A stretch of DNA of 64,000 nt. Origin: Candidatus Iainarchaeum sp. (lineage in GTDB: Archaea; Iainarchaeota; Iainarchaeia; JAGGVJ01). Position 1 is the stretch's first letter. Each line of letters starts with the position of its first letter. The position numbers and the translations under genes were made by a program. The stretch lies in the NCBI GenBank assembly GCA_021158055.1, contig JAGGVJ010000040.1:36474-100473 (forward strand), given 5' to 3'. Positions 1-64,000 of this stretch are shown here, in pieces. Below the pieces are notes generated by a model. That model had not been told where the DNA came from and did not search any database. It saw only the letters and a program-made list of their open reading frames with translations.

Positions 1-989
1 AACTGCACCATACGATAAACATCTATCACTTGCCTGCCTGTCAAAAGCGCCTGCGACGAATCTTTTCGGCTGACAAACCTTACTTCCGAGTTGTCCCGCC
101 CGATAAGAAGCTTGTTCTTAAGCGCCCTTGACCTTTCCCGAAGGTACGGAAAATCAAAATTGTCTGTGTTGTACCCGATAATTATGTCCGGGTCGATTTT
201 TTTCACTGTATCTGAAAAACCTTCAAGCATTTTTTCCTCGTTCCCGAAATTTTCGACAAAATCAGTTCCTTCAAGGTCTTTTGAGTACGACAATACTTTT
301 TTTTCATTGTTCCAGACCGAAACCATGACAATTTCATCTTTTGAAGGTCTTGGCACGCCAAAAGGGTTTTTCACTTCCAGGTCAAACGCCATTTTTTTAA
401 GAATGACCTTGATTTGTCCTGCCTGATCTTTCAATGGCCTGATGGACTTCAACCGGTCTTTCTCAAACTCGACTTCAACGCTTTGAAGCGGCGAGACCCC
501 TTTGTCTATGAGGTATTTCAAAGTCCATTTTATCATGTGTTCGCGGGTATCAGCAACCCCGTCCATTTTTTTGACTATGTCACGCACCGGCTTCAGGTTT
601 GAGGTGTGCCCCACGTTTATTTTTATGCATTCTGTTTCCTTTCCATTGATTTTTTTTATCTCCAAAACCACTGGCTTTGCCTGTGCTGCGGATTTTGCTT
701 GTACTGCGGGCTTTGGCGGCACTGTGGATTTTTGGGTGTAACCCCTGTTTGAGTGGTTTTCTCTCTCTTTGTGGTCTTTCCTCTTTTTTACTTCAACGCA
801 TACTTTTTCAATTTCAGAAACAAGTTTTTTTGCATCGCAGTCAGGCTCTGCAAGCACGTAAAAATAATCTGAAAAACTCTCATCAAAAAGCATCAGGTAA
901 CCGTCTTTTGTCTTCAGGCTAAGCCTGATTGAATTGCCTGCGTTTCCTTTCGCATAGTCGACATCCAGTAAAACCGCTTTTGCTTTCAT
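1..989 (-). CDS. polB: Family B DNA polymerase, N-terminal part (cut by window edge)
   Basis: Replicative family B DNA polymerase; only the first 329 residues lie in the window. An N-terminal domain (about 1-200) is followed by the 3'-5' proofreading exonuclease: Exo I is seen as FDLEV (Asp203, Glu205) and Exo II as GYNTDNFDFPYLRERS (about 272-287), which is diagnostic for the family. A hydrophilic Pro/Ala/Gln/Lys-rich stretch (about 70-110) interrupts the N-terminal domain and is unusual for a polymerase. The polymerase palm motifs lie outside the window. The reading frame stays open to base 3. The start is ATG at 987-989. It is divergent from the coiled-coil gene at 1283. The family call is firm; calling it the main replicase is inference. 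Confidence 0.93.
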   Translation of the reverse strand, partial: MKAKAVLLDVDYAKGNAGNSIRLSLKTKDGYLMLFDESFSDYFYVLAEPDCDAKKLVSEIEKVCVEVKKRKDHKERENHSNRGYTQKSTVPPKPAVQAKSAAQAKPVVLEIKKINGKETECIKINVGHTSNLKPVRDIVKKMDGVADTREHMIKWTLKYLIDKGVSPLQSVEVEFEKDRLKSIRPLKDQAGQIKVILKKMAFDLEVKNPFGVPRPSKDEIVMVSVWNNEKKVLSYSKDLEGTDFVENFGNEEKMLEGFSDTVKKIDPDIIIGYNTDNFDFPYLRERSRALKNKLLIGRDNSEVRFVSRKDSSQALLTGRQVIDVYRMVQ

Positions 990-1282
990 GTTACCCTGCA
1001 CTTTTTGCGTTTTGTTTTTTATTACCTGTTTTGACAGCTGATTTTATTACTGCTTTGACAGCCGGTTATTTAGTTGTGTTTTGTTACACATTTATACAGA
1101 TATAATAAGAACCACAATTGAATAAATATACTCAGTATTTCTTTGTAAATACAAAGGATATATATTATTTTATACAATATTATTAGTGCAATATATACAA
1201 GGTTGCTCAATACAAAATTAGCGAAAAATATTAGTACAAAACAGCGAAAATAAAAACTTTCAGTTAAAATCAGTGATATACA
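990..1282. promoter_or_regulatory. Divergent intergenic promoter region with palindrome
   Basis: This 293-base AT-rich spacer separates polB (leftward) from the coiled-coil gene (rightward). It holds a 24-25 bp imperfect direct repeat (1021-1069), a perfect inverted repeat CTTTGTA-AA-TACAAAG (1141-1156), and TATA-like tracts just after it (around 1157-1178). A 74-codon reading frame on the minus strand here has low-complexity Phe/Ile/Tyr composition typical of AT-rich noncoding DNA, so I do not call it a gene. Promoter assignment is by position and composition only. Confidence 0.4.
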
Positions 1283-1786
1283 ATGGCAAGACAAAACGTG
1301 GATCTTGATATAGTGCTGAGCCAGCTAAACAATGACATGCGTGCGCTTGACACAAAAATAGCGATAATTGTGCAGAGAATCAAATACGTTGAAAAACACG
1401 AGAAAATCCTTGCCCAAAACCTCATCAGCTTAAACAACAAGGTAAAAGAACTGGAGTCCGGTGCCGGCAAAACCACCCAGGACAAAAATGAATCAGGGTT
1501 TGGAAAAGAACCCGCAAAAGCTGTTTCAAAAGTGGCGGTCAAGGAACTTGAAAGCGTAAAAAAGGAACTTGAAAACCTGAAAAAAATCGAGGGGCTGGTA
1601 AAAGAAAATTCCTCGAAAAGCAAGGAAATTTTGATTGAACTCAAAAAAATGAAAGACGATTCTGTAAATATTCAGGACTTCAACCAGTTGCGTTACGTGA
1701 TAGACACTGTCAACCCGCTTCAGTTCATTACTTTTGACCAGGTAGAAGAACTGATTGAAAAAAAATTCAGGGAAAAAAAACTTTAA
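1283..1786 (+). CDS. Coiled-coil protein of unknown function
   Basis: A 167-residue, highly charged, helical protein without signal peptide or membrane segment. Heptad-like patterns occur at about 5-60 and 85-130, and a conserved-looking hydrophobic C-terminal patch (FITFDQVEELIEKKF) ends the protein. No catalytic motif is visible. It lies divergent from polB and convergent with the HerA-like gene at 1861-3375. An AGTG motif lies seven bases before the ATG, a little far for the usual spacing here. Cytoplasmic scaffold or partner protein is a reasonable guess; I do not recognise the family. Confidence 0.72.
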   Translation: MARQNVDLDIVLSQLNNDMRALDTKIAIIVQRIKYVEKHEKILAQNLISLNNKVKELESGAGKTTQDKNESGFGKEPAKAVSKVAVKELESVKKELENLKKIEGLVKENSSKSKEILIELKKMKDDSVNIQDFNQLRYVIDTVNPLQFITFDQVEELIEKKFREKKL

Positions 1787-1860
1787 ACACAAAACTTCGC
1801 TTTATTCCAGCCAAATATCCCAATCAAAACCTTTCCCGTTCAACAAGACAAGCAAACTGC

Positions 1861-3375
1861 CTATTTTTCAAACCTGCTTAAAGTGGGCCTGACCTTAACG
1901 CGGTAAGGCCGTCCTGCAACTTCTTTTACCGCGACCTCTCTTTCCGCGATCACTTCAATGTCCAGTGTGGAGGACTCAACCATCGAACGGTCAAGATGAT
2001 GCCTTGTTTCGGCAAGGTAACAGCACCCAAGCCCGTAGTTTTGGCATTCGCCGCTCAGTTTTATGAATTCCGACTGCATTACTGTCGGGTTTTCACCAAA
2101 CATCAATTCAGAGTGGGGTATGACCACGACTCCCCCAATGCTTTTGCTGTGGTTTTCTTTTTTGAACTTTTGAAGCACAATTTCAAGAACAGAATAAACC
2201 ATAAGCACGCCGACTTCTGTGGAGTAATCTGAAAGGTCTACGTGGGACACCCTGCCCATCGAGCCCCTCCATCCGCCAATGATGTCATCAACCTGGTTTT
2301 TCCCTCCAAAGGCATTTTCGTTTGACTTCTCAATCACTTTCAAAAACCTTACCGCGCGGTTTATCTGGAACCTGTTCCCTTGTTTTCTTTGAAGCTTGTC
2401 AAAAATTTCCTTGACTGAAGTAATTGACCCTTTTGACTCAAAAATTGTTTCCTCGATGAGATTGGCTGCCTCGTTGTCCCCGAGGTTGAACGCCTGTGAA
2501 AAAACCCCTTTCGGCAGCAAATTTAAATCCACGTGAATGTCTTTTCCCGCAACAAATTTTTTTGTCGGAAACCCGATCGGCTCAAGGTCTATTTTTGACT
2601 CCGCAAACTTTGAAGTGTCGTTGGAAGGCAAAGATATACCCTTGAACTCCGCGTCCATGTCAAAAATCAGTGCAGGAACATTGTTCAGCAAAGATCCTTC
2701 TGCAATCACTTGTGTCACTGCGGCGCGGTTGCTCTTAAGGGAACCTGAAATAACGGCTTTCAAAAGCGACTGCACAGAAATTTTTGCAATTGTGCTGTCG
2801 GAAGTAAGGCCAAAAACAAACTCTCCCGCAATTATTTTTGATTTCGTGCCTTTGATTGACGCCGGATACGCGCCTGTATCCGTCGCGGATCTTACGGCTG
2901 CAGATGCGACAATCATCAAGGGTTCTGAATAAAACTGCATTTCAGCAGCTTTTCCCGCTTCCTTCAGTGAAGTGAATTCAATATTGTATGCTTTTCCTAT
3001 TTCTTTTATGGAAACTGAAATTGATTCAAGGTCTTTGTTCATTTCCTGCACGGCGTTTGACAGCTCTTCTGACTCAAGCCCGACGTATTTCGGGTAAGCG
3101 GGAATCACCGCAAACTTGAATGACTTGTCTTGCGTGTGCTTTTCAACAATGATTATGTCGCGTTTTATGGCGGATGCAAAGTGCTGCACGTCACCCACGA
3201 CAGTGTATATCTTGTTGAACATTACAACCATTCCCTTAAGGCTCTTGCCTTTCCCGTCAAACACAATAGTTAAAGTGTCCTTGTCCGGGTTTTGATACAC
3301 CATAAGAGAATTTTTTTGAAATTCCCCTGAAAAAAGTTGTACCCAGGGGCCAAAAGGCAGTTTTAGTATGTTCAT
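1861..3375 (-). CDS. HerA/DUF87-like protein with degenerate P-loop
   Basis: A 504-residue protein with the layout of HerA/VirB4-type ATPases but without their catalytic motifs. The place of the Walker A loop reads GLTSDSTI (about 189-196) instead of GxTGSGKS, and the Walker B region reads VVVIPHSE (about 416-423) where the family has VIDEAH. Other family landmarks remain: ALIFDMDAEFKGI (about 235-247) matches the strand after the P-loop helix, and HVDLSDYSTEVG (about 378-389) matches the strand before Walker B. The preferred start is ATG at 3375, preceded by AAGTG at five-base spacing; an upstream ATG at 3405 lacks such a site. The frame is intact, so decay of ATPase function, not of the gene, is suggested. 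Confidence 0.6.
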   Translation of the reverse strand: MNILKLPFGPWVQLFSGEFQKNSLMVYQNPDKDTLTIVFDGKGKSLKGMVVMFNKIYTVVGDVQHFASAIKRDIIIVEKHTQDKSFKFAVIPAYPKYVGLESEELSNAVQEMNKDLESISVSIKEIGKAYNIEFTSLKEAGKAAEMQFYSEPLMIVASAAVRSATDTGAYPASIKGTKSKIIAGEFVFGLTSDSTIAKISVQSLLKAVISGSLKSNRAAVTQVIAEGSLLNNVPALIFDMDAEFKGISLPSNDTSKFAESKIDLEPIGFPTKKFVAGKDIHVDLNLLPKGVFSQAFNLGDNEAANLIEETIFESKGSITSVKEIFDKLQRKQGNRFQINRAVRFLKVIEKSNENAFGGKNQVDDIIGGWRGSMGRVSHVDLSDYSTEVGVLMVYSVLEIVLQKFKKENHSKSIGGVVVIPHSELMFGENPTVMQSEFIKLSGECQNYGLGCCYLAETRHHLDRSMVESSTLDIEVIAEREVAVKEVAGRPYRVKVRPTLSRFEK

Positions 3376-3586
3376 TTTATCACTTGAGTCATATCCTTGC
3401 GTCATTCAGCAGACAAATCAATGCCAACATAATATAATGCCGGCAAATACACTTGTTTTTTATAATTATTGTAATTTATATATAGTTATATGTTTAAAAT
3501 TTTTCATGGTTTATTCAACAAACCTGTTAATAAAATGTTTATTAATCTTTTAAATATGTCTGATGTATATATCTTATGTGGTTAAC

Positions 3587-4519
3587 GTGAGCAACATTGA
3601 ATCCATCATAAAAACGATGATTAAATCAGGTTCTTCCCCTGAAAGCGTGCGAAACACTCTTTTGGAAATGGGTGTTTCAAAAGAGGCAATCGAAAACTCC
3701 TTTAAAAATGAAAACACAGCTGCTGCACAATCACCTCAAGCAACTGATCAAGCTTCACAGCCTGCGCCGGACCAGCAACCTTCGTCATCAATTGACCTTT
3801 CAAACTTTGAGCCTGCAAAAGAAACCATTGCGCAAACAAGCGACAATGCTGCGCAAACAAGTGAAAGTGCTGCACAGCCAAAGGATAACATTGCCGGATC
3901 ATCTCAGCCGCAGCCGGTTCAGCCGCCTTCGCTTCAAAAAAAACAGGAAATGTTTCCAGCAACCAGCGAACCGCAACCAACGAACAACGAACCGCAATCA
4001 CCCGTAGGCCTGTCTGAAGCCACCAAACCTGTAGAAACAGCAGGCGGTTCTGCTGACACTCAAAAATCCCTTGACATAACTGACATGGACAAAAAACTTG
4101 CAGAGCTAAAACAACAGGTTGAGTCCATACCGGTTGACAACATAACTTCAAGCATGGAACTGCTTAGCCAGGAAAGAAGCGAGGGTTTGTCAGAACACAG
4201 CAAGATCATTTCTGAGCTCAGTGAAAAGGTCTCGCAGGTCCAGGACAAGATTGATTCAAGTTCACCTGACAACATTAAAGAGCTTACTTTGGCTGTGGAC
4301 GACTTGAGAAAAATGCTGAATGAAATGAAGCCCATGGTATTTGCCCTTCACGAGATCGACAAAAAGATACTTGACACAAACAGGGAGGTCCTTTTTGAGC
4401 TTGCTGAAAAAATCCACGCCCAAAAACAGGAAAACCCGGTAAAAAGCAATACTGCTTCAACACCAAAGCCTTCGGTTGCAGAAAAGGAAAAAACCAAAAA
4501 ATCCGTTAAAAAAAACTGA
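3587..4519 (+). CDS. UBA-like plus coiled-coil protein, unknown function
   Basis: About 310 residues in three parts: an N-terminal helical segment (SSPESVRNTLLEMGVSKEAI) reminiscent of UBA-like three-helix domains; a Gln/Pro/Ala/Ser-rich flexible linker (about 45-145); and a long coiled coil (about 160-285) with a Lys-rich tail. There is no membrane segment. I prefer the GTG at 3587 as start because the upstream in-frame ATG at 3563 adds a peptide that looks like translated AT-rich promoter; the latter remains possible. Similar coiled-coil proteins occur in archaellum/pilus regions, but nothing here proves such a role. Confidence 0.65.
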   Translation: MSNIESIIKTMIKSGSSPESVRNTLLEMGVSKEAIENSFKNENTAAAQSPQATDQASQPAPDQQPSSSIDLSNFEPAKETIAQTSDNAAQTSESAAQPKDNIAGSSQPQPVQPPSLQKKQEMFPATSEPQPTNNEPQSPVGLSEATKPVETAGGSADTQKSLDITDMDKKLAELKQQVESIPVDNITSSMELLSQERSEGLSEHSKIISELSEKVSQVQDKIDSSSPDNIKELTLAVDDLRKMLNEMKPMVFALHEIDKKILDTNREVLFELAEKIHAQKQENPVKSNTASTPKPSVAEKEKTKKSVKKN

Positions 4520-4608
4520 AGACAAAAAGAAACCAGATTGTGCTGAATACATTGACCGGCCCAAAGCAAAATAACTGTTTTTAGAACTTTCTTCTTTAAT
4601 TGGACCTG

Positions 4609-4941
4609 TCATCTTCCTCTTTGAGGGGGTTCGTCATCTTCCGGGGGTTCTTCCTTGTTTGAATCCAGTATTTTATTGGTTGTTTTACGGGCTCTTTTCC
4701 ATGCCTTAACAGTTGTCGGAACAGGCTTGAAAGTTGATCTCGGGTACGGCTTTGAACCGGAATGCTCTTCTTCGTCTTCTTCAGCGTCGTCTGAATAGCT
4801 TTTCGGAGCTGATTTGATTTCGGACAACACCACCAAAAACGCAATCAATGCAAGGACAAACCCGATTGCCTGGCCTGTTCTTTTGTCAAGGACAAAAAAT
4901 ATAACTGCAAGAAACAATAACAAAACCGGCAAGTACTTCAT
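4609..4941 (-). CDS. Small membrane protein with acidic/basic cytoplasmic tail
   Basis: A 110-residue protein. Two closely spaced hydrophobic segments (about 3-18 and 25-41) form a hairpin; a strongly acidic stretch (DDAEEDEEE) and then a basic tail follow. No family recognised. The start is ATG at 4941 with GGTG five bases upstream, the strongest start signal in this part. It is convergent with the 3587 gene and lies just downstream of another small membrane protein on the same strand. Confidence 0.7.
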   Translation of the reverse strand: MKYLPVLLLFLAVIFFVLDKRTGQAIGFVLALIAFLVVLSEIKSAPKSYSDDAEEDEEEHSGSKPYPRSTFKPVPTTVKAWKRARKTTNKILDSNKEEPPEDDEPPQRGR

Positions 4942-5012
4942 TTTTTCACCATTTGACCTTTAAATCCTGATTTCACCCTGACTTTTGAACATTACCTAGA
5001 TTTGAATTTGGT

Positions 5013-5309
5013 TCAGTCGCCGCCAAGGCCAACCGCGTTCCTTATGCCTTCACCGAATATCGACAGGAAAATTATTGCCGCGACAAGCCACACAAGCGTC
5101 GGGTGCGTCCAGATGGTCAGGTAAACAAGCGCAAACCCGACTATCCAACCGACAAACCCAGGCAAGTGAGAACGGCCCCAGTTGATTATCCAGACTGAAA
5201 ATATTATCAACAAAGCATACCAAATCTGTATGTCGCCGAAAATGTTGGTGTTGAACAACTGTGACATCGTGAAAAGCACAGGGCTTGTTGAAACATTCAA
5301 AAAATCCAT
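5013..5309 (-). CDS. Small membrane protein, three predicted spans
   Basis: A 98-residue hydrophobic protein with about three membrane spans (WYALLIIFSVWIINW, GFVGWIVGFALVYLTIW and WLVAAIIFLSIFG) and a short Gly-rich C-terminus. No family recognised. The start is ATG at 5309, preceded by GGTA at five-base spacing; an upstream ATG at 5330 lacks a ribosome site. It lies between the two-span protein and the lipoprotein, all on the minus strand. Confidence 0.66.
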   Translation of the reverse strand: MDFLNVSTSPVLFTMSQLFNTNIFGDIQIWYALLIIFSVWIINWGRSHLPGFVGWIVGFALVYLTIWTHPTLVWLVAAIIFLSIFGEGIRNAVGLGGD

Positions 5310-5373
5310 GTAAATACCTTCATTATCCAACTTATTATTACTTATGTTTCAAACCATTTATCTAATTTTAAAT

Positions 5374-6012
5374 TTATCGACAATAGCACATCCTGTCTCC
5401 AGTGTAATCGCAAGCAAACCTTGCCTGGTCTTCATTGAACACCTTTTTCTCTTGAGAGTCTTTAATCTCATCAAGTCTAGAGCCAAGTCTGGAGCCCGAG
5501 CCTGAAACTAAACAATAACCATTCCTTTTAATAATACCATGATCAAGGGAAACGCATGCGTCATCGCAACACCCAATCTTGTCATCCATACAGCTTGCAG
5601 GCAAATCGCGGATGTTTTTGTTGGTGCTTAAATCATTATTCCACTCATCGTCACAATAACTTACCAGGTTTTCAACAGTTATACTGCTTAATTCTTCAAC
5701 AATATCACTATTATATATTATGGTGCAGGACTTAAAGCTTCCAAACTGCTCCAGTTTACTGGTATCTGTTTGTTTTTCCGGGGTGGCAATGATATCAAAA
5801 GAGCATTTTGGGGTACTATACGCTTCTATATTTGTCAAACTGACATAATCAACAGCCAGCCTGACTTTTCCACACGAAACACTATCAATCAGTTCAGACT
5901 CAAATTCCAAGCCGGGGCACTCGTTCTTAAAATTGTCTTTTGTGCACCCGGAAAGAAGCACAATCCCAAACAAAAAAATTACCACAATCAAGTTTTTACA
6001 TGCAACGCCCAT
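5374..6012 (-). CDS. Secreted lipoprotein, Cys-rich
   Basis: A 212-residue protein with a lipoprotein signal: basic start, hydrophobic core and lipobox LLSGC (Cys about 23). The mature part holds about a dozen cysteines, some paired (GCCDDAC), consistent with an oxidised extracellular fold. No family recognised. It starts 17 bases after the giant protein gene at 6029-12253 ends, so it is probably co-transcribed and may work with it at the cell surface. Confidence 0.72.
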   Translation of the reverse strand: MGVACKNLIVVIFLFGIVLLSGCTKDNFKNECPGLEFESELIDSVSCGKVRLAVDYVSLTNIEAYSTPKCSFDIIATPEKQTDTSKLEQFGSFKSCTIIYNSDIVEELSSITVENLVSYCDDEWNNDLSTNKNIRDLPASCMDDKIGCCDDACVSLDHGIIKRNGYCLVSGSGSRLGSRLDEIKDSQEKKVFNEDQARFACDYTGDRMCYCR

Positions 6013-6028
6013 ACAAAACCCTTACCAA

Positions 6029-9000
6029 TCATTTAGCAAATCCTCTTATGAACTCAACAATTATTTCATCCAATTCATCTTCACAGGCATCCAATTCCAG
6101 ACCCTGCCCACTGTTTATAAAACATATCTCCGGCGGTCTTTCATCACCATAATCCTTATCTTCGCACACCGGTCTTTCGTCTGAACCCATACTGAATATC
6201 AACCCCGTGATTATCAACTCACTGGTTGGACTCAAACTGTCATCTTTGTTTCTCCTGACTACTTTTACCGGCGTTACTGTATTTGTCTTTCCGATGTCTG
6301 ACATTTGCTTCCCGTCAATACTAACGTCTCCTTCAAGTATTTTAAGATACTTTCTCTGAATGTTTTCTACAACTTCCTCTGAACTGCCTTTTACAACCAC
6401 TGAAACTTTCTGGCCTGTTCCCGCGGGAGCAGAAGGATTCCAACTCATGATTGCAAAAATTCCGTCGTATTTATTGATAAGATTCACTACTCTTAAACAC
6501 GCGCTTTTATAGGCATCATCTTCCTTTTCACAACGGTTTTCATCAAGATTTTCCCCTACATACCTTGCAAACAGATTAAATTGACTGTTACCGGAGGCAC
6601 GCGACGGTGAAAGATTTCCTGCCAATCCCTCAATGCCCTCAATCCCAGCTGTGTTGGAGTATTCAACATCAAACATCTCCTCAAAAGGCAAGCTGTATGT
6701 TCCTTTCTGCACGCCGGAACCGTCACTAAGCGGCGCAAAAAACAACGGGAAATACTTCGGCAGGTTTATCACGCCGAAATTGCAGTTGTAAGTGGACTTG
6801 CTGTCAGCTTCCTTTCTGTCAACTTTTACGATATAGCTGTTTTCACCATCCCTCGTGTAAATCCTTTTCCAGACACCGCAGGACATCTTTTTCGGACTAA
6901 CCTCAAATTTGATTGACGTCGGGCCTGGACTGCTTATGTCACTTCCAACAACAAAAATTTCCTTGTCCCAGCTTAAAAGTTTAAGGCGCGCAGGAGAAAT
7001 TCCCCCGAGTTTAAACGGGGATTCCCCCCGATCATCTCTGAACACACCCAATGCAAGAGACATAATCCCATTGTATTCCTCATCTGTAAAAGCAAATTTA
7101 AATTCATTCTCGTGAATATTAGCTCTTTTCAAATTTCCGCCATCCAACGGAGAACTGAAAAGGAAAAGATACAATTCGTTCAAAAGCTTGAAAGTTGTCT
7201 GGTCGCAGTAATGCGTGTTGCATTCCCTGAACAGTTTGGAAATGTCTTGCGCTGAAAACCCTGAAACTTCACTGCCGTCGTCGTCAACAATTATTTTGTT
7301 TCCGTTGAACATCGCAGCAACTTCGCTAAACCCCCTGCTGTCTTCTTTCACCTTGAAATTGCCGCCCGAGGTTTTCTCAACCGGCTGGTCTTCCAGTGCT
7401 TCTTCCCCGAAAATCGTGGCGAAAAGAGAGTCGTATTCAATAGTGCACTCTGTTCCGATTACGTTCACCCTGAAATCTGCAATCTTATTTTCAGGTTCGC
7501 TGAATCCTTCAAGAAGCTTTGTTTCACCCCGACCGACAAAAGTTTCAGAAAGGTCATAACCGTAATTGGTTGTGCCGGAAGTCGTCGAACTCTCAAGGAA
7601 ACGAACTCCCTGCTTTCCTTTGTTCTGCGCCTTCAGCCCTTCTTCGGAGTTGATGAAAATAAGTGTCGAGTTCAGGTCAGAGCAATTCAGATATTTCTTT
7701 TTAAAAACATGGCTGCACTCTGTAGCCGCTTCACTTTCTTCTTCTCTTTTCATGCTGTATTCTATGCTGAACTCTTCTTCACTTTCACCGAAACTGACAA
7801 AAAGAAGATCAGATTTCCCGGATTCAATAATCACATCCTTGTCAGTCCCTGCGAAATTCGGATTTTTCGTTATTGTGACTTCTGCATCTGACTTGTTGTC
7901 AATAAACAGGCCGCCCAGCGAGTCGCTCAACTCAAACGATACCTTGTCGCACAGCTCGCTTCCGTAGACACAACCGTCGTCACGGTTAACGTTCACGGTT
8001 ACTTTTTGTTTCGGGGCAGTTTCTTTTGATTCGCCGATGTAGATTGCAAGCACCCACTTGCCGTTGTCGTCAGTCAAATCGTCACTCACTTCCGCTTCCA
8101 GTTCAAACGTCTTTGCCTCGTCAATCAACAGTTTGTGTTCCTCGCTGAACTCTTCAAGAACTCCTTCTTTTTCAGCTTCTTCGTCATCGCCGGTAACTAT
8201 CTCAAGAATCGTTGCAGTGGCCAAACCCTTGTCTGATCCTTCCTCGTCTTCACCCGGCAAAAGCTTGAAATACAGGTCAATGGCGTCTTCTGAAATGTTT
8301 TTCAAATCAAACTTGATTGACTCTGTTTTTTTGTCCTGCATGCACATGTTGTCAAAAGAAATGCTTTCAATGGAGGTTTCAGTGTTTTGCTTGAGCACTT
8401 TCACGTAACTTTGCCCGCTTTGCGGTGAAATGCTCACTGAAACAGGCAAAGTGGCTTCAACAGGTTCGCCTGAACAGTCAACTGTAAGAACATACTGCCC
8501 TGAAACAGCCAGATTGCCTGTTATTGCCTTTTCTTTGTCTATTTCCGCCACAAGTTCAATGTCTGTAAGCGCGCTGCTTTTGTCAGTCCATTTTGAAAAC
8601 GCTGTTTCAATGTCCCCTCCGGAGCTTTTGCTTCTAAGCAACACGTTCAGCTCAAAATCACCCGCGACAGTGTCGCCGCTTAAAACAATGAATTCCTGGC
8701 CTGAAAACGAACTGATGTTGCAGGAACAAACAGTTTCTATTTTTATCCCCTGCAGTATTTTTGACCTGTTGCCGGAATCAAGCAAAAATTCTGCTTCCTG
8801 ATCGCCTGAACCGTAAGATATCCTGAAGCAGTCGGAAGAACCGTGCGCAGTCACTTTGAACGGCAGGGTTGTAATATGCAGCTTGTTGTCGCTGTCTGAT
8901 TTGCCTGCAACGAAAACATATCCTTCAAAGCTTGGATCACTTGCGGTTTCAACGCTCACCCACGCTTTCATCTTGAAATCAAGAGTGGAGCCGTTTTCAA

Positions 9001-12000
9001 TTTCCCTTCCCAGAATAATGTTTTTGAAGTCAAGGTGAAAGTCGTCTGACTCGTTTCTTGAGACAATGTCAGCGACAGTAATCGTGATATTATTTGAGCC
9101 ATTGTTTTTCAGTTTCAGGGTTTCTTCAATGGTTTCTGTTTTTTCAACAACGCCGAACTCAACAATTGAATCGCTTCCCTCTGAATCAGTTAACTTGAGG
9201 TCTGAGTCAAACTCTTCTGAAACATTTATGTCAACGCCTGCCGGCCTGAACCTACCTGCGCTTACCCTGGCGTTGACTGTTCCTTCTTCAAGTGAAAAGA
9301 ACTCTCCCTGTTCAGGGAAAATGTATTCACCGTCTTTTCCAGAGCCCTCTTCGTCGTCAAACCCTGTTTTTGAATAAGTCACGTCTTCCCCGAGAGGCAC
9401 ACCGGTTTTGTTTGAAAGAAGAACGGATGCGCCAGTCACCGGAGTATCGCTTCCTGCTTCAGTTACAATCAGTTTTATCTGGTTTCTTCCTTCAAGAATC
9501 ATTGTCGAAGGGCTCACGTCAACGTCAAGCAGTTTGTCCCCCGTGGAATCAAAGTAAACTGTAAACACGCCCCCCTCATCTTCTGCACCGTCTTTTGAAA
9601 ACTCAAACTCTATTCCCACCCCGTCGCTGACAACTCTTGAAAACGCCTTTATTTCCCCTGCCAGCAAATCTGACTGGTAATCCTCAAGAAGCGTTGAAAT
9701 CAAATCGCTTTCATCTTCAAAAGCAATCCCCCCGATGTCATATGACTTGAACCTAACGCTTCCTGCCATGTCAGGCGAAACTTTTACTTTGTATCCGTCA
9801 AGATAACTCCCATTCTTTGAATAAGCGGAAAACTCAACCACAAAATCAGTTGAGGTGACTGTTGAAAACAATCCGCTCGGGAAATATTCTTCACTGTCCT
9901 CTTCCCTGAAAAGCGCTGAAAAACACACATTTTCCCCACACAGTTCTTCCTGCGCAACCACAAGGAATTCTTCCTCGCGCAATGCAATGTCTTTTTCGTC
10001 AATGTTTCCCCTGAAACCAAAAACTGCCTTGTCTTCTTCTTCCGCATCGCTTTTTACGGCAAGCCACACCTCAATCTGGTAAACCATTGGCCCGCCTGAA
10101 GAACTCTCCGCCTTTGAAAGGGAGATCCATTTCCAGCCCCCTGAAGACAGCATTGAAGTAGTTTCAAACTCCTGTCCGCCCAAAACTTCAAGGTCAATTT
10201 TTGAAGAATAGCCGCTTACAACCCAGTTTGAATCTTCAAGGCCGAGCCCTTCACCGACCGAAAGCATAAACACAGAGTCGCCTTCCGCGTTCTTTGGAAT
10301 AATAACATTGAAAACCGCGCGGTACGTTTCATCTACTGCAACCGCGTATTTTTGGTTTCCGCTTTGGTCAAATAGTCCTTCAAAATCTATTGATTCATCT
10401 GAACTTTCAGCATGCATTTTTGCGTTCACGGTCGCCCCGCCCGAAACAACAAGAACGGGCCTTGACACAAAGTCAAGGTAATTGTCTTCTTCGACCATCA
10501 CATAAACAACCATGCCCTGCGGAGCCAGCAACTCATACGCCCCTTCTTTGCCGCTTGTGTCTTTTGTTATTTCACTGTTTGTTTCCACGTCAAACAACGA
10601 AACTTCGGCGCTGTTCAATGCAGAGCCGTTTTTTGCTTTTTCAACATTTACAATGATTTTTTCAAGTTTTGAACTCAACAAAATATCAACATTTGTTGTT
10701 TTTCCTGCTTCAACTTCAACTCCGGAAACCTGTCCGGATGAAGCCAGCGACTCTGCTTTTGCAGTTATTGCCGAACCTGCCGGGACATCCGGGAAAGAAA
10801 CACAACCGTCTGTTTCGGTTTTTTTCAGGGGCATGCCAAGGAAATCTGTTCCGGTCCACAAGGTGACTGACGCCCCGTGAACAGCAGCAAAGTTTTTCTT
10901 CACGCAGACATTCAGGTTTGCCGAGTTTTGTGTAGTGGACTCTTCAAGTTCAATTGATACCGTTGAACCGGAAGAAACGCCTTTTTTGAGCTTTGGAAGA
11001 TACCCGCTCTTGTAAGCTGAAACATTGTATGTCCCTGCTTTCTCAAGCAGGACAACTCTTCCGCTTGAAGCAGTTGTTTCAGACAAAAGGATTTCTGAAC
11101 CAGTAAGCAAAGTGACAGCTGCTCCGGAAATGCCTCCAAAGTATTCTGTTTTCACTTCCACGATTATCTGGTTTTCGTCACCTGCTTTTTCCATGGTGAT
11201 TTCTTTTCTTTCAACTGTTTGTCCTGATTCGATTTCAAAATAATTTGTTCTTTCTGTGGAGTAAATTCCCTCCGGATCTGTTGCAACAACCTGTATTTCA
11301 ACGTTTGCGGGTATTTCGCGAAGGCTTACCGTTCCTCCCGCGTAAGTCGTGCCCTCTGAAATTTTCGTTGAGTCATACCTTTTGGCAGTTACGGTTATTC
11401 CGGCAAGCAAATCACCGGATTCGTTTTTAACTGTGACTGGAAGGGTAACTATTGAACTTTTCGGATCAGGCGCGCTTAGATTTTTTGCAAGGGTAACTGT
11501 AAACTGCTTGTTTTCTGATTCAGAGTCAACACTCACTTCTTCGCTGTAGTGGTTGTCTGAAGAAAACTCAAGAACATATCTTTTGCCTCTTTCAAACCCG
11601 CTGAAAGAAAACGCGCCGTCTGTGTAAAAAGTAGTTTTTATGTTCAGCTTGGCACCAGTATCTTCAACACCCAAAATCGTGACCTCGCCGTCCAGCACTT
11701 CATTGTCATCGTTTTTTATCAAAAATGACGCTTCAAAACTCACTGTTTCTTTGGCAAGTGAAATCTCTGCAAGGGTTCCTGCTTCGTATGTGTTTTGCCC
11801 GATTTCAAATCCGTCTGTGTTGATAACCAATTTGACTGATTTTTGCTCATACCCCTCTTTTTCAAGGTTTATCCTGAGCGGTTCTCCAAGCCGCGGGGAC
11901 GCAATGTAAAACACCCCGTCCTCCTGCGTCTGCCCAAGGTCTTTCAAGCCGGTTTCAGGAAAATTGGCTGACACAAAAACCCCTTGGACAGGGTCAAGCG

Positions 12001-12253
12001 TTATTGAGTCAATGACTGTTACTTTGAACACTAAAGGCGACATTGCCCCTGCTGCAAGGAAAGCGACTGTTCCGAGAAGCACAGTCAAAAGAATAAGGAC
12101 AACCGGAAACGAGGGGACGTTTTTTGACTCCATTGCATCAACAACAGAGTACACAGGAACTCCCTTGCCGTCCAGAAAATCAAGCACAGAATAGTACTTG
12201 TCCTCCATGGATGCATAGAAATCTGAAAGCGATTCCTTTAAGTTACTTGCCAC
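6029..12253 (-). CDS. Giant N-terminally anchored surface protein B (Ig-like/carboxypeptidase-regulatory repeats)
   Basis: About 2074 residues. A cytoplasmic N-terminus of about 49 residues leads into one membrane span (about 50-70); the rest should be outside. Residues from about 75 onward contain successive beta-sandwich units of CarboxypepD_reg/Ig-like type (pattern: G-x-x-V, T-x-x-D/G-x-x-x-F, G-Y), then acidic beta-rich domains with scattered cysteines. The N-terminal 70 residues are clearly homologous to giant protein A at 12900-21197 (shared pattern DFY, VPVY, DA-E-KN-P-FP), and the last third shares a domain ending in ITGL. A GTG start at 12253 gives the N-terminus that aligns with A; an in-frame TTG at 12268 is an alternative. 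It probably forms a surface stalk or adhesin. Confidence 0.85.
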   Translation of the reverse strand: MASNLKESLSDFYASMEDKYYSVLDFLDGKGVPVYSVVDAMESKNVPSFPVVLILLTVLLGTVAFLAAGAMSPLVFKVTVIDSITLDPVQGVFVSANFPETGLKDLGQTQEDGVFYIASPRLGEPLRINLEKEGYEQKSVKLVINTDGFEIGQNTYEAGTLAEISLAKETVSFEASFLIKNDDNEVLDGEVTILGVEDTGAKLNIKTTFYTDGAFSFSGFERGKRYVLEFSSDNHYSEEVSVDSESENKQFTVTLAKNLSAPDPKSSIVTLPVTVKNESGDLLAGITVTAKRYDSTKISEGTTYAGGTVSLREIPANVEIQVVATDPEGIYSTERTNYFEIESGQTVERKEITMEKAGDENQIIVEVKTEYFGGISGAAVTLLTGSEILLSETTASSGRVVLLEKAGTYNVSAYKSGYLPKLKKGVSSGSTVSIELEESTTQNSANLNVCVKKNFAAVHGASVTLWTGTDFLGMPLKKTETDGCVSFPDVPAGSAITAKAESLASSGQVSGVEVEAGKTTNVDILLSSKLEKIIVNVEKAKNGSALNSAEVSLFDVETNSEITKDTSGKEGAYELLAPQGMVVYVMVEEDNYLDFVSRPVLVVSGGATVNAKMHAESSDESIDFEGLFDQSGNQKYAVAVDETYRAVFNVIIPKNAEGDSVFMLSVGEGLGLEDSNWVVSGYSSKIDLEVLGGQEFETTSMLSSGGWKWISLSKAESSSGGPMVYQIEVWLAVKSDAEEEDKAVFGFRGNIDEKDIALREEEFLVVAQEELCGENVCFSALFREEDSEEYFPSGLFSTVTSTDFVVEFSAYSKNGSYLDGYKVKVSPDMAGSVRFKSYDIGGIAFEDESDLISTLLEDYQSDLLAGEIKAFSRVVSDGVGIEFEFSKDGAEDEGGVFTVYFDSTGDKLLDVDVSPSTMILEGRNQIKLIVTEAGSDTPVTGASVLLSNKTGVPLGEDVTYSKTGFDDEEGSGKDGEYIFPEQGEFFSLEEGTVNARVSAGRFRPAGVDINVSEEFDSDLKLTDSEGSDSIVEFGVVEKTETIEETLKLKNNGSNNITITVADIVSRNESDDFHLDFKNIILGREIENGSTLDFKMKAWVSVETASDPSFEGYVFVAGKSDSDNKLHITTLPFKVTAHGSSDCFRISYGSGDQEAEFLLDSGNRSKILQGIKIETVCSCNISSFSGQEFIVLSGDTVAGDFELNVLLRSKSSGGDIETAFSKWTDKSSALTDIELVAEIDKEKAITGNLAVSGQYVLTVDCSGEPVEATLPVSVSISPQSGQSYVKVLKQNTETSIESISFDNMCMQDKKTESIKFDLKNISEDAIDLYFKLLPGEDEEGSDKGLATATILEIVTGDDEEAEKEGVLEEFSEEHKLLIDEAKTFELEAEVSDDLTDDNGKWVLAIYIGESKETAPKQKVTVNVNRDDGCVYGSELCDKVSFELSDSLGGLFIDNKSDAEVTITKNPNFAGTDKDVIIESGKSDLLFVSFGESEEEFSIEYSMKREEESEAATECSHVFKKKYLNCSDLNSTLIFINSEEGLKAQNKGKQGVRFLESSTTSGTTNYGYDLSETFVGRGETKLLEGFSEPENKIADFRVNVIGTECTIEYDSLFATIFGEEALEDQPVEKTSGGNFKVKEDSRGFSEVAAMFNGNKIIVDDDGSEVSGFSAQDISKLFRECNTHYCDQTTFKLLNELYLFLFSSPLDGGNLKRANIHENEFKFAFTDEEYNGIMSLALGVFRDDRGESPFKLGGISPARLKLLSWDKEIFVVGSDISSPGPTSIKFEVSPKKMSCGVWKRIYTRDGENSYIVKVDRKEADSKSTYNCNFGVINLPKYFPLFFAPLSDGSGVQKGTYSLPFEEMFDVEYSNTAGIEGIEGLAGNLSPSRASGNSQFNLFARYVGENLDENRCEKEDDAYKSACLRVVNLINKYDGIFAIMSWNPSAPAGTGQKVSVVVKGSSEEVVENIQRKYLKILEGDVSIDGKQMSDIGKTNTVTPVKVVRRNKDDSLSPTSELIITGLIFSMGSDERPVCEDKDYGDERPPEICFINSGQGLELDACEDELDEIIVEFIRGFAK

Positions 12254-12403
12254 ACTCAAATAAACCAATCCTGATTTTTAATTTAATTCCACTGTCTCCA
12301 ATCAACAACCGGTTCAAACAACCACCAGTCATGATAAACATTGCGGTTAAACCTTTAAAATAATTACCTTATTAAAAACATTTAGCAAAAGCGGTAAAAA
12401 AAA

Positions 12404-12835
12404 TCAAAGAAAAAACGGGACTGCCGCTGCAAGCGCTGACACCGCAAGCAAAGCAAACGCTATTTTGACCGGCTTGTTCGTGTTTGACTTTCCCCGCAGG
12501 TCTGCGTGGAGTTCAAGTCCGAGGTACGCGCCTGCAAAAAGCGCGATGAAAACCGGAAAAAACGTTTGGGCTGCTGCCTGTGGGTTTTCCTGCATAAGTT
12601 TGCCGACTGCCTGTCCGAAAAAAAAACTCGGCACAAAAGAAAAATAGCCGAAAAAAAGCATCGCTGACACAAAAGGCGCAACAGTTCCAAGCAAAACTGC
12701 GACAAGCAACTGGTCTGAAGTGATATTCAGGGGCACTTCAAAAAGCACCCCTTGTTCAAGCGCAAACCCAGCCAGAAGCCCGGCTGCAAAAAACGCAAGG
12801 GCAACCACCAAAAAAACCTGTTTCGGTTTCATCAT
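12404..12835 (-). CDS. Integral membrane protein, about four spans
   Basis: A 143-residue protein with about four membrane spans (about 6-27, 43-65, 88-107, 123-141) and a short cytoplasmic loop. The arrangement and small residues are somewhat like SpoIIM-type proteins, but this is weak and I do not assign it. It sits between the two giant surface-protein genes on the same strand (64 and about 150 bases away), which suggests a role in their export, anchoring or organisation. Confidence 0.66.
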   Translation of the reverse strand: MMKPKQVFLVVALAFFAAGLLAGFALEQGVLFEVPLNITSDQLLVAVLLGTVAPFVSAMLFFGYFSFVPSFFFGQAVGKLMQENPQAAAQTFFPVFIALFAGAYLGLELHADLRGKSNTNKPVKIAFALLAVSALAAAVPFFL

Positions 12836-12899
12836 TCAGACACTGTTCCTTTATTCAATTGCTTATCACATCTCTCAGATTTCTCAAATTTCTCAAGCA

Positions 12900-15800
12900 T
12901 TACACTTCTTCAAAAGTCACTATGCAGTTGTCGTGCTGTGCAATATACACGTCGAGTGCCCAGCATGCGCCTGCAATTGCTGCGCTTCCCAACGGGTTGA
13001 TTCTCTTTACTTTTTTTAATGACTCAAGTTTTTTCTCGGTTTCTTCAACACCTTTTGTCATTTCATTGCTTTTAGCCACAAACTCACTGTGTTTTTCCGT
13101 GTTTTTCAAAAGCGCGTCTGTTACGTCATCCCCTTCGTCGCTAAAGTTAACACCTTCGTCTGCAAGAGAACGTAAGTCAGTTTCCAGTTGCCCTTTACGG
13201 GCGGTCAACTCGTTTTGCGTTTCAAGCAGTTTTTCTTTACCCAGCGCTCCTCCCTCTATCTTTCCCTGCAACTTCCAAACATTTTCAAACTGCTCGTTTA
13301 CTTTTTTAAGATTTTCAACTCTTTCCGCTTCAAATTCACTGAACATTTTCTGGGTGTCTTTCACTTCTTTCAAAAGTTCCCTGCGCACAGTCAATTCTTT
13401 ATTTGACGCATCCATCGTTTTCACTATGTCACCGGACAGCTTGTTTAACTCGCCGGTTTCCTTTACAAGATTTGTTTTGCCCTGCTCTAACGTCTGAATG
13501 CCTTTTTTAAGATTACTGGTATCTATTTCAATTTTCTTGAAATCACTTAAAGATGTCAAAACATTATCAAGAGCAGAATCATAACCCATTGTCAGGTTAG
13601 AGAACGCGCTATTTCCCTTGATTTCACTTACTGCATCTGCCAGTTTGGCCGGGTCGTCCCCCTTATTCACCATGTCCCTGAAGTCTGTGATAAATTTTCG
13701 ATCCATATCATCTAATGTGTCCCCCGGAGCAGTCATAAATTCATCAATACCTTCCAAAAGCACTTGTTTATTCTGTTTAAAAAGATGGCCTGCATCGTCA
13801 AGACGGGGACTGAGATCATTTAACGCAGCCCTGTTTTGAGTTATGGTTTCCTCAATGCCTTTCACTTGCTCCATGTTCAGATTCATGGTGTCATTTGCAT
13901 TCTTGAAAGCCGATTCCAACCCCTTGACATCAAGTTCTGCCGGTTTTGTTTTGCTGAGATTATCCAACACATCCTTTAATGCCTTTTTTGAATCATCAAT
14001 TTCTTTATTGACGGTGTCCAGTGCATCCAAATGCGCTTTATAAACAAGATCATCACCCATCCCGGCCGTATCTATCTTCATGCCTGCCAGTATGGCGTCT
14101 CTTTCTTTAGTCAAACCAGCTACTTTGCCGTCTAATTTACTTATATCATCTTCTAACCTGGCTATTTCATCCAGAGTATCTGCATATTTACTCCATTTGC
14201 CTGCCGCGTTCTTGTATGATTCGGCTATTTCTTTCTTGATATTATAGTTGTCAAGATAATTCTTATTGCCCAAAACCAGCAACTTAAGCTGTTTTCCAGA
14301 CGAGTCAAGTGCATCCGGTTCAAGAACCTGTGAAGCTACTGCTCTTTGTATCTTGAACTGCCTGATTGCCGGATACAAACGTCTAAACGGCTGCGCAAGA
14401 GCCCCTTTTACTTTTTTTAACTTGCCGCTGCTTTCAACGACTTCTTCCCCGAGCTTCTTGTAAGAACAAATAGCTCCCGCAGCTGTGGGGCCGGCAGTAA
14501 TCCCTGCGGCTATCATCGGGGTGTAATAAGGTGAACGCGTCAAAGTGCTGATGTCAGTGAAGCCCTCCCCTGCTTCTTTGAACTTATTCTTATAGGCCAT
14601 GTGGTCAAAGCCAACCTTCAGTATTTCGTCAACAACCAAAAAGTCAACCAACTGGTCAGCTACGAAAAGCCCGGCACTGGCTCCCGCGCCTGCCGGGTTC
14701 CAGGACATCAATGCTGCCCCGCCCCTGGCCACTGCAACCCCTGTCACAATCGTGCAGGCTGAATTCATTGCAGGGCAAGTGTTGATTGTCGGGCTTTCCT
14801 TGATTTCAATGTTCATCCTCAGTTTGACACCGTCATCACCCTTCATAACCTTTTCATTTCCATCCTCAGTCGTCATCAATCCGCTCCACCTTATTTCCGG
14901 CCTGCAGCTGTGGCAGTCATCTGTCAACATACTCTCGCCCCAAAAGTCAGATGAAAACGTGCTTCCCCAAAATTTTTCATCAACATCTGCAACGCACGTG
15001 GCCCAAGCGGGCTCGTTTTCCTTGTCCCTCAGGTTATGTATTTTATCTCTGAAAACATCTTTTGTGAAATCTTCTCCCGTGTACTTGATTTTGTACCCGC
15101 CGTAGATTCCTGTGCCGGTGTCAAAAGAAATCAGCGCCGCAGTGCATTCACAGGCAATAAGACTTGCCAGCGCTTCAGCATCTTTCACAATCAAAGTCCG
15201 CCCGTCCTTGTCAACTTCCACCCTGCCCTCAAACTCAGGCAATATTATTTTCCAATTTCCATTGGCAAACACGCACTCGTTTCTGCCCGCGTCTTTTGCG
15301 TTCAAAGGAGCTTCAGTCAAACCCGTAATCACAAACGAATCAATCTTTGCCCTGTCGCCTTCACGTTTTGAAGTGGACTGCGACCCGAAATAACAACCGA
15401 TCGGTTTTGCTCCGGAAGCAATCTCAACAAAAGCACTCACTGCTGTTCCAATTGATTTGTTGAGATCTTCTGATGAGTCTCCAAGAGCATTCTTGTCAAT
15501 CACCAATTCAAAAATATTACTGCCGAACTTGGAAACATCGTGGTGAATCACACCGTAAGCTGGGTAGCCGATGTCCTTATTAAGAATATCAACCAATTCG
15601 CTTTCTTCTTTAGTCAAATTAGCCGAATCCCTAAAGAGCAACTTGACAACGTTTTTTCCGCCGACGACATCAAGAGATGTTTTTACCCTGCCATCTTTTT
15701 CAAGCAAATTATAATCCAGTTCAGTTCCGCTTAAACCCGAAGCGATTTCTTCAACTATTCCCTTAAAACTGTCTTCTTCGTTCTTAGGAATTACAAAAAC

Positions 15801-18800
15801 TGTGTTTTTCATTTCAGCTGCATCTTCCGAACTCAGGTTATCCCAAGGCAAAAGAGTGCTCATGTGAAGTGCGTTTCCTTCACAGGCAGCTGTTTCACCG
15901 ACATAGCTCGTTTCTACAAAGATACTGAACTGACTGCCTATTTCACCATCACGGGCAAAAAACACCGGCTTGAACTTTACTTTGTACCAACCGCATTTCC
16001 TAAGTAACTCTTCCGAGTCATAATCATTGTGTGAATCATAATCATTGTGTGAATCATAACCATAGTGTGAATCATAATCATAGTGTGAATCATAATCATA
16101 GTGTGAATCATAATCATAGTATATGTCTCCACCGGTGCTTATTCTACCTGAATTCACCATTTCTCTGTAATCACCGCTCACTATCTGCCCGTTAAAGTAA
16201 CGTGAAACAACATTGGTTTTTGCCCGTTTCAACGCTTCTAAAGTCACCCGGTCATCCATCAGGAACAAGTCAACCCCGTTTAATATCCAGTCATCCTGCG
16301 GAACAAGACCTGACTGAAGCAACTCTTCAAAAGTGCAGATGTTTCTTTTAGATGACCCGCACCCGATATCCCTGATTTTCTTGCCTTCAAATGCTGTCAG
16401 TATCTTATCCATGAACCGGTCTGCTTTTTCAATTACATATTCAGCGGCCTGCATCCCATCACAGTACCCGTCACTGCAGTCCCCGCTCAAACCTGCTTTT
16501 GTCGGAATCGAGACAGTTTTTGTTATCCCGATATCCGGGTCGCATGAGTGAACCAGATACTCTGTCGTGAAATCGGATGTCTTCAAATCAGAGCCTATTT
16601 CCACGTTTATCATTATAAGCTCGCTTAAAATTTCTGTATCTGAAGATGTTTCACCTGCAATGAAAACACCTTTCTGGAAGCTGTCACTCACTATAGCTGC
16701 TCTTTTGGACACTCTTTTCAACCTAAAGTCAAACTGCGCGGTTTCACCGTCAAAAAGAGACCTTTTTGAACCTTCTGAAAAGTCAATGTACAACCTGAAA
16801 TCGTTAAGAGGAATGAAATCGACAAACCTGGTTATCCTTTTGCCGCACTCGTTCTTGATAACAACTGAACTTTTTATTTCATCAAAGTAAGCAGTTGTTG
16901 AAACAAAATCAATTGACTCCGAACTGATTACCTTCAGGCAACCTTCTTCTTCGGGAACTATTTCCACAATCAAGCCCACTTCCCTTGAAACTGAAGTGAC
17001 TTTTCCCGGCTTGTTCTTATAATAGACATCTGCGTCGATAACAAGAGTCCCGGTCATTCTCCCTGCCTCTCCGCTGTAACCTGAAGCATCAACTTCAATT
17101 TCAAAATGAGTTGTGTCTTCCGGTTCAAGCTCATCTATTGTTGACGATGCTTCAGTCTCGCTCAAATAATTCACATAAATATTCGGGTTGATCTCCCAGT
17201 CTTCTGCTTTTTCACTTATCCTAATGTTTTTGAAAGTAACCGAACCGCGGTTTTTCAAGACAAGTTTTTCTGCATTGCCGTCCAGTATATCAAGCGATTC
17301 CCCCGCCTTGAGCTTTAGCTTTACCTTGTTCTCAACATCAAGGGCTGCTGCCTCGTCAAGGAACACCACTGCATAGTCAAGCTCTCCTGAAACGTCCTGC
17401 GAGCCGTTTTCCCCCCTGAAAACAAGGGTTCCGACAACATCATCATCTTCAGCGTTGTTCTCGCTGTCATCCAAAGTGTCTGCCTGGAAAGTCACAAGGA
17501 CAGTCGCCTTGTTCTCGCCTGAAAGCGAATCAGCTGAAAGCAATTCTATAACTGTACTTTCTTCTTCACCTGTCCCTTCAATCACCTGGTTTCCGTTGCA
17601 GTCAAGGACAAAAATTCCACCGTCAAGATCATTGCTGGAATAAGCGACAATGTTTGACAAATCAATCCCACAATTGTTTTTCAAAACGACTTCCATTGAA
17701 TTGAACGCAGTGTCAAGGTCTTCTGAGCCGACCACAAACTCTGTCTGCGACGGGGTCACTTCAAGGCATTCCGCAATTACCTGCGCGTCTATTTTCGGCG
17801 CGTACAAGAGTTTTATCCTTCCCTGCGCTGTCACATACTCGTTGTCTTTCACTGCAAATATCTTGATTGTGGCCTCGGCTGACGCGGAATCCGTCGAGTC
17901 AGGGAAATAACCTGAAGTGAACGTGAGGTAAGTTGTCTCGCCAGGCCCGAGCAATCTTGTGATTGATGCGTCGTCGAGCTCCAAGCTGAAATCATCATCC
18001 GGAAAGCCCTCGTCGCGTTCAACTACAACCTGCAGGTCAGTGAGTTTTTTGCTTGAGCTATTTTTTATGGCAAGCTGTTTTGTCGCGGTTTTTATATTAA
18101 GGGGAATCTCAATCACAAACGGGTCTTCGTCAATTGCGATCGCCGCTTCTTTTCCGACACGCACAAGAATTGTCTCTTCGGCAAAGTGATCTGCTGAAAC
18201 ATTTACTGCAATGACTCCCGAGGCAGGCTCAATTGTGGTTGCGTAGACGCCGTTTCTTCCGCGGTTTCTCTTGTCTTTTCCTGTAATTGTTATTGTTTTG
18301 TTTCCAAGCGGTTTCCCGATGTTGTTGACCAGTTTTATCGTGGCGTCGGTAACTGCTTCAAAATCTCCCGCGCGAAGCACTGTTATCATAAACTGGGTTT
18401 TTTCACCTGCAACAGCCATTTCCGGCTCAACGAAAACACTGAGCCCCAGTCCCGCAACAACTTTAAGGAACAGCTCTTTTTCAATCAGCACTTCACCTGA
18501 CCTTTTCACAATTATTTTTACTGAAGCCGAGTTGTTTTCAGCTGTCGGGACAAACACTGCCTCAAGGCCTGTTCCCCTGTTTTTCCCAAGGCTTTCAAGG
18601 TTGACTGCAAGCGCGTGCGCTTCGTCATCAAGCTGTGTCTGGGTTCCAAGGTAATGGTATGACACAAAGTCAAGCGATGCGTCAGAATTTAAAATTTCCA
18701 CCTGCAAATCTTCAAGGTCTTGTTTTGCCTGCACTTCGATTCCAAGCGAGTAGACCGCGCTCAAGTACGCCTCACTTGCAGTCAGGTCCTTGATTTCTTC

Positions 18801-21197
18801 CCCGGTTATTGCCCTTGAAAAACCGTAATTCATGCAGATTTCCTGCGTGCATTCAACCGTATTTTGCGTCACTGAAAATTCAACGGGTGTGGTGGCTGCG
18901 TAAAGCGGCTGTTTTCCTTCAGAGTCAATCAAAGTTCCAAGTTCTTCGTCAAACGGGCTTCTTTCCATGCCGCCCAGGTTTATGTAAGTCCAGCCCCTGA
19001 AATTGAATTTCACTCTCTCGCCCAAAACCACGTTGTCTTTCACCTGAACTGCAAAGTCCACAACATGCGTTCCTTTCCCGACATCTTTTCCAACCACCTG
19101 CACCCACTTGTTCATCTGTCCTGAAAGCGTGGTTCCTGCCATGTCAATATCCTGTCCAAGCGGGGGGTTGTGGGTCGTGCCTGAAGACGGTTCTCCCATC
19201 GCCTGCATCACTCCCGTGATTGCAACATTGTCTTTTGCTGAAAAGTCGTTTTCTTCAAGGCCTGTCATCAAAAACAACCCTGCCTCGTCTGACGCGGCGG
19301 CCGTGTTCAACGCGACTCTTGCGCGGTACTGCTTGCTTTCAACAACGCTTTCTACCCTGTTTCCGAACCTGTCGAACAAGCCGATGAAAACCGCGCCCGT
19401 GGAATCCGCGGGGCTGAAAAGCTGTACATCTATGCGGTTTTCTTTTGAAGAGTCAATGTTTATGACATGGGAAAAGTATTTTGCGCTGCCAGGCGATTCA
19501 ACGACTGCGTAAGCCTGTATGCCTTCAACAACGTCAAACTCGGCAACCCCATTTGAATCCGTGACAGTCGGCGACGAAAGCTCTTTGCCTAAAACCGTTG
19601 CCGCATTGTCAAATAAAATCACGCTTGCTCCTGAAACCGGGTTTTCTTCTTTTGTCACTTTGACCGTGACTTTTGTCTGCGTTGCGCTTATGTCAATCAT
19701 TGGTTCCTGCGTGGTCGGAGTTTCCACTGGTTTTGCCACTCCGACTTTGGAGCCGACGTATGCCTTTGCAATGACTGTCTTGTTGTTCGGAACGTCGCTG
19801 AACTCCGCGCAACCGCTTGAACCGGTCAATTCTGACGGGATTCCCAGCACTTTTGACGCAGTCTCAAAAAGAACAACCGGCACACCGTTTAACGGTGCCT
19901 TGGTGTCTTCTTCGCGGACACACACTCTAAGGGTTGATGTATTTTCCTTGGTTGACAGCTCCATTGAAGCCAAAACTGATTCCCCTGCCCCGACATCTGT
20001 CCTGACAAACGGGACATAGTTGCCTGAGTAGACAGAAACCATGTATTTTTTTGACTTGTCCACAAGAACTTTTCCTGTCCCGTCGATGTCCTGCGATTTC
20101 ACGAGAACGCCGTCCAGATAAACGTTTACGGCTGCTTCAAGGGGTGTTCCGGTCATGGTTCTTGCAGTGACGTTTATAAAGTCGCTGTTTGCAAAATCAG
20201 CTGTTGAAATAATCATTTCAAGTTTGTTTTCAGCGTTTGAAAGGACCTGAACGGCTTTTTCAGTCTGGCTCAAGTACTCTTCTTTTGACACCGTCACGTT
20301 GTAAAGTCCTGGTATCAGCCCTCTTAAAACTGTTTTTCCGTCAACGTCGGTCTTTTCAGAAGACGCGAGTTCTGCAACGCCTTTTGGGCGGGCTTCAACC
20401 TCCGCTCCTTCAACTGCATCGCCGTTTATGTCTTCAATGTAAACCAGTAAATCTGCAGGTTCGCTTTCATCGGCTTCAAGGCTTATGGAGAGCTCCTGGT
20501 CTGAGTTGAACGTGAATGTTTCGCTTTTTTCCTGATAGCCCGGGGATGTGAAAACAAGGTCAATGTCTTGTCCCTGCGGAACTATCGCTTCAATTACCCC
20601 GTTTTCTTTTATGGTGTATGTTCCAAGGTCTTCTCCTTCTTTCATTACCTTGACTGTGCCTTCCCTTACAATGCTGTCAAAATCGGTTGTGACTCTCATC
20701 ACTACTTTCACGTTTGTTTTTTCAAGTTTTGAAAGCGAAAAATCCTGCTGAAGCGAAGTGAAATAAAAGGATTTGTCAAGGGTTTCGTAGTCATACTTTG
20801 TTATCTCTACTGTGCCGTAACTATTGAGCTTGTCGAAATTTTCTATTGTTGCAATTCCTTTTGAATCGGTTTTTCCGATAAACGAGCTTAAGGTATCCGG
20901 GTAGGTTATCCTGACATCAGCCCCTTCAATGGCTGCTCCTGTTTCCGCATCAACGACTTTTACCTGAAGCGTTCCAGAGGCGGGGGTGCCAAGCATGAAA
21001 AACGCGACAAGCCCAATGAAAAAAATCGTCAAAAATAACGGGAAAACAGGTATGTTCTTGTCTTCAAGCGCGTCTATTACGCGGTAAACAGGGATTCCGT
21101 GGTCATCCACAAAATCCATCAAACCAAAAAACTTGTTTTCCACGCCGTAATAAAAGTCGTTCAAATTGTCTTTAACTGACTTGGATGCCAACTTCAT
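12900..21197 (-). CDS. Giant N-terminally anchored surface protein A with C-terminal coiled coil
   Basis: A 2765-residue protein, the largest gene here. Residues 1-50 are cytoplasmic, 51-70 span the membrane, and about 75-600 hold repeated CarboxypepD_reg/Ig-like units (first one VKVVDAETGAAIEGADVRI). Long beta-rich regions with paired cysteines follow. An acidic Tyr/Asp/Ser/His tandem repeat lies at about 1693-1728. Hydrophobic, Gly/Ala-rich segments at about 2150-2270 could enter the membrane, and about 2335-2725 is a long heptad-repeat coiled coil. The tail ends with a further hydrophobic piece. It shares its N-terminus with giant protein B. A hairpin-forming leader lies just upstream. Function is probably cell-surface structure or cell contact; this is inferred from architecture. 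Confidence 0.86.
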   Translation of the reverse strand: MKLASKSVKDNLNDFYYGVENKFFGLMDFVDDHGIPVYRVIDALEDKNIPVFPLFLTIFFIGLVAFFMLGTPASGTLQVKVVDAETGAAIEGADVRITYPDTLSSFIGKTDSKGIATIENFDKLNSYGTVEITKYDYETLDKSFYFTSLQQDFSLSKLEKTNVKVVMRVTTDFDSIVREGTVKVMKEGEDLGTYTIKENGVIEAIVPQGQDIDLVFTSPGYQEKSETFTFNSDQELSISLEADESEPADLLVYIEDINGDAVEGAEVEARPKGVAELASSEKTDVDGKTVLRGLIPGLYNVTVSKEEYLSQTEKAVQVLSNAENKLEMIISTADFANSDFINVTARTMTGTPLEAAVNVYLDGVLVKSQDIDGTGKVLVDKSKKYMVSVYSGNYVPFVRTDVGAGESVLASMELSTKENTSTLRVCVREEDTKAPLNGVPVVLFETASKVLGIPSELTGSSGCAEFSDVPNNKTVIAKAYVGSKVGVAKPVETPTTQEPMIDISATQTKVTVKVTKEENPVSGASVILFDNAATVLGKELSSPTVTDSNGVAEFDVVEGIQAYAVVESPGSAKYFSHVINIDSSKENRIDVQLFSPADSTGAVFIGLFDRFGNRVESVVESKQYRARVALNTAAASDEAGLFLMTGLEENDFSAKDNVAITGVMQAMGEPSSGTTHNPPLGQDIDMAGTTLSGQMNKWVQVVGKDVGKGTHVVDFAVQVKDNVVLGERVKFNFRGWTYINLGGMERSPFDEELGTLIDSEGKQPLYAATTPVEFSVTQNTVECTQEICMNYGFSRAITGEEIKDLTASEAYLSAVYSLGIEVQAKQDLEDLQVEILNSDASLDFVSYHYLGTQTQLDDEAHALAVNLESLGKNRGTGLEAVFVPTAENNSASVKIIVKRSGEVLIEKELFLKVVAGLGLSVFVEPEMAVAGEKTQFMITVLRAGDFEAVTDATIKLVNNIGKPLGNKTITITGKDKRNRGRNGVYATTIEPASGVIAVNVSADHFAEETILVRVGKEAAIAIDEDPFVIEIPLNIKTATKQLAIKNSSSKKLTDLQVVVERDEGFPDDDFSLELDDASITRLLGPGETTYLTFTSGYFPDSTDSASAEATIKIFAVKDNEYVTAQGRIKLLYAPKIDAQVIAECLEVTPSQTEFVVGSEDLDTAFNSMEVVLKNNCGIDLSNIVAYSSNDLDGGIFVLDCNGNQVIEGTGEEESTVIELLSADSLSGENKATVLVTFQADTLDDSENNAEDDDVVGTLVFRGENGSQDVSGELDYAVVFLDEAAALDVENKVKLKLKAGESLDILDGNAEKLVLKNRGSVTFKNIRISEKAEDWEINPNIYVNYLSETEASSTIDELEPEDTTHFEIEVDASGYSGEAGRMTGTLVIDADVYYKNKPGKVTSVSREVGLIVEIVPEEEGCLKVISSESIDFVSTTAYFDEIKSSVVIKNECGKRITRFVDFIPLNDFRLYIDFSEGSKRSLFDGETAQFDFRLKRVSKRAAIVSDSFQKGVFIAGETSSDTEILSELIMINVEIGSDLKTSDFTTEYLVHSCDPDIGITKTVSIPTKAGLSGDCSDGYCDGMQAAEYVIEKADRFMDKILTAFEGKKIRDIGCGSSKRNICTFEELLQSGLVPQDDWILNGVDLFLMDDRVTLEALKRAKTNVVSRYFNGQIVSGDYREMVNSGRISTGGDIYYDYDSHYDYDSHYDYDSHYGYDSHNDYDSHNDYDSEELLRKCGWYKVKFKPVFFARDGEIGSQFSIFVETSYVGETAACEGNALHMSTLLPWDNLSSEDAAEMKNTVFVIPKNEEDSFKGIVEEIASGLSGTELDYNLLEKDGRVKTSLDVVGGKNVVKLLFRDSANLTKEESELVDILNKDIGYPAYGVIHHDVSKFGSNIFELVIDKNALGDSSEDLNKSIGTAVSAFVEIASGAKPIGCYFGSQSTSKREGDRAKIDSFVITGLTEAPLNAKDAGRNECVFANGNWKIILPEFEGRVEVDKDGRTLIVKDAEALASLIACECTAALISFDTGTGIYGGYKIKYTGEDFTKDVFRDKIHNLRDKENEPAWATCVADVDEKFWGSTFSSDFWGESMLTDDCHSCRPEIRWSGLMTTEDGNEKVMKGDDGVKLRMNIEIKESPTINTCPAMNSACTIVTGVAVARGGAALMSWNPAGAGASAGLFVADQLVDFLVVDEILKVGFDHMAYKNKFKEAGEGFTDISTLTRSPYYTPMIAAGITAGPTAAGAICSYKKLGEEVVESSGKLKKVKGALAQPFRRLYPAIRQFKIQRAVASQVLEPDALDSSGKQLKLLVLGNKNYLDNYNIKKEIAESYKNAAGKWSKYADTLDEIARLEDDISKLDGKVAGLTKERDAILAGMKIDTAGMGDDLVYKAHLDALDTVNKEIDDSKKALKDVLDNLSKTKPAELDVKGLESAFKNANDTMNLNMEQVKGIEETITQNRAALNDLSPRLDDAGHLFKQNKQVLLEGIDEFMTAPGDTLDDMDRKFITDFRDMVNKGDDPAKLADAVSEIKGNSAFSNLTMGYDSALDNVLTSLSDFKKIEIDTSNLKKGIQTLEQGKTNLVKETGELNKLSGDIVKTMDASNKELTVRRELLKEVKDTQKMFSEFEAERVENLKKVNEQFENVWKLQGKIEGGALGKEKLLETQNELTARKGQLETDLRSLADEGVNFSDEGDDVTDALLKNTEKHSEFVAKSNEMTKGVEETEKKLESLKKVKRINPLGSAAIAGACWALDVYIAQHDNCIVTFEEV
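16015..16122. repeat. Six 18-bp tandem repeats inside giant protein A
   Basis: Six consecutive 18-base units (plus-strand consensus gaatcataatcatagtgt) run from 16015 to 16122. On the coding strand each encodes six residues of the type Y-D-S-H-[YN]-D. Units differ by only one to four bases, so the array is recent and likely variable in copy number. The six-residue unit rich in Asp, His and Tyr could bind metal ions. Confidence 0.92.
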
Positions 21198-21221
21198 ACC
21201 CCCGATAACCTAAATAATCAC

Positions 21222-21240
21222 ATGCGGAATTAAACCGCAT
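21222..21240 (-). promoter_or_regulatory. Inverted repeat in leader of giant protein A
   Basis: ATGCGG and CCGCAT are perfect inverted copies separated by seven bases, 25-43 bases before the ATG at 21197. The transcript could form a short hairpin near the ribosome site. TATA-like AT-rich tracts lie further upstream (about 21255-21330), so this is likely leader rather than promoter. A regulatory role is not shown. Confidence 0.4.
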
Positions 21241-21254
21241 TAACTTTGTTGCAA

Positions 21255-21330
21255 CAAAAATATAAGTTTTAATAATTGAAACACTTCAGCATATATATTC
21301 TTTTTTATATACTGTTATAATACAACACAT
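21255..21330 (-). promoter_or_regulatory. AT-rich promoter region for giant protein A
   Basis: Read on the minus strand, this tract contains several TATA-like stretches (for example around 21258-21268 and 21294-21310) in an otherwise gene-free spacer between the pilin-like gene and giant protein A. It is the most likely promoter for the 12900-21197 gene. Assignment is by position and composition. Confidence 0.4.
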
Positions 21331-21369
21331 ATCCGGACACAAAACCACCATGTCCACCATATACATTGT

Positions 21370-23175
21370 TTAACAACTTTCGCTTGCTGAGCCGGTGCAC
21401 ATGTCACACGACGATACTGACATGAAGTTGTCAACACACTGGAGATCAAGCCCTTCAACATAAGGCAACGTGCTCCTTGTTGCCCCCTTCCATTCTTCCT
21501 TGAGGTCTGCCCTTACACTGTCACTTACACTGTTTTCCCTTGCCAGTGAAACGCAGAACACAAACGGGACAGAAATGCCCCCGTCATCGGATGTCGTTGA
21601 ACTCATCGGGGCTTCCATCGGGTGATAAATAATCTGGTTTTCTTCCGGTTCAAAATGAGTTGTCCCGTAACCCCCCGGTATTCCAAACCCCTTATCCACA
21701 ATGGTAAAACAGGCATAAGCAGCTTCCGGAACCTGCGCGCAAAGCGCCGGCTTCAGGTTTACCTGGTCTCCAAAAGGATTTGAAATAATGCCTGATTCAG
21801 GGTACTGCACATAAGAAGTGCTTCTTGAGCACCCGTCAAAAACACCTGCTCCGTTGTCAACAGTGTACCTGAAGTACTTTGTGGGGAAAACCACTTTTTC
21901 AAGGAAACCTAAAGAATGCCTGTTTTTACTTGAATTCAGCCCTTCGCGAATAAAAAACTGCGCGCCTGAAAAAACACCATCAATTTTCCCCCTGTACTCA
22001 AGAGTGTCAAAATACAACGGCGCAAATTCAATGTTGCCGGCACTTGACTTCAGTTCCGAATTATTGCCTGAAAGAACACCCCCTATTTTTTCTGAAACAC
22101 TGTCCATGTAACTTTCGGCAGTTATCTCGCCTGAAGCATAAACATCGTCGTATTCTGAATCAAGGCATTTTCTTTCAAAATCCGTTTCAAAATACGGGGG
22201 GGTTTTGGGGTCATAGTGCACCCACACCGGCAAAGAAACTTCCGAAGAATCCGAAACAGCCACTGAAATTTCTTTTGTGCAGTCAAGCCGTGATTTTTTT
22301 CCAAAATACTCTGCTTCACCATAAATTTTGCAATCCACAGGATAATCCGACCCCCTCGTCATGCAATCGCATCCCTGTGCGCCTGTTGATTCCAGGTCGC
22401 ACAAGCCCCACGGTTTTATTTTACCAGGCCCCTCCAGATTCAGAATTTCGTCCTGGATCGCAAAGGCAATGTCTGCTGCTTTCATAAACCTTATCGGAAC
22501 AGGGACAATCAGGCTTCCCTCCGGGATCACAGAACTGACGCTTTCTTCCCCAGTGAGATTGTTTGTCATGACTATCCGCGCAATCTCATCGTTGCTTAAG
22601 TCGGCCGGGGGCTTTATTTCCACTGCAAACGAACCGTCTTTTGAACTGAAACAATCATCTGGAAAAACAAAAATATTATATCTTGTGAGGCTGCCGACCA
22701 ATCCAATACTATAGTCCCCGATATTTACAAGGTGTTCTGAATCAGTATCTTTAAACTCTCCAACCACGTCAAAAACGCTTGAAGTCATATTTGTCAATAA
22801 ACTTGTCCTGACACCGGATTCAAAAAAATCCTTCACGACCGTGCAAAAAGTGCCGCGGTCAGTTGAAACAAAAATGGCTTCTTCAAGGTCGTTGTTAAAA
22901 TACTTCTTCAAAAACATATTGTGGGTCTGGGCCTTAAACTGAAAAATCACCGTGTGAATCGCATCCATCCTTGCAAAATCAAGAGTCGCCGACTCCTTCA
23001 GAGAAGACTGGTAGTCAACAATGACACTGACCCTGTTTTTTTCAGTGTTTATTATGTTTACTATCATTACAAGAGCAATTACAAGAATCACCATCCCGAC
23101 AAGCGGGGTAAACAATGTAAACCCTTTTTTCATCTTTTGCGACACTGACATACCAGGCAACCAGGTTTTTTTCAT
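21370..23175 (-). CDS. Large Cys-rich pilin-like surface protein
   Basis: A 601-residue protein. After a basic N-terminus comes KKGFTLFTPLVG (about 16-27), which resembles a type IV prepilin site (Gly then Phe-Thr-Leu), followed by one hydrophobic helix (about 20-40). The glutamate at position 5 after the cleavage point, usual in pilins, is absent. The mature part (about 45-601) is beta-rich with many cysteines, including a Cys-rich C-terminus. The start is ATG at 23175 with GGTG five bases upstream; a longer reading frame to 23442 runs through a tandem repeat and is rejected. It may be a non-core pilin or a signal-anchor surface protein, next to the giant proteins and the archaeosortase-like gene. 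Confidence 0.75.
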   Translation of the reverse strand: MKKTWLPGMSVSQKMKKGFTLFTPLVGMVILVIALVMIVNIINTEKNRVSVIVDYQSSLKESATLDFARMDAIHTVIFQFKAQTHNMFLKKYFNNDLEEAIFVSTDRGTFCTVVKDFFESGVRTSLLTNMTSSVFDVVGEFKDTDSEHLVNIGDYSIGLVGSLTRYNIFVFPDDCFSSKDGSFAVEIKPPADLSNDEIARIVMTNNLTGEESVSSVIPEGSLIVPVPIRFMKAADIAFAIQDEILNLEGPGKIKPWGLCDLESTGAQGCDCMTRGSDYPVDCKIYGEAEYFGKKSRLDCTKEISVAVSDSSEVSLPVWVHYDPKTPPYFETDFERKCLDSEYDDVYASGEITAESYMDSVSEKIGGVLSGNNSELKSSAGNIEFAPLYFDTLEYRGKIDGVFSGAQFFIREGLNSSKNRHSLGFLEKVVFPTKYFRYTVDNGAGVFDGCSRSTSYVQYPESGIISNPFGDQVNLKPALCAQVPEAAYACFTIVDKGFGIPGGYGTTHFEPEENQIIYHPMEAPMSSTTSDDGGISVPFVFCVSLARENSVSDSVRADLKEEWKGATRSTLPYVEGLDLQCVDNFMSVSSCDMCTGSASESC

Positions 23176-23189
23176 TTTAACACCTTTAT

Positions 23190-23231
23190 CTTCAAAAACA
23201 CTTTGTTTGTCTTCAAAAACACTTTGCTTGC
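23190..23231. repeat. 21-bp tandem duplication
   Basis: Two 21-base units, 23190-23210 and 23211-23231, share the core cttcaaaaacactttg and differ at few positions. They lie just upstream of the ribosome site of the 21370-23175 gene and just past the end of the archaeosortase-like gene. Confidence 0.85.
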
Positions 23232-23248
23232 ACCTTACATAAATTGCT

Positions 23249-23851
23249 TTACCTGTCCCTTGCTTTCTGCAAAAACTGTTTTGCCGAAAAACCTGCTTTT
23301 TCAAGCCAACCGATATACCTTTCAAGCCACCCAAGGTACCATGCGGCATAAAACACAAACGTAAACACAAAAAGGCTTGCCCTGAAAAGCGTATTGTGGG
23401 TGAAATCCGCTGCTTCCCAGCCAAACCACACCCCGGTTGCAAGAGTCAATGCAATGCGGACCGGGTTAAACAAAAGAACTGCAAAAAAGCCAAGCCCCGC
23501 GCCGACTGCCCTGCTTTTCAGAGTCCTGTCAGTGCTTGAAAAGACAGCCGCAAAAAGAACAGCTATTTCAAGGTCGCCTGAGCAAATCCTTGAAATCACT
23601 GCCGTGAACGGGTAAAACAGGTCAGAAAAAATCAACGGCGCAGCCCCTGAAAAAATACCGGGCGTCATTTCTGCCCTGATTCCCAAAACCGCAAGCACTG
23701 CAACTGCAGAAACCGCGCTGAATGCCTGCAAAAGAGGGGTGAGCAAAAGGGAAATCAAAAACGAGACCGCTAAAAAAAGAACTGAAAATAATGCCGTGAA
23801 CTTTGCTGCCCGGATTAACTCAAAACGAAGAATATTTATTGGAATACGCAC
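23249..23851 (-). CDS. Exosortase/archaeosortase family transpeptidase (probable)
   Basis: A 200-residue multi-span membrane protein. The family's Cys-Arg-His triad is visible in the right order and spacing: ICSGDLEI (Cys about 90), FNPVRIAL (Arg about 132), and DFTHNTLFR (His about 152), each at a membrane-helix border. Archaeosortases cut a C-terminal sorting signal from surface proteins and move them to a new anchor, usually lipid. The start is GTG at 23851, preceded by a GGTG ribosome site (six-base spacing); a longer frame to 23890 would overlap the divergent ATPase gene. Neighbouring surface proteins make a sorting role plausible; the substrate is unknown, with the 1451-aa protein at 34446 a candidate. 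Confidence 0.68.
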   Translation of the reverse strand: MRIPINILRFELIRAAKFTALFSVLFLAVSFLISLLLTPLLQAFSAVSAVAVLAVLGIRAEMTPGIFSGAAPLIFSDLFYPFTAVISRICSGDLEIAVLFAAVFSSTDRTLKSRAVGAGLGFFAVLLFNPVRIALTLATGVWFGWEAADFTHNTLFRASLFVFTFVFYAAWYLGWLERYIGWLEKAGFSAKQFLQKARDR

Positions 23852-23863
23852 TTTTTTCACCTT

Positions 23864-26158
23864 ATGGGTGAAATGGATAAGGGCAAACATGTAATTAAAA
23901 GTGAGGGTGGCAAAAAAACCCTTGTAATCGATTACAGGAACTCAAAAACCGGGGCAGACATCGCAGAATACGCCGACTGCATGGAACAAGTGCTCTCTCT
24001 TTTGAGAACAAACGACGCTGACTTAGTGGTTTTGGCTGACCTGTATGAAAGGGTCTACGACGAAAAGCAGACAAAAATGCTCAAAGAAATAGCTGACCTG
24101 GCAAATTTGTTTGAAACAGAAAACCTTTGGGGCTACACATATCTCGGAAACGTAAAAACAGAAAGCGAAGTGACTTTAAGCGAGAGGCACAACCTGGTGG
24201 TCAAAATTGCCCACGACCTGCTTTTGCGCGACCCGATAAAGGCATACCTGACTCTTCTTGACACCCTGAAAAAAGAAAAAATGAGAGCAAACGCAGGAGG
24301 AAAAACCTATCCCGTCGTGTTCCTGAAAACACTGGTGTTTGTCAAAAACAAGCTTGAGGCAACCAATCTTATTTCCGTCACAAAAAACCTGATTTTAAGG
24401 CTTCACAAAGTCCCGACGGGACGAGGTTTTTATCACTCGTTTTTTGACGCGCAGATAAAGCCGTCTTTTGTGGGTTCAAGGCTTCTTTTCAAAACCGACG
24501 AAAAAGTTGAACTGGTTGACCAGTACAACGTTCTTGACGCGGAAGTGCGGGTCTACAGGCACCCTGAAAAAATCGCTTTAATGTATTACATCAACCCGCC
24601 CGAGTACTCGCTTTCGCCTGAAAAATACTTCATCTTGACAAAAACAAAAGAAGTCGTTGCAAAATACAGGCCCACAAACACAGAATTTTCAGATGCTTCC
24701 CAGTCAAGGAAATACTTCGAGCACATTTACCAGGCAACCATAAACGACATTGCAAAAGAAAACAGCATTTCCATCTCACCGCGGGAAAAAGAAGCGCTTG
24801 CAAAAATAGTGGCGCGCTACACAATCGGCTACGGCGTGCTTGAACTCCTGTTGTCTGACAGGAAACTGACAGACGTTTACCTTGATGCGCCTCTCGGAAC
24901 CAAACCTATTTATGTTGTTCACGGCGAATACGGGCAGTGCCAGACAAACGTAATCTTCACAAACGAAGAAGCCCGCTCAACAGTATCCCGGCTCAGGGCG
25001 CTTTCAGGCAGGCCTTTTGACGAAGCCCACCCTGTCATGGACTTTAACCTATCCTCGCTCCAGACAAGGGTCGCAGTCATCGGCCAGCCCCTCAGCCCGC
25101 ACGGCATAGCGTTTGCGTTGAGGCTTCACAAGACCACTCCCTGGACTTTGCCCCAGTTCATTGACGCGCACATGATTGACCACCACACAGCAGGCCTTTT
25201 GAGCTTTCTCGTGGACTCAAAGGCATCCATGCTCATAACCGGCTCAAGGGGTTCGGGAAAAAGCTCCATGCTTACCGCGCTCATGCTTGAGATCCTTCAA
25301 AACCTGAGAATCATCGTCCAGGAAGACACCCTTGAAATTCCCGCGCCGTACCTCAAAAGCATCGGCTACAACATCCAGCAGCTCAAAACCCAGAGTGCGA
25401 TTTCCGTGGGAAGAACCGAAAACGAAGTAAGCCCTGACGAGGCATTGAGAACAGCGCTTCGTCTGGGTGACTCTGTCCTGATCGTGGGTGAAGTGAGATC
25501 AAAAGAAGCAAGAGTGCTTTACGAGGCAATGCGTATCGGCGCGGTGGGAAACGTTGTCATGGGGACCATTCACGGCGAAAGCGCTTATTCCGTGTGGGAC
25601 AGGATTGTAAACGACCTTGAAGTGCCGAACACTTCCTTCAAGGCAACCGACATGGTCCTTGTCCAGGCCCCTGTTAGATTCAAGGGCTCGCTCAAACGGC
25701 ACAGGAGAGTAATCCAGCTGACTGAAGTGAAAAAGCACTGGCAAAACGACCCTGCCGCAGAAGAGGGGCTTCTTGACCTGCTCTCTTTTGACGCTTCAAA
25801 AGACGGGTGGGACCTGTTAAAGGACAACTTCAAGGACTCCGAGTACTTCCCGAAACTCAAGCGCACAACCGGCATGAGCATTGAGGAAATATGGAAGGAC
25901 ATAAAACTGCGCGGAGAATCAAAAAAATACCTTGTCGACTCAAAAAACAAATTTGAAATCCCTGCTCTTCTGGAAGCCGAAAACACTGTTCCGATGAACA
26001 ACAAATTACTGCTGATGGCTGAAGAAATGCGCAAATCCGGCGGAGGCATGGACTACGACAAGCTTCTTGAATCATGGAAAAAATGGGTTGACAACCGGTA
26101 TGTGAAAGAAATAATTGCAAAAAAAAGGCTTGTTTCAACACGTAAAATCAAAAGGTGA
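23864..26158 (+). CDS. Type IV pilus/archaellum-type assembly ATPase, system 1
   Basis: A 764-residue GspE/CpaF/FlaI-family secretion ATPase that powers pilin assembly from the cytoplasmic face. The family-specific N-terminal domain occupies about 1-300. The catalytic domain has Walker A GSRGSGKS (about 460-467), an Asp-box region (VQEDTLEIP, about 485-493), Walker B SVLIVGEVRS (about 537-546) and His-box-like MGTIHGES. The start is unusual: no ribosome site precedes ATG 23864, GGTG is too close to the next ATG (23873), and a TATA-like tract lies about 28 bases upstream, which suggests a leaderless message. It is followed by the T2SSF gene with a four-base gap, forming pilus system 1. Confidence 0.9.
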   Translation: MGEMDKGKHVIKSEGGKKTLVIDYRNSKTGADIAEYADCMEQVLSLLRTNDADLVVLADLYERVYDEKQTKMLKEIADLANLFETENLWGYTYLGNVKTESEVTLSERHNLVVKIAHDLLLRDPIKAYLTLLDTLKKEKMRANAGGKTYPVVFLKTLVFVKNKLEATNLISVTKNLILRLHKVPTGRGFYHSFFDAQIKPSFVGSRLLFKTDEKVELVDQYNVLDAEVRVYRHPEKIALMYYINPPEYSLSPEKYFILTKTKEVVAKYRPTNTEFSDASQSRKYFEHIYQATINDIAKENSISISPREKEALAKIVARYTIGYGVLELLLSDRKLTDVYLDAPLGTKPIYVVHGEYGQCQTNVIFTNEEARSTVSRLRALSGRPFDEAHPVMDFNLSSLQTRVAVIGQPLSPHGIAFALRLHKTTPWTLPQFIDAHMIDHHTAGLLSFLVDSKASMLITGSRGSGKSSMLTALMLEILQNLRIIVQEDTLEIPAPYLKSIGYNIQQLKTQSAISVGRTENEVSPDEALRTALRLGDSVLIVGEVRSKEARVLYEAMRIGAVGNVVMGTIHGESAYSVWDRIVNDLEVPNTSFKATDMVLVQAPVRFKGSLKRHRRVIQLTEVKKHWQNDPAAEEGLLDLLSFDASKDGWDLLKDNFKDSEYFPKLKRTTGMSIEEIWKDIKLRGESKKYLVDSKNKFEIPALLEAENTVPMNNKLLLMAEEMRKSGGGMDYDKLLESWKKWVDNRYVKEIIAKKRLVSTRKIKR

Positions 26159-26162
26159 AAAA

Positions 26163-28370
26163 GTGCGCGAAAGAAAAAAACAAAACCAGGCAAACAGAAA
26201 AACCCGCGACACCGAAAACATTGATGTCAAGCTCCCGGGATCACTGATTTACGGGGAGCGCGAAACAGATCCGGTCACAAAAACCGCTGATTCAAAAAAA
26301 CCAGGAAAAAGCGGTTTTGTGAAATTCTGCAAGTGGAGCTACAGGCGCATAAAATCAAAAAACTCCAAATTTGACGAAAAATACAGGCAGGCAATTGACT
26401 TTCTCGGCTGGAACCTCACTGCAGACGAGTTTGCTTCAGGACAGAAAATGTCTATGGTCCTTGGTTTTGCATTGTCTGCAGTGATTGGACTGTGCGCATC
26501 CTACTTTGGCCTGATTTCATTATCAGGCGGCATTTCAATGGACAATCTTCCATTCCTTGGCATGCTTGCGGTGATTCCGATGGCCGCTTCGGCGATGGTT
26601 GTCAAAATGCCTTTAAACGCTGCCGAAACAGAAAAAATGAACTCCATGACTTACGTTCCTGAAATCGTAAATTACCTTGTCATGAGCATGAAGCTGTCGC
26701 CAAACCTTGAAAAGGCAATCCAGTTTGCTGCAGAGCACGGGCGGGGAAAGATCGCCGACGATTTCAAAAAGCTGTTGTGGGACGTTGACATCGGAGTATA
26801 CAACACTGTTGAGGAAGGCCTTGACGACCTCGCGTACAAATGGGGGGACTACAGTTCTGTCCTGAAACACGCCTTGATGCAGATTCGCGCTTCAGTGATT
26901 GAGGCAAACGATGCAAGGCGCCTTGCGTTGCTTGACAAGGCGGTAGCCGATGTCATTGAAGGAATCAAGGCGGAAATGAGCACTTACTCGCGAAAACTGC
27001 ACGCGCCCGCGATTTACCTTTATTACCTCGGGGTCCTCCTGCCGCTTATGCTTGTGATCATCCTGCCTATCGGCTCCGTGTTTACCGGGGCAGGCCTTGC
27101 TGACAGGAACCTCTTGTTTGTGCTCTACAACATAATCATACCGACAGCCACTTTCCTTTTTGCAAGAAACCTCCTCAAAAAAAGACCCCCGACTTACACC
27201 CCGCCGGTCATCCCCGATGACTTTCCGGGAATCCCCCCAAAACACAAGTTGTTTTACGGGAAAAACAAAAAAACATTCCCTGTCCTGGCACTTGCAATAA
27301 TTGCTGCTTTGGCTGTTCTCCTGTTTTCATTCATGGCAAACAACACAATTACTCAGCTTAGCTTTTCAGGCACCGACTTTGGCATCGACCCTTTTCACAT
27401 GGTCACGCTTGAAGAGGCAAAAAACAACATCTGGGGAACTTTCAACGACACCGGGTTTGAATGGGGCGGAATAAAATATGTCACTCCGATCTGGATGATC
27501 TACGGAGTTCTTTTATCGGTTGTTTCCTTTATTTCAGTTTACCTTTACTTTGACTCAAAATACAAAAAAGAAGCCCAAGACCACATCAAAAAACTTGAGG
27601 ACGAATTCAACGACGCGATTTACGTGCTTGCCTCAAGGCTCGGTGAAAACAGGCCCATGGAAGAAGCCCTTTCCCACTCTGTCAAGTTTTTGGGTCCGGG
27701 TTCTCTTGTCGGGACCGAGATTTTTGCAACAATCACCAAAAACATATCAATGATGGGCCTGACCTTGCGATCCGCAATCTTTGACTCAAATTACGGGGCG
27801 CTGAAACATGTTCCCTCCAACCTGATCCAAAGCGCAATGACCATCTTAAGCGACTCGGTAGAGCTCGGGACAAACGTTGCGGCGCGCTCGATTATGTCTC
27901 TTTCCTCGCAGATCCGGGATTCAAAGAAAATCGACGAGAACTTGCGCAAAATGCTTGAGGATCTGACTTCCATGATGAACTCAATGGCGATAATGATTGC
28001 CCCCATGGTTCTTGGAATCACCACCGCGCTGCAGAAAATCGTGCTGAATGCCCTGACCAATATCACAAAAGCGACAAGTCCTGGCGGAGCGAGCGCTGCA
28101 ATGGGGACAGGCGGAATGGGCAATATGCTCTCAGGCGCAGGCAGCGCCCAGCAGGCAGCAAACATAATCAACCCCACTGATTTCCTTTTGATAATCGGGT
28201 TTTACGTGATTGAGCTTGTCATCATTTTGATGTATTTCACCATGAACATCCAGGAAGGGGACAACAAAATAATAGTCAAGATGGCCATTGCAAAAATCCT
28301 GCCTGTTGCAATCATATTTTTCATAATAAGCACTCTTCTTGCAAACAATTTGATAGCAAACGCGGGTTGA
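26163..28370 (+). CDS. Double T2SSF (TadC/FlaJ-like) pilus platform protein, system 1
   Basis: A 735-residue integral membrane protein with two T2SSF halves: a first helical domain at about 150-290 (motif YVPEIVNYLVMSMKLSPNLE) with membrane spans after it, and a second at about 465-640 (EFNDAIYVLASRLGENRPME), ending in hydrophobic spans. This is the membrane platform on which the ATPase acts. The basic, hydrophilic N-terminus (about 1-80) is cytoplasmic. The start is GTG at 26163, with GGTG overlapping the ATPase stop codon at five-base spacing, so the two are translationally coupled. An upstream in-frame start at 26115 is rejected for lack of such a site. Confidence 0.9.
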   Translation: MRERKKQNQANRKTRDTENIDVKLPGSLIYGERETDPVTKTADSKKPGKSGFVKFCKWSYRRIKSKNSKFDEKYRQAIDFLGWNLTADEFASGQKMSMVLGFALSAVIGLCASYFGLISLSGGISMDNLPFLGMLAVIPMAASAMVVKMPLNAAETEKMNSMTYVPEIVNYLVMSMKLSPNLEKAIQFAAEHGRGKIADDFKKLLWDVDIGVYNTVEEGLDDLAYKWGDYSSVLKHALMQIRASVIEANDARRLALLDKAVADVIEGIKAEMSTYSRKLHAPAIYLYYLGVLLPLMLVIILPIGSVFTGAGLADRNLLFVLYNIIIPTATFLFARNLLKKRPPTYTPPVIPDDFPGIPPKHKLFYGKNKKTFPVLALAIIAALAVLLFSFMANNTITQLSFSGTDFGIDPFHMVTLEEAKNNIWGTFNDTGFEWGGIKYVTPIWMIYGVLLSVVSFISVYLYFDSKYKKEAQDHIKKLEDEFNDAIYVLASRLGENRPMEEALSHSVKFLGPGSLVGTEIFATITKNISMMGLTLRSAIFDSNYGALKHVPSNLIQSAMTILSDSVELGTNVAARSIMSLSSQIRDSKKIDENLRKMLEDLTSMMNSMAIMIAPMVLGITTALQKIVLNALTNITKATSPGGASAAMGTGGMGNMLSGAGSAQQAANIINPTDFLLIIGFYVIELVIILMYFTMNIQEGDNKIIVKMAIAKILPVAIIFFIISTLLANNLIANAG

Positions 28371-28378
28371 TCTCAAAA

Positions 28379-28861
28379 ATGAAAAAAACAACAATGCCTG
28401 GTTTAAGAGGACAGGAATTTGACATTTTCAAAATACTTCTCGCAGTCGCTTTCGCGCTTGCCTTGACTGCCATACTTTCCGGTTTTGTCAACAGCTTGTG
28501 GGACGAGACCTGTGAGTTTGACAGCAACAAGATAGTGAGCGCAATCCACGCGGCAAAAGCTGTTCCTGGAGAGGTTTTGAAGATTGAAGACGTCTGCTTT
28601 AACAAGGGGAGCAAAATCACTGCCGAATCTTACGCGATTCAGGCAAAGCTTGTCGGGCGCGACGGGGGATGCATAAAATTCAGCGGCTGCCCAAAACAGG
28701 CAACGTGCCCGAACGAATTTGAAGCAGAATTCAACGCAAGCAACACAAAAGACTTTTTCGTTGTGTGCGGGCGAAGCACTGACCCCGTGTGTGTTTTCGA
28801 GCTTCCTGAAAGCGAGTATTATGTGTCGGGATGCACGATTTACCTTGACGGAAAACCCTGA
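28379..28861 (+). CDS. Pilin-like protein, class III signal (RGQEFD)
   Basis: About 160 residues. A class III prepilin signal LRGQEFDIF precedes one hydrophobic helix (about 20-38); cleavage would fall after the Gly. The exposed part has about eight cysteines, probably in disulfides. The start is ATG at 28379, eight bases after the platform gene ends. It shares the GQ-x-FD pattern with the 29036 gene, so both are probably pilins of the same fibre. Confidence 0.82.
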   Translation: MKKTTMPGLRGQEFDIFKILLAVAFALALTAILSGFVNSLWDETCEFDSNKIVSAIHAAKAVPGEVLKIEDVCFNKGSKITAESYAIQAKLVGRDGGCIKFSGCPKQATCPNEFEAEFNASNTKDFFVVCGRSTDPVCVFELPESEYYVSGCTIYLDGKP

Positions 28862-29035
28862 CAAAAAAACAATAACAATAAATAATATCAAACACAATTC
28901 AGTATTCACTAAGAATATTAATCAAATCCAGTATTTGCTAAAAATATCAATCAATGTCAATACACTAAAATATTACAAAAATATTAAGATATTATCAAAA
29001 AAGATATTATAAAAATCTTCAGAAAAGGTGATTCA
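28862..29035 (+). promoter_or_regulatory. AT-rich spacer, possible promoter for the downstream pilin
   Basis: This 174-base AT-rich gap breaks an otherwise tightly coupled operon. It contains three imperfect 29-bp tandem units (28898-28984) and TATA-like stretches before the strong GGTG ribosome site of the 29036 gene. An internal promoter would allow separate, high expression of a major pilin. This is inferred. Confidence 0.4.
28898..28984. repeat. Three imperfect 29-bp tandem units
   Basis: Units 28898-28926, 28927-28955 and 28956-28984 align without gaps at a 29-base period; shared cores are cAGTAT or cAATAC followed about nine bases on by AAtAT. The third copy is the most diverged. They lie upstream of a pilin gene. 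Confidence 0.6.
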
Positions 29036-29461
29036 ATGAAAAACGCTTTGAAAGGACAGGCATTCGACACATTCAAACTGTTGATCGCGGCAATTGTTGC
29101 GATTTCCATTCTTGGGGTGATGATGGGAATTATCGGCGGCACAACACTGCCCGGTTCAGACCCGAACCACGAGATAAAGAGCAAATTAAGCAGCGCAGTG
29201 ATAAACGCCGGAAACACCGTGACCACATCCACAATAAAATTCAAATTCGGTGACACCTACTGCATCACGGCCTTGAAAGGAAACTCGGGCCTTGACGACG
29301 ACCAGATTGATTTTGACGTTCAGCACAACGGAATAGAAATAAGCCCGGATGACTCCAAATGCATACAGGCAAAAAGCACTGATGTAAACGGGAGAGCAGC
29401 AATCAAATGCGACCCGAGCACCGCCACGTGCACAATAACAATCAAACCGGCATTGAACTGA
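29036..29461 (+). CDS. Pilin, class III signal (KGQAFD), probable major pilin of system 1
   Basis: A 141-residue pilin. The short basic leader MKNALKG, then QAFDTF and a hydrophobic helix (about 13-33), matches the archaeal class III signal: cleavage before Gln, and the helix becomes the fibre core. The exposed part is about 105 residues with four cysteines. It has the best ribosome site of the pilin set (GGTG, five bases before ATG) and its own AT-rich upstream region, which suggest it is the major pilin. Confidence 0.85.
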   Translation: MKNALKGQAFDTFKLLIAAIVAISILGVMMGIIGGTTLPGSDPNHEIKSKLSSAVINAGNTVTTSTIKFKFGDTYCITALKGNSGLDDDQIDFDVQHNGIEISPDDSKCIQAKSTDVNGRAAIKCDPSTATCTITIKPALN

Positions 29462-29501
29462 AGCGAAAGCTTGAACAAAACTGAAGCAAAAGCTTAACAA
29501 A
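29456..29501. repeat. 23-bp tandem duplication between pilin genes
   Basis: Two units, 29456-29478 and 29479-29501, share aactgaagc, aaagctt and aaca at a 23-base period. The first overlaps the stop of the upstream pilin gene. They fill nearly the whole spacer. Confidence 0.7.
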
Positions 29502-29516
29502 AAAGAGGTATGAAAA

Positions 29517-29816
29517 ATGAAAAAAGGAGACAGCTCATGGGGTGCGCTTTACCTGTTGATTGTGCTTGTGATTGCAGCCGTGCTCATAACCACTGTAATA
29601 AAGCCCATGTTCAGCCAGTCGCAGGAAGCCGTGACTTCAAAAAAACTCCCTTCCTCAATGGGATTGATCGGACTGGCTGCCGTTTTCAGCAAAAGGCAGG
29701 AAAACACTGTTCTGGAAAAGCGCGCTGAAGACACAAGCACACCCCCAAAAAAAAACCTTGTTCAAACCTGTTTCACAGCATTTTCAAGTGTGCCAAATGC
29801 CAGCGCACAAGGGTGA
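29517..29816 (+). CDS. Small pilin-like protein
   Basis: A 99-residue protein: short KKGDSSWGALYLL leader and one long hydrophobic helix (about 9-30), then a polar tail. It resembles class III pilins, but the residue after the Gly is Asp, not Gln, so processing is uncertain. A GAGGT ribosome site lies upstream of ATG 29517. It ends five bases before the next pilin gene. Confidence 0.72.
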   Translation: MKKGDSSWGALYLLIVLVIAAVLITTVIKPMFSQSQEAVTSKKLPSSMGLIGLAAVFSKRQENTVLEKRAEDTSTPPKKNLVQTCFTAFSSVPNASAQG

Positions 29817-29820
29817 ACCG

Positions 29821-30396
29821 ATGCGCCGCCTGCACGGACAAGAAGAAGCGCCGATTGAGCTTCTGGTCGGGATAATCATGTTCATAATGGTCTCTGTCCT
29901 TGCCATCCAGGTAACGACAAGCATAAACAATTCCATCTGCAGCGAAAAACTGAACAAGGCACAGATTGACATTTCCTCAAACCTCAAAAGTGCGCTTACA
30001 GGCTCAGAATTCACTGTGCAGACCTTTTCGGTTGACATCCCAAGCTGTCCTGAAAAAAAAATAAAAAGCCTGAACATAGAAAAAATAACCGACCCCAACA
30101 TCTGCCAGATTTACTGCCGGCCGACCAAAAACACCTGCTGGATGACAGTGCTTGAAGTGCACGGCGAAACAGAAGGGGAAATAGAAAAAGAATTCATGTG
30201 CATCAACATCTCGCCTGAAACAGAAATAATCCCGGAAGACGACGAAGACCTGTGCAACTGGGACAAAATGAGGCAAAAAACAGGCATAACAAGCACAACA
30301 CCTCTTGAGCAGTTAAACCTGGGCCCCGCCTACTACAAATTCACTTTCAAAAGAGACACCGGAATGACCCCAAAAATAAAGGTGTGCATTGAATGA
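29821..30396 (+). CDS. Pilin-like protein, class III signal (HGQEEA)
   Basis: A 191-residue protein with leader MRRLHG, then QEEAPIELLVG and a hydrophobic helix (about 13-33). An acidic residue soon after the cleavage point is retained, as in canonical pilins. Cysteines in the exposed part are mostly paired. The start is ATG at 29821 with GGTG at five-base spacing overlapping the previous stop; the longer frame from 29758 is rejected. The stop overlaps the next start (ATGA). Confidence 0.8.
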   Translation: MRRLHGQEEAPIELLVGIIMFIMVSVLAIQVTTSINNSICSEKLNKAQIDISSNLKSALTGSEFTVQTFSVDIPSCPEKKIKSLNIEKITDPNICQIYCRPTKNTCWMTVLEVHGETEGEIEKEFMCINISPETEIIPEDDEDLCNWDKMRQKTGITSTTPLEQLNLGPAYYKFTFKRDTGMTPKIKVCIE

Positions 30397-31070
30397 AACT
30401 TGCCAAAAAACAACGCGGGATAATGCTCTGGACAATGTCAAAAATCACTTTGTTTATTTTCATGCTCGGCCTTGTCACTGTATTCTACCACTTCCTTATC
30501 TACACAAACACGATTACCCTGCAGGAAAACGCAAAAAACACTGCAAAAAACATGATTTCAAAACTCGACGAAGTGCGCTTCAGCACCATGACCTGCAAAG
30601 AAGAAGTGATTCCCATTGATTACAGGTTTCGCGCAGGGGAAACCGACTTGTCTTACCTGATAAGAATTGAAAAAACAAAGCTAAAAATCGGAGATACGCA
30701 AGAGGAAAAAAGGCTTTCGGTTCAGATCAGAAGCTCAAAAGACAAAGAACTGCTTGGAGCATCAGACACGATGCTTGCGGAAAACGAAAAAATAAGCTTT
30801 TACAAATGCCCCTACAGATTCGGTTCGGCAGACGACGACTTCTTTTGCCAAAAGGAACTGGAAAAAAGCAATGGGAATGCATCACTTGACATCTACCCAA
30901 GTGAAAAAAACGAAAAAAACAACAATCTTCAAAGCTCTTACATCATTATAAAAAAAGGATTTTTTAAAGGCGACGAAACAAAACAAGGGATTTGTGTCGT
31001 GGACTGTTTTGACACAGACCAGAGAACCTGCCTGAAAGCAATAAGGACAGTTGATGCGTGTGAATGCTAA
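30393..31070 (+). CDS. Pilin-like protein
   Basis: A 225-residue protein with a basic N-terminus (KLAKKQRG) and a hydrophobic helix (about 17-38), then a polar, Lys-rich exposed domain with several cysteines. It has RG but not RGQ at the expected cleavage site, so it is either a variant pilin or a signal-anchored partner. It starts inside the stop codon of the previous gene (ATGA overlap), so it is translationally coupled. Confidence 0.75.
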   Translation: MKLAKKQRGIMLWTMSKITLFIFMLGLVTVFYHFLIYTNTITLQENAKNTAKNMISKLDEVRFSTMTCKEEVIPIDYRFRAGETDLSYLIRIEKTKLKIGDTQEEKRLSVQIRSSKDKELLGASDTMLAENEKISFYKCPYRFGSADDDFFCQKELEKSNGNASLDIYPSEKNEKNNNLQSSYIIIKKGFFKGDETKQGICVVDCFDTDQRTCLKAIRTVDACEC

Positions 31071-31638
31071 AAGCCAAAAGCCAAAGACTCCAAAGGGGTT
31101 TATCGGACCGATTGGTTTTGACCTGCCAAGCATAATGCCAATCGTTTTTGCCATAATAGTTTTTTTCAGTGCCGTGAGCTACTCGTACACCACCGTGAAC
31201 GAAAAAAACAACGTTCTTGACTCAATAGAATCATCCATCAAAATAGCCGATATCTTAAAAGGAAACTCTTACCTGTTCTTCGACGCCACAGATTCAGGCG
31301 CAAAAAACAAGTTTGCCTCAAACTGCGAAAAAGCAGTTAACATTGCGCAGTCAAAAAACATAAACTTCGCGGCCACTTTTGTAAAGCTTGACTCAAGCTC
31401 AAGCATTGAATGGCTGATTGAAAACAAGGAAAGCGAAATTGACTCCTGCACAACAGCAGACGGCAAACACCTTTGCTGGTGCGGCTTTTCCCCAAAAAAA
31501 TTTGATTCAAACCTGTCAAAACAATTCTGGAGCATTTCTTTTCCCGTAACAGTTGACGTAAAACCGCCCGGTTCCGGTCCGGAGGACATTTACCCGCAAA
31601 GTTACCTCAGGAAAATAATTGTGGTGGTGTGGAAGTGA
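31054..31638 (+). CDS. Pilin-like or signal-anchored protein of system 1
   Basis: A 194-residue protein. A Lys/Pro-rich N-terminus (about 1-14), the stretch KGFIGPIGFDLP, and one hydrophobic helix (about 28-46) precede an exposed domain with paired cysteines (CWC, C-C). No clear KGQ site; cleavage after KG is possible. The ATG at 31054 has AAGGAC upstream and overlaps the previous gene by 17 bases. Confidence 0.72.
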   Translation: MRVNAKSQKPKTPKGFIGPIGFDLPSIMPIVFAIIVFFSAVSYSYTTVNEKNNVLDSIESSIKIADILKGNSYLFFDATDSGAKNKFASNCEKAVNIAQSKNINFAATFVKLDSSSSIEWLIENKESEIDSCTTADGKHLCWCGFSPKKFDSNLSKQFWSISFPVTVDVKPPGSGPEDIYPQSYLRKIIVVVWK

Positions 31639-32330
31639 TTGCACGCGGACAGGCAAGCTTTTTTGACGCGCTTACATTCCTTTTGATAGTGTCGGCAATT
31701 TCAGCCGCACTTGTTTTGTTTTCAACTTCTTACGGCCTGCAGGCTCAAAAAGCCCTTTACAACACAATTGACCTCGACTACACAAACAGTTTGATGAACG
31801 CATTGCTTCACGCAAAATACGAAACAGGTGAAAAAACATCAGGAAACTACCCTGTCAAAGAATTTGTTATCCAAGCAGTGAAAAGAGAGCTTTCCTTTGT
31901 GGGTTCGTCTTACACAAAAGACAAGCTGATCTCACTTAACAGTCACACTTACGGCGAAACAAAGCTAAAACAGACTCTGAAAGAGTTAATGGGCCCTGTT
32001 TTTTACCAGAAGGGATTGATCTTTTTAATGACTGACATCGACAAGCCGAATGATAAATTTGTGTACTGCCTGTTTCATGAAACAGGAGATAATCTGGAGT
32101 ACTGCAGCGACTCTGGGTTTACAGAAATCAAAGACATTTCAGGCCACATCTCAAAAAAAGAAAACGTTTTTTCTGCCAGCTCGCTTCTGGCAATCCCCAT
32201 TAACAAACTAAATACAAACAAAGATAAAACCCCAAGCAACACAACAACTAAAATAGCCACATTTATAATTGACGAAAACTTCAGGGAAAAAAGACACGTA
32301 AAAATGACTTTGATGCTTTGGGATTTATAA
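31635..32330 (+). CDS. Pilin-like protein, class III signal (RGQASFFD)
   Basis: A 231-residue protein, last of the row. Leader MIARG, then QASFFDALTF and a hydrophobic helix (about 13-31), fits a class III signal; the exposed domain (about 35-231) is the largest of the set. The start is GTG at 31635 with GGTG five bases upstream, overlapping the previous stop; GTG 31629 is an alternative. It is convergent with the zinc-ribbon membrane protein. Confidence 0.8.
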   Translation: MIARGQASFFDALTFLLIVSAISAALVLFSTSYGLQAQKALYNTIDLDYTNSLMNALLHAKYETGEKTSGNYPVKEFVIQAVKRELSFVGSSYTKDKLISLNSHTYGETKLKQTLKELMGPVFYQKGLIFLMTDIDKPNDKFVYCLFHETGDNLEYCSDSGFTEIKDISGHISKKENVFSASSLLAIPINKLNTNKDKTPSNTTTKIATFIIDENFREKRHVKMTLMLWDL

Positions 32331-32340
32331 ACTGATTGCG

Positions 32341-32374
32341 GTTGATCTGCAAACCAAGTTGATTTGCAAACTAA
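32341..32374. repeat. 17-bp tandem duplication in convergent spacer
   Basis: Two units at 32341-32357 and 32358-32374 share gttgat-tgcaaac. They fill most of the 48-base gap between two convergent genes. Confidence 0.75.
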
Positions 32375-32378
32375 ACTA

Positions 32379-33941
32379 TCACAGCTTAAGTTTTTCATTT
32401 ATTTTTTTGACAGTTGTTTTTTCCCTGCACTTGGGGCATGTGAACGTGACAAAGTTGCCTTCCGAGTCAACGCCGTCAGCGCAGTGAGAACACATTGCAG
32501 AACCGCAATTAGAACAGAACACAACCCTTGTGCCTGCACTTCCGCAATTCGGGCATCCTTTTTTGCCCGATGATTTTTTCATTTCCACAAACTGCGATTC
32601 AAAGTTATCGCCTGATTCTTTTGAAATTGACTCCAGGTCAATATCGCCTGTTAACAGCGAGTCAATCGACTCAAATGAATCCTCCCCAAACCTTTCAGCA
32701 AACAATCCACTGTCCGCTCCTGAATCATCTTCAGTCCCGCCAAGAAGACCTTCATCAGAGGAACCCTTTTCGGTTCCAAGCCCAGTGTCTGAATCCGAAA
32801 ACAAGTCGTCAAAAGAAGCCTCGTCAACTTTGACTCCGGAAACCTCTTCTTCTTTTCCCGCAGGCGAATCACGGTCGCTTTCCTGCCCGCGCCTTCCGTG
32901 TCTTTTGGGCCGCCTGCTTCTTGCGTGCTTTTCTTCTCTCGCGGTCTTGTCTTCTCCTGCGGGCTGCCGGTCGCTTTCCTGCAAAGAAAGCGTTTGTGAC
33001 TGCAATCTTTTTTGTCTTTCCATGCGGCGCTCCTCAGGAGTCTTATGCTTTAACTTGCTTTTTTCCTTCAGTTCTTCAAGGATAACCAAAGCCATCTCGT
33101 CAAGCTCTTCTTTTTCAAGTTTTGCTTTCTTTTTCTTTTGTTCTTTCTCTTCCTTCAACCTGTCCTCAGAAAGCTTTTTCGACAACCCCTCTATATCAAT
33201 GGGCTTGACTGTGTGGGGAATGGAATCTTCCGGCGGTTTTTTAAAGTCTGATTTTATCATGTCGTCGAGCTCCTCGACATTCACTTTATCATTTTCGGCA
33301 TTCACACTGTTGTCTTTACCGCCTGCCTTGCCCCATCCAAAAGCTGCGCTGCCCAGGTCATCTTCCGACGCGTCTTTTTTCTTTTTTCCCTTGTGCAAAG
33401 CAAAGCGTTTCGCATAAGATTTAACTGAATCAAAAAAACAGCCCGAAACAGAAAAAATCCCTCTCGAAACATCCTTTGCTTCTTTTTTGAAACCTGATAA
33501 AATGCTTAAAGCAACACCTGTTTTCGGGATCATACCTTTTCCCGGCGTTTCTGCGATTTTTACAGTTTTTGCGGTTTTCACCTGTCTGACAAACTTATTC
33601 AGCGGCTTTCCCGTTTTTGCTTTCGCGTAATTTATTGGCACACCGACAACTGTTTTTGAAGACCTGATCCTTTTGAACCTAAGGAACAACATGACAAAAA
33701 TCGATATAAAGAAAACTGACGGCAGAAAAAGATCAAAGGCACCCGGAACATGAAAAACAACAGCTGCAATTGATGAAACAAAAAACCCCATCACAACAAA
33801 AACAAAACCCATCACCATGCCGAGGCCGAGCTTGTATTCAGGCGAATTTGCGCGTATGTCCGGCCAGCCCACCCTGATCACAAAATAACCCAGTGAAAGG
33901 GAACCCAAAGCAGCATACAGATAAGCGATAATTTCAATCAT
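32379..33941 (-). CDS. Membrane protein with charged linker and C-terminal zinc ribbons
   Basis: A 520-residue protein. Three hydrophobic spans lie at about 1-25, 38-62 and 72-92, then a long charged, low-complexity, partly coiled region (about 100-465) with Lys/Glu and Arg-rich stretches. The C-terminus has four CxxC motifs: CPNC, CSNC, CSHC and CPKC (about 470-510), typical of paired zinc ribbons. It could tether a cytoplasmic nucleic-acid or protein-binding module to the membrane. No family recognised. The minus-strand frame is the real one; a 295-codon plus-strand frame over the charged region is its shadow. Confidence 0.72.
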   Translation of the reverse strand: MIEIIAYLYAALGSLSLGYFVIRVGWPDIRANSPEYKLGLGMVMGFVFVVMGFFVSSIAAVVFHVPGAFDLFLPSVFFISIFVMLFLRFKRIRSSKTVVGVPINYAKAKTGKPLNKFVRQVKTAKTVKIAETPGKGMIPKTGVALSILSGFKKEAKDVSRGIFSVSGCFFDSVKSYAKRFALHKGKKKKDASEDDLGSAAFGWGKAGGKDNSVNAENDKVNVEELDDMIKSDFKKPPEDSIPHTVKPIDIEGLSKKLSEDRLKEEKEQKKKKAKLEKEELDEMALVILEELKEKSKLKHKTPEERRMERQKRLQSQTLSLQESDRQPAGEDKTAREEKHARSRRPKRHGRRGQESDRDSPAGKEEEVSGVKVDEASFDDLFSDSDTGLGTEKGSSDEGLLGGTEDDSGADSGLFAERFGEDSFESIDSLLTGDIDLESISKESGDNFESQFVEMKKSSGKKGCPNCGSAGTRVVFCSNCGSAMCSHCADGVDSEGNFVTFTCPKCREKTTVKKINEKLKL

Positions 33942-34015
33942 TCAGTCACACCATAAACAAAACCCGTTTTCAGGGAAAATCACTATAAACATTAATAAAT
34001 TATAAAACATTATAT

Positions 34016-34078
34016 TGTTATATTCAATGTAATTATTGTTATATTCAATGTAATTATTGTTATACCTAATGTAATAAT
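34016..34078. repeat. Three 21-bp tandem repeats upstream of 34145
   Basis: Units 34016-34036 and 34037-34057 are identical; 34058-34078 differs at four positions. Each contains tgttata and aatgtaat. A period of 21 bases puts each copy on the same face of the helix, as expected of an operator, but slippage duplication would look the same. Confidence 0.9.
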
Positions 34079-34144
34079 TGCACCATATTTAATAAAATGA
34101 TATACAAACAAAAGCTAAATATAGAAATATAAATATACAAATAA

Positions 34145-34408
34145 TTGGGTGATCAGATAATTGATATTGCACTTTACTGGCTTGGCTCCGCAGCAAATGT
34201 CGCAAGCAGCTCGCTTGTTTTTTCACTGATTTCATTTCCTTTTGTGGTAATCAGTTACTTTTTTCACGCTTACATAAAAGATCGCTTTGAATTCCCGTGG
34301 ATTTTAAATTTGTTCATCGCAACATTGTTCGGTTCGGTTTTGGCAGTCATCGCACTGATGCTCATGCCCTTGCTTGTGGCAGGGCTTCTTTTGATGGTCT
34401 GGACATAA
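34145..34408 (+). CDS. Small membrane protein with uncertain start
   Basis: Up to 87 residues, with two to three hydrophobic segments (about 20-40, 50-85) and a short charged loop (YIKDRFEF). No family recognised. The start is unclear: TTG 34145 has no ribosome site, while the motif GGTG at 34148-34151 followed by five bases points to ATA at 34157 (83 residues). TATA-like tracts at about 34119-34140 would also fit a leaderless TTG start. The next gene, for the large secreted protein, begins 37 bases on. Confidence 0.6.
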   Translation: MGDQIIDIALYWLGSAANVASSSLVFSLISFPFVVISYFFHAYIKDRFEFPWILNLFIATLFGSVLAVIALMLMPLLVAGLLLMVWT

Positions 34409-34445
34409 AAAATGAAAGCTAAAAGCAATTGCAAACGGTGTAAAA

Positions 34446-37400
34446 ATGATCTTAAAACAAGTATTTTCAATATTTTTGTGCGGAATCCTTCTGCTGTCAC
34501 TCCCACCGATAACCCTTGCGGCAAACGGAAACCCTGTTTACAGCGCAGGCAGCGGCGAATCCACCAGCTACTCTCCGACAAGCCTTGAAAGCACTTGCAA
34601 AACCACGCGCCTTCTGCCCGAAGAAGTCCTGAAATTGTGGGATAATACAATCGGTGAAAAATCAACTTCGATAATTCCCATGGACGAAAGCGCGGAATCA
34701 ATAAACGGCATTCCGCAAAGCAACATCAACCCCAACGCCTCAATAGTAGGCGACAACGGCGAAACAGTCACTGAAGTGCCAAACGAGCTCATCCCAACAA
34801 AACACTACGCAAACCTTCTTGAAAACGGAATGATTACCGGGGAACAGATCTCCGTAAGCTACTCCACAAAAAAAACCGTGCGGATAGGACGCGCGCACGA
34901 AAACACCACACTTGGAAAAACCGGTGGAAAAAACAAGCCTTCCGGAGCATATGTTGTGACTCCGACAGAGAGCAGGGACTTTGAAGTGCGCGAAGAAGGA
35001 AACCCTGACGACATTGCTCTTTTCAGCGACTTCCAGAAAAGATTCAACCAAATGGTAACAACAGGGATAGTGCTTTCCTTTGTGGGACCCGGCTTGTTTG
35101 AAAAGGCCTACCTGAAGTATTTCGGGCCAAAAAAACCCGCCGGAAAACTCTTTGGGAAAAACGTGCAAGCGCAAAAGCTTGAAAAAACAATGCCTGTTTC
35201 ACACAAGGAATTCATGAAAATTAGCGATGACCTCGACAAAGAGCTGGACGAATTGAGCAACACCATAAACCAGTGCATTGGCTGCAAAAATTTTCTCAGG
35301 GCAGCCGTGAACAAAGAAGGTATTGAGCCGGAAATGATTCAGGGTCTTCTTAAAGGCACAGAAGGCAACCCGGGTTTCAGGGCACAAGTACTAGGCTTTC
35401 TTGAAGACTGGTCCAGTTATGCAACGAAAAAAAACCAGCTCATGCTGCACGAATGGCAGACCGCGCAAAGATATGAAGACCTGATAAAAGGAAAACTGAT
35501 GGGCAACGGTGCCCTTGAAAATGCACCACTCGGGCTTATCACGCCTGGAAGCAAATTTTACGGTTACGCTGACGAAGTCGTGGAGGTCGTTTCAGGGAAC
35601 AACACCTACAACGCTCTTCACATAACAGACCCTGAAAAAATAGGGGACTTATTTGCAGTCACAGACCTTACAAGACCCAGGCCGCAGTGGTTCAGGGACA
35701 TCATGGTGGAACACTACAACGAAATCGAAATAGACGCAACGTCAAGACTTAAGGGCATGCTCTCAAAAAATGGGTTCAAAATCCATCTTAAAGACGGAAG
35801 GATAATAGACGCCTCCCCCCAGAAGATGAACGAAATAAGCGACCTTACCCAGATAAGCCACATTGAAGTAAAGGGCGGGGCATGGGACATACCAAACGAC
35901 TGGTATGAAAATGAAGGAGAAGAGCTTTGGAGAAGATTCAACGGCTACATTGATTCAAGAAACTTTGAAAAAGAAATCGGAATGGAAGTAGGTTACTCAA
36001 AAGGAATAAAAAGCACGGAGAAAGGCCTCATAGCAAGAGACAACACTTATATCATTGACAAAAAGGGAAGGCAAAACATAATCGAAAAAGGACAAGTAAT
36101 TCCGGAAGGCTCCCACATTGTGCAGGAAGGCACGTTCGTCACTCCGGGAATTGGAAAAGAAATACGCGAAAAGAAACTTCAATGGGGTATGAGACAACAG
36201 TACGCAAATTCAGTTGATAACATACAGGAAGTTTTGGACAGCATACTCGGCCCGGGCTGGAAGCCGAAATACATAAACCCTGAAGAGACAGCAAAATACA
36301 ACTTTGAACGGTGGATGCTTTCACTTGACATGACAAAAGCATGGGGAGACGGAAGCACTGTTGCAAGGCAGTCAATCGAAAGGTTCATGACAGTAAATGC
36401 GGTGGGTTTTGTCAGAGGGACCCTGCTGATAAACCTGTTCAGCAAACTTCACCTCGGCTCGTTCACAATCTACCCGGGCCCGATAAATGCGCCGGGACTG
36501 GACTCGGGTGAAAAGCTTTACGACGAAGCATACCTGGACATATTTGCAAACTACAAGCTTGACGACGGCGACTTTTTCAACAAATACTGGCTGAACAACT
36601 TTGTCATGCCCCTCCCTGTCATAAAAGACCTTTTCGCAGACGAAAACAGGGCAGGGCAAGTTGACAACATGGCTTACATTGACTCGACGATAGAAGGGAT
36701 AATTTCAGGCGGCAATCCCAAGGTAAAGCTTGGAAGCCTCGCGAAAGCCGATTCAAACAAATCGCTTGAAACGTTTGACATAATAAAAGACTTCAACAAC
36801 GTGCCTTCAGAAACTTTCGCAACTGAATTCCCGAAGCCGAAAAACAGGAAAATCGGAAGAACACTCCTTTCAAAAACAAACGAAGTGAACATTGAAAGCA
36901 CTATCGGGGGAAATGACTCCGAAGGGATCGACCTGTCGTACTCGATGGGTGAAAACGAGCTCTGCGACCAGAAACTCCTTTCAAAAGACATTGCGACAAT
37001 CCCTTACCTGAACAGGGAAATGTCGCTTACAGACCCGATGACTGCCGGGCTTGAACTGTTCCCGGGCCTCGGGGACATAATGGTGTGGGGTGTGGAGACA
37101 AAGTTCTCGGAATGCATTGATGATTCATATTACCTGATGCTTTACACTTCATTAAAAGAAGACTCAAAATCCCAGGACGCAGTAAGAGAACTGCAGGACG
37201 CGGCGTCCCAGGCGACAGCGTTCTTTGACAGCGCCGGCGTTGCTGAAAACGGCGCGTCGCTTGATTCAACTGCCCAGGAAATACAAAACAAGATATCAAA
37301 CATGTCAAAAGCGCAAAACATGCTTCAGGCAAACGCGAAATTCAAGCACGGGTTCACGGGTTCAAACAGTTCGGACGGGCTGTTTTATTTCTGGTGCAAG

Positions 37401-38801
37401 GAATGCGAAATAACCAAAAACAGCGAAAACGGCCGCGAATGTTATGAAAACAGCGAGGGAATAATGGTATGCATTGATGCTGCGGAAGGAAACATAACCG
37501 GCTCTGAGGGAAACCCGATTATCGGGTGGGGGTCCCCGACCGCTGACCAACACCCTTTCTGGGGAGAAGACTTTGCAAGAATACAAAGAAAAGACATGGG
37601 GATTCCAGCAACAATGATTCCGCAAAGCATGACTTACCTGACCCTGCCGGCCGCAAACGAGACAATGTTTATAATTGACAACAAGGGCTACTCCTGGATA
37701 CACTCAGAAGAAGCAAGCAATTGTTTCGGGAAAGCGGTTGCAGACCAGACCGGCCAACCCCTGCAGTCCAACAGCTTGTTTGAAGTGCTCGGGTTTGTCA
37801 TCGCAGTGGAAACAACAGACGGGGTGGGTTCAGTTTCAGACAACTCCATATTCTTTTCAGGCAGTGATCTGAGGGTGATTGGTGAAGACAAATCAGAAAT
37901 GACAATCTCGACAGACAGGAAAACAGGCCTTTCAGGAAACCTCAAAGGCGCAGAAGAACGCACTTCAATGGGTGAGATGACAAACATTTACTTCCAAAAC
38001 GGTCTCGTAACCTGGAAAAAGGGAACAGACAAGCTCATAATCTGGATCTACTCGCTCGGGAGCGCAAACAAGCAAAGCGTGCAGAACATGGAAGTAACCC
38101 CAACAAAAATAACCAACGAAATCAACGGGTGCGTTGCAGAATGGGCATTTGACCTGCAGATAATGGGCGCTGCAAACCCGCTTGCGCAAAAAGACGTTGC
38201 GGGCCTGCAGCAAGGTCTTGATACGATCGGGCCTGTCCAAATCTTTGAAACAGACGACGAAATATTCCAGTTCACTTCAAAACTAGAGGACATCTGCCGG
38301 TATTACCTGAAAATCTACAACAAAAAAACAAGGGAATGGACCCAGTTTGAAATAGAGGACGTAGTCACGGTCCCGGGCGGATTCAAGATAATCGGGGTCG
38401 AGGACGAGGAACACACCCTGCTTTTCAGGGTCGAGGACGGAAGGCCAATTCTCACTCACAACGGGCAGGACCAGTTCATAAAATCAGCAAGCGCCAAAAA
38501 CGGCACTTTTTATTACGACCCGTCAAGCGGGACGTGGTACGCAAGCAACAGCCAGTTGATTCCTTTAAGCGACCTTTTCAAGCAAAACGGGTTCAAGGTT
38601 TCTTCAGACAACGGCCAGACCTCGGCTGTCCCTGGACAAAATCCGATAGGAAGCCTTGTGATAAACAACCCGGGCGCGCCAATTGCGCCGCTTAATCTGC
38701 CGCTCTTCCCGCAGGAACCCGCAATGCTTGCTTTAATGCTTCTTGCAATGCTTTCTTCAATGCTTGCAATCAGACTTAAAAGAACGGAGGGAAACAAATG
38801 A
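34446..38801 (+). CDS. Large secreted protein with C-terminal membrane anchor
   Basis: A 1451-residue protein. A Sec signal peptide (hydrophobic 5-22, likely cut after LAA at about 26) is followed by a long exterior region with a further hydrophobic segment near 205-220, and several Cys pairs (CIGC, CKEC). The C-terminus has a Pro-rich spacer, a hydrophobic helix (about 1423-1443) and basic residues (RLKR): the three-part plan of sorting signals. It could thus be a substrate of the archaeosortase-like protein, but a plain anchor is equally possible. The start is ATG 34446 with GGTG at five-base spacing. I considered an intein and found no splice-junction motifs. Function unknown. Confidence 0.83.
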   Translation: MILKQVFSIFLCGILLLSLPPITLAANGNPVYSAGSGESTSYSPTSLESTCKTTRLLPEEVLKLWDNTIGEKSTSIIPMDESAESINGIPQSNINPNASIVGDNGETVTEVPNELIPTKHYANLLENGMITGEQISVSYSTKKTVRIGRAHENTTLGKTGGKNKPSGAYVVTPTESRDFEVREEGNPDDIALFSDFQKRFNQMVTTGIVLSFVGPGLFEKAYLKYFGPKKPAGKLFGKNVQAQKLEKTMPVSHKEFMKISDDLDKELDELSNTINQCIGCKNFLRAAVNKEGIEPEMIQGLLKGTEGNPGFRAQVLGFLEDWSSYATKKNQLMLHEWQTAQRYEDLIKGKLMGNGALENAPLGLITPGSKFYGYADEVVEVVSGNNTYNALHITDPEKIGDLFAVTDLTRPRPQWFRDIMVEHYNEIEIDATSRLKGMLSKNGFKIHLKDGRIIDASPQKMNEISDLTQISHIEVKGGAWDIPNDWYENEGEELWRRFNGYIDSRNFEKEIGMEVGYSKGIKSTEKGLIARDNTYIIDKKGRQNIIEKGQVIPEGSHIVQEGTFVTPGIGKEIREKKLQWGMRQQYANSVDNIQEVLDSILGPGWKPKYINPEETAKYNFERWMLSLDMTKAWGDGSTVARQSIERFMTVNAVGFVRGTLLINLFSKLHLGSFTIYPGPINAPGLDSGEKLYDEAYLDIFANYKLDDGDFFNKYWLNNFVMPLPVIKDLFADENRAGQVDNMAYIDSTIEGIISGGNPKVKLGSLAKADSNKSLETFDIIKDFNNVPSETFATEFPKPKNRKIGRTLLSKTNEVNIESTIGGNDSEGIDLSYSMGENELCDQKLLSKDIATIPYLNREMSLTDPMTAGLELFPGLGDIMVWGVETKFSECIDDSYYLMLYTSLKEDSKSQDAVRELQDAASQATAFFDSAGVAENGASLDSTAQEIQNKISNMSKAQNMLQANAKFKHGFTGSNSSDGLFYFWCKECEITKNSENGRECYENSEGIMVCIDAAEGNITGSEGNPIIGWGSPTADQHPFWGEDFARIQRKDMGIPATMIPQSMTYLTLPAANETMFIIDNKGYSWIHSEEASNCFGKAVADQTGQPLQSNSLFEVLGFVIAVETTDGVGSVSDNSIFFSGSDLRVIGEDKSEMTISTDRKTGLSGNLKGAEERTSMGEMTNIYFQNGLVTWKKGTDKLIIWIYSLGSANKQSVQNMEVTPTKITNEINGCVAEWAFDLQIMGAANPLAQKDVAGLQQGLDTIGPVQIFETDDEIFQFTSKLEDICRYYLKIYNKKTREWTQFEIEDVVTVPGGFKIIGVEDEEHTLLFRVEDGRPILTHNGQDQFIKSASAKNGTFYYDPSSGTWYASNSQLIPLSDLFKQNGFKVSSDNGQTSAVPGQNPIGSLVINNPGAPIAPLNLPLFPQEPAMLALMLLAMLSSMLAIRLKRTEGNK

Positions 38802-39223
38802 CAGAAAAAGAAAACAAATCACCTGAAAATACAGATGAAAAACAGACAGAGGAAACACAAGAAAATCCAGTTCAGGAAGAACAGGACACCACCCAACAGG
38901 AAACAAACGAAGACGATGAAAACAAGCCGTTCACAAACGCAAGGGTAGATCGCCTCATGAGAAAAGCTCTTTCAAAAAAACTCATGATAAGAGGAAAAGT
39001 CCGCGATGCAATGAACGATTTCCTGGGGGAAATCGGCTCAAAAACAACAAAAGAAATGGGCCAGACTGAATACGCGTACATTGAAATGGACGACTTCATG
39101 AAAGCCACTGAAAAATACAAAAAAGCCGAATACCTTGACGAAGAAAAACAAAGGATAGTTGCAAGCCTTGAAAAGCTAAAACTTGACATCAACGCGCTTA
39201 TCCGCGACCTTGAAAGGTTATGA
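38798..39223 (+). CDS. Histone-fold protein with acidic N-terminal tail (probable)
   Basis: A 141-residue protein. Residues 1-43 are a Glu/Gln/Asn/Thr-rich acidic tail. Residues about 44-107 read like a histone fold: a short helix (FTNARVDRLMRKAL), a long middle helix (KVRDAMNDFLGEIGSKTTKE), and a third helix (MDDFMKATEKY), with the spacing of archaeal histones. A C-terminal coiled coil (about 114-141) follows. Archaeal histones normally lack such tails. The gene overlaps the stop of the secreted-protein gene (ATGA) and has a GGAGG site. A hairpin terminator follows. It may bind DNA or pair with a protein; the assignment is by pattern. Confidence 0.62.
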   Translation: MTEKENKSPENTDEKQTEETQENPVQEEQDTTQQETNEDDENKPFTNARVDRLMRKALSKKLMIRGKVRDAMNDFLGEIGSKTTKEMGQTEYAYIEMDDFMKATEKYKKAEYLDEEKQRIVASLEKLKLDINALIRDLERL

Positions 39224-39233
39224 TTTCAGAAAA

Positions 39234-39265
39234 TGAGGGGGTTTTTCCCCTCAACAAATTTTTTT
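39234..39265 (+). terminator. Hairpin plus T-tract between convergent genes
   Basis: TGAGGGG (39234-39240) and CCCCTCA (39247-39253) form a perfect seven-pair stem with a six-base loop, followed by a run of seven T residues. This resembles an intrinsic terminator for the histone-fold gene. T-tracts alone can end archaeal transcripts. Confidence 0.6.
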
Positions 39266-39304
39266 ATAGTTCAGGATTCAGACATAGATAAATTTTTTTA
39301 GAAT

Positions 39305-40060
39305 TCAGACATACATTGAGTTGCCTGAATTGTTTTTTGTGAACTTTTCTTTCTCGTTTTTGAGCTTGTCGTAAACAATCTGCAGCTGGTTGTCAACAAG
39401 TTTGGCTTCTTTTAAAAGCGGTTTTATGTCAAGGTCAAACTTAAGCAGCTTGCTTAACTTGGTAATCACTGCCGCAGCAGAGTGATAGTCAGGTAGGTCT
39501 GCGGGAGTTTCTCCAAGAATACTCAACGCAGGCTTTTTGTCTGAATGGCACCGCACAAGCAAGAGAGCAGAAAGCCCGGAACTTATGCCGTCATTTATTA
39601 TTTCAACATCAAGCGACTTGAGCTTTTCAACCTCGGCGTCAGTGCTTCCAAACCCAAAAACCTTGGGTTCGGCTCCGTTCTTTTTGTTGTCAGTAACCTT
39701 CCTGCGGGTCTTTATCCCGCTAAGCGACACCATGCTTTTGAAATTTCTTTTGCTTGCCCAGTCATAAATCGCGTCTGACACTTCGTAGCTGACCTGCATC
39801 GGCAGCGCATATTCAGAAATGATCAAAATAATATCCATTTTTTCGCTTGCATAAATTCGCGCTGAATGAAACGGTTTTCCGTTGTGTATTATTACAAACG
39901 GGGGAAACTTGTCTGAATCAATGAACCCTATTTGTTTCATGTCAAGTTTTTCAATCAAATACTGTGCTGCGATAACACCGACTTTTCCGCTTCCGCTGAA
40001 CCCCTCGATGAGTATCGGGGAATCAAGTGAAACATCTTCAAATTCAACTATATTCGTCAT
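39305..40060 (-). CDS. PAC2-family proteasome assembly chaperone-like protein, HbYX tail (1)
   Basis: A 251-residue PAC2-domain protein. Family landmarks are the N-terminal SPILIEGFSGSGKVGVIAA (about 14-32) and the ISEYALP region. A C-terminal helix follows, and the last residues are Met-Tyr-Val, a hydrophobic-Tyr-X (HbYX) motif of the type that docks in the pockets of the 20S proteasome alpha ring. Archaeal PAC2 proteins such as PbaB use this tail. GGTG lies five bases before ATG 40060. A paralog at 51901-52614 ends Met-Tyr-Gln. It follows the pilus cluster on the same strand but probably has its own promoter in the 40061-40208 spacer. Confidence 0.85.
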   Translation of the reverse strand: MTNIVEFEDVSLDSPILIEGFSGSGKVGVIAAQYLIEKLDMKQIGFIDSDKFPPFVIIHNGKPFHSARIYASEKMDIILIISEYALPMQVSYEVSDAIYDWASKRNFKSMVSLSGIKTRRKVTDNKKNGAEPKVFGFGSTDAEVEKLKSLDVEIINDGISSGLSALLLVRCHSDKKPALSILGETPADLPDYHSAAAVITKLSKLLKFDLDIKPLLKEAKLVDNQLQIVYDKLKNEKEKFTKNNSGNSMYV

Positions 40061-40149
40061 TTTTTCACCTTAATCTGCTGCGAGTTCAAAAACAAAAATC
40101 TTCAAAAACGCTTTATATGCATTAATAAAAAAATATGATTCAATATAAT

Positions 40150-40193
40150 AACATTGGCATTCAACCCTGATAACATCGGCACTCAACGCTGAA
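40150..40193. repeat. 22-bp imperfect tandem duplication
   Basis: Units 40150-40171 and 40172-40193 match at most positions (aacat-ggca-tcaac-ctga). A partial third copy may follow. They lie upstream of the PAC2 gene at 40060. Confidence 0.75.
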
Positions 40194-40208
40194 AACATTA
40201 AGTTGCAT

Positions 40209-41147
40209 TCAAACAAGCAATCCGCTGAAAAACAAAAACACAAAAAGTGCGCATGGGAGCATCAAAGCCGAATAAAGAACGCCTTTCCTGATGTTTCCCT
40301 CCTGCAAAGCCAGGAAAAACGATGCGATAACCGAATACAAGGCAAGGTAAATGTGGGTTCCGAAAACAGCGTTTTCAAGCACTTCTTTTTTAAGTGCCGA
40401 ATCCATTCCGAAACCGATTTCAACAAGCCCTGAAAAATCAAGCGACGAGACCATACCAAGCAGTATTCCAAGTATGGCCGGCACAAAAAAAGCACCTGCC
40501 AAAATCAATGTGTACTTCTCAATAGACAAAGAAGCCTGACTTTCCCTGTAAAGTGACCTCACTTCGTAAATATCATCTGCGACTTCGCGCAGGGCTATGC
40601 TCATGTCAAAACCTGTTGAGTAACCCTGGCTCAGGAGAACGCAGGCTCGCCTGACAAGGGAAGAATTGCACCGCCGCCAAAGCCCGTCAAATGCCTCCGG
40701 AACAGGTGCCCCTGCATTTATCTGTTTCAGGGTCAGCGCAAATTCATCGGAAAGCCACGGATAATTCGAAGAAGAAACCGACGCAAGCGATCGTTCAATT
40801 GGCGAGCCTGCAGGAAAAGAAGACATTTGGTAAAGGGCGTCAGGCAAAAACAGCTCTATCTGGCTTACTCTTCTTGCGCAGATCATTCCCGCTGAAAAAA
40901 ACACAATCAAGGGAGGCGCAACTATTGAGAAAAACAAAAGAATCCCCTTCATTGAACTGACTGAACCGCCTGTATCAAACAAGTCAGATGCGGCTAAAAC
41001 CAAAAAAACCAAAAAAATGCTTGCAAGATAAGACAAATCAAAAAAACGGTAAATGTCTGTTTCCCCAACTACCCTTGACAGCTCTTTTGACAACACTAAC
41101 AAATTGTCTTTTCCAAAAACAATATCTGAAATCAGTCTCATTTGCAT
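40209..41147 (-). CDS. TadC-like T2SSF platform protein, system 2
   Basis: A 312-residue membrane protein. Two spans near the N-terminus (about 40-57 and 67-90) precede a helical T2SSF domain (about 95-200, with LFLPDALYQMSSF and GYSTGFDMSIALREVAD), then further spans (about 210-305). It resembles TadC and forms the membrane platform together with the next-upstream gene and the Fe-S ATPase. ATG 41147 has TGTG five bases upstream. The 69-base gap to the previous gene consists largely of tandem repeats. Confidence 0.82.
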   Translation of the reverse strand: MQMRLISDIVFGKDNLLVLSKELSRVVGETDIYRFFDLSYLASIFLVFLVLAASDLFDTGGSVSSMKGILLFFSIVAPPLIVFFSAGMICARRVSQIELFLPDALYQMSSFPAGSPIERSLASVSSSNYPWLSDEFALTLKQINAGAPVPEAFDGLWRRCNSSLVRRACVLLSQGYSTGFDMSIALREVADDIYEVRSLYRESQASLSIEKYTLILAGAFFVPAILGILLGMVSSLDFSGLVEIGFGMDSALKKEVLENAVFGTHIYLALYSVIASFFLALQEGNIRKGVLYSALMLPCALFVFLFFSGLLV

Positions 41148-41152
41148 CACTT

Positions 41153-41213
41153 CACAACCTCATTTCAATCATAATTCACAACCTCATTTCAATCATAATT
41201 CACAACCTCATTT
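41153..41213. repeat. 24-bp tandem repeats between two TadC-like genes
   Basis: Units 41153-41176 and 41177-41200 are identical, and 41201-41213 is a partial third. Each unit on the minus strand contains a GAGGTTGTGAA motif, which in the last copy is the ribosome site of the 40209 gene. So the ribosome-site region itself has been duplicated. Confidence 0.93.
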
Positions 41214-41216
41214 GCA

Positions 41217-42068
41217 TCACTTCATAAAAACAGGGGTTTTTGAACGGATAAAACACAAAACACCCAGGTCAATCAACGGAAAAACAACTGCGGGAATTAA
41301 GAGCGCCTGCATGGGAGTAAAAGACAGGTAAAGAAAATTTGAGCCGACAATAATAAAAGCCTGAAAAAGCGCCGGCACTATTGCTGAAACCGCAATAAAA
41401 ACAAGCGAAAACACAACCAATCTGCCGTTGTATTCAGTCATTTCAGATTTTTGCTTTGAAAGCTGTTCCTGCGCAACAGCCTTCAGCGGTTCTCCCGCGG
41501 TTCCTTCATCTGGTTTTCCCTGCTCGTACACTGAAATCATGTGGCGAACACATCTTTTGAGATAAACTGAATCAACGCGCTCCCCAAAACCATTTAACGC
41601 GGACTGCACCGAAGCACCTGCAACACGAATATCCAAAAGCACGATCCCCATTTCTTTTCCGGCTTCCCCAAAAGACGGGTTGGCTGCGTTTTCAAGCACT
41701 TTTTCAAACGGAAGATTCACATTTATCTCAATTGCCATCGTGCGAAGAAGAAGAGGGAGCTCTGACTCAATTTTTTTTCCCCTGATTTTTTTAAGGCGGT
41801 TTGGGTAAAAACTTAACCCAAAAAAGTACACGGCAAAAAACAGTAGCGAAAAAACAACAGGGAAAAACACAATACTCAGCCACAACGACACCACTGAAGA
41901 AACAAAAAGAGAAACCAGTACGGCAACCAAAATCACTGCCGAAACAAATGAATCCACACTGCTGTCAATCCCCGCCTGCAAAAGGTCTTTTTTCAGTTTT
42001 TCTTTTCTTTGCGCAGAACAAAAAACTTTCAAAAAACCGTTTTTTAATGCAACTTCCAAGCCACTCAT
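41217..42068 (-). CDS. TadC-like T2SSF platform protein, system 2
   Basis: A 283-residue membrane protein with paired spans (about 35-90), a T2SSF helical domain (about 105-205; ESELPLLLRTMAIEINVN) and C-terminal spans (about 210-275). It pairs with the 40209 gene product as the platform of system 2. The start is ATG 42068, with GGTG at five-base spacing; a longer frame to 42146 runs into the ATPase gene and is rejected. Confidence 0.83.
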   Translation of the reverse strand: MSGLEVALKNGFLKVFCSAQRKEKLKKDLLQAGIDSSVDSFVSAVILVAVLVSLFVSSVVSLWLSIVFFPVVFSLLFFAVYFFGLSFYPNRLKKIRGKKIESELPLLLRTMAIEINVNLPFEKVLENAANPSFGEAGKEMGIVLLDIRVAGASVQSALNGFGERVDSVYLKRCVRHMISVYEQGKPDEGTAGEPLKAVAQEQLSKQKSEMTEYNGRLVVFSLVFIAVSAIVPALFQAFIIVGSNFLYLSFTPMQALLIPAVVFPLIDLGVLCFIRSKTPVFMK

Positions 42069-42111
42069 AACAACACCCGCCCATTCACAACAACACCTGT
42101 CCTTTGCTGCC

Positions 42112-43917
42112 TCAAACATCCCCTGCATCAAAATAAAACCCGCCATCGCTATTTTTCAGAACAAACCTGAGCTTTTTCTTTGCGTGCTTCAGTTTTTCCG
42201 CAAACTTTTCACCGCGAAAGGCCATTTCAACTTTTCTTTTTATCACAACACTGCTGCCTGCTTTTTTCAGTTTCCCCTTTGAATGGTCAAATTCAAAAAC
42301 AGTGTTGATTTCAGGGGCACCGTCTTTGCTTCGTTTTATCTCGCTTATCTCAACAATTTTCCTGACCTCTCTTTTTGCCTCTTTGCTGAACTCAGTCCAC
42401 CTTCTCTGAACCACAATCAAGTCAATTGACGGCAAATCAATCCCAAGCACGCCAAGGTTTTTCAGCCTGAGAAGCGCTTCCGAAGCGCTTTGCGCGTGAA
42501 ACGTGGCAAAAGACCCCTTGCCCTGGCCGGCAAGAACAGTATTCATGAACGCTTTTGCCTCGCGCTCATCCCGCACCTCACCCACTATTACGCGGTCCGG
42601 GCGCATGCGCAAAGAGTCAAGAACCAGGTCACTCATGCTCACTTTCAAAGAATCATTTACTGCCAGACGCACCACGTGAGGGTGAGGCAGGTTTATCTCC
42701 GGGGTTTCCTCTGTAACTATTATTCTTTCGTCAATAGGAACAAAAGAAAAAAGAGCATTCAAAGTAGTGGTTTTTCCCGAACCCGTGTTTCCTGCAATCA
42801 CCATGCTTGAATCTACAAGCATTGCAAGACACAAAAAACTCATTGCGTCCAGGTTAATCGTCTTGCTGCTGATTAAATCAGCCGGCGTAAACGGCTTGCT
42901 TCTAAACTTCCTTATTGTCAAAACACAGCCGTCAAGCGCAAGAGGAGGGATAACAGCATGCATTCTCGAACCGTCTGAAATGCTTGCGTTGAGCCTCGGG
43001 GTTGTGAAAGTGACTCTCCTTCCAAGCGACCTCGCCATCTTATTTATCACTGCAATGGTTTTTTCGCTCCCTGTCAAAAAAAGGTTTGTTGCAAGCCACC
43101 CGAAAGAATTGTGAAAGACATAAACGGGTTTCTCGTCGCCTATCAATGCAATCTCTTCAATTTCATCGTCCTTCATGAGGCAAGAAAGCGGCCCGAACCC
43201 TGTTATTTCGTTTTTTATGATTTCAAACAGGTAACTCTCCTGAAAATCATCAAGCTCCAGGCAAAGCGCGTCACAGTACCCTTCAAGCAGGTGTTTCAAA
43301 TCCATTTCAATGTTGCTGTCTTCTTTGGCCCTTATTTTTTGCTTGTATTTCAAAAGGATGTCTGAAACAATTTTTGCTTCGCTTCCGCTGAGCTCCGGAA
43401 CATCAACGATTTCGTAAAAATTTAACTGGCAACTGCTGCCGTGGCGGTTATCAGCGAAAGCGTTTCTTGCTGAACAAATTATTCTGGATTCGTTTTCCTT
43501 AAGCACAAGCGGGCGTTTGCCTGAAGAACGCGGTTTTATTTTCCAGCCAAGAACTTTTTCAGGCGGCAGCTCATCTGAAAAGTCAACGCTCAATGCATTG
43601 ACAGGGCAGACCTTCACGCACTCGGGAAACTGCCTTGACATGCACAAGTCGCATTTTATTAAGTGGCCTGGTTTTATGGCTTCAAAATCACATTTTACGG
43701 TACATTCCCGACAAGTTGCGCATTTTTTCGTGTCAAGCACAAGCACTCCCTGAAACGATTCAAAAAAAGCGTTTTTCGAGCATGTTTTCCTGCACAATGC
43801 AGTGTCCGGATCGCAGTGCTGGCACTCAAATACCATGTATTCAGTGGGTTTGTTCGGACACGCGTCCAGACACTTTCCGCACTTTATACAAATATCAGAA
43901 TCCCGCCTGATTCTCAT
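42112..43917 (-). CDS. Polyferredoxin-pilus ATPase fusion, system 2
   Basis: A 601-residue fusion. Residues 1-105 hold sixteen cysteines in four groups (Cys 10, 13, 16, 20; 32, 35, 42, 46; 66, 69, 72, 76; 89, 92, 100, 104), the layout of four-cluster [4Fe-4S] electron-transfer subunits such as HycB/DmsB. Residues about 180-560 are a GspE/CpaF-type pilus ATPase with Walker A AGNTGSGKTT (about 373-382) and Walker B DRVIVGEVRD (about 440). This joins a redox module to an assembly motor. ATG 43917 is preferred, as it sits before the first Cys motif; TTG 43926 is an alternative. The two TadC genes follow closely. Redox control or electron transfer coupled to pilus function is inference. Confidence 0.9.
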   Translation of the reverse strand: MRIRRDSDICIKCGKCLDACPNKPTEYMVFECQHCDPDTALCRKTCSKNAFFESFQGVLVLDTKKCATCRECTVKCDFEAIKPGHLIKCDLCMSRQFPECVKVCPVNALSVDFSDELPPEKVLGWKIKPRSSGKRPLVLKENESRIICSARNAFADNRHGSSCQLNFYEIVDVPELSGSEAKIVSDILLKYKQKIRAKEDSNIEMDLKHLLEGYCDALCLELDDFQESYLFEIIKNEITGFGPLSCLMKDDEIEEIALIGDEKPVYVFHNSFGWLATNLFLTGSEKTIAVINKMARSLGRRVTFTTPRLNASISDGSRMHAVIPPLALDGCVLTIRKFRSKPFTPADLISSKTINLDAMSFLCLAMLVDSSMVIAGNTGSGKTTTLNALFSFVPIDERIIVTEETPEINLPHPHVVRLAVNDSLKVSMSDLVLDSLRMRPDRVIVGEVRDEREAKAFMNTVLAGQGKGSFATFHAQSASEALLRLKNLGVLGIDLPSIDLIVVQRRWTEFSKEAKREVRKIVEISEIKRSKDGAPEINTVFEFDHSKGKLKKAGSSVVIKRKVEMAFRGEKFAEKLKHAKKKLRFVLKNSDGGFYFDAGDV

Positions 43918-43935
43918 TTCCCGCAAAGCCCCAAG

Positions 43936-44322
43936 CTATTGCGCCCGAGTCTCAAGCACATCGTTTATTTTCAAATTTTTTGCCATCCCCGCAGGCAGCT
44001 CCACAATATACTTTGCTGCCTTTTCTGGAACTACCATGGGGGTAAACGGCTTAATATTCCTTTTGATGTCCACTATTTTCCAGGCGGAATCCAGGAAAAC
44101 AACGTCAATTGAAAAAAACACAAAAAACATATGTATTGCCGCATCAAGCCTGGCTTCGTAATCAAGCACAAAAATAAGTGCATGGTGCGTTTTCCCCCTA
44201 AACATCAGGCCCCTCATTCTCTGAAAAAACGTAAGCGCCCACTCGACCTTGCCTGAAATCAGTTTTTTGTCGCTTTTTCTGAAAAGAGCTTTGTTGTTTT
44301 TACTTTTATTGTTTGGATCCAT
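43936..44322 (-). CDS. DUF192 family protein
   Basis: A 128-residue protein with the DUF192 (COG1430) hallmarks: MRGLMFR, IHMFFVFFSIDVVFLD, and the final ELPAGMAKNLKI. Function of the family is unknown; many members are exported, but this one has no signal peptide. The gene lies between pilus systems 3 and 2 with gaps of 18 and 31 bases, so it is part of the same transcription unit. AGTG lies five bases before ATG 44322. Confidence 0.86.
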   Translation of the reverse strand: MDPNNKSKNNKALFRKSDKKLISGKVEWALTFFQRMRGLMFRGKTHHALIFVLDYEARLDAAIHMFFVFFSIDVVFLDSAWKIVDIKRNIKPFTPMVVPEKAAKYIVELPAGMAKNLKINDVLETRAQ

Positions 44323-44353
44323 AAAAACACTAAACCATGCGTTCTTGTCTGCA

Positions 44354-45583
44354 TCACGTGAGCTGGACGTACCATTTCTTGTCCTCGTAAAGAAGTTCTA
44401 TGAAAACTTCCGCCGGCTTAACCACTTTTACATAATTCGGCCTTACGGCCAGGTCGCCCTGCTTGCACGGAACGCAAACACCCGAGTCCCGGAAAGCAAA
44501 ATCATTACTGACTAATCCTTTTATCCACTGGTCATATGGCTCTGCTGTCTCAGACATTTTGTTAAGGTGCCTTGAAATGTCCTCGCGGTGAATATCCTTT
44601 GTCAGGTAATACGAGCCGATTGCAACTTTCATGTCTTCAGAGCCTGGTGGAAGAATCAAAACCACTTCCGATATTCTTGCAACAGGATTCGGAACCGGAA
44701 CAAAGAACTGGAAAACAAAAAACCCAATAAACACCAGGATAAAAGCGTGTTTCAAACCCGCAATGGCCCTTCCTTCACTCATAATTCCCGCGACAAGCCC
44801 GTTGAAAAAAGCCTGTATGAGCGCCAGATTCATCAAAAGTGTCCTGAAAGACCCTTCAGATATTACTGCCCCTCCGCCGAGAATCTCTTTTAATCCTGCC
44901 ATTCTGGGAAGCGCGGGAATAAACCCCAACTGAAGCACGGCGACAATTCCAAGAAACACGACGTAAATAAAATACATGGTATAAGTGTATATCTGAAGGT
45001 TTCCTTTTCTTTCAGCTTCAAGCTGTTTGATTTTTTGCGCGTCAATCGCAACGGTTTCAAGAATGTCTGCAATGGATCCCCCTGAACGGTGGGCTTCAAG
45101 AATAATCGAAACAGACCTTTTTATTATCTTGCTGTCTGTCCTGTCCGCAAAATCTTTAATGGCTTTTGAAAACGGAACCCCCCAAGAAATCTGGTTTGAT
45201 ATCTTTTTCACTTCAATAGACAAATCACCATAATAAGTAGTGCTTGTGGCGTAAACTGCTTTTGGAAGAGTCATTCCCGCCCGTTTTGATTCCGAGATAT
45301 CCCTGAGAAAAACCGGAAAACTCTCTTCAATTCTCTCAATCCTCATATAATCGTTGTACTTGTGGTATGCAAGCGGCCCAAAGCCTACTATCAACCCGAT
45401 AAAAACCCAGTTGAAAAACGAATCTGTTCCAAAGAAAAACAAAAACGCCACCAAAAGCGAGATAATCAACATGAAACCGCCGAAAATATAATACAAGTGC
45501 TCGGCTTTCAGCTCAAAGCCGTACCTGCTGGCAAGATTCTTTGCTTTTGACCAGTACTCTTGTGACAACGCGTAAATATCCAT
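44354..45583 (-). CDS. FlaJ/TadC-like T2SSF platform protein with C-terminal extension, system 3
   Basis: A 409-residue membrane protein. Spans at about 30-72 lead into the T2SSF domain (about 80-195; ESFPVFLRDISESKRAGMTL and EAHRSGGSIADILET), then further spans (about 200-310). A soluble C-terminal extension (about 315-409) with one CVPC motif is not typical of TadC. Its start overlaps the stop of the partner gene by one base (TAATG). Confidence 0.87.
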   Translation of the reverse strand: MDIYALSQEYWSKAKNLASRYGFELKAEHLYYIFGGFMLIISLLVAFLFFFGTDSFFNWVFIGLIVGFGPLAYHKYNDYMRIERIEESFPVFLRDISESKRAGMTLPKAVYATSTTYYGDLSIEVKKISNQISWGVPFSKAIKDFADRTDSKIIKRSVSIILEAHRSGGSIADILETVAIDAQKIKQLEAERKGNLQIYTYTMYFIYVVFLGIVAVLQLGFIPALPRMAGLKEILGGGAVISEGSFRTLLMNLALIQAFFNGLVAGIMSEGRAIAGLKHAFILVFIGFFVFQFFVPVPNPVARISEVVLILPPGSEDMKVAIGSYYLTKDIHREDISRHLNKMSETAEPYDQWIKGLVSNDFAFRDSGVCVPCKQGDLAVRPNYVKVVKPAEVFIELLYEDKKWYVQLT

Positions 45584-46473
45584 TACACCACTTCTTTTGG
45601 TTTGCTTGAGTCAAGCAACAATATAAACAATACTGACATCGCCGGTATTACAAGATAAATTGTCAGCTCAAGAAGAGCTTTTCCCCCGATCGGGAGGTTT
45701 AAACCCCCTATGATTGACATTATGGCAAGCATGACTATAAAAAGAATCGGGGCTGCCACAAACATTGTCGTGTATATCTCGGAAAGCATGGAAAGGGTTT
45801 CAATGTAATCTCTTTCAATCCTTCTGTGCTCTTCAAGCATGATCTTTGCCTCTTCGTTGAGGTAATCTCTTATGACCCCTCCGGAACGGATAATTGAAAC
45901 TACCCCCCAAAGTACGTCAGAAAACTTTTTTGACGGGCACTTCATTGCAACTTTTTTCAGTGCAGTGTTTATGTTGTAACCGAAAATTTGCGTGTTTCTG
46001 ACTATGTCTTTGCATTCCCTTGAAATTTCCTTGTATTCATCAAACTTTGACATCAGCTCAAACACTTTGTCCGGGGGGATTCCCGTACCTGCAATGGTTG
46101 CCATGTGGGTTATGGCATACGGAAGGTCCCCATCTATACTTTGCTTGCGTTCATTTATCCTGTAAGTCGGGTAAAAATAAAAAAACATAAAAAAAATAAT
46201 GCCCATTATGAAAGCACCGATTACAGCTGTTAAAAACATAAGCATGCTTATCATAAAACCAAAAAACACCAACAGGAAAAATATTAAAAAAAAAGACGCA
46301 ATAAAAACAAAAACTGAAGTTGCAAGAGACCCTGCCACATACTCTTCACTTGTCATGAGTATTTTTGCACTGCGCAGGCTGCCCTGAAGGTCCCCGAAAG
46401 AAGGCATTATTATATCAACATAGTCTTTCAGTCGCCTGTATGCTGCCAACCTGTATTCTCTCGGAAATATCAT
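45583..46473 (-). CDS. TadC-like T2SSF platform protein, system 3
   Basis: A 296-residue membrane protein. Two strong spans (about 45-100), the T2SSF domain (about 110-220; GDLPYAITHMATIAGTGIPP) and C-terminal spans (about 230-290). It pairs with the 44354 gene product. The start is ATG 46473; GTG 46479 is an alternative. The ATPase gene ends 53 bases upstream. Confidence 0.86.
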   Translation of the reverse strand: MIFPREYRLAAYRRLKDYVDIIMPSFGDLQGSLRSAKILMTSEEYVAGSLATSVFVFIASFFLIFFLLVFFGFMISMLMFLTAVIGAFIMGIIFFMFFYFYPTYRINERKQSIDGDLPYAITHMATIAGTGIPPDKVFELMSKFDEYKEISRECKDIVRNTQIFGYNINTALKKVAMKCPSKKFSDVLWGVVSIIRSGGVIRDYLNEEAKIMLEEHRRIERDYIETLSMLSEIYTTMFVAAPILFIVMLAIMSIIGGLNLPIGGKALLELTIYLVIPAMSVLFILLLDSSKPKEVV

Positions 46474-46526
46474 TTTCACAACTCACATGTGCTCCTGATT
46501 CACTCTCCCGGATTTTTCAAACACAT

Positions 46527-48935
46527 TCACATGTTTTTGAGTATTTCATCCGGGTTCTTATAGTACGTATTTATAATTTTTCCAACTTCCTTGTAATACC
46601 TTATATTTGATTTTTTCATCCAGTCAAGAACTTCGGCGCGTCTTCTAAGCTCAGCCCACAATGATTCTTCAGAAGTTCCCTTTTGCTCAATAATTTTATT
46701 TAATATATACGACTTATCAGAAACAAAAGCAAAAGTGTCATCAGTCGGGTTCCATTTCATAACTGTATTTGTTATCGGTTTCCCGGTGTCAATATCTATT
46801 CTTATGATTTCTATGAGTTCAGTTACGCGCCTTACTTCCATTTGTTTTATCCTGGTGTGATGCATAAACAAAACAAGGTCAAGACTGCTTAACAAACCAA
46901 GAGGCAGGTTGATTGGCTTTGTAATAAGCCTGTTAAGAAGCTCTGAAAAGTCACCTGCGTGAATCGTTGCCATTCCGGGGTGTCCGGTTGCCATTCCCTG
47001 GAAAAGGACGTTTGCTTCCACCCCACGCACTTCCCCCACAATTATCTCATCAGGCCTCTCCCTTAAAGCCGCTTTAAGCAAGTCAAACATGGACACTTCA
47101 CCTTGTCTTTTGCCCGTGACATCAACTGATCCAAAACCGGTCCTGATGACTTTCGGCACCCAGTTCTCGTGCGGAAGGTTAATCTCGGGAGTGTCCTCAA
47201 TCGAAATAATCTTTATCCCCGGAGGCAAAAGCATTGAAATCGAATTCAGAGTGGAAGTTTTTCCGCTGGCAGTTCCACCGCTGATCAGGAGAGACTGCTT
47301 GTATTCAACTGCAAGCCACAGAAAAGCAACCATCATGGAAGGTATTGTTCCCGAGCTTATAAGGTCGATCACAGTCAAAGGGTCTTTTGTAAATTTCCTA
47401 ATAGTAAACGTTGAGCCCTTCATGGAAATTTCATTTCCGCTGCTGTACGTCGCCTGCACCCTGGAACCGTCTTCAAGCGAACCGTCAAGAAGGGGGTCAG
47501 CAACACTTATGTGTCTTCCGCAGCGCTGGGCAAGTTTTATCAGGTATGAATTCAAGGATTCCGTATCAATAAATTTTTTGTTTGTTTTTATGGAACCGTA
47601 TTTCCTGTGGAAGATATAAATAGGCAGGTTTATTCCGATGCATGAAACGTCCTCTATCTCCTTGTCCCTCATAAACGGCTCAATAATCTCCAGCCCGATG
47701 AAATCCCTTTCAATATAATACTTCATTTTTTCGTACTCTGATTTCGTGAGAAAAATGGCGTAATCCTGAATTATGCGGTCCATCTTATTGTATATATAAT
47801 CGCGGATTTTTTCCTCTTTTTTCAGTTCAAAAAGGTTCACATCCAAAAAGTCAATCAAAAGGGTTTTTATACGATCCAAGGTCTTTTTTTCTCTTTCCGT
47901 TAACGGCGGCTCGAGAACATAGTACATTAAACCGTTTATCTGATCAATCCATTTTATATTCGAATACGCATACGGCTCAATAAGCGAATATTTTTCGTCG
48001 ACTTTCTTCAAATCAACCGGCTCCCACTCGCTGGACATCTTTTTTATCAGGTCTTTTGGTATCCTGTGCATTGTTTCAGGAAGGTTTTTCATACCCATTT
48101 TATTGACTATAAAATCAGCTTCCCCCTTGCCCACTGCTTTTATCTGGCTAAGGTCAATTTGCTGGTATACTTTTGGGGACCGTGAAAAAACAACCATCGG
48201 AACAGTCGGCGCAGCAACTGAAGCTACAGGGGCAACATCACCGCGTGAAGCAATAGCACCTTCCGCTCCTTTAAAATACCCCTCCAAAAAGCCCTGGTTT
48301 TGAACTTTACCGGTAGTAATTTTTCTGCCCCCCTGCTTCCCGGAAAATCCAAGAGCAGACGGCTTGGGCAAATCGCTTTTGCTATCGCCGGAACCCGACT
48401 CTTCAAACAAAGTATTCTCTTTAAGATATTCAAACGGATTCTTTTGAGGCCCCCTGGCTTCTCCGGCTTCCGTTTTACCTTTTTTTAGTTTTTCATTCAT
48501 TTCTATGATTTCAGGCATGAAAAAATCCGGCTCGTCAAGGTCAATGCTGGAGTCAATTTTTGCTGCCTGCAAGTCAGATTTTTCCGGTGTTTTTCCATTT
48601 TCGTCGTCAAACATCTGTTCTTCTGAAACAACTGATTCAACAACTTCTTGTTTCAGTGGCTCTTCAGATTCTTCTTGTCTTGCTGTTCTTTGCCAATAGC
48701 CTTCAGGGGGTTTTTCAATAACCATTTTTTTGTAAAGGTTATCTGTCAAAGCGCTTCGCTTTTTTGAAGAAGCTGACCTGTACACTACAACAGGTTTTTC
48801 CTCAAACGACGACTGCACGTGTCTCTTGCCTGAATATTTGCGCGGTTTCGAAACCCGTCGCGCAGCTCCGGAAATAAGTTTTCTCGCTACTTTTTTGTTT
48901 ATCTTTTTTAAAATACCGTTGTTGATTTTAGCCAT
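46527..48935 (-). CDS. Type IV pilus/archaellum-type assembly ATPase, system 3
   Basis: An 802-residue GspE/FlaI-family ATPase. An N-terminal extension (about 1-260) is basic then acidic and low in complexity, an unusual feature that may bind partners. The catalytic domain has Walker A GGTASGKT (about 551-558), the Asp-box region SIEDTPEINLPHEN, Walker B DEIIVGEVRG (about 627-636) and His-box ATIHAGD. No ribosome site is seen before ATG 48935, and a TATA-like AATATTAATT lies upstream, so it may be leaderless. It heads the system 3 genes and probably the DUF192 and system 2 genes too. Confidence 0.9.
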   Translation of the reverse strand: MAKINNGILKKINKKVARKLISGAARRVSKPRKYSGKRHVQSSFEEKPVVVYRSASSKKRSALTDNLYKKMVIEKPPEGYWQRTARQEESEEPLKQEVVESVVSEEQMFDDENGKTPEKSDLQAAKIDSSIDLDEPDFFMPEIIEMNEKLKKGKTEAGEARGPQKNPFEYLKENTLFEESGSGDSKSDLPKPSALGFSGKQGGRKITTGKVQNQGFLEGYFKGAEGAIASRGDVAPVASVAAPTVPMVVFSRSPKVYQQIDLSQIKAVGKGEADFIVNKMGMKNLPETMHRIPKDLIKKMSSEWEPVDLKKVDEKYSLIEPYAYSNIKWIDQINGLMYYVLEPPLTEREKKTLDRIKTLLIDFLDVNLFELKKEEKIRDYIYNKMDRIIQDYAIFLTKSEYEKMKYYIERDFIGLEIIEPFMRDKEIEDVSCIGINLPIYIFHRKYGSIKTNKKFIDTESLNSYLIKLAQRCGRHISVADPLLDGSLEDGSRVQATYSSGNEISMKGSTFTIRKFTKDPLTVIDLISSGTIPSMMVAFLWLAVEYKQSLLISGGTASGKTSTLNSISMLLPPGIKIISIEDTPEINLPHENWVPKVIRTGFGSVDVTGKRQGEVSMFDLLKAALRERPDEIIVGEVRGVEANVLFQGMATGHPGMATIHAGDFSELLNRLITKPINLPLGLLSSLDLVLFMHHTRIKQMEVRRVTELIEIIRIDIDTGKPITNTVMKWNPTDDTFAFVSDKSYILNKIIEQKGTSEESLWAELRRRAEVLDWMKKSNIRYYKEVGKIINTYYKNPDEILKNM

Positions 48936-49016
48936 CAGAGAAACTAAATGGTTTTGAATTAATATTTGTTTTGATTTTTTTGAAAAAATAACAAAAATAC
49001 CTAAAAAATCAACGGC

Positions 49017-49760
49017 TCAAAAACTTATGGATCCAATTATTGAAAAAATAATAAGAAAAAGCAGATTTGTTGAGAAAAAAATTGAAATTATGTAACCTGC
49101 AAGCAAGGCAAACATAAACGGCGGAAGAGGGGTTACCCAGACAAGGTCTTTTATCTTTTTTTCTGCAACAAGTTTCTTCAGACGCTCAAATTCATCGTCA
49201 GGGTCAACGTTTGGAACAAGATCAACCTGCCTTTTTCCTTTCCCGTCAAAAGAAACTTTTTCAAGCGGAGAAACAAAACTGTTGCATTTAATTGAACTTA
49301 TTTTTACAGGATAACCAATAAAATAAAACAACGGGTTTTGCGGTTTGTTTGCGCGAAACAAATTCCATGCAAAAACACACACCGGGACTGCAACGGCACT
49401 CAAAAGCAATGCATTTACAAAAACCGACAACGAAAAATACACGGTTTGAGCCGGACTTGCAAACTGGTTCAGGGAAGCAACTGCAACAAGGGCTTTTAAG
49501 TCGCCCCCTCCGATATAAAGAATGGGAAAAATTTCCCCTGCCTTATGCAAAACAAAAACAAAAACAAAAACAAGCCCTGCTGAAAAAACGAACGCCTGCA
49601 TTACCTCAACTTTAAGTGAAGCAAGCGAAAGCAACAAGCCGACGGCAACTGCGATCACCCAAACCTTATCCGGAACCTCGCGAAATTTAAAATCAAACAC
49701 ACTTGCGACCGCAAGCATCAGAACAGTAAACGCAACGGAAACAAAACCAAATAAAAACAT
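49017..49760 (-). CDS. Prepilin peptidase (A24 aspartate protease, class III signal peptidase)
   Basis: A 247-residue membrane protease that removes the leader of class III prepilins. The two catalytic aspartates are Asp23 (SVFDFKFREVPD) and Asp87 in the GxGD-type motif GGGDLKAL (about 84-91). About six spans are visible, with an unusually long hydrophilic loop (about 145-205) before the last two. It is the only such peptidase in the window and so probably serves all three pilus systems. It lies upstream of, and on the same strand as, the system 3 ATPase. Confidence 0.9.
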   Translation of the reverse strand: MFLFGFVSVAFTVLMLAVASVFDFKFREVPDKVWVIAVAVGLLLSLASLKVEVMQAFVFSAGLVFVFVFVLHKAGEIFPILYIGGGDLKALVAVASLNQFASPAQTVYFSLSVFVNALLLSAVAVPVCVFAWNLFRANKPQNPLFYFIGYPVKISSIKCNSFVSPLEKVSFDGKGKRQVDLVPNVDPDDEFERLKKLVAEKKIKDLVWVTPLPPFMFALLAGYIISIFFSTNLLFLIIFSIIGSISF

Positions 49761-49934
49761 ACAAACAACTTCAAAACACCCTAAAAAACGCTTTATCTAT
49801 CATATTATCACAATGTATCAAAACACACAGCATATATATTAAAAATACATCCTATATATAATACTTAAAATACTTATTTGGAAATTGCATTTATTTATAT
49901 TTATTTATACTGCAAACAATTCAACGGTGAAAAT
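49761..49934 (+). promoter_or_regulatory. Divergent AT-rich promoter region
   Basis: This spacer separates the prepilin peptidase (leftward) and the UppS-like gene (rightward). It contains TATA-like tracts at about 49831-49840 and 49851-49863. A reading frame continues upstream of the UppS-like start but is AT-rich and lacks a ribosome site, so the spacer is treated as noncoding. Confidence 0.45.
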
Positions 49935-50630
49935 TTGCTCAACTCAATCGCTTTTATCCCTGACGGCACAAGAACTTACGGCAAGCAAAACAACTTGTCT
50001 GTCAAGGAAGCGTATTCTTTAGCAGTAAGCAATGCATGGGACATTCTTGAAGAATTAATAAATTACAAAACAATTAACTCATGCACTTACTGGGTGTTAA
50101 GCACTGAAAACTTCAGGCGCTCAAGACTGCAGATTAAAGTGCTTTTCAGAATTTTCCAAAAAGAGCTTGAAAAAATTTCCGAAATGGACTTTTTTGAAAA
50201 AACCGGCGCCCGGCTCAATTTCATAGGCAGGAAAACAATGCTTCCCACAAAACTCCAGGAGCTAATGAAATCATGCGAGAACAAAACAGCAGACTACGGA
50301 GAAAAACAAGTGAACATCGCCATTGCTTACGGGGGCAGGTCTGAAATTGCCGACGCCTGCAAAAAAATATGCGTGAAAGTTCAGGAAAACAAATTGTCGC
50401 CTGACCAGATAACCGAGGCAACAGTCAGGGAAAACCTTTACCCCGGAACAATTGACCCGGACTTTATAATCAGGACAAAGGGAGTAATGAGAACCTCTGG
50501 TTTTCTTGCATTTCAATCCGATTACTCAGAATACTATTTTTCAAAAAAGCTCTGGCCCGAATTCAACAGAACCGACCTCAAAAATGCAATAAGCGATTTT
50601 AATTCAAGAAAAAGAAACTTTGGAAAATAA
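49935..50630 (+). CDS. uppS: Cis-prenyltransferase (undecaprenyl/polyprenyl diphosphate synthase)
   Basis: A 231-residue cis-prenyltransferase that extends an allylic diphosphate into the polyprenyl lipid carrier for glycans. Conserved motifs are IPDGTRT (Asp10; family MDGNGR), STENFRRS (about 56-63), NIAIAYGGRSEI, DFIIRT and FLAFQSDYSEYYF near the C-terminus. The Asn after Asp-Gly is replaced by Thr, a departure from bacterial UppS. The start is TTG 49935 with GGTG at five-base spacing; a longer frame from 49878 is rejected. It ends one base before the convergent flavoprotein gene. Confidence 0.88.
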   Translation: MLNSIAFIPDGTRTYGKQNNLSVKEAYSLAVSNAWDILEELINYKTINSCTYWVLSTENFRRSRLQIKVLFRIFQKELEKISEMDFFEKTGARLNFIGRKTMLPTKLQELMKSCENKTADYGEKQVNIAIAYGGRSEIADACKKICVKVQENKLSPDQITEATVRENLYPGTIDPDFIIRTKGVMRTSGFLAFQSDYSEYYFSKKLWPEFNRTDLKNAISDFNSRKRNFGK

Positions 50631-50631
50631 C

Positions 50632-51732
50632 TCACCCAAAAACATATGAAAGAGCAGCCCGAACCAAAAACGACTTGTGGCGAAAAAACATTTGTTTTGC
50701 AAGCGCTTTTGTTTCCTCCATTTCACCAAACACGGAAACGGTCTCATCCACACCCTGTTCTTTTGCTTTCCTTAAAAGAGCATCAAACGATTTGTCTGAA
50801 ACTCTGTTCAGGCACTTCCTGATGAAAAAATGGTTTCTCAAATCCGCCTCAAACTGTTTCCTCCACTGCACTTCGTATTCCTGCGGGGAAAGGTGTGCAA
50901 AAGAAGCGCACAATCCCCCAAAAACCACACCCCCACCGCTTGACGCTTTAACCTGCCCGGCAGCATCCCCCACCACCAAACCGTTACTGCCCGCGGTTTT
51001 TTTGCGGATTCCCTGGGGTATTGCTCCCGACTGGACAGAAACCACTTCGCCTTCAGGAAACCTGTCCAGAAAACGACCTGCAAAAGCATTGAGGGTTCCC
51101 GGGTCGCGCACCCCAAGCCCCACCCTCACAAATTCTTTTTCCGGAACAACCCATGCAAAAAACCCGGGCGCAACCTTTTGCCCAAAATAAAGTTCAACAA
51201 AATTCCGGTCTTTTTCAATTCCCTCCAAAACAAACTGCTTTGCAAAAACCGGTGCAGGTGTTTTCGGAAGATTCAGCCAGGAAGCGGTTTTTGAAAACAC
51301 TCCGTCTGCCCCGACTATTCTTTCAACTTCAAACTTCCCGCAAGTCGTTTTCAAAACCGAAGTTGTGTTATTTGCAGAAAACCCGGTTGCTTTTTCACCC
51401 ACAAACATAATGCATCCTGCTTTTTCCGCTTTTTCTGCAAAATGCCTGTCAAGCGCCGAACGGTCAATTACGCTTGCCTTTGGTCTTTTGCCCGAGATTT
51501 CCAGAACATCTCCTGCCGGTGAAAAAATCCTTGCTCCTTTTACCTGGTTGACTGAAAACTTTTTCGGTTCGACTCCGATGCGCAAAAGACCTTTGTTGCT
51601 CACCAACCCTGTGCACTGCACCGGCTCGCCGACAACAGGGTGCTCTTCAAAAAGAGAAACATCAAAACCTTTTTTAGCGCATGTTCCTGCTGAAATTGCG
51701 CCGCAAACCCCACCCCCGATCACTGCAATCAA
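50632..51732 (-). CDS. Geranylgeranyl reductase family flavoprotein
   Basis: A 366-residue FAD-dependent reductase, of the kind that saturates geranylgeranyl chains of archaeal lipids. An N-terminal GxGxxG dinucleotide fold (VIGGGVCGA) is followed by PVQCTGLVS, typical of the family, and GLVVGDAAGQVKASSGGG binding the FAD ribityl chain. The start is TTG 51732, with GGTG at five-base spacing; ATG 51750 is an alternative. It is convergent with uppS; both act on isoprenoids. The substrate could instead be a polyprenyl carrier or a quinone. Confidence 0.85.
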   Translation of the reverse strand: MIAVIGGGVCGAISAGTCAKKGFDVSLFEEHPVVGEPVQCTGLVSNKGLLRIGVEPKKFSVNQVKGARIFSPAGDVLEISGKRPKASVIDRSALDRHFAEKAEKAGCIMFVGEKATGFSANNTTSVLKTTCGKFEVERIVGADGVFSKTASWLNLPKTPAPVFAKQFVLEGIEKDRNFVELYFGQKVAPGFFAWVVPEKEFVRVGLGVRDPGTLNAFAGRFLDRFPEGEVVSVQSGAIPQGIRKKTAGSNGLVVGDAAGQVKASSGGGVVFGGLCASFAHLSPQEYEVQWRKQFEADLRNHFFIRKCLNRVSDKSFDALLRKAKEQGVDETVSVFGEMEETKALAKQMFFRHKSFLVRAALSYVFG

Positions 51733-51792
51733 AAAATCACCAAAAACCATGTTTGTTCAACTAAACACAATATATTTTAATGCATGTCTCCT

Positions 51793-51856
51793 ATTAAAAT
51801 AACCAGAGGAACCATCCATTAAACTAACCGGGACAACCACCCATCAAACCAGACAG
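51793..51856. repeat. 25-bp imperfect tandem units upstream of second PAC2
   Basis: Units 51793-51817 and 51818-51842 align at a 25-base period (attaaa-taacc-g-g-acca-cc); 51843-51856 is a partial third copy. They lie between the reductase and the PAC2 start. Confidence 0.75.
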
Positions 51857-51900
51857 AAGCAATCAAAAAACAAATCGTGATCTTAAAGGGGAGTGATTTT

Positions 51901-52614
51901 TTGCAGGTTACAACCATTAAAAAAATTGACTTGAAAGGAAAAGTGCTCATTGAATCTTTTCCGGGAGTCGGCATGGTAGGAGCCATTGCCGCAAACCATA
52001 TTTCAGAGCAGATGGATCTCGAGGAAATAAGCTTCATTGAAAACGATGCATTCCAGCCGATCGCAATCTTTTCCGACAACGACGCCCTTCACTCTGTCAG
52101 GATCTACGGTCACGAAAACTGTCCGATTGTACTCTTCACCTCAGAGTTCCCCCTCCCGCGGCAAACTCACCTTGAAGTGTCAAACGCAATCGTTGACTGG
52201 TGCATAAAAAACAAAATATCTGAAATAGTATCGCTTGAAGGCCTCACATCAAACAAAAGGCCGGAGCAGCACAAATCTTTCCTGGCCACTACAAACAGCA
52301 AAATCAAAGAAACCGGGATGAAAATCGGGTTAAATAATTTTAAAAACGGCATTGTTTACGGCACCTCGGCAATGATTTACCTCAAGGCAAAAGAAAAAAA
52401 GCTGCCGTCAACTGTAATCCTGACAGAAACAGAAGTAAGGTTTCCTGATGCCCGCGGGGCAGCACACATAATAAACATCATAAACAAGCTGTACTCCACA
52501 AAAATCGACACTGCAATCCTGATAAATGAAGCTGAAAAAATAGAGGAAAAATACCTTGAGATAATCAAGCACCTCAAACAGACACCCCAAGCGCACGAAA
52601 ACATGTACCAGTAA
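51901..52614 (+). CDS. PAC2-family proteasome assembly chaperone-like protein, HbYX tail (2)
   Basis: A 237-residue paralog of the 39305-40060 protein. It has LIESFPGVGMVGAIAANH (about 15-32), the FTSEFPLP region and a C-terminal helix, and ends Met-Tyr-Gln, again an HbYX-type tail. The two may act as a PbaA/PbaB-like pair; homomeric function is also possible. The start is TTG 51901, with AGTG at five-base spacing; GTG 51877 is an alternative. A PHP-domain gene follows after 72 bases. Confidence 0.86.
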   Translation: MQVTTIKKIDLKGKVLIESFPGVGMVGAIAANHISEQMDLEEISFIENDAFQPIAIFSDNDALHSVRIYGHENCPIVLFTSEFPLPRQTHLEVSNAIVDWCIKNKISEIVSLEGLTSNKRPEQHKSFLATTNSKIKETGMKIGLNNFKNGIVYGTSAMIYLKAKEKKLPSTVILTETEVRFPDARGAAHIINIINKLYSTKIDTAILINEAEKIEEKYLEIIKHLKQTPQAHENMYQ

Positions 52615-52686
52615 AAAATGAAAATCTGAGCAGGCAAAAAACTAAAACATGCGATGCGCAGGCAAAGCACATGAAAAGATGATCCG

Positions 52687-53334
52687 ATGAAAATAGACAT
52701 GCACGTACACACAAACGTATCAAGGGACGCAGGGCTTTCAATCAGCGAAATAAACGGCGCCTGCAGGAAAAAAGGAATTGACGGCGTCTGCATAACAGAA
52801 CACAACTTTTTCGATCCGAAAAGATACAAAGAAACCGAATCAGTAAAATTTGTGGGGGAAGAAATCCTTTCAGGTTCAGGTGACATTCTGGCGCTTGGAA
52901 TAACCGAACAAATCAAAAAGCTGATGAGCGCCGAAGAAACAATTGACGCCATCCGCGAACAAGGAGGCATTGCAATTGCAGCGCACCCGTTTGACCGTTT
53001 CAGGAACGCGCTTGGCAAAAAAATCTACGAACTTGACCTTGACGCGGTTGAAATAATCAACGCAAGATGCTACCTCAAAAGATTCAATGCACAAGCCGCT
53101 GATTTCGCCGAGTCAGAAAACCTGCCCGTAACTGCGGGAAGCGACGCTCACTTTTCAGGCGAGATAGGAAACGCGTTCACTGAGTTTCCTGACTGGGTAA
53201 ACGATGTCGACGACGCAATAAAAGCAATCATGTCAAAGAAAGTGAAACTCCACAGCGTCCGCTCGTCAAGAAGATGGCATTTAAAGACACACATCACGAT
53301 TTTGAAAAAAATGATAAAAAAGGAATCTCACTAA
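52687..53334 (+). CDS. PHP-domain metal-dependent phosphoesterase
   Basis: A 215-residue PHP-domain protein. Metal ligands of the family are visible: HVH (His6, His8), TEH (Glu38, His39), Glu58, AHP (His100) and SDAH (Asp153, His155). The family includes nucleoside and oligonucleotide phosphoesterases and histidinol phosphatase; the length and motifs favour the TrpH/YciV-like group, but the substrate is unknown. A Lys-rich helix ends the protein. GATG lies five bases before ATG 52687. It lies convergent with the sugar-nucleotide cluster. Confidence 0.85.
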   Translation: MKIDMHVHTNVSRDAGLSISEINGACRKKGIDGVCITEHNFFDPKRYKETESVKFVGEEILSGSGDILALGITEQIKKLMSAEETIDAIREQGGIAIAAHPFDRFRNALGKKIYELDLDAVEIINARCYLKRFNAQAADFAESENLPVTAGSDAHFSGEIGNAFTEFPDWVNDVDDAIKAIMSKKVKLHSVRSSRRWHLKTHITILKKMIKKESH

Positions 53335-53375
53335 AATAAAAAGCAATAATTAACACACAAAAATACAAAAAGTTC

Positions 53376-54074
53376 TCATTTTGAAGCAAACCTGCTTTTT
53401 AGAAAATCCCCTGTCTTTTTTATGTCTTCAGGAACACCCATGTCAATCCAATAATCCTCAAGCATTATGAGCCTGACTTTTTTTTCATCACAAAGCATAT
53501 TTATGGCGTCTGTTATTTCATACTCACCCCTTGGGGATTTTTCAACCTTTTTCATTGCGTCAAATATTTCAGGAGTGAACTTGTATATGCCTGTGTTTAT
53601 GAAATCGCTCACTTTTTCAGGGGGCTTCTCAACAATCCTCTCAACAAACCCGTTTTTGCAAAGAAGATTTCCGTAATTTTGGGGGTTCTTGTGAAGGATT
53701 CCTCCAATATAATTGAATCCGTCAATCTTTTTGAACTTTTTGATGTCAAGCGGGGAATACAAGTTGTCTGACATCACCACGGAAAAATCCCCGTCAACCG
53801 CTTTTTCAGCTGAAGCAATCGCATGCCCTGTTCCAAGCACTTCCTTCTGGTCAACTATTTCCGCGTTAAAACCGTATTCTTCCACAAACTCTTCAATCAT
53901 GCTCAACTTATAGCTTGCGACAACCACAAAATCTTCAAAGCCTGCTTCCCGCATGCTTTTCAGGAGATGCCACAAAAACGGTTTTCCGTTGACAGAAATA
54001 AGCGGTTTTGGCAGTTCTTTTGTAATCGGGCGCATCCTTAACCCGAGACCAGCTGCCAGTATCACTGCCTGCAT
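53376..54074 (-). CDS. Sugar-phosphate nucleotidyltransferase
   Basis: A 232-residue enzyme that activates a sugar 1-phosphate with a nucleotide. The signature GLGLRMRPITKELPKP (about 9-24) binds the nucleotide; SDN (about 102-104) and EKP are conserved further on. It lacks the left-handed helix domain of GlmU, so it is a simple nucleotidyltransferase, close to the mannose- or heptose-1-phosphate guanylyltransferase type. It follows the GHMP kinase with no gap (stop at 54075, start at 54074), so the two form one pathway. Confidence 0.87.
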   Translation of the reverse strand: MQAVILAAGLGLRMRPITKELPKPLISVNGKPFLWHLLKSMREAGFEDFVVVASYKLSMIEEFVEEYGFNAEIVDQKEVLGTGHAIASAEKAVDGDFSVVMSDNLYSPLDIKKFKKIDGFNYIGGILHKNPQNYGNLLCKNGFVERIVEKPPEKVSDFINTGIYKFTPEIFDAMKKVEKSPRGEYEITDAINMLCDEKKVRLIMLEDYWIDMGVPEDIKKTGDFLKSRFASK

Positions 54075-55097
54075 CTATGAATCACCTTTGTCAACCACTT
54101 TTTTTACTGTCACGCCAACACTTTCAAAACCAAAATCAATGTTTTTCCCGCCGCACCTTTCAATTGCATCAATCACTTTGTTTCTTGTGCCTTCCGCGCA
54201 GACAAACAAAATACAGCCCCCGCCGCCGGCGCCAAGCGGCTTTGATGCAATCGCGCCGTTTTTTTCCGCGTTGTCAATTATTGCCTTCATCTTTGAAGTG
54301 ACAACTTCTTCAGCAAGTTTTTCCCTGTAAAACGCTTCCTGCTTAATGCAGCGAACCATCGTGTCAAATTCCTCGTTTTCCAGCGCGTATTTCAAACCGC
54401 ACCCCGCATCATTTATTCCGGCCATACTGTCTTTGGCGCCGTTCCTGGCTTCCATGTAATTTTTAATCATATTCCAGTTGTTTGCAGCAGAAAAACGACT
54501 GTCCCCCGTAAAACACAAAACAAAACAGTCACAAAGTTTGTTCTTGAACCCGTCGGAAATTTTCAGTTCCTCCAGCCGTTCACCTTCAACCCCAAGATGA
54601 ATCGCGTTAATTTTTCCATACGTTGCAGCAAAATAATCCTGTTTTCCCGTGTTCACGGATATTTCCTGCGCTTCAATGTTACTTAACACATCAATTATCC
54701 GCAGATCACCGAGGTTTTTTTCAGTGAGCCTGTTGAAAAGATGCATCAGTGATATCCCAAGGCTTGACGACGCACCCAAACCGGTTCCTGCCGGGAGCCC
54801 GATGCTTGTCTCAAGATTGAACCCGAACTCCGGCTTAAAATATTCAATTATTCTTGTCACCAGCCCAAGCTCGTCGTGCTTCAGCTCAAACAGATTTTCT
54901 GATTCAACTGATTTACTGTTGTCTTTTGAAAAAATCCTGATTTTCTTGTCTTTCCGGATCTCAAGCCTTGACTCTGCCCTGATGCTTATTGCCGCGTTCA
55001 CTGTTACAGCGCCATTTTCCAGGACATATATCGGCCAGATATCCAGTGTTCCCCCTGCCAGATCCAATCTTGTGGGAGCGCTTGCCACATATGTCAT
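54075..55097 (-). CDS. GHMP-family sugar kinase (heptose-7-phosphate kinase-like)
   Basis: A 340-residue GHMP kinase. The N-terminal SAPTRLDLAGG, the ATP-binding GLPAGTGLGASSSLG (about 100-114) and the C-terminal KPLGAGGGGC motif are visible. The combination resembles D-glycero-D-manno-heptose 7-phosphate kinase and related sugar kinases. It is contiguous with a nucleotidyltransferase, which would complete an activated sugar after a phosphatase or mutase step. The start is put at ATG 55097, which aligns with the family; an upstream extension to 55190 would overlap the GNAT gene. Confidence 0.85.
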   Translation of the reverse strand: MTYVASAPTRLDLAGGTLDIWPIYVLENGAVTVNAAISIRAESRLEIRKDKKIRIFSKDNSKSVESENLFELKHDELGLVTRIIEYFKPEFGFNLETSIGLPAGTGLGASSSLGISLMHLFNRLTEKNLGDLRIIDVLSNIEAQEISVNTGKQDYFAATYGKINAIHLGVEGERLEELKISDGFKNKLCDCFVLCFTGDSRFSAANNWNMIKNYMEARNGAKDSMAGINDAGCGLKYALENEEFDTMVRCIKQEAFYREKLAEEVVTSKMKAIIDNAEKNGAIASKPLGAGGGGCILFVCAEGTRNKVIDAIERCGGKNIDFGFESVGVTVKKVVDKGDS

Positions 55098-55137
55098 GAA
55101 CCCGCTGTTTACCGGCCCCGCCCCAGCCAAGGCACAA

Positions 55138-55689
55138 TCATCCATCATTCCTGTTTTTCCTTGCATTGTCCAATTCACTCTTCCTTGCAATCATTACGAC
55201 TTCGTTCTCGTTTTTTTCACTGTCCTCGTAAAAACCCGGTATTTCTGCAGAAAGCCGCGCGCCAAGAGTTTTCAGGTATAACTTCTGGGCGTAATTGTTG
55301 TTGCCGGTCATCACATAAACCAGTTTTATGCTCCTGCCTTCTTCCTGCATTTGTTTTTCAAGCCTGTCAAGGGAAAAGTCAATCAGCTGCGTTGCTATTC
55401 CCTGCCCCTGCATCTTTGGATCAATTCCTATCTGCTCAAGTTCAACAACTGCTTTTGGCCTGATTCCGCCGTGCTCAACCCACCTGATATAGCCGATAAC
55501 ATCATTGCCTTTTTTTGCAGCCCAATGCTGCATTACCGGGGGGTTATTCCAGGCTTCAAACAAGATTTTCCGCTCGCGGACTGTTGTTGCATCGTCCTGA
55601 AAACACAATTCATGTATCCTCACAAGGCCATCCATTAAATCACAGGATATTTCTTTTCCCGGTCTGATCACTTCAAAATCCATGCCCAT
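55138..55689 (-). CDS. GNAT-family N-acetyltransferase
   Basis: A 183-residue acetyltransferase. The acetyl-CoA-binding motif appears as KMQGQGIATQLI (about 92-103; Q-x-x-G-x-G/A type), followed by the GNNNYAQKLYLKTLGAR segment typical of the GNAT C-terminal half. Substrate unknown; its place in a sugar-nucleotide cluster hints at sugar or protein acetylation. ATG 55689 has GGTA five bases upstream. Confidence 0.85.
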   Translation of the reverse strand: MGMDFEVIRPGKEISCDLMDGLVRIHELCFQDDATTVRERKILFEAWNNPPVMQHWAAKKGNDVIGYIRWVEHGGIRPKAVVELEQIGIDPKMQGQGIATQLIDFSLDRLEKQMQEEGRSIKLVYVMTGNNNYAQKLYLKTLGARLSAEIPGFYEDSEKNENEVVMIARKSELDNARKNRNDG

Positions 55690-55837
55690 ATCCTTACCCT
55701 GTTTCCTGCACTGGTTTCAGCCACTATCACTCAAAAATATGAGGCTTGCGATATTTAAATACCTATAAAAAAAATTTTTAATGGCTTATCAAATTTCTTT
55801 TACTATCAAATTCTTTGTTGTTTTTCAGTGATTTGCT

Positions 55838-56947
55838 TTACTCAATAATCTGCTTTACCGCTGCAATAATCAAACTGTAATCCCCCGCATGCAAAACATC
55901 TACAAACGGCAGACCTTTTTCCCTGCAAAAATCGTGCGCTTCAGTGCCGCACTGCGGGAAAAAAATCGTGTTCCGGTCATAAAAGATATCCCCTTTTTTG
56001 TCCCCCGTGTTTGTAAGTATGAATTCTTTTGAGCCAAAAACTTTTTCCGCCATTTCCTGTGCCGCAATTTCTTTTGACACCTTTGGCCCGCAATTATAGG
56101 AAATGTCAAAACAAAAATCATCGTTTAACTGCGCTGTCCAGTTTTTCGAAACGTGTTGTTTTGAAAACTCTGCCAAGTCTTCCATGCAAAAATCCTGCCT
56201 GTCACTTGAGTCGCGCCAAAGCGCAATTTTGCCGTTAACTGTTTCAAGCCTGACTGAATTAAGAGGGTATTTTTTTGTCAAAACATTGTCCATTATGGCA
56301 ACATTTTCCGGCGAGGGTTCAAACAATATCCTGTTGTTTTCAAACCCAAAACTTTTGTTCTGCTTTACCGCGTCAAAAAGCATTTTTGTTGTGGCGCTGT
56401 TTTTTTCCACAAAAAAATGATTCAAAAGGTCCCCCCTGTTTTTTCCGTCTGCCTCAACGTACACACAGGCAATCCGGCTTGACAGATTTCCCTGCCAGGC
56501 AAGTTTCAACCCCTGTTCTGCGGCATCCAGATAAACCCTTTGCTTCATTTCAAGCATTTTTTCAAAGTCAATCGGGCACACAAACTCAAACTCCCCGTCG
56601 AGCTCATACATTGCGCCTGACTCGGCAACTATGTCCATGCCCGGGATTCCAAGGTGAATGTCCCTGAAATGCTTTATTGTATAATAATCCCATGCAGAAA
56701 GAATTGACTTGCGCACTTTTTCATGCTGCAAAGCAAGAACTCCTCTTTGAACATGGGCAAGCGGAAAAAGAAAAGAGTCAGACGTAAGTGTCATCGGCCC
56801 GTTTATGTCATAGCCGACCATCATCGGAAGTTTTAAATCCAAACCCTTTTTTTCCGCAATCCTGACTGTCTCTTTTGCCTTGTCAAGAACATACCGGTCT
56901 GTAAGAAACGCTTCAAACGCGACTCTTTTGATGAAATTTGATAACAT
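55838..56947 (-). CDS. HAD-like protein with altered motif I, unknown function
   Basis: A 369-residue protein with traits of Cof/IIB-type HAD phosphatases: motif I GYDINGPMT (about 45-53), a VAESGAMYE segment (as in the family's ENGA), a conserved Lys near PKVSKEIAAQEM, and the C-terminal region NTGDKKGDIFYD in place of GDSxND. The second motif I aspartate is Asn, and motif IV is changed, so catalysis may differ or be lost. About 150 residues of cap region are present. GGTG lies five bases before ATG 56947. It sits between the GNAT and glmS genes, which suggests a sugar-phosphate role. Confidence 0.6.
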   Translation of the reverse strand: MLSNFIKRVAFEAFLTDRYVLDKAKETVRIAEKKGLDLKLPMMVGYDINGPMTLTSDSFLFPLAHVQRGVLALQHEKVRKSILSAWDYYTIKHFRDIHLGIPGMDIVAESGAMYELDGEFEFVCPIDFEKMLEMKQRVYLDAAEQGLKLAWQGNLSSRIACVYVEADGKNRGDLLNHFFVEKNSATTKMLFDAVKQNKSFGFENNRILFEPSPENVAIMDNVLTKKYPLNSVRLETVNGKIALWRDSSDRQDFCMEDLAEFSKQHVSKNWTAQLNDDFCFDISYNCGPKVSKEIAAQEMAEKVFGSKEFILTNTGDKKGDIFYDRNTIFFPQCGTEAHDFCREKGLPFVDVLHAGDYSLIIAAVKQIIE

Positions 56948-56963
56948 TTGTCCACCTTGCCTG

Positions 56964-56997
56964 ATTATTTGATTACCTGAATTATCTGATCACCTGT
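56964..56997. repeat. 17-bp tandem duplication
   Basis: Units 56964-56980 and 56981-56997 share attat-tgat-acctg. They fill half of the spacer between glmS and the HAD-like gene. Confidence 0.75.
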
Positions 56998-57013
56998 TCA
57001 CTTAAACTTCAAC

Positions 57014-58786
57014 TTATCTGACAGTCACACTCTTTGCAAGGTTTCGCGGGAAATCCGGGTCGCAACCGCGAAGCAATGCAAGCTGATAAGCAACTATCTG
57101 CATGGGGATAATCTGCACCACCGGATTGAAAACCCCCGCTTCAGGCACTTTTATGAAAAAATCAAAAACATCGTTGTTCTTTGGCCCGACACCGATCAAA
57201 AAAGCCCCCCTTGATTTCACTTCCATTGCATTGTTCATGGTCGCTTTTTCAGTCTCTTCCGAAACAAAAACAATGTACGGCATTCCGTCTGTTATCAGCG
57301 CGTTTGCCCCGTGCTTCAACTCACCTGCTGCAAATGCTTCTGTGTGAATGTATGAAACCTCTTTTATCTTGTGAGCCGCTTCAAGCGCAGTCGGGTACTG
57401 CAGGCCGCGCCCGATCAAAAAAAGATGCTCCTGGTCTTTCAGCTTTTCAGCCAGGCCATTCACAAACCCCCTTGCATTTTCAGAGGTCAGATAACTGATC
57501 TGCCTCGGGACATCCCTGAGCTTTTCAATGCCCTCATCTATCCTGCCGTCAACAGCGTATGCAAGCAGCACAAATATCGCAAGCTGTGAAGTATATGCTT
57601 TTGTGGAATTGACCGCCATCTCCGGACCCGCGCCCTGCAAAATCACCTTGTCTGACTCCCTCGCAAGCGACGAGCCCACCACATTTGTTACGGACACGAC
57701 TTTCGCGCCCTTTGATTTTGCAATCCTTATCGCCGAAAGAGTGTCAGCTGTTTCCCCGCTTTGCGAAACCGCAAAAATCATGCTTTCACTGTCTAAAAAC
57801 TTGAAAAAGTGGTGAAACTCGGACGCCACGCAAAAATCAACATGGACACCTGCAATCTTTGAAAACAGATACACCCCGTGCATACAGCCGTAAGAAGCAG
57901 TGCCGCATGCCACAACATAAACTTTTTTTGCCTTTGCTATCTCAACTGCAACCTCAAGAATTGTGCCCATGTCTTTTTTGGAAAGATCTTCAAGAACACG
58001 GGCCTGCTCAAATACTTCTTTCAGGTAAAAATGCTCAAAGTTTCCTTTTTTCGCTTCTTCCGCACTCCAGTCAAGGCCTGTCACAGGCCGGTCAACAAAA
58101 CGGTTTTTATCAAGGTTGAATATGCTAAAGCCGTCGTCTATCACAACCATGTCATTTTCCTCAAGAAAAATTGCATTTTTGCTGTGGTCAAGAAACCCTG
58201 TTACATCAGATGACACAAAATACTCACCGTCCGCTTCACCGACCCCGACAACAAGAGGGGCTTCTTTTCGCAGGGCGACCATCTTCCCGTCCTCGTGCAG
58301 TGCAACAACCGCGTACTGGCCTTCAAGTAACCCGAACGATTGTTTCACTGCCCGCGTAAAATCAAGGCCTTTCTGCATCTGGTACTCAATCATCTTCGGA
58401 ATTACCTCGCTGTCAGTTTCGGACTGGAACACAAACCCTTTTCCTTCAAGAAAACGCTTTTGCTCTAAAAAATTTTCTATTATCCCGTTGTGAACAACAG
58501 ATATCTTCCCGTCGCCTGACAGGTGCGGGTGGGCGTTTTCCTTTTTCGCGCCGCCGTGAGTCGCCCATCTTGTGTGGCCGATTCCTTTTTTTCCAGGAAC
58601 CGAATCAAAACTGTGTGTTTTTCCAAACTCCCTGACCTTCAACAAATCTTTTTTTGTGTGAAGTTTATTTTCGTAAAGCACACTCACTCCGCACGAATCA
58701 TAACCCCTGTACTCAAGGTTTTTCAGGCCGTTCAGCAAGATAGGCACCGCTTCTTTTTCACCGCTGTATCCTATTATTCCACACAT
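57014..58786 (-). CDS. glmS: Glutamine-fructose-6-phosphate aminotransferase (isomerizing)
   Basis: A 590-residue enzyme that makes glucosamine 6-phosphate from fructose 6-phosphate and glutamine, the entry to amino-sugar nucleotides. The N-terminal glutaminase begins MCGIIGYSG, with Cys2 as nucleophile, and has RWATHG. Two SIS domains follow (about 270-430 and 440-580; CGTASYG, SQSGETADT). The end, DFPRNLAKSVTVR, is almost the family consensus. The start ATG 58786 is fixed by Cys2, with AGTG at five-base spacing. It heads the sugar cluster on the minus strand. Confidence 0.97.
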   Translation of the reverse strand: MCGIIGYSGEKEAVPILLNGLKNLEYRGYDSCGVSVLYENKLHTKKDLLKVREFGKTHSFDSVPGKKGIGHTRWATHGGAKKENAHPHLSGDGKISVVHNGIIENFLEQKRFLEGKGFVFQSETDSEVIPKMIEYQMQKGLDFTRAVKQSFGLLEGQYAVVALHEDGKMVALRKEAPLVVGVGEADGEYFVSSDVTGFLDHSKNAIFLEENDMVVIDDGFSIFNLDKNRFVDRPVTGLDWSAEEAKKGNFEHFYLKEVFEQARVLEDLSKKDMGTILEVAVEIAKAKKVYVVACGTASYGCMHGVYLFSKIAGVHVDFCVASEFHHFFKFLDSESMIFAVSQSGETADTLSAIRIAKSKGAKVVSVTNVVGSSLARESDKVILQGAGPEMAVNSTKAYTSQLAIFVLLAYAVDGRIDEGIEKLRDVPRQISYLTSENARGFVNGLAEKLKDQEHLFLIGRGLQYPTALEAAHKIKEVSYIHTEAFAAGELKHGANALITDGMPYIVFVSEETEKATMNNAMEVKSRGAFLIGVGPKNNDVFDFFIKVPEAGVFNPVVQIIPMQIVAYQLALLRGCDPDFPRNLAKSVTVR

Positions 58787-58932
58787 GTTTTCACTTCAGT
58801 TCTCAATCCCATTGCTCCAAAAAGCGTTTGCAATCCGTCCTTTAATCCTATTCTTTAATCTGACAAAATTCAATAAATGGAACTGCCTATTTATACGAAT
58901 ATTAAAAAAATTTTAGTAGGTTTATAAGAAAA

Positions 58933-58940
58933 TTTATATA
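58933..58940 (+). promoter_or_regulatory. TATA box before the HTH/S-layer-like gene
   Basis: TTTATATA at 58933-58940 with a purine-rich stretch before it (aagaaaa) is a good archaeal TATA/BRE pair. It lies about 50 bases before ATG 58990, leaving room for a short leader with the GGTG ribosome site. Confidence 0.55.
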
Positions 58941-58989
58941 CATTAAAATTGAATTATGGTACTGCACAAAACAAAAAAACGGTGAAAAA

Positions 58990-59922
58990 ATGTCCAAATG
59001 GGTTGTTGAACACAAAGAAGGAAACACTTTCAGCTTGCCTGCAAAACACATTGACCCGCAAAACGCAAGAAAAGCACTTTCGCCGCTTGCATGGAAAATA
59101 GTATCACTCATCGCGAAAAAACCGATGTACCCTGCTGAAATTGCAAAACACATGAAAATCCACGAACAAAAAGTGTATTACCACATACGAAACCTTGAAA
59201 AGTCAAGGATAATAAGCGTGGTAAAGCGCGAGAACATAAACGGGGTCATCGCAAAATTTTATGACGTGGACAGCCCTGCCTTTATTCTCACGTTAAAGGA
59301 AATGGAAAAAACCTATAAGATCCCTTCAACAACAAACGACTTTTTTCACCCGTTCATCAAAGACGGAAAACTTGAAAGCTTCATTGTGATCGGGAGCCAG
59401 GACTCCCACGGGCCTGAAAAAGCAAGGGCAAAAGACGCCCCCTCGGCAATTAATCTGGGCTTGTTCCTGGGGTGTTTTCTGGGTTACGTCCCGCCCCTCT
59501 CCGTAAAATTCGACACTGACCTGAAAGAAAGCGACTTGAAAAACAACCTCATACTCATCGGGGGGCCCGCCGTAAACAAAGTGGTCGAAAAAGTAAACGA
59601 TTCCCTCCCTGTAAGATTCACAAAAGACAAAAATTCAAATTTTTACTCAAAAATACACTCAACCCTGTCAGGAAAAGAATACTTAAGCGAAGACACGGGG
59701 ATTATCGTAAAATCCAAAAACCCTTTTGACAAATCCAAATCATTGCTTGTTCTCGCAGGGCGACGAAACCGCGGCACTGAAACAGTAATACTTGCCTTGA
59801 TGAAATACTTTGGCAAAATCAGCATTGGAAACAGTTTCAAAAAAAGCGTTTTTGCAAAAGTTGTTGAAGGCATTGACGCCGACTCGGACGGGACCATAGA
59901 TTCCGTGGAAATACTCGAATAA
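58990..59922 (+). CDS. ArsR-like HTH fused to an S-layer-type domain
   Basis: A 310-residue protein. Residues about 26-85 form a winged helix (ALSPLAWKIVSLIAKKPMYP; KVYYHIRNLEKSRII), as in ArsR-type regulators. The rest (about 125-310) has the pattern of archaeal S-layer domains: NLILIGGPAVNKVVE (about 186-200) and KSLLVLAGRRNRGTETVI. The last residues, DADSDGTIDS, look like a calcium-binding loop. There is no membrane segment or signal, so the S-layer-like fold is cytoplasmic. GGTG lies five bases before ATG 58990. It may sense surface-protein state or a ligand; that is inference. Confidence 0.75.
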   Translation: MSKWVVEHKEGNTFSLPAKHIDPQNARKALSPLAWKIVSLIAKKPMYPAEIAKHMKIHEQKVYYHIRNLEKSRIISVVKRENINGVIAKFYDVDSPAFILTLKEMEKTYKIPSTTNDFFHPFIKDGKLESFIVIGSQDSHGPEKARAKDAPSAINLGLFLGCFLGYVPPLSVKFDTDLKESDLKNNLILIGGPAVNKVVEKVNDSLPVRFTKDKNSNFYSKIHSTLSGKEYLSEDTGIIVKSKNPFDKSKSLLVLAGRRNRGTETVILALMKYFGKISIGNSFKKSVFAKVVEGIDADSDGTIDSVEILE

Positions 59923-60006
59923 CCGGCAAACACTCTCTCCCCAAAATAACTCAAATCAAAACATTATTTCAAAAAATTAATAAATGCGTTTGAATTTACT
60001 TATTAT

Positions 60007-60047
60007 GTCAATCAATTAATATAATTGATTTAATTAACATAATTGAC
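60007..60047. promoter_or_regulatory. Inverted repeats upstream of the UbiA-like gene
   Basis: TCAATT and AATTGA (60012-60028) form an inverted repeat with a five-base spacer, and outer GTCAAT (60007) and ATTGAC (60042) form a second pair. AT-rich, about 85-120 bases before ATG 60130. It could be an operator, or chance in AT-rich DNA. The HTH gene lies just upstream. Confidence 0.35.
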
Positions 60048-60129
60048 TAATATGTAACTACATGAACCAATTACCTAATTAACTCAAATCAACTTTATTG
60101 CCCTGGATTTTTTTATTGTCGGTGAACTG

Positions 60130-61143
60130 ATGGCAAAAAATAAAAAAACAAACTCAAACCAAAAACAAGCTGCAAAAACAACCGTGTCCGATTCCGGCCA
60201 GGATGAAAACACTGAAAACGACAAAACCGACATTAAAAGATGCGTTATCGGTCTTGTGCGCCTTACCCGCCCGATTGAGTGGAGCAAAACTTTCCTGAAC
60301 ATGATTTTTGGCGCAGTGTTTGCAATTTCCGGACTCGGTATCGTGTTTGCAATTTCCGAACTGCCAAACCTGTTGCTGTTTCTCTGGGGTTTCATCATAA
60401 CAGGACCCTTGCTCTGGGGCGGCCAGTACATGTTAAACGACTGGACTGACCGCGAAAAGGACAAGCTTCACCCCACAAAGAAAAAACGCGCCATTCCAGG
60501 CGGAGCAGTTCCTGCAAAAATTGCGCTTTTCTCTTCACTGCTTTTGATATTCACGGCGCTTGCGCTTTCATCAACAGTCAACTTGTTTTTCTTCGCCGTG
60601 CTTTTGCTTATGTTTGCAAACCAAAGCCTTTACACCCTTCCGCCGTTCAGGTTCAAGGAAAGAAAAATCGTCGACCTGATTTCAGGAAGCGTGATGAACC
60701 CGCTTTTCAGGTTCCTTGCAGGCTGGAGCCTTTTCTCCCCTGCTATTTCACTTGAAAACCTTGCAAGCGTTCCGTGGATTATTGTCGCAATGTTCGTGCT
60801 CATGCAATTTGGCGGCTACACGCTTTACAGGATGAGCGGGAGAAAAATCGAGGAAAAACTCGGTTACAAAAGCTCTGTCGTTGCAATAAAACGAAAAAAA
60901 GTGCTTTCCCTTGCATACTCAAGCCTTGCTCTCGGAATTTCCCTGTTTGCGGTTTCGTGCATCATCGGGCCCCTCAAACCCCACTTTCTGGCTCTTTTGC
61001 TGCTCGCGGTTCCCATAGCTCCTTTCATGCTTAAATCTGCCAAAAACCCTGAAGAAGTCAACATAGAAAAAGCATATTACGTGCTTTATATTCCCGCAGT
61101 GATATTCATAATCGCTTTTCTTGCACTCTACCTTTTAACCTAA
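60130..61143 (+). CDS. UbiA-family prenyltransferase
   Basis: A 337-residue membrane enzyme that transfers a prenyl group to an acceptor. After a hydrophilic N-terminal tail (1-36) come about eight to nine spans. The first catalytic motif is MLNDWTDREKDKLHP (Asn103, Asp107, Asp111). The second Asp-rich motif is less clear (VDLISGS region). In archaea this family includes geranylgeranylglyceryl phosphate transferases and quinone enzymes; substrate not determined. GGTG lies five bases before ATG 60130. It is convergent with the GT-C gene. Confidence 0.85.
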   Translation: MAKNKKTNSNQKQAAKTTVSDSGQDENTENDKTDIKRCVIGLVRLTRPIEWSKTFLNMIFGAVFAISGLGIVFAISELPNLLLFLWGFIITGPLLWGGQYMLNDWTDREKDKLHPTKKKRAIPGGAVPAKIALFSSLLLIFTALALSSTVNLFFFAVLLLMFANQSLYTLPPFRFKERKIVDLISGSVMNPLFRFLAGWSLFSPAISLENLASVPWIIVAMFVLMQFGGYTLYRMSGRKIEEKLGYKSSVVAIKRKKVLSLAYSSLALGISLFAVSCIIGPLKPHFLALLLLAVPIAPFMLKSAKNPEEVNIEKAYYVLYIPAVIFIIAFLALYLLT

Positions 61144-61183
61144 CTTCAAAACAACCGGCTGAATAACCAACACAACCAATCAG

Positions 61184-62632
61184 CTAATTGTTTCCTGCAT
61201 ACACTGAAACAAAGCGTTTTCCGCACGATGCAGCATAAATTCCGCTGAGGGCTTTTTGCGGCGCACTGCATTCCTCAAACCCCCTGTGGTCAAATACCTT
61301 GTTCAGGTTTGGGTTTTTTGAAAATGCTGTCGTGTCAAAATACGCCTGGTTCTCGTCGTCAACTATCACAAAACCGATGTCGTTTTCAGCCAGCTTGTCT
61401 TGCGGGTGCACGCCCCCTGAAAGAAGCAGAGAAAAGTTTTCCTGCCAGTTGCTGTGTTCCGGAATGCATTCAAAAAACAATGCAAGCACCGGAACTTTTC
61501 CCGTGTGCTGGAGGAAAGCAGAACTCAGGTTCGGATCCATCAGTCCCTTGCCTGAAAGCTTTGCCGCGTAATCAAACGCGTCGAAATCATAATCACTAAC
61601 CCTTGGATTCAGCACCTGGGTGGAATGCAAAAGAGCCGCGACAAAAAACAGGATTATTATGAACGCAAAGTATTTCCTGAACACTTTTTTTGAAAACGAA
61701 ACCGCTATCAAGTAAGCGAAAGCAATTGAAATGAGCATTACGTGTTCCCACGGGTGAAAAACTGATGCCAGCGGAAAAGACGCGACCCCGGCAAACGAAA
61801 CCACTGCAAGCGCAACCCAGACAATTCCTTCCCCTTCAACTTTCAGTTTCCCTGACGCAACTGCAACTGCAAGAGGCACGAAAACCAGTGAAACCACAAC
61901 AAAAAGAATTGGCATGAAAGAAGAATTCAAAACAGAAAGAGAACTGTTTCCGACTGTAATGTCAAGGCAGCCGGAACCTGCCAGAACAGACAAAGCCACC
62001 CAAGGGGCTGCCACGGCAAAGGCTGTTGCCGTGAAAATTGATGCCTGCCTGAAAGTGGCTTGTTTCTTTGCAACCAGGTACATTAAGTAAGCAATCAGAA
62101 CAATTGCAAAAAGCGCGGCTGAAAAATAATTTGTCAAAAACCACACGCCAAGTAAAAACCCGCTCAACGCAAACCTTTTGAGCCGTAACAACAACAGCAT
62201 CGCCGGAAGAAAAAGAAAAGCCATGTTTTGCGGGCTGTCAAAAGACGCGTCAATGAAACCAGGGGAAACCGCAATCAAAAAAGCAGCAAGAATTGCAATA
62301 CTCCAGTTTTTCCTGTATATAAGTGCAAAGAGCGCGATGAAAATCACATTGAACAGCGGGTTGATGAACCCTGCCAGCGACTCAAGGGAAAACCCTGTCA
62401 AATAATGGAGCTGCACCAAAAACACATGGTAAAGCGGGGGGTAAATGTGAGGTCTCCCCTCAAGCGCCGGGTCCCATTTCAGAACCGCCTGGCTTGATAT
62501 TGTTTCCTGCGCAATTCTCAAGTGATAGTAAGAATCATACTGCATTAAAGTTGAATTGGTTGCGATCGGGTAAAAGCGCAGGAACAACGCAATCAGAATC
62601 ACTGCTGCAAAAACAACAAGCTTTTTTTTCAT
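61184..62632 (-). CDS. GT-C family membrane glycosyltransferase (STT3/AglB-like, short)
   Basis: A 482-residue membrane protein with about ten to eleven spans. The first outer loop has QYDSYYHLRIAQET (Asp33), the acidic motif of GT-C/STT3 enzymes, followed by PHIYPPLYH. The WWDYG motif and large C-terminal domain of true oligosaccharyltransferases are absent, so it more likely transfers a single sugar from a lipid carrier. It fits with uppS and the sugar-nucleotide genes. No ribosome site is seen before ATG 62632; a TATA-like tract lies upstream, so it may be leaderless. Confidence 0.78.
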   Translation of the reverse strand: MKKKLVVFAAVILIALFLRFYPIATNSTLMQYDSYYHLRIAQETISSQAVLKWDPALEGRPHIYPPLYHVFLVQLHYLTGFSLESLAGFINPLFNVIFIALFALIYRKNWSIAILAAFLIAVSPGFIDASFDSPQNMAFLFLPAMLLLLRLKRFALSGFLLGVWFLTNYFSAALFAIVLIAYLMYLVAKKQATFRQASIFTATAFAVAAPWVALSVLAGSGCLDITVGNSSLSVLNSSFMPILFVVVSLVFVPLAVAVASGKLKVEGEGIVWVALAVVSFAGVASFPLASVFHPWEHVMLISIAFAYLIAVSFSKKVFRKYFAFIIILFFVAALLHSTQVLNPRVSDYDFDAFDYAAKLSGKGLMDPNLSSAFLQHTGKVPVLALFFECIPEHSNWQENFSLLLSGGVHPQDKLAENDIGFVIVDDENQAYFDTTAFSKNPNLNKVFDHRGFEECSAPQKALSGIYAASCGKRFVSVYAGNN

Positions 62633-62753
62633 GGAAACTATATGCCGGCAGGAATATAATATTTAATGGGTTACAGTTGCACCTGAAACAGGAAAATCAA
62701 AGCAAAAACCAAAAATTAAAACAAAAACCAAAGAACTAAGTGGAAACAGGCAA

Positions 62754-63053
62754 CTAAACCGGAAAAACAGAAACTGCCTTTGTCCTGAAAACGTGACCTG
62801 CCAGGCCGATTATCACAAGCGCCAGTGCAACCCCCACGCTTGACACATAATCTATCGGAACTCCCGCAACCTGGTTCAGCAAAAGCATCAGAAAAGGCAT
62901 GAACGCAACTGAAAAAGCAAAAGAGAAAACTACCCGTTCAGGCAAGGCAAGCTCTTCTTTTTTTGGAAAAAACGCAAGGCTCAAAAAGTACCCCGGGACA
63001 AGAAGCACTGCAAAAAGAATTGTTGTACCGACTGCAAGTTCTAAAACACCCAT
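62754..63053 (-). CDS. DUF1616-like membrane protein (short)
   Basis: A 99-residue protein with about three spans. LLVPGYFLSLAFFPKKEEL and ERVVFSFAFSVAFMP match the N-terminal part of DUF1616 proteins, which are of unknown function and often encoded near surface-glycan genes. It is shorter than most members. GGTG lies five bases before ATG 63053. Confidence 0.75.
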   Translation of the reverse strand: MGVLELAVGTTILFAVLLVPGYFLSLAFFPKKEELALPERVVFSFAFSVAFMPFLMLLLNQVAGVPIDYVSSVGVALALVIIGLAGHVFRTKAVSVFPV

Positions 63054-63187
63054 TTTTTCACCTTTACCTATATTTACCTATATGTTGATTTAAACAAACT
63101 AAAAATACTTTTTCATGCATTTATTTGTTTCTTTAAAACTTTCAATTTGTAAAACATTTTTGATTGCAGAACCTGCTGTTTCTAAAA

Positions 63188-64000
63188 TCACGCAAGCTCC
63201 ACGTTGTACTTCCAGTTGCACTTCTCGTTTGCGGGAATGCACGCCTGAATGTTGTAAACCCCGGGCGGAACCTCAACAAACACCTGTCCGCTGCTTCCGG
63301 CAAACGGACCGAATCCTTTTGAATCACTTACCCTCACCGCCTCTGCAGTAACCTCACCCGAGTAAGTGGCTGAACAATTGGTTACGGTTATTTTGAACTG
63401 GGGATAATAACTCACGTCCCACGAATCCAAAGTCGGGGTGCTTCCGGAAATAAAGTTCGCTCTCAGTTTAATCGGAATACTTCCAACTGTTTCTGAAATG
63501 TTCTGCCCGTTTTTTACATTTGCAATAAGAACTGAATCGTCTGACGCGTCCAAAACATCAACCGTAAGCGTTGATGCTCCCAGAGTGATTTTTGAGAAAG
63601 TAACGACACCCCACTTGCTGAAATTCACTGGGTCAATCACAGGAGTAATGAAAGTCCCGCTTGACTGCGTGCCTGAAAGAACCACGCTTCCGTCAACCAG
63701 CTCAGTGCTTGAATACTCTCCGTTGCTTAAACTCAAACCCACGGTTGCAAGACCTAAGTCATTCACAAACACTTCTTTGGTAAACTCGGGGCCCCAGTAC
63801 TTACTGTCACTTGCCTTTGCTTTCACCTGCCACAAACCAGGTTTACCGTTTTCAGCAGTGAAAGAATATGTGGCTGAACCTTGCACAGGTGGATTTAAAA
63901 CCTCATTTCCCAAACCATCCAAAACACGGAAATCATACTGCGTAATCGGATCACTGTTAGGGTCAGTTGCAAAAGCGGTTGCAACTACTTCATCACCGAG
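63188..64000 (-). CDS. Surface protein with Ig/cadherin-like repeats, C-terminal part (cut by window edge)
   Basis: The last 270 residues of a longer protein; the frame stays open to base 64000. The first 45 residues (ATDPNSDPITQYDFRV) resemble cadherin/Ig-like repeats, followed by beta-rich domains with two or more Cys near the C-terminus. No C-terminal membrane anchor or sorting signal is present, so any anchor must be at the unseen N-terminus. Probably a cell-surface or secreted protein. Confidence 0.75.
   Translation of the reverse strand, partial: LGDEVVATAFATDPNSDPITQYDFRVLDGLGNEVLNPPVQGSATYSFTAENGKPGLWQVKAKASDSKYWGPEFTKEVFVNDLGLATVGLSLSNGEYSSTELVDGSVVLSGTQSSGTFITPVIDPVNFSKWGVVTFSKITLGASTLTVDVLDASDDSVLIANVKNGQNISETVGSIPIKLRANFISGSTPTLDSWDVSYYPQFKITVTNCSATYSGEVTAEAVRVSDSKGFGPFAGSSGQVFVEVPPGVYNIQACIPANEKCNWKYNVELA

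Follow-up and report, generated by a model that had tools for sequence, protein, structure and literature searches.

The window, by which we mean the whole stretch of 64,000 nucleotides that was analysed, contains on its minus strand a gene in which a [4Fe-4S] ferredoxin-type module, a linker and a T2SSE secretion ATPase are joined in one protein (Table 1). A preliminary description of this DNA had placed one continuous gene at these coordinates, correctly in both respects, and had left out the strand. The single open frame runs from the ATG at 43917 to the stop at 42112; an in-frame TTG lies nine bases upstream of this ATG, at 43926, and alignment with homologues favours the ATG as the start. 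In Pfam searches the N-terminus matches Fer4 (E 1.3e-7) and a later region matches T2SSE (E 4.6e-35), and the module ends at about residue 118, followed by a linker with an LGW motif at about residue 123 and then by the ATPase part. The motifs of the motor are complete and nearly invariant in the alignment, including the Walker A sequence GNTGSGKTT (residues 376-384), EETPE, RMRPDR..GEVR and the FATFH box, and the Walker A, Asp box, Walker B and His box features of the T2SSE class form invariant columns in the RecA-like core. The ATPase is thus intact with both Walker motifs, as had been proposed, and because its motifs are intact, the module is an addition to a working motor.

Table 1. Location of the fused gene, its parts and the neighbouring features discussed in the text.
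Feature	Coordinates	Strand	Remarks
Fused gene: [4Fe-4S] module, linker and T2SSE secretion ATPase	42112..43917	-	601 aa
Ferredoxin module DNA	43564..43917	-	residues 1-118; 16 Cys in four groups
T2SSE core	42370..43002	-	residues 306-516; Walker A, EETPE, RMRPDR/GEVR, His box
First TadC/T2SSF-like platform protein	41217..42146	-	overlaps ATPase 3' end; Pfam E 6e-5, 23.4 bits (cut-off 25.2)
Second TadC/T2SSF-like platform protein	40209..41150	-	Pfam E 4.6e-14, 52.9 bits
PAC2-family protein	39305..40060	-	comes after the platform genes in most relatives, in both phyla
DUF192 protein	43936..44322	-	beside the ATPase in both phyla
Large secreted protein	34446..38801	+	1451 aa; C-terminal anchor
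TadC-like protein, neighbouring unfused system	44354..45583	-	
TadC-like protein, neighbouring unfused system	45583..46479	-	
Second T2SSE ATPase (paralogue)	46527..48935	-	802 aa; FlaI/PilB3-like; without Fe-S module
Prepilin/preflagellin peptidase	49017..49760	-	Peptidase_A24; FlaK-like
Third T2SSE ATPase	23864-26158	+	69.6 bits

Both TadC-like platform genes that had been reported after the fusion are present, the first of them falling just below the Pfam cut-off. Two platform genes, or one of double length, lie directly downstream of the ATPase in nearly all of the fetched loci that are long enough, and the first platform gene is syntenic in most relatives fetched. The DUF192 gene stops 18 nt upstream of the ATG of the fused gene, and the order GGR-family flavoprotein, UppS, DUF192, ATPase, platform protein(s) and PAC2 also occurs in a second archaeal phylum. 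To call this a complete system, as the preliminary description did, is an overstatement: the operon consists of a motor and its platform, and neither a pilin-like ORF (by a simple pattern scan) nor a prepilin peptidase was found in it. The FlaK-like peptidase and a pilin-like ORF at 31629-32330 are both closer to other ATPases than to the fused one. The large secreted protein has no significant Pfam domain; its homologues (600-1700 aa) adjoin the ATPase-TadC-TadC-PAC2 locus in many relatives of the phylum, and it is a candidate cargo or partner of the fused-ATPase system.

Several further features of the surroundings were observed. Directly upstream of the fused gene lies an unfused pilus-type cluster (44354-49760, minus strand) comprising the 802-aa ATPase, two TadC-like proteins and the FlaK-like peptidase. 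The third ATPase opens a plus-strand run (23864-32330) that continues with a 751-aa protein and a series of small proteins, the product of 31629-32330 having a pilin-like N-terminus (MEVIARGQASFFDALTFLLIVS...); a partly homologous run occurs near the unfused orthologue locus of one relative (G049, L052). Two giant ORFs are present on the minus strand at 6029-12268 (2079 aa) and 12900-21197 (2765 aa). T2SSE motors number three in the window and seven in the genome above the Pfam cut-off. The genes for GGR, UppS, DUF192, the ATPase, TadC and PAC2 occur together in two phyla (39305-51750 in the window; L229, L231, L232 and L234), and this conserved block ties isoprenoid-lipid carrier genes to the surface system.

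Each half of the protein has well-characterised relatives. In phmmer searches of the PDB, the C-terminal part matches archaeal GspE, CpaF and FlaI, with 2oap (an archaeal type II secretion ATPase), CpaF (8rkd, 9e24) and FlaI (4ii7) as the best solved relatives, and the N-terminal part matches NrfC/HycB-type subunits. As in archaeal GspE2/FlaI and CpaF (TadA), an ATPase domain with all motifs is followed by platform proteins; the 2oap, CpaF and FlaI structures, however, match the ATPase part only. Against the NCBIfam equivalogs, the protein scores 185.8 bits for FlaI (NF058587; cut-off 550) and 177.3 bits for TadA (TIGR03819; cut-off 373), and since both cut-offs are missed, the fused ATPase is orthologous to neither and belongs to the T2SSE superfamily at large. 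Among solved structures, the module is closest to polyferredoxins and to the HycB, NrfC, FdnH and NarH subunits. It shares with DmsB, NrfC, HycB, FdnH and NarH the four Cys groups, their spacing and a ligand grouping deduced from quartet-wise losses (see below), but differs from them in forming the N-terminal domain of a motor and in having lost its outer clusters in some lineages, and no molybdenum or tungsten catalytic partner was seen in the fused-gene locus. No description of a pilus or secretion ATPase with a polyferredoxin module was found in the open-licence literature searched.

The fusion was found in 26 genomes, 21 from the window's own phylum (nine families) and five from the second phylum (three families). 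These 26 homologues rule out an assembly error or chimera, which the preliminary description had named as an outcome that would undo its reading, and its proposal that the Fer4 plus T2SSE architecture be sought across archaeal genomes is thereby answered. Most of the 87 genomes from the window's phylum encode the ATPase orthologue, and the module was found in 21 of the 69 orthologues extracted, a set that includes a few sequences truncated at contig ends; the remaining orthologues start at or near the LGW region, at about residue 123. In the second, larger phylum, 104 of 295 genomes matched at E 1e-100, among which G306, G398 and G484 matched across the entire fused length and G311 and G376 have shortened modules. 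Most other orthologues that share the conserved gene order are without the module. Four other archaeal phyla were examined and yielded no fusion: none was found in 23 genomes of other archaeal phyla, and further sets of 156, 115 and 151 genomes from such phyla contained no orthologue above a strict cut-off. A single-protein query of the genome collection gave no match, and the two closest contigs in a profile scan of the collection carry unfused orthologues.

All sixteen N-terminal cysteines that had been claimed in a four-group [4Fe-4S] spacing were located, at residues 10, 13, 16 and 20; 32, 35, 42 and 46; 66, 69, 72 and 76; and 89, 92, 100 and 104, and they are conserved in relatives: of the 21 fused orthologues from the window's phylum, 11 have the full set, as do three from the second phylum. 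With the Cys groups numbered I to IV, the clusters of NarH are held by I1-3+IV4, I4+IV1-3, II1-3+III4 and II4+III1-3. The corresponding sets in the fused protein we take to be C10, C13, C16 and C104 for FS1, C20, C89, C92 and C100 for FS2, C32, C35, C42 and C76 for FS3, and C46, C66, C69 and C72 for FS4. No paper spelling out the NarH ligand pairing was found in the literature searched; subunits of this type are described as having two domains, FS1:FS2 and FS3:FS4 (PMC8301774).

Natural variants of the module lose cysteines in these same sets. In family f7, exactly the four FS1 ligands are substituted, and in family f2 exactly the same four are gone, mostly via deletion; the two losses are different events at separate positions in the tree. 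One genus of f2 (g5) has in addition lost the FS4 ligands. Sets drawn motif by motif fail to explain these losses, and the chance that all three events would match ligand sets is about 7e-6 under a model that lets a single event take out two contiguous stretches of Cys, a value to be read as a guide, the ligand sets having come from prior knowledge of the fold and the test having been devised after the f7 sequence was seen. The NarH-type pairing is in this way matched, indirectly, for two of its four sets. The shortened modules of the second phylum retain 12 (G376) and 8 (G311) cysteines, which are multiples of four. The FS2 ligands are present in every fused copy of the window's phylum, and the FS2 motifs are retained in the second phylum as well. 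Because the lost sets are the expected ligands of single NarH-type clusters, these cysteines are very probably Fe-S ligands and not partners in disulfides. From its sequence, the N-terminal module is of the DmsB/NrfC/NarH type, with predicted ligands for four [4Fe-4S] clusters; the analysis supports the covalent attachment of a polyferredoxin module to a pilus-type motor, as originally proposed, and the loss of ligands in quartets strengthens the case that the module is of Fe-S nature.

Structure prediction (AlphaFold) of the module alone returned a pLDDT of 37. The SufBD core (PF01458) was not found in this 95%-complete genome, the control being positive in all 14 genomes, which possibly reflects a missed gene or another assembly system; a POR subunit is encoded in the same genome as the fused ATPase. 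Two-cluster variants (L208-L211, from G015, G004, G013 and G011) carry two new conserved cysteines in the motif F/Y-EC-V-K/R-GVLCA-D/E-GG, which are absent from the 16-Cys forms and may constitute a metal or disulfide site.

When a tree is built from the ATPase part by itself, fused members turn up on deep and shallow branches alike, a scatter that requires 9 changes, and the sequences of the second phylum make up one side of a branch. Every fusion has the same junction, and complete modules have the same 16 cysteines, so one ancestral fusion, lost repeatedly afterwards, is more likely than a series of independent gains, an argument from parsimony as opposed to proof. The fusion is real and old, and it probably took place in the common ancestor of the orthologue group in the two phyla, with many subsequent losses, either whole or cluster by cluster. 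Many orthologues are without the module and retain the motor and platform genes. The possibility that unfused orthologues are preceded by a split or decayed module was also considered and rejected: a profile search of the fetched loci in all frames gave no remnant. No stand-alone homologue of the module was found in unfused genomes at E 1e-14, a cut-off that also misses the most degraded of the fused forms and below which weaker stand-alone relatives could exist.

On these comparisons, the module is probably an ancestral add-on for which a regulatory role, by redox- or cluster-dependent gating, is the likeliest, and redox gating, which the preliminary description had suggested, is the leading idea. 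The best explanation overall, tentatively held, is a DPANN pilus or secretion motor with a probably ancestral four-cluster module that would be regulatory and gate the motor by cluster state. Fused just before the motor's own N-terminal region, the module would be cytoplasmic, seated on the motor hexamer, and would lie outside the core motor function. The state of the clusters (reduced or oxidised, or assembled or damaged) would be read mainly via FS2, the always-kept cluster and the one nearest the linker, and would alter the packing of the N-terminal region on the motor, in turn permitting or blocking assembly of the surface structure; a through-going electron wire forms no part of the proposal. 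It is possible, if doubtful, that this polyferredoxin fusion put surface-structure assembly under the control of redox or Fe-S status in the ancestor of the two DPANN phyla. Repeated loss of the module is equally compatible with a structural role, with protein binding or with decay of a dispensable domain.

The strongest rival to regulation by cluster state, rather unlikely in our assessment, is a mechanical or structural role in which the clusters, whatever their redox state, serve only to hold together a rigid module in contact with the motor or with a partner. ABCE1 (Rli1) provides the model, in that an N-terminal [4Fe-4S] ferredoxin-type domain with two clusters is fused to a mechanochemical ATPase and mechanically modulates it by tuning its conformations (PMC6656783), a precedent for gating as well. 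ABCE1 is, however, an ABC-superfamily protein of ribosome recycling, and the likeness is in the mode of working only. Two clusters of the fused module can go while two stay, as expected if some folded core suffices; yet four clusters are far costlier than a spacer requires, and the near-invariance of up to 16 cysteine sites in most fused families suggests that cluster chemistry matters. Quite improbable is a role in carrying electrons to a partner in the cytoplasm, for which the GGR-family flavoprotein (50632-51750) is the most specific candidate. Archaeal GGR is able to draw on a ferredoxin whose gene lies in the GGR locus, and the M. acetivorans enzyme needs the one from its locus (PMC10821996); the neighbouring GGR scores above the TIGR02032 cut-off, the GGR-UppS-DUF192-ATPase order recurs in the second phylum, and the fused ATPase is the only protein of the window with a CxxCxxCxxxC motif. 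There would be little sense, however, in tethering a carrier to a membrane-docked motor, and G272 has this GGR-UppS-DUF192 block in front of an ATPase that lacks the fusion, which indicates that GGR is independent of the module.

Very unlikely is a decaying relic, a module that was functional in the ancestor and is now carried along neutrally: many independent losses of the whole module and the stepwise losses of clusters would fit, but 14 sequences that have diverged to about 40% overall identity all retain the 16 cysteines, and the losses follow cluster boundaries cleanly, a sign of selection on the retained part. Export of electrons to the cell surface, an idea of the preliminary description, is highly improbable. 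A four-cluster chain of the same fold does serve as a wire in respiratory enzymes (PMC8301774), but the end clusters FS1 and FS4 are missing in whole lineages and the module itself from most same-operon orthologues, where the ATPase and both platform genes stay; export would depend on end clusters and on an outlet, and since end clusters and module are dispensable, an electron wire is unlikely. Moreover, the module has no signal peptide and no nearby membrane redox partner, and a scan of the window plus five other stretches of the genome turned up no protein containing at least two CxxCH motifs.

A disulfide-held domain, which Makarova et al. (2016; PMC4858521) proposed for the extra Cys-rich N-terminal regions on some pilus ATPases of methanomicrobial archaea and Thermoproteales, is barely credible in view of the canonical CxxCxxCxxxCP ferredoxin spacing, the matches to four-cluster subunits, the losses by Fe-S ligand quartets instead of pairs, and the expected cytoplasmic location. 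Those archaeal ATPases resemble the present one in architecture, their domains being interpreted differently in that text, which mentions neither ferredoxin, Fe-S, redox nor DPANN (PMC4858521).

Few motors have been studied as thoroughly as the secretion and pilus ATPases. If the clusters gate this one, they would provide a direct chemical link from the redox state of the cell to the building of surface, and perhaps contact, structures in these small archaea. The natural loss series, with four, three, two and zero clusters, is material for asking which clusters matter, and the present findings suggest that other Cys-rich N-termini of archaeal pilus ATPases, until now read as disulfide domains, merit a second look.
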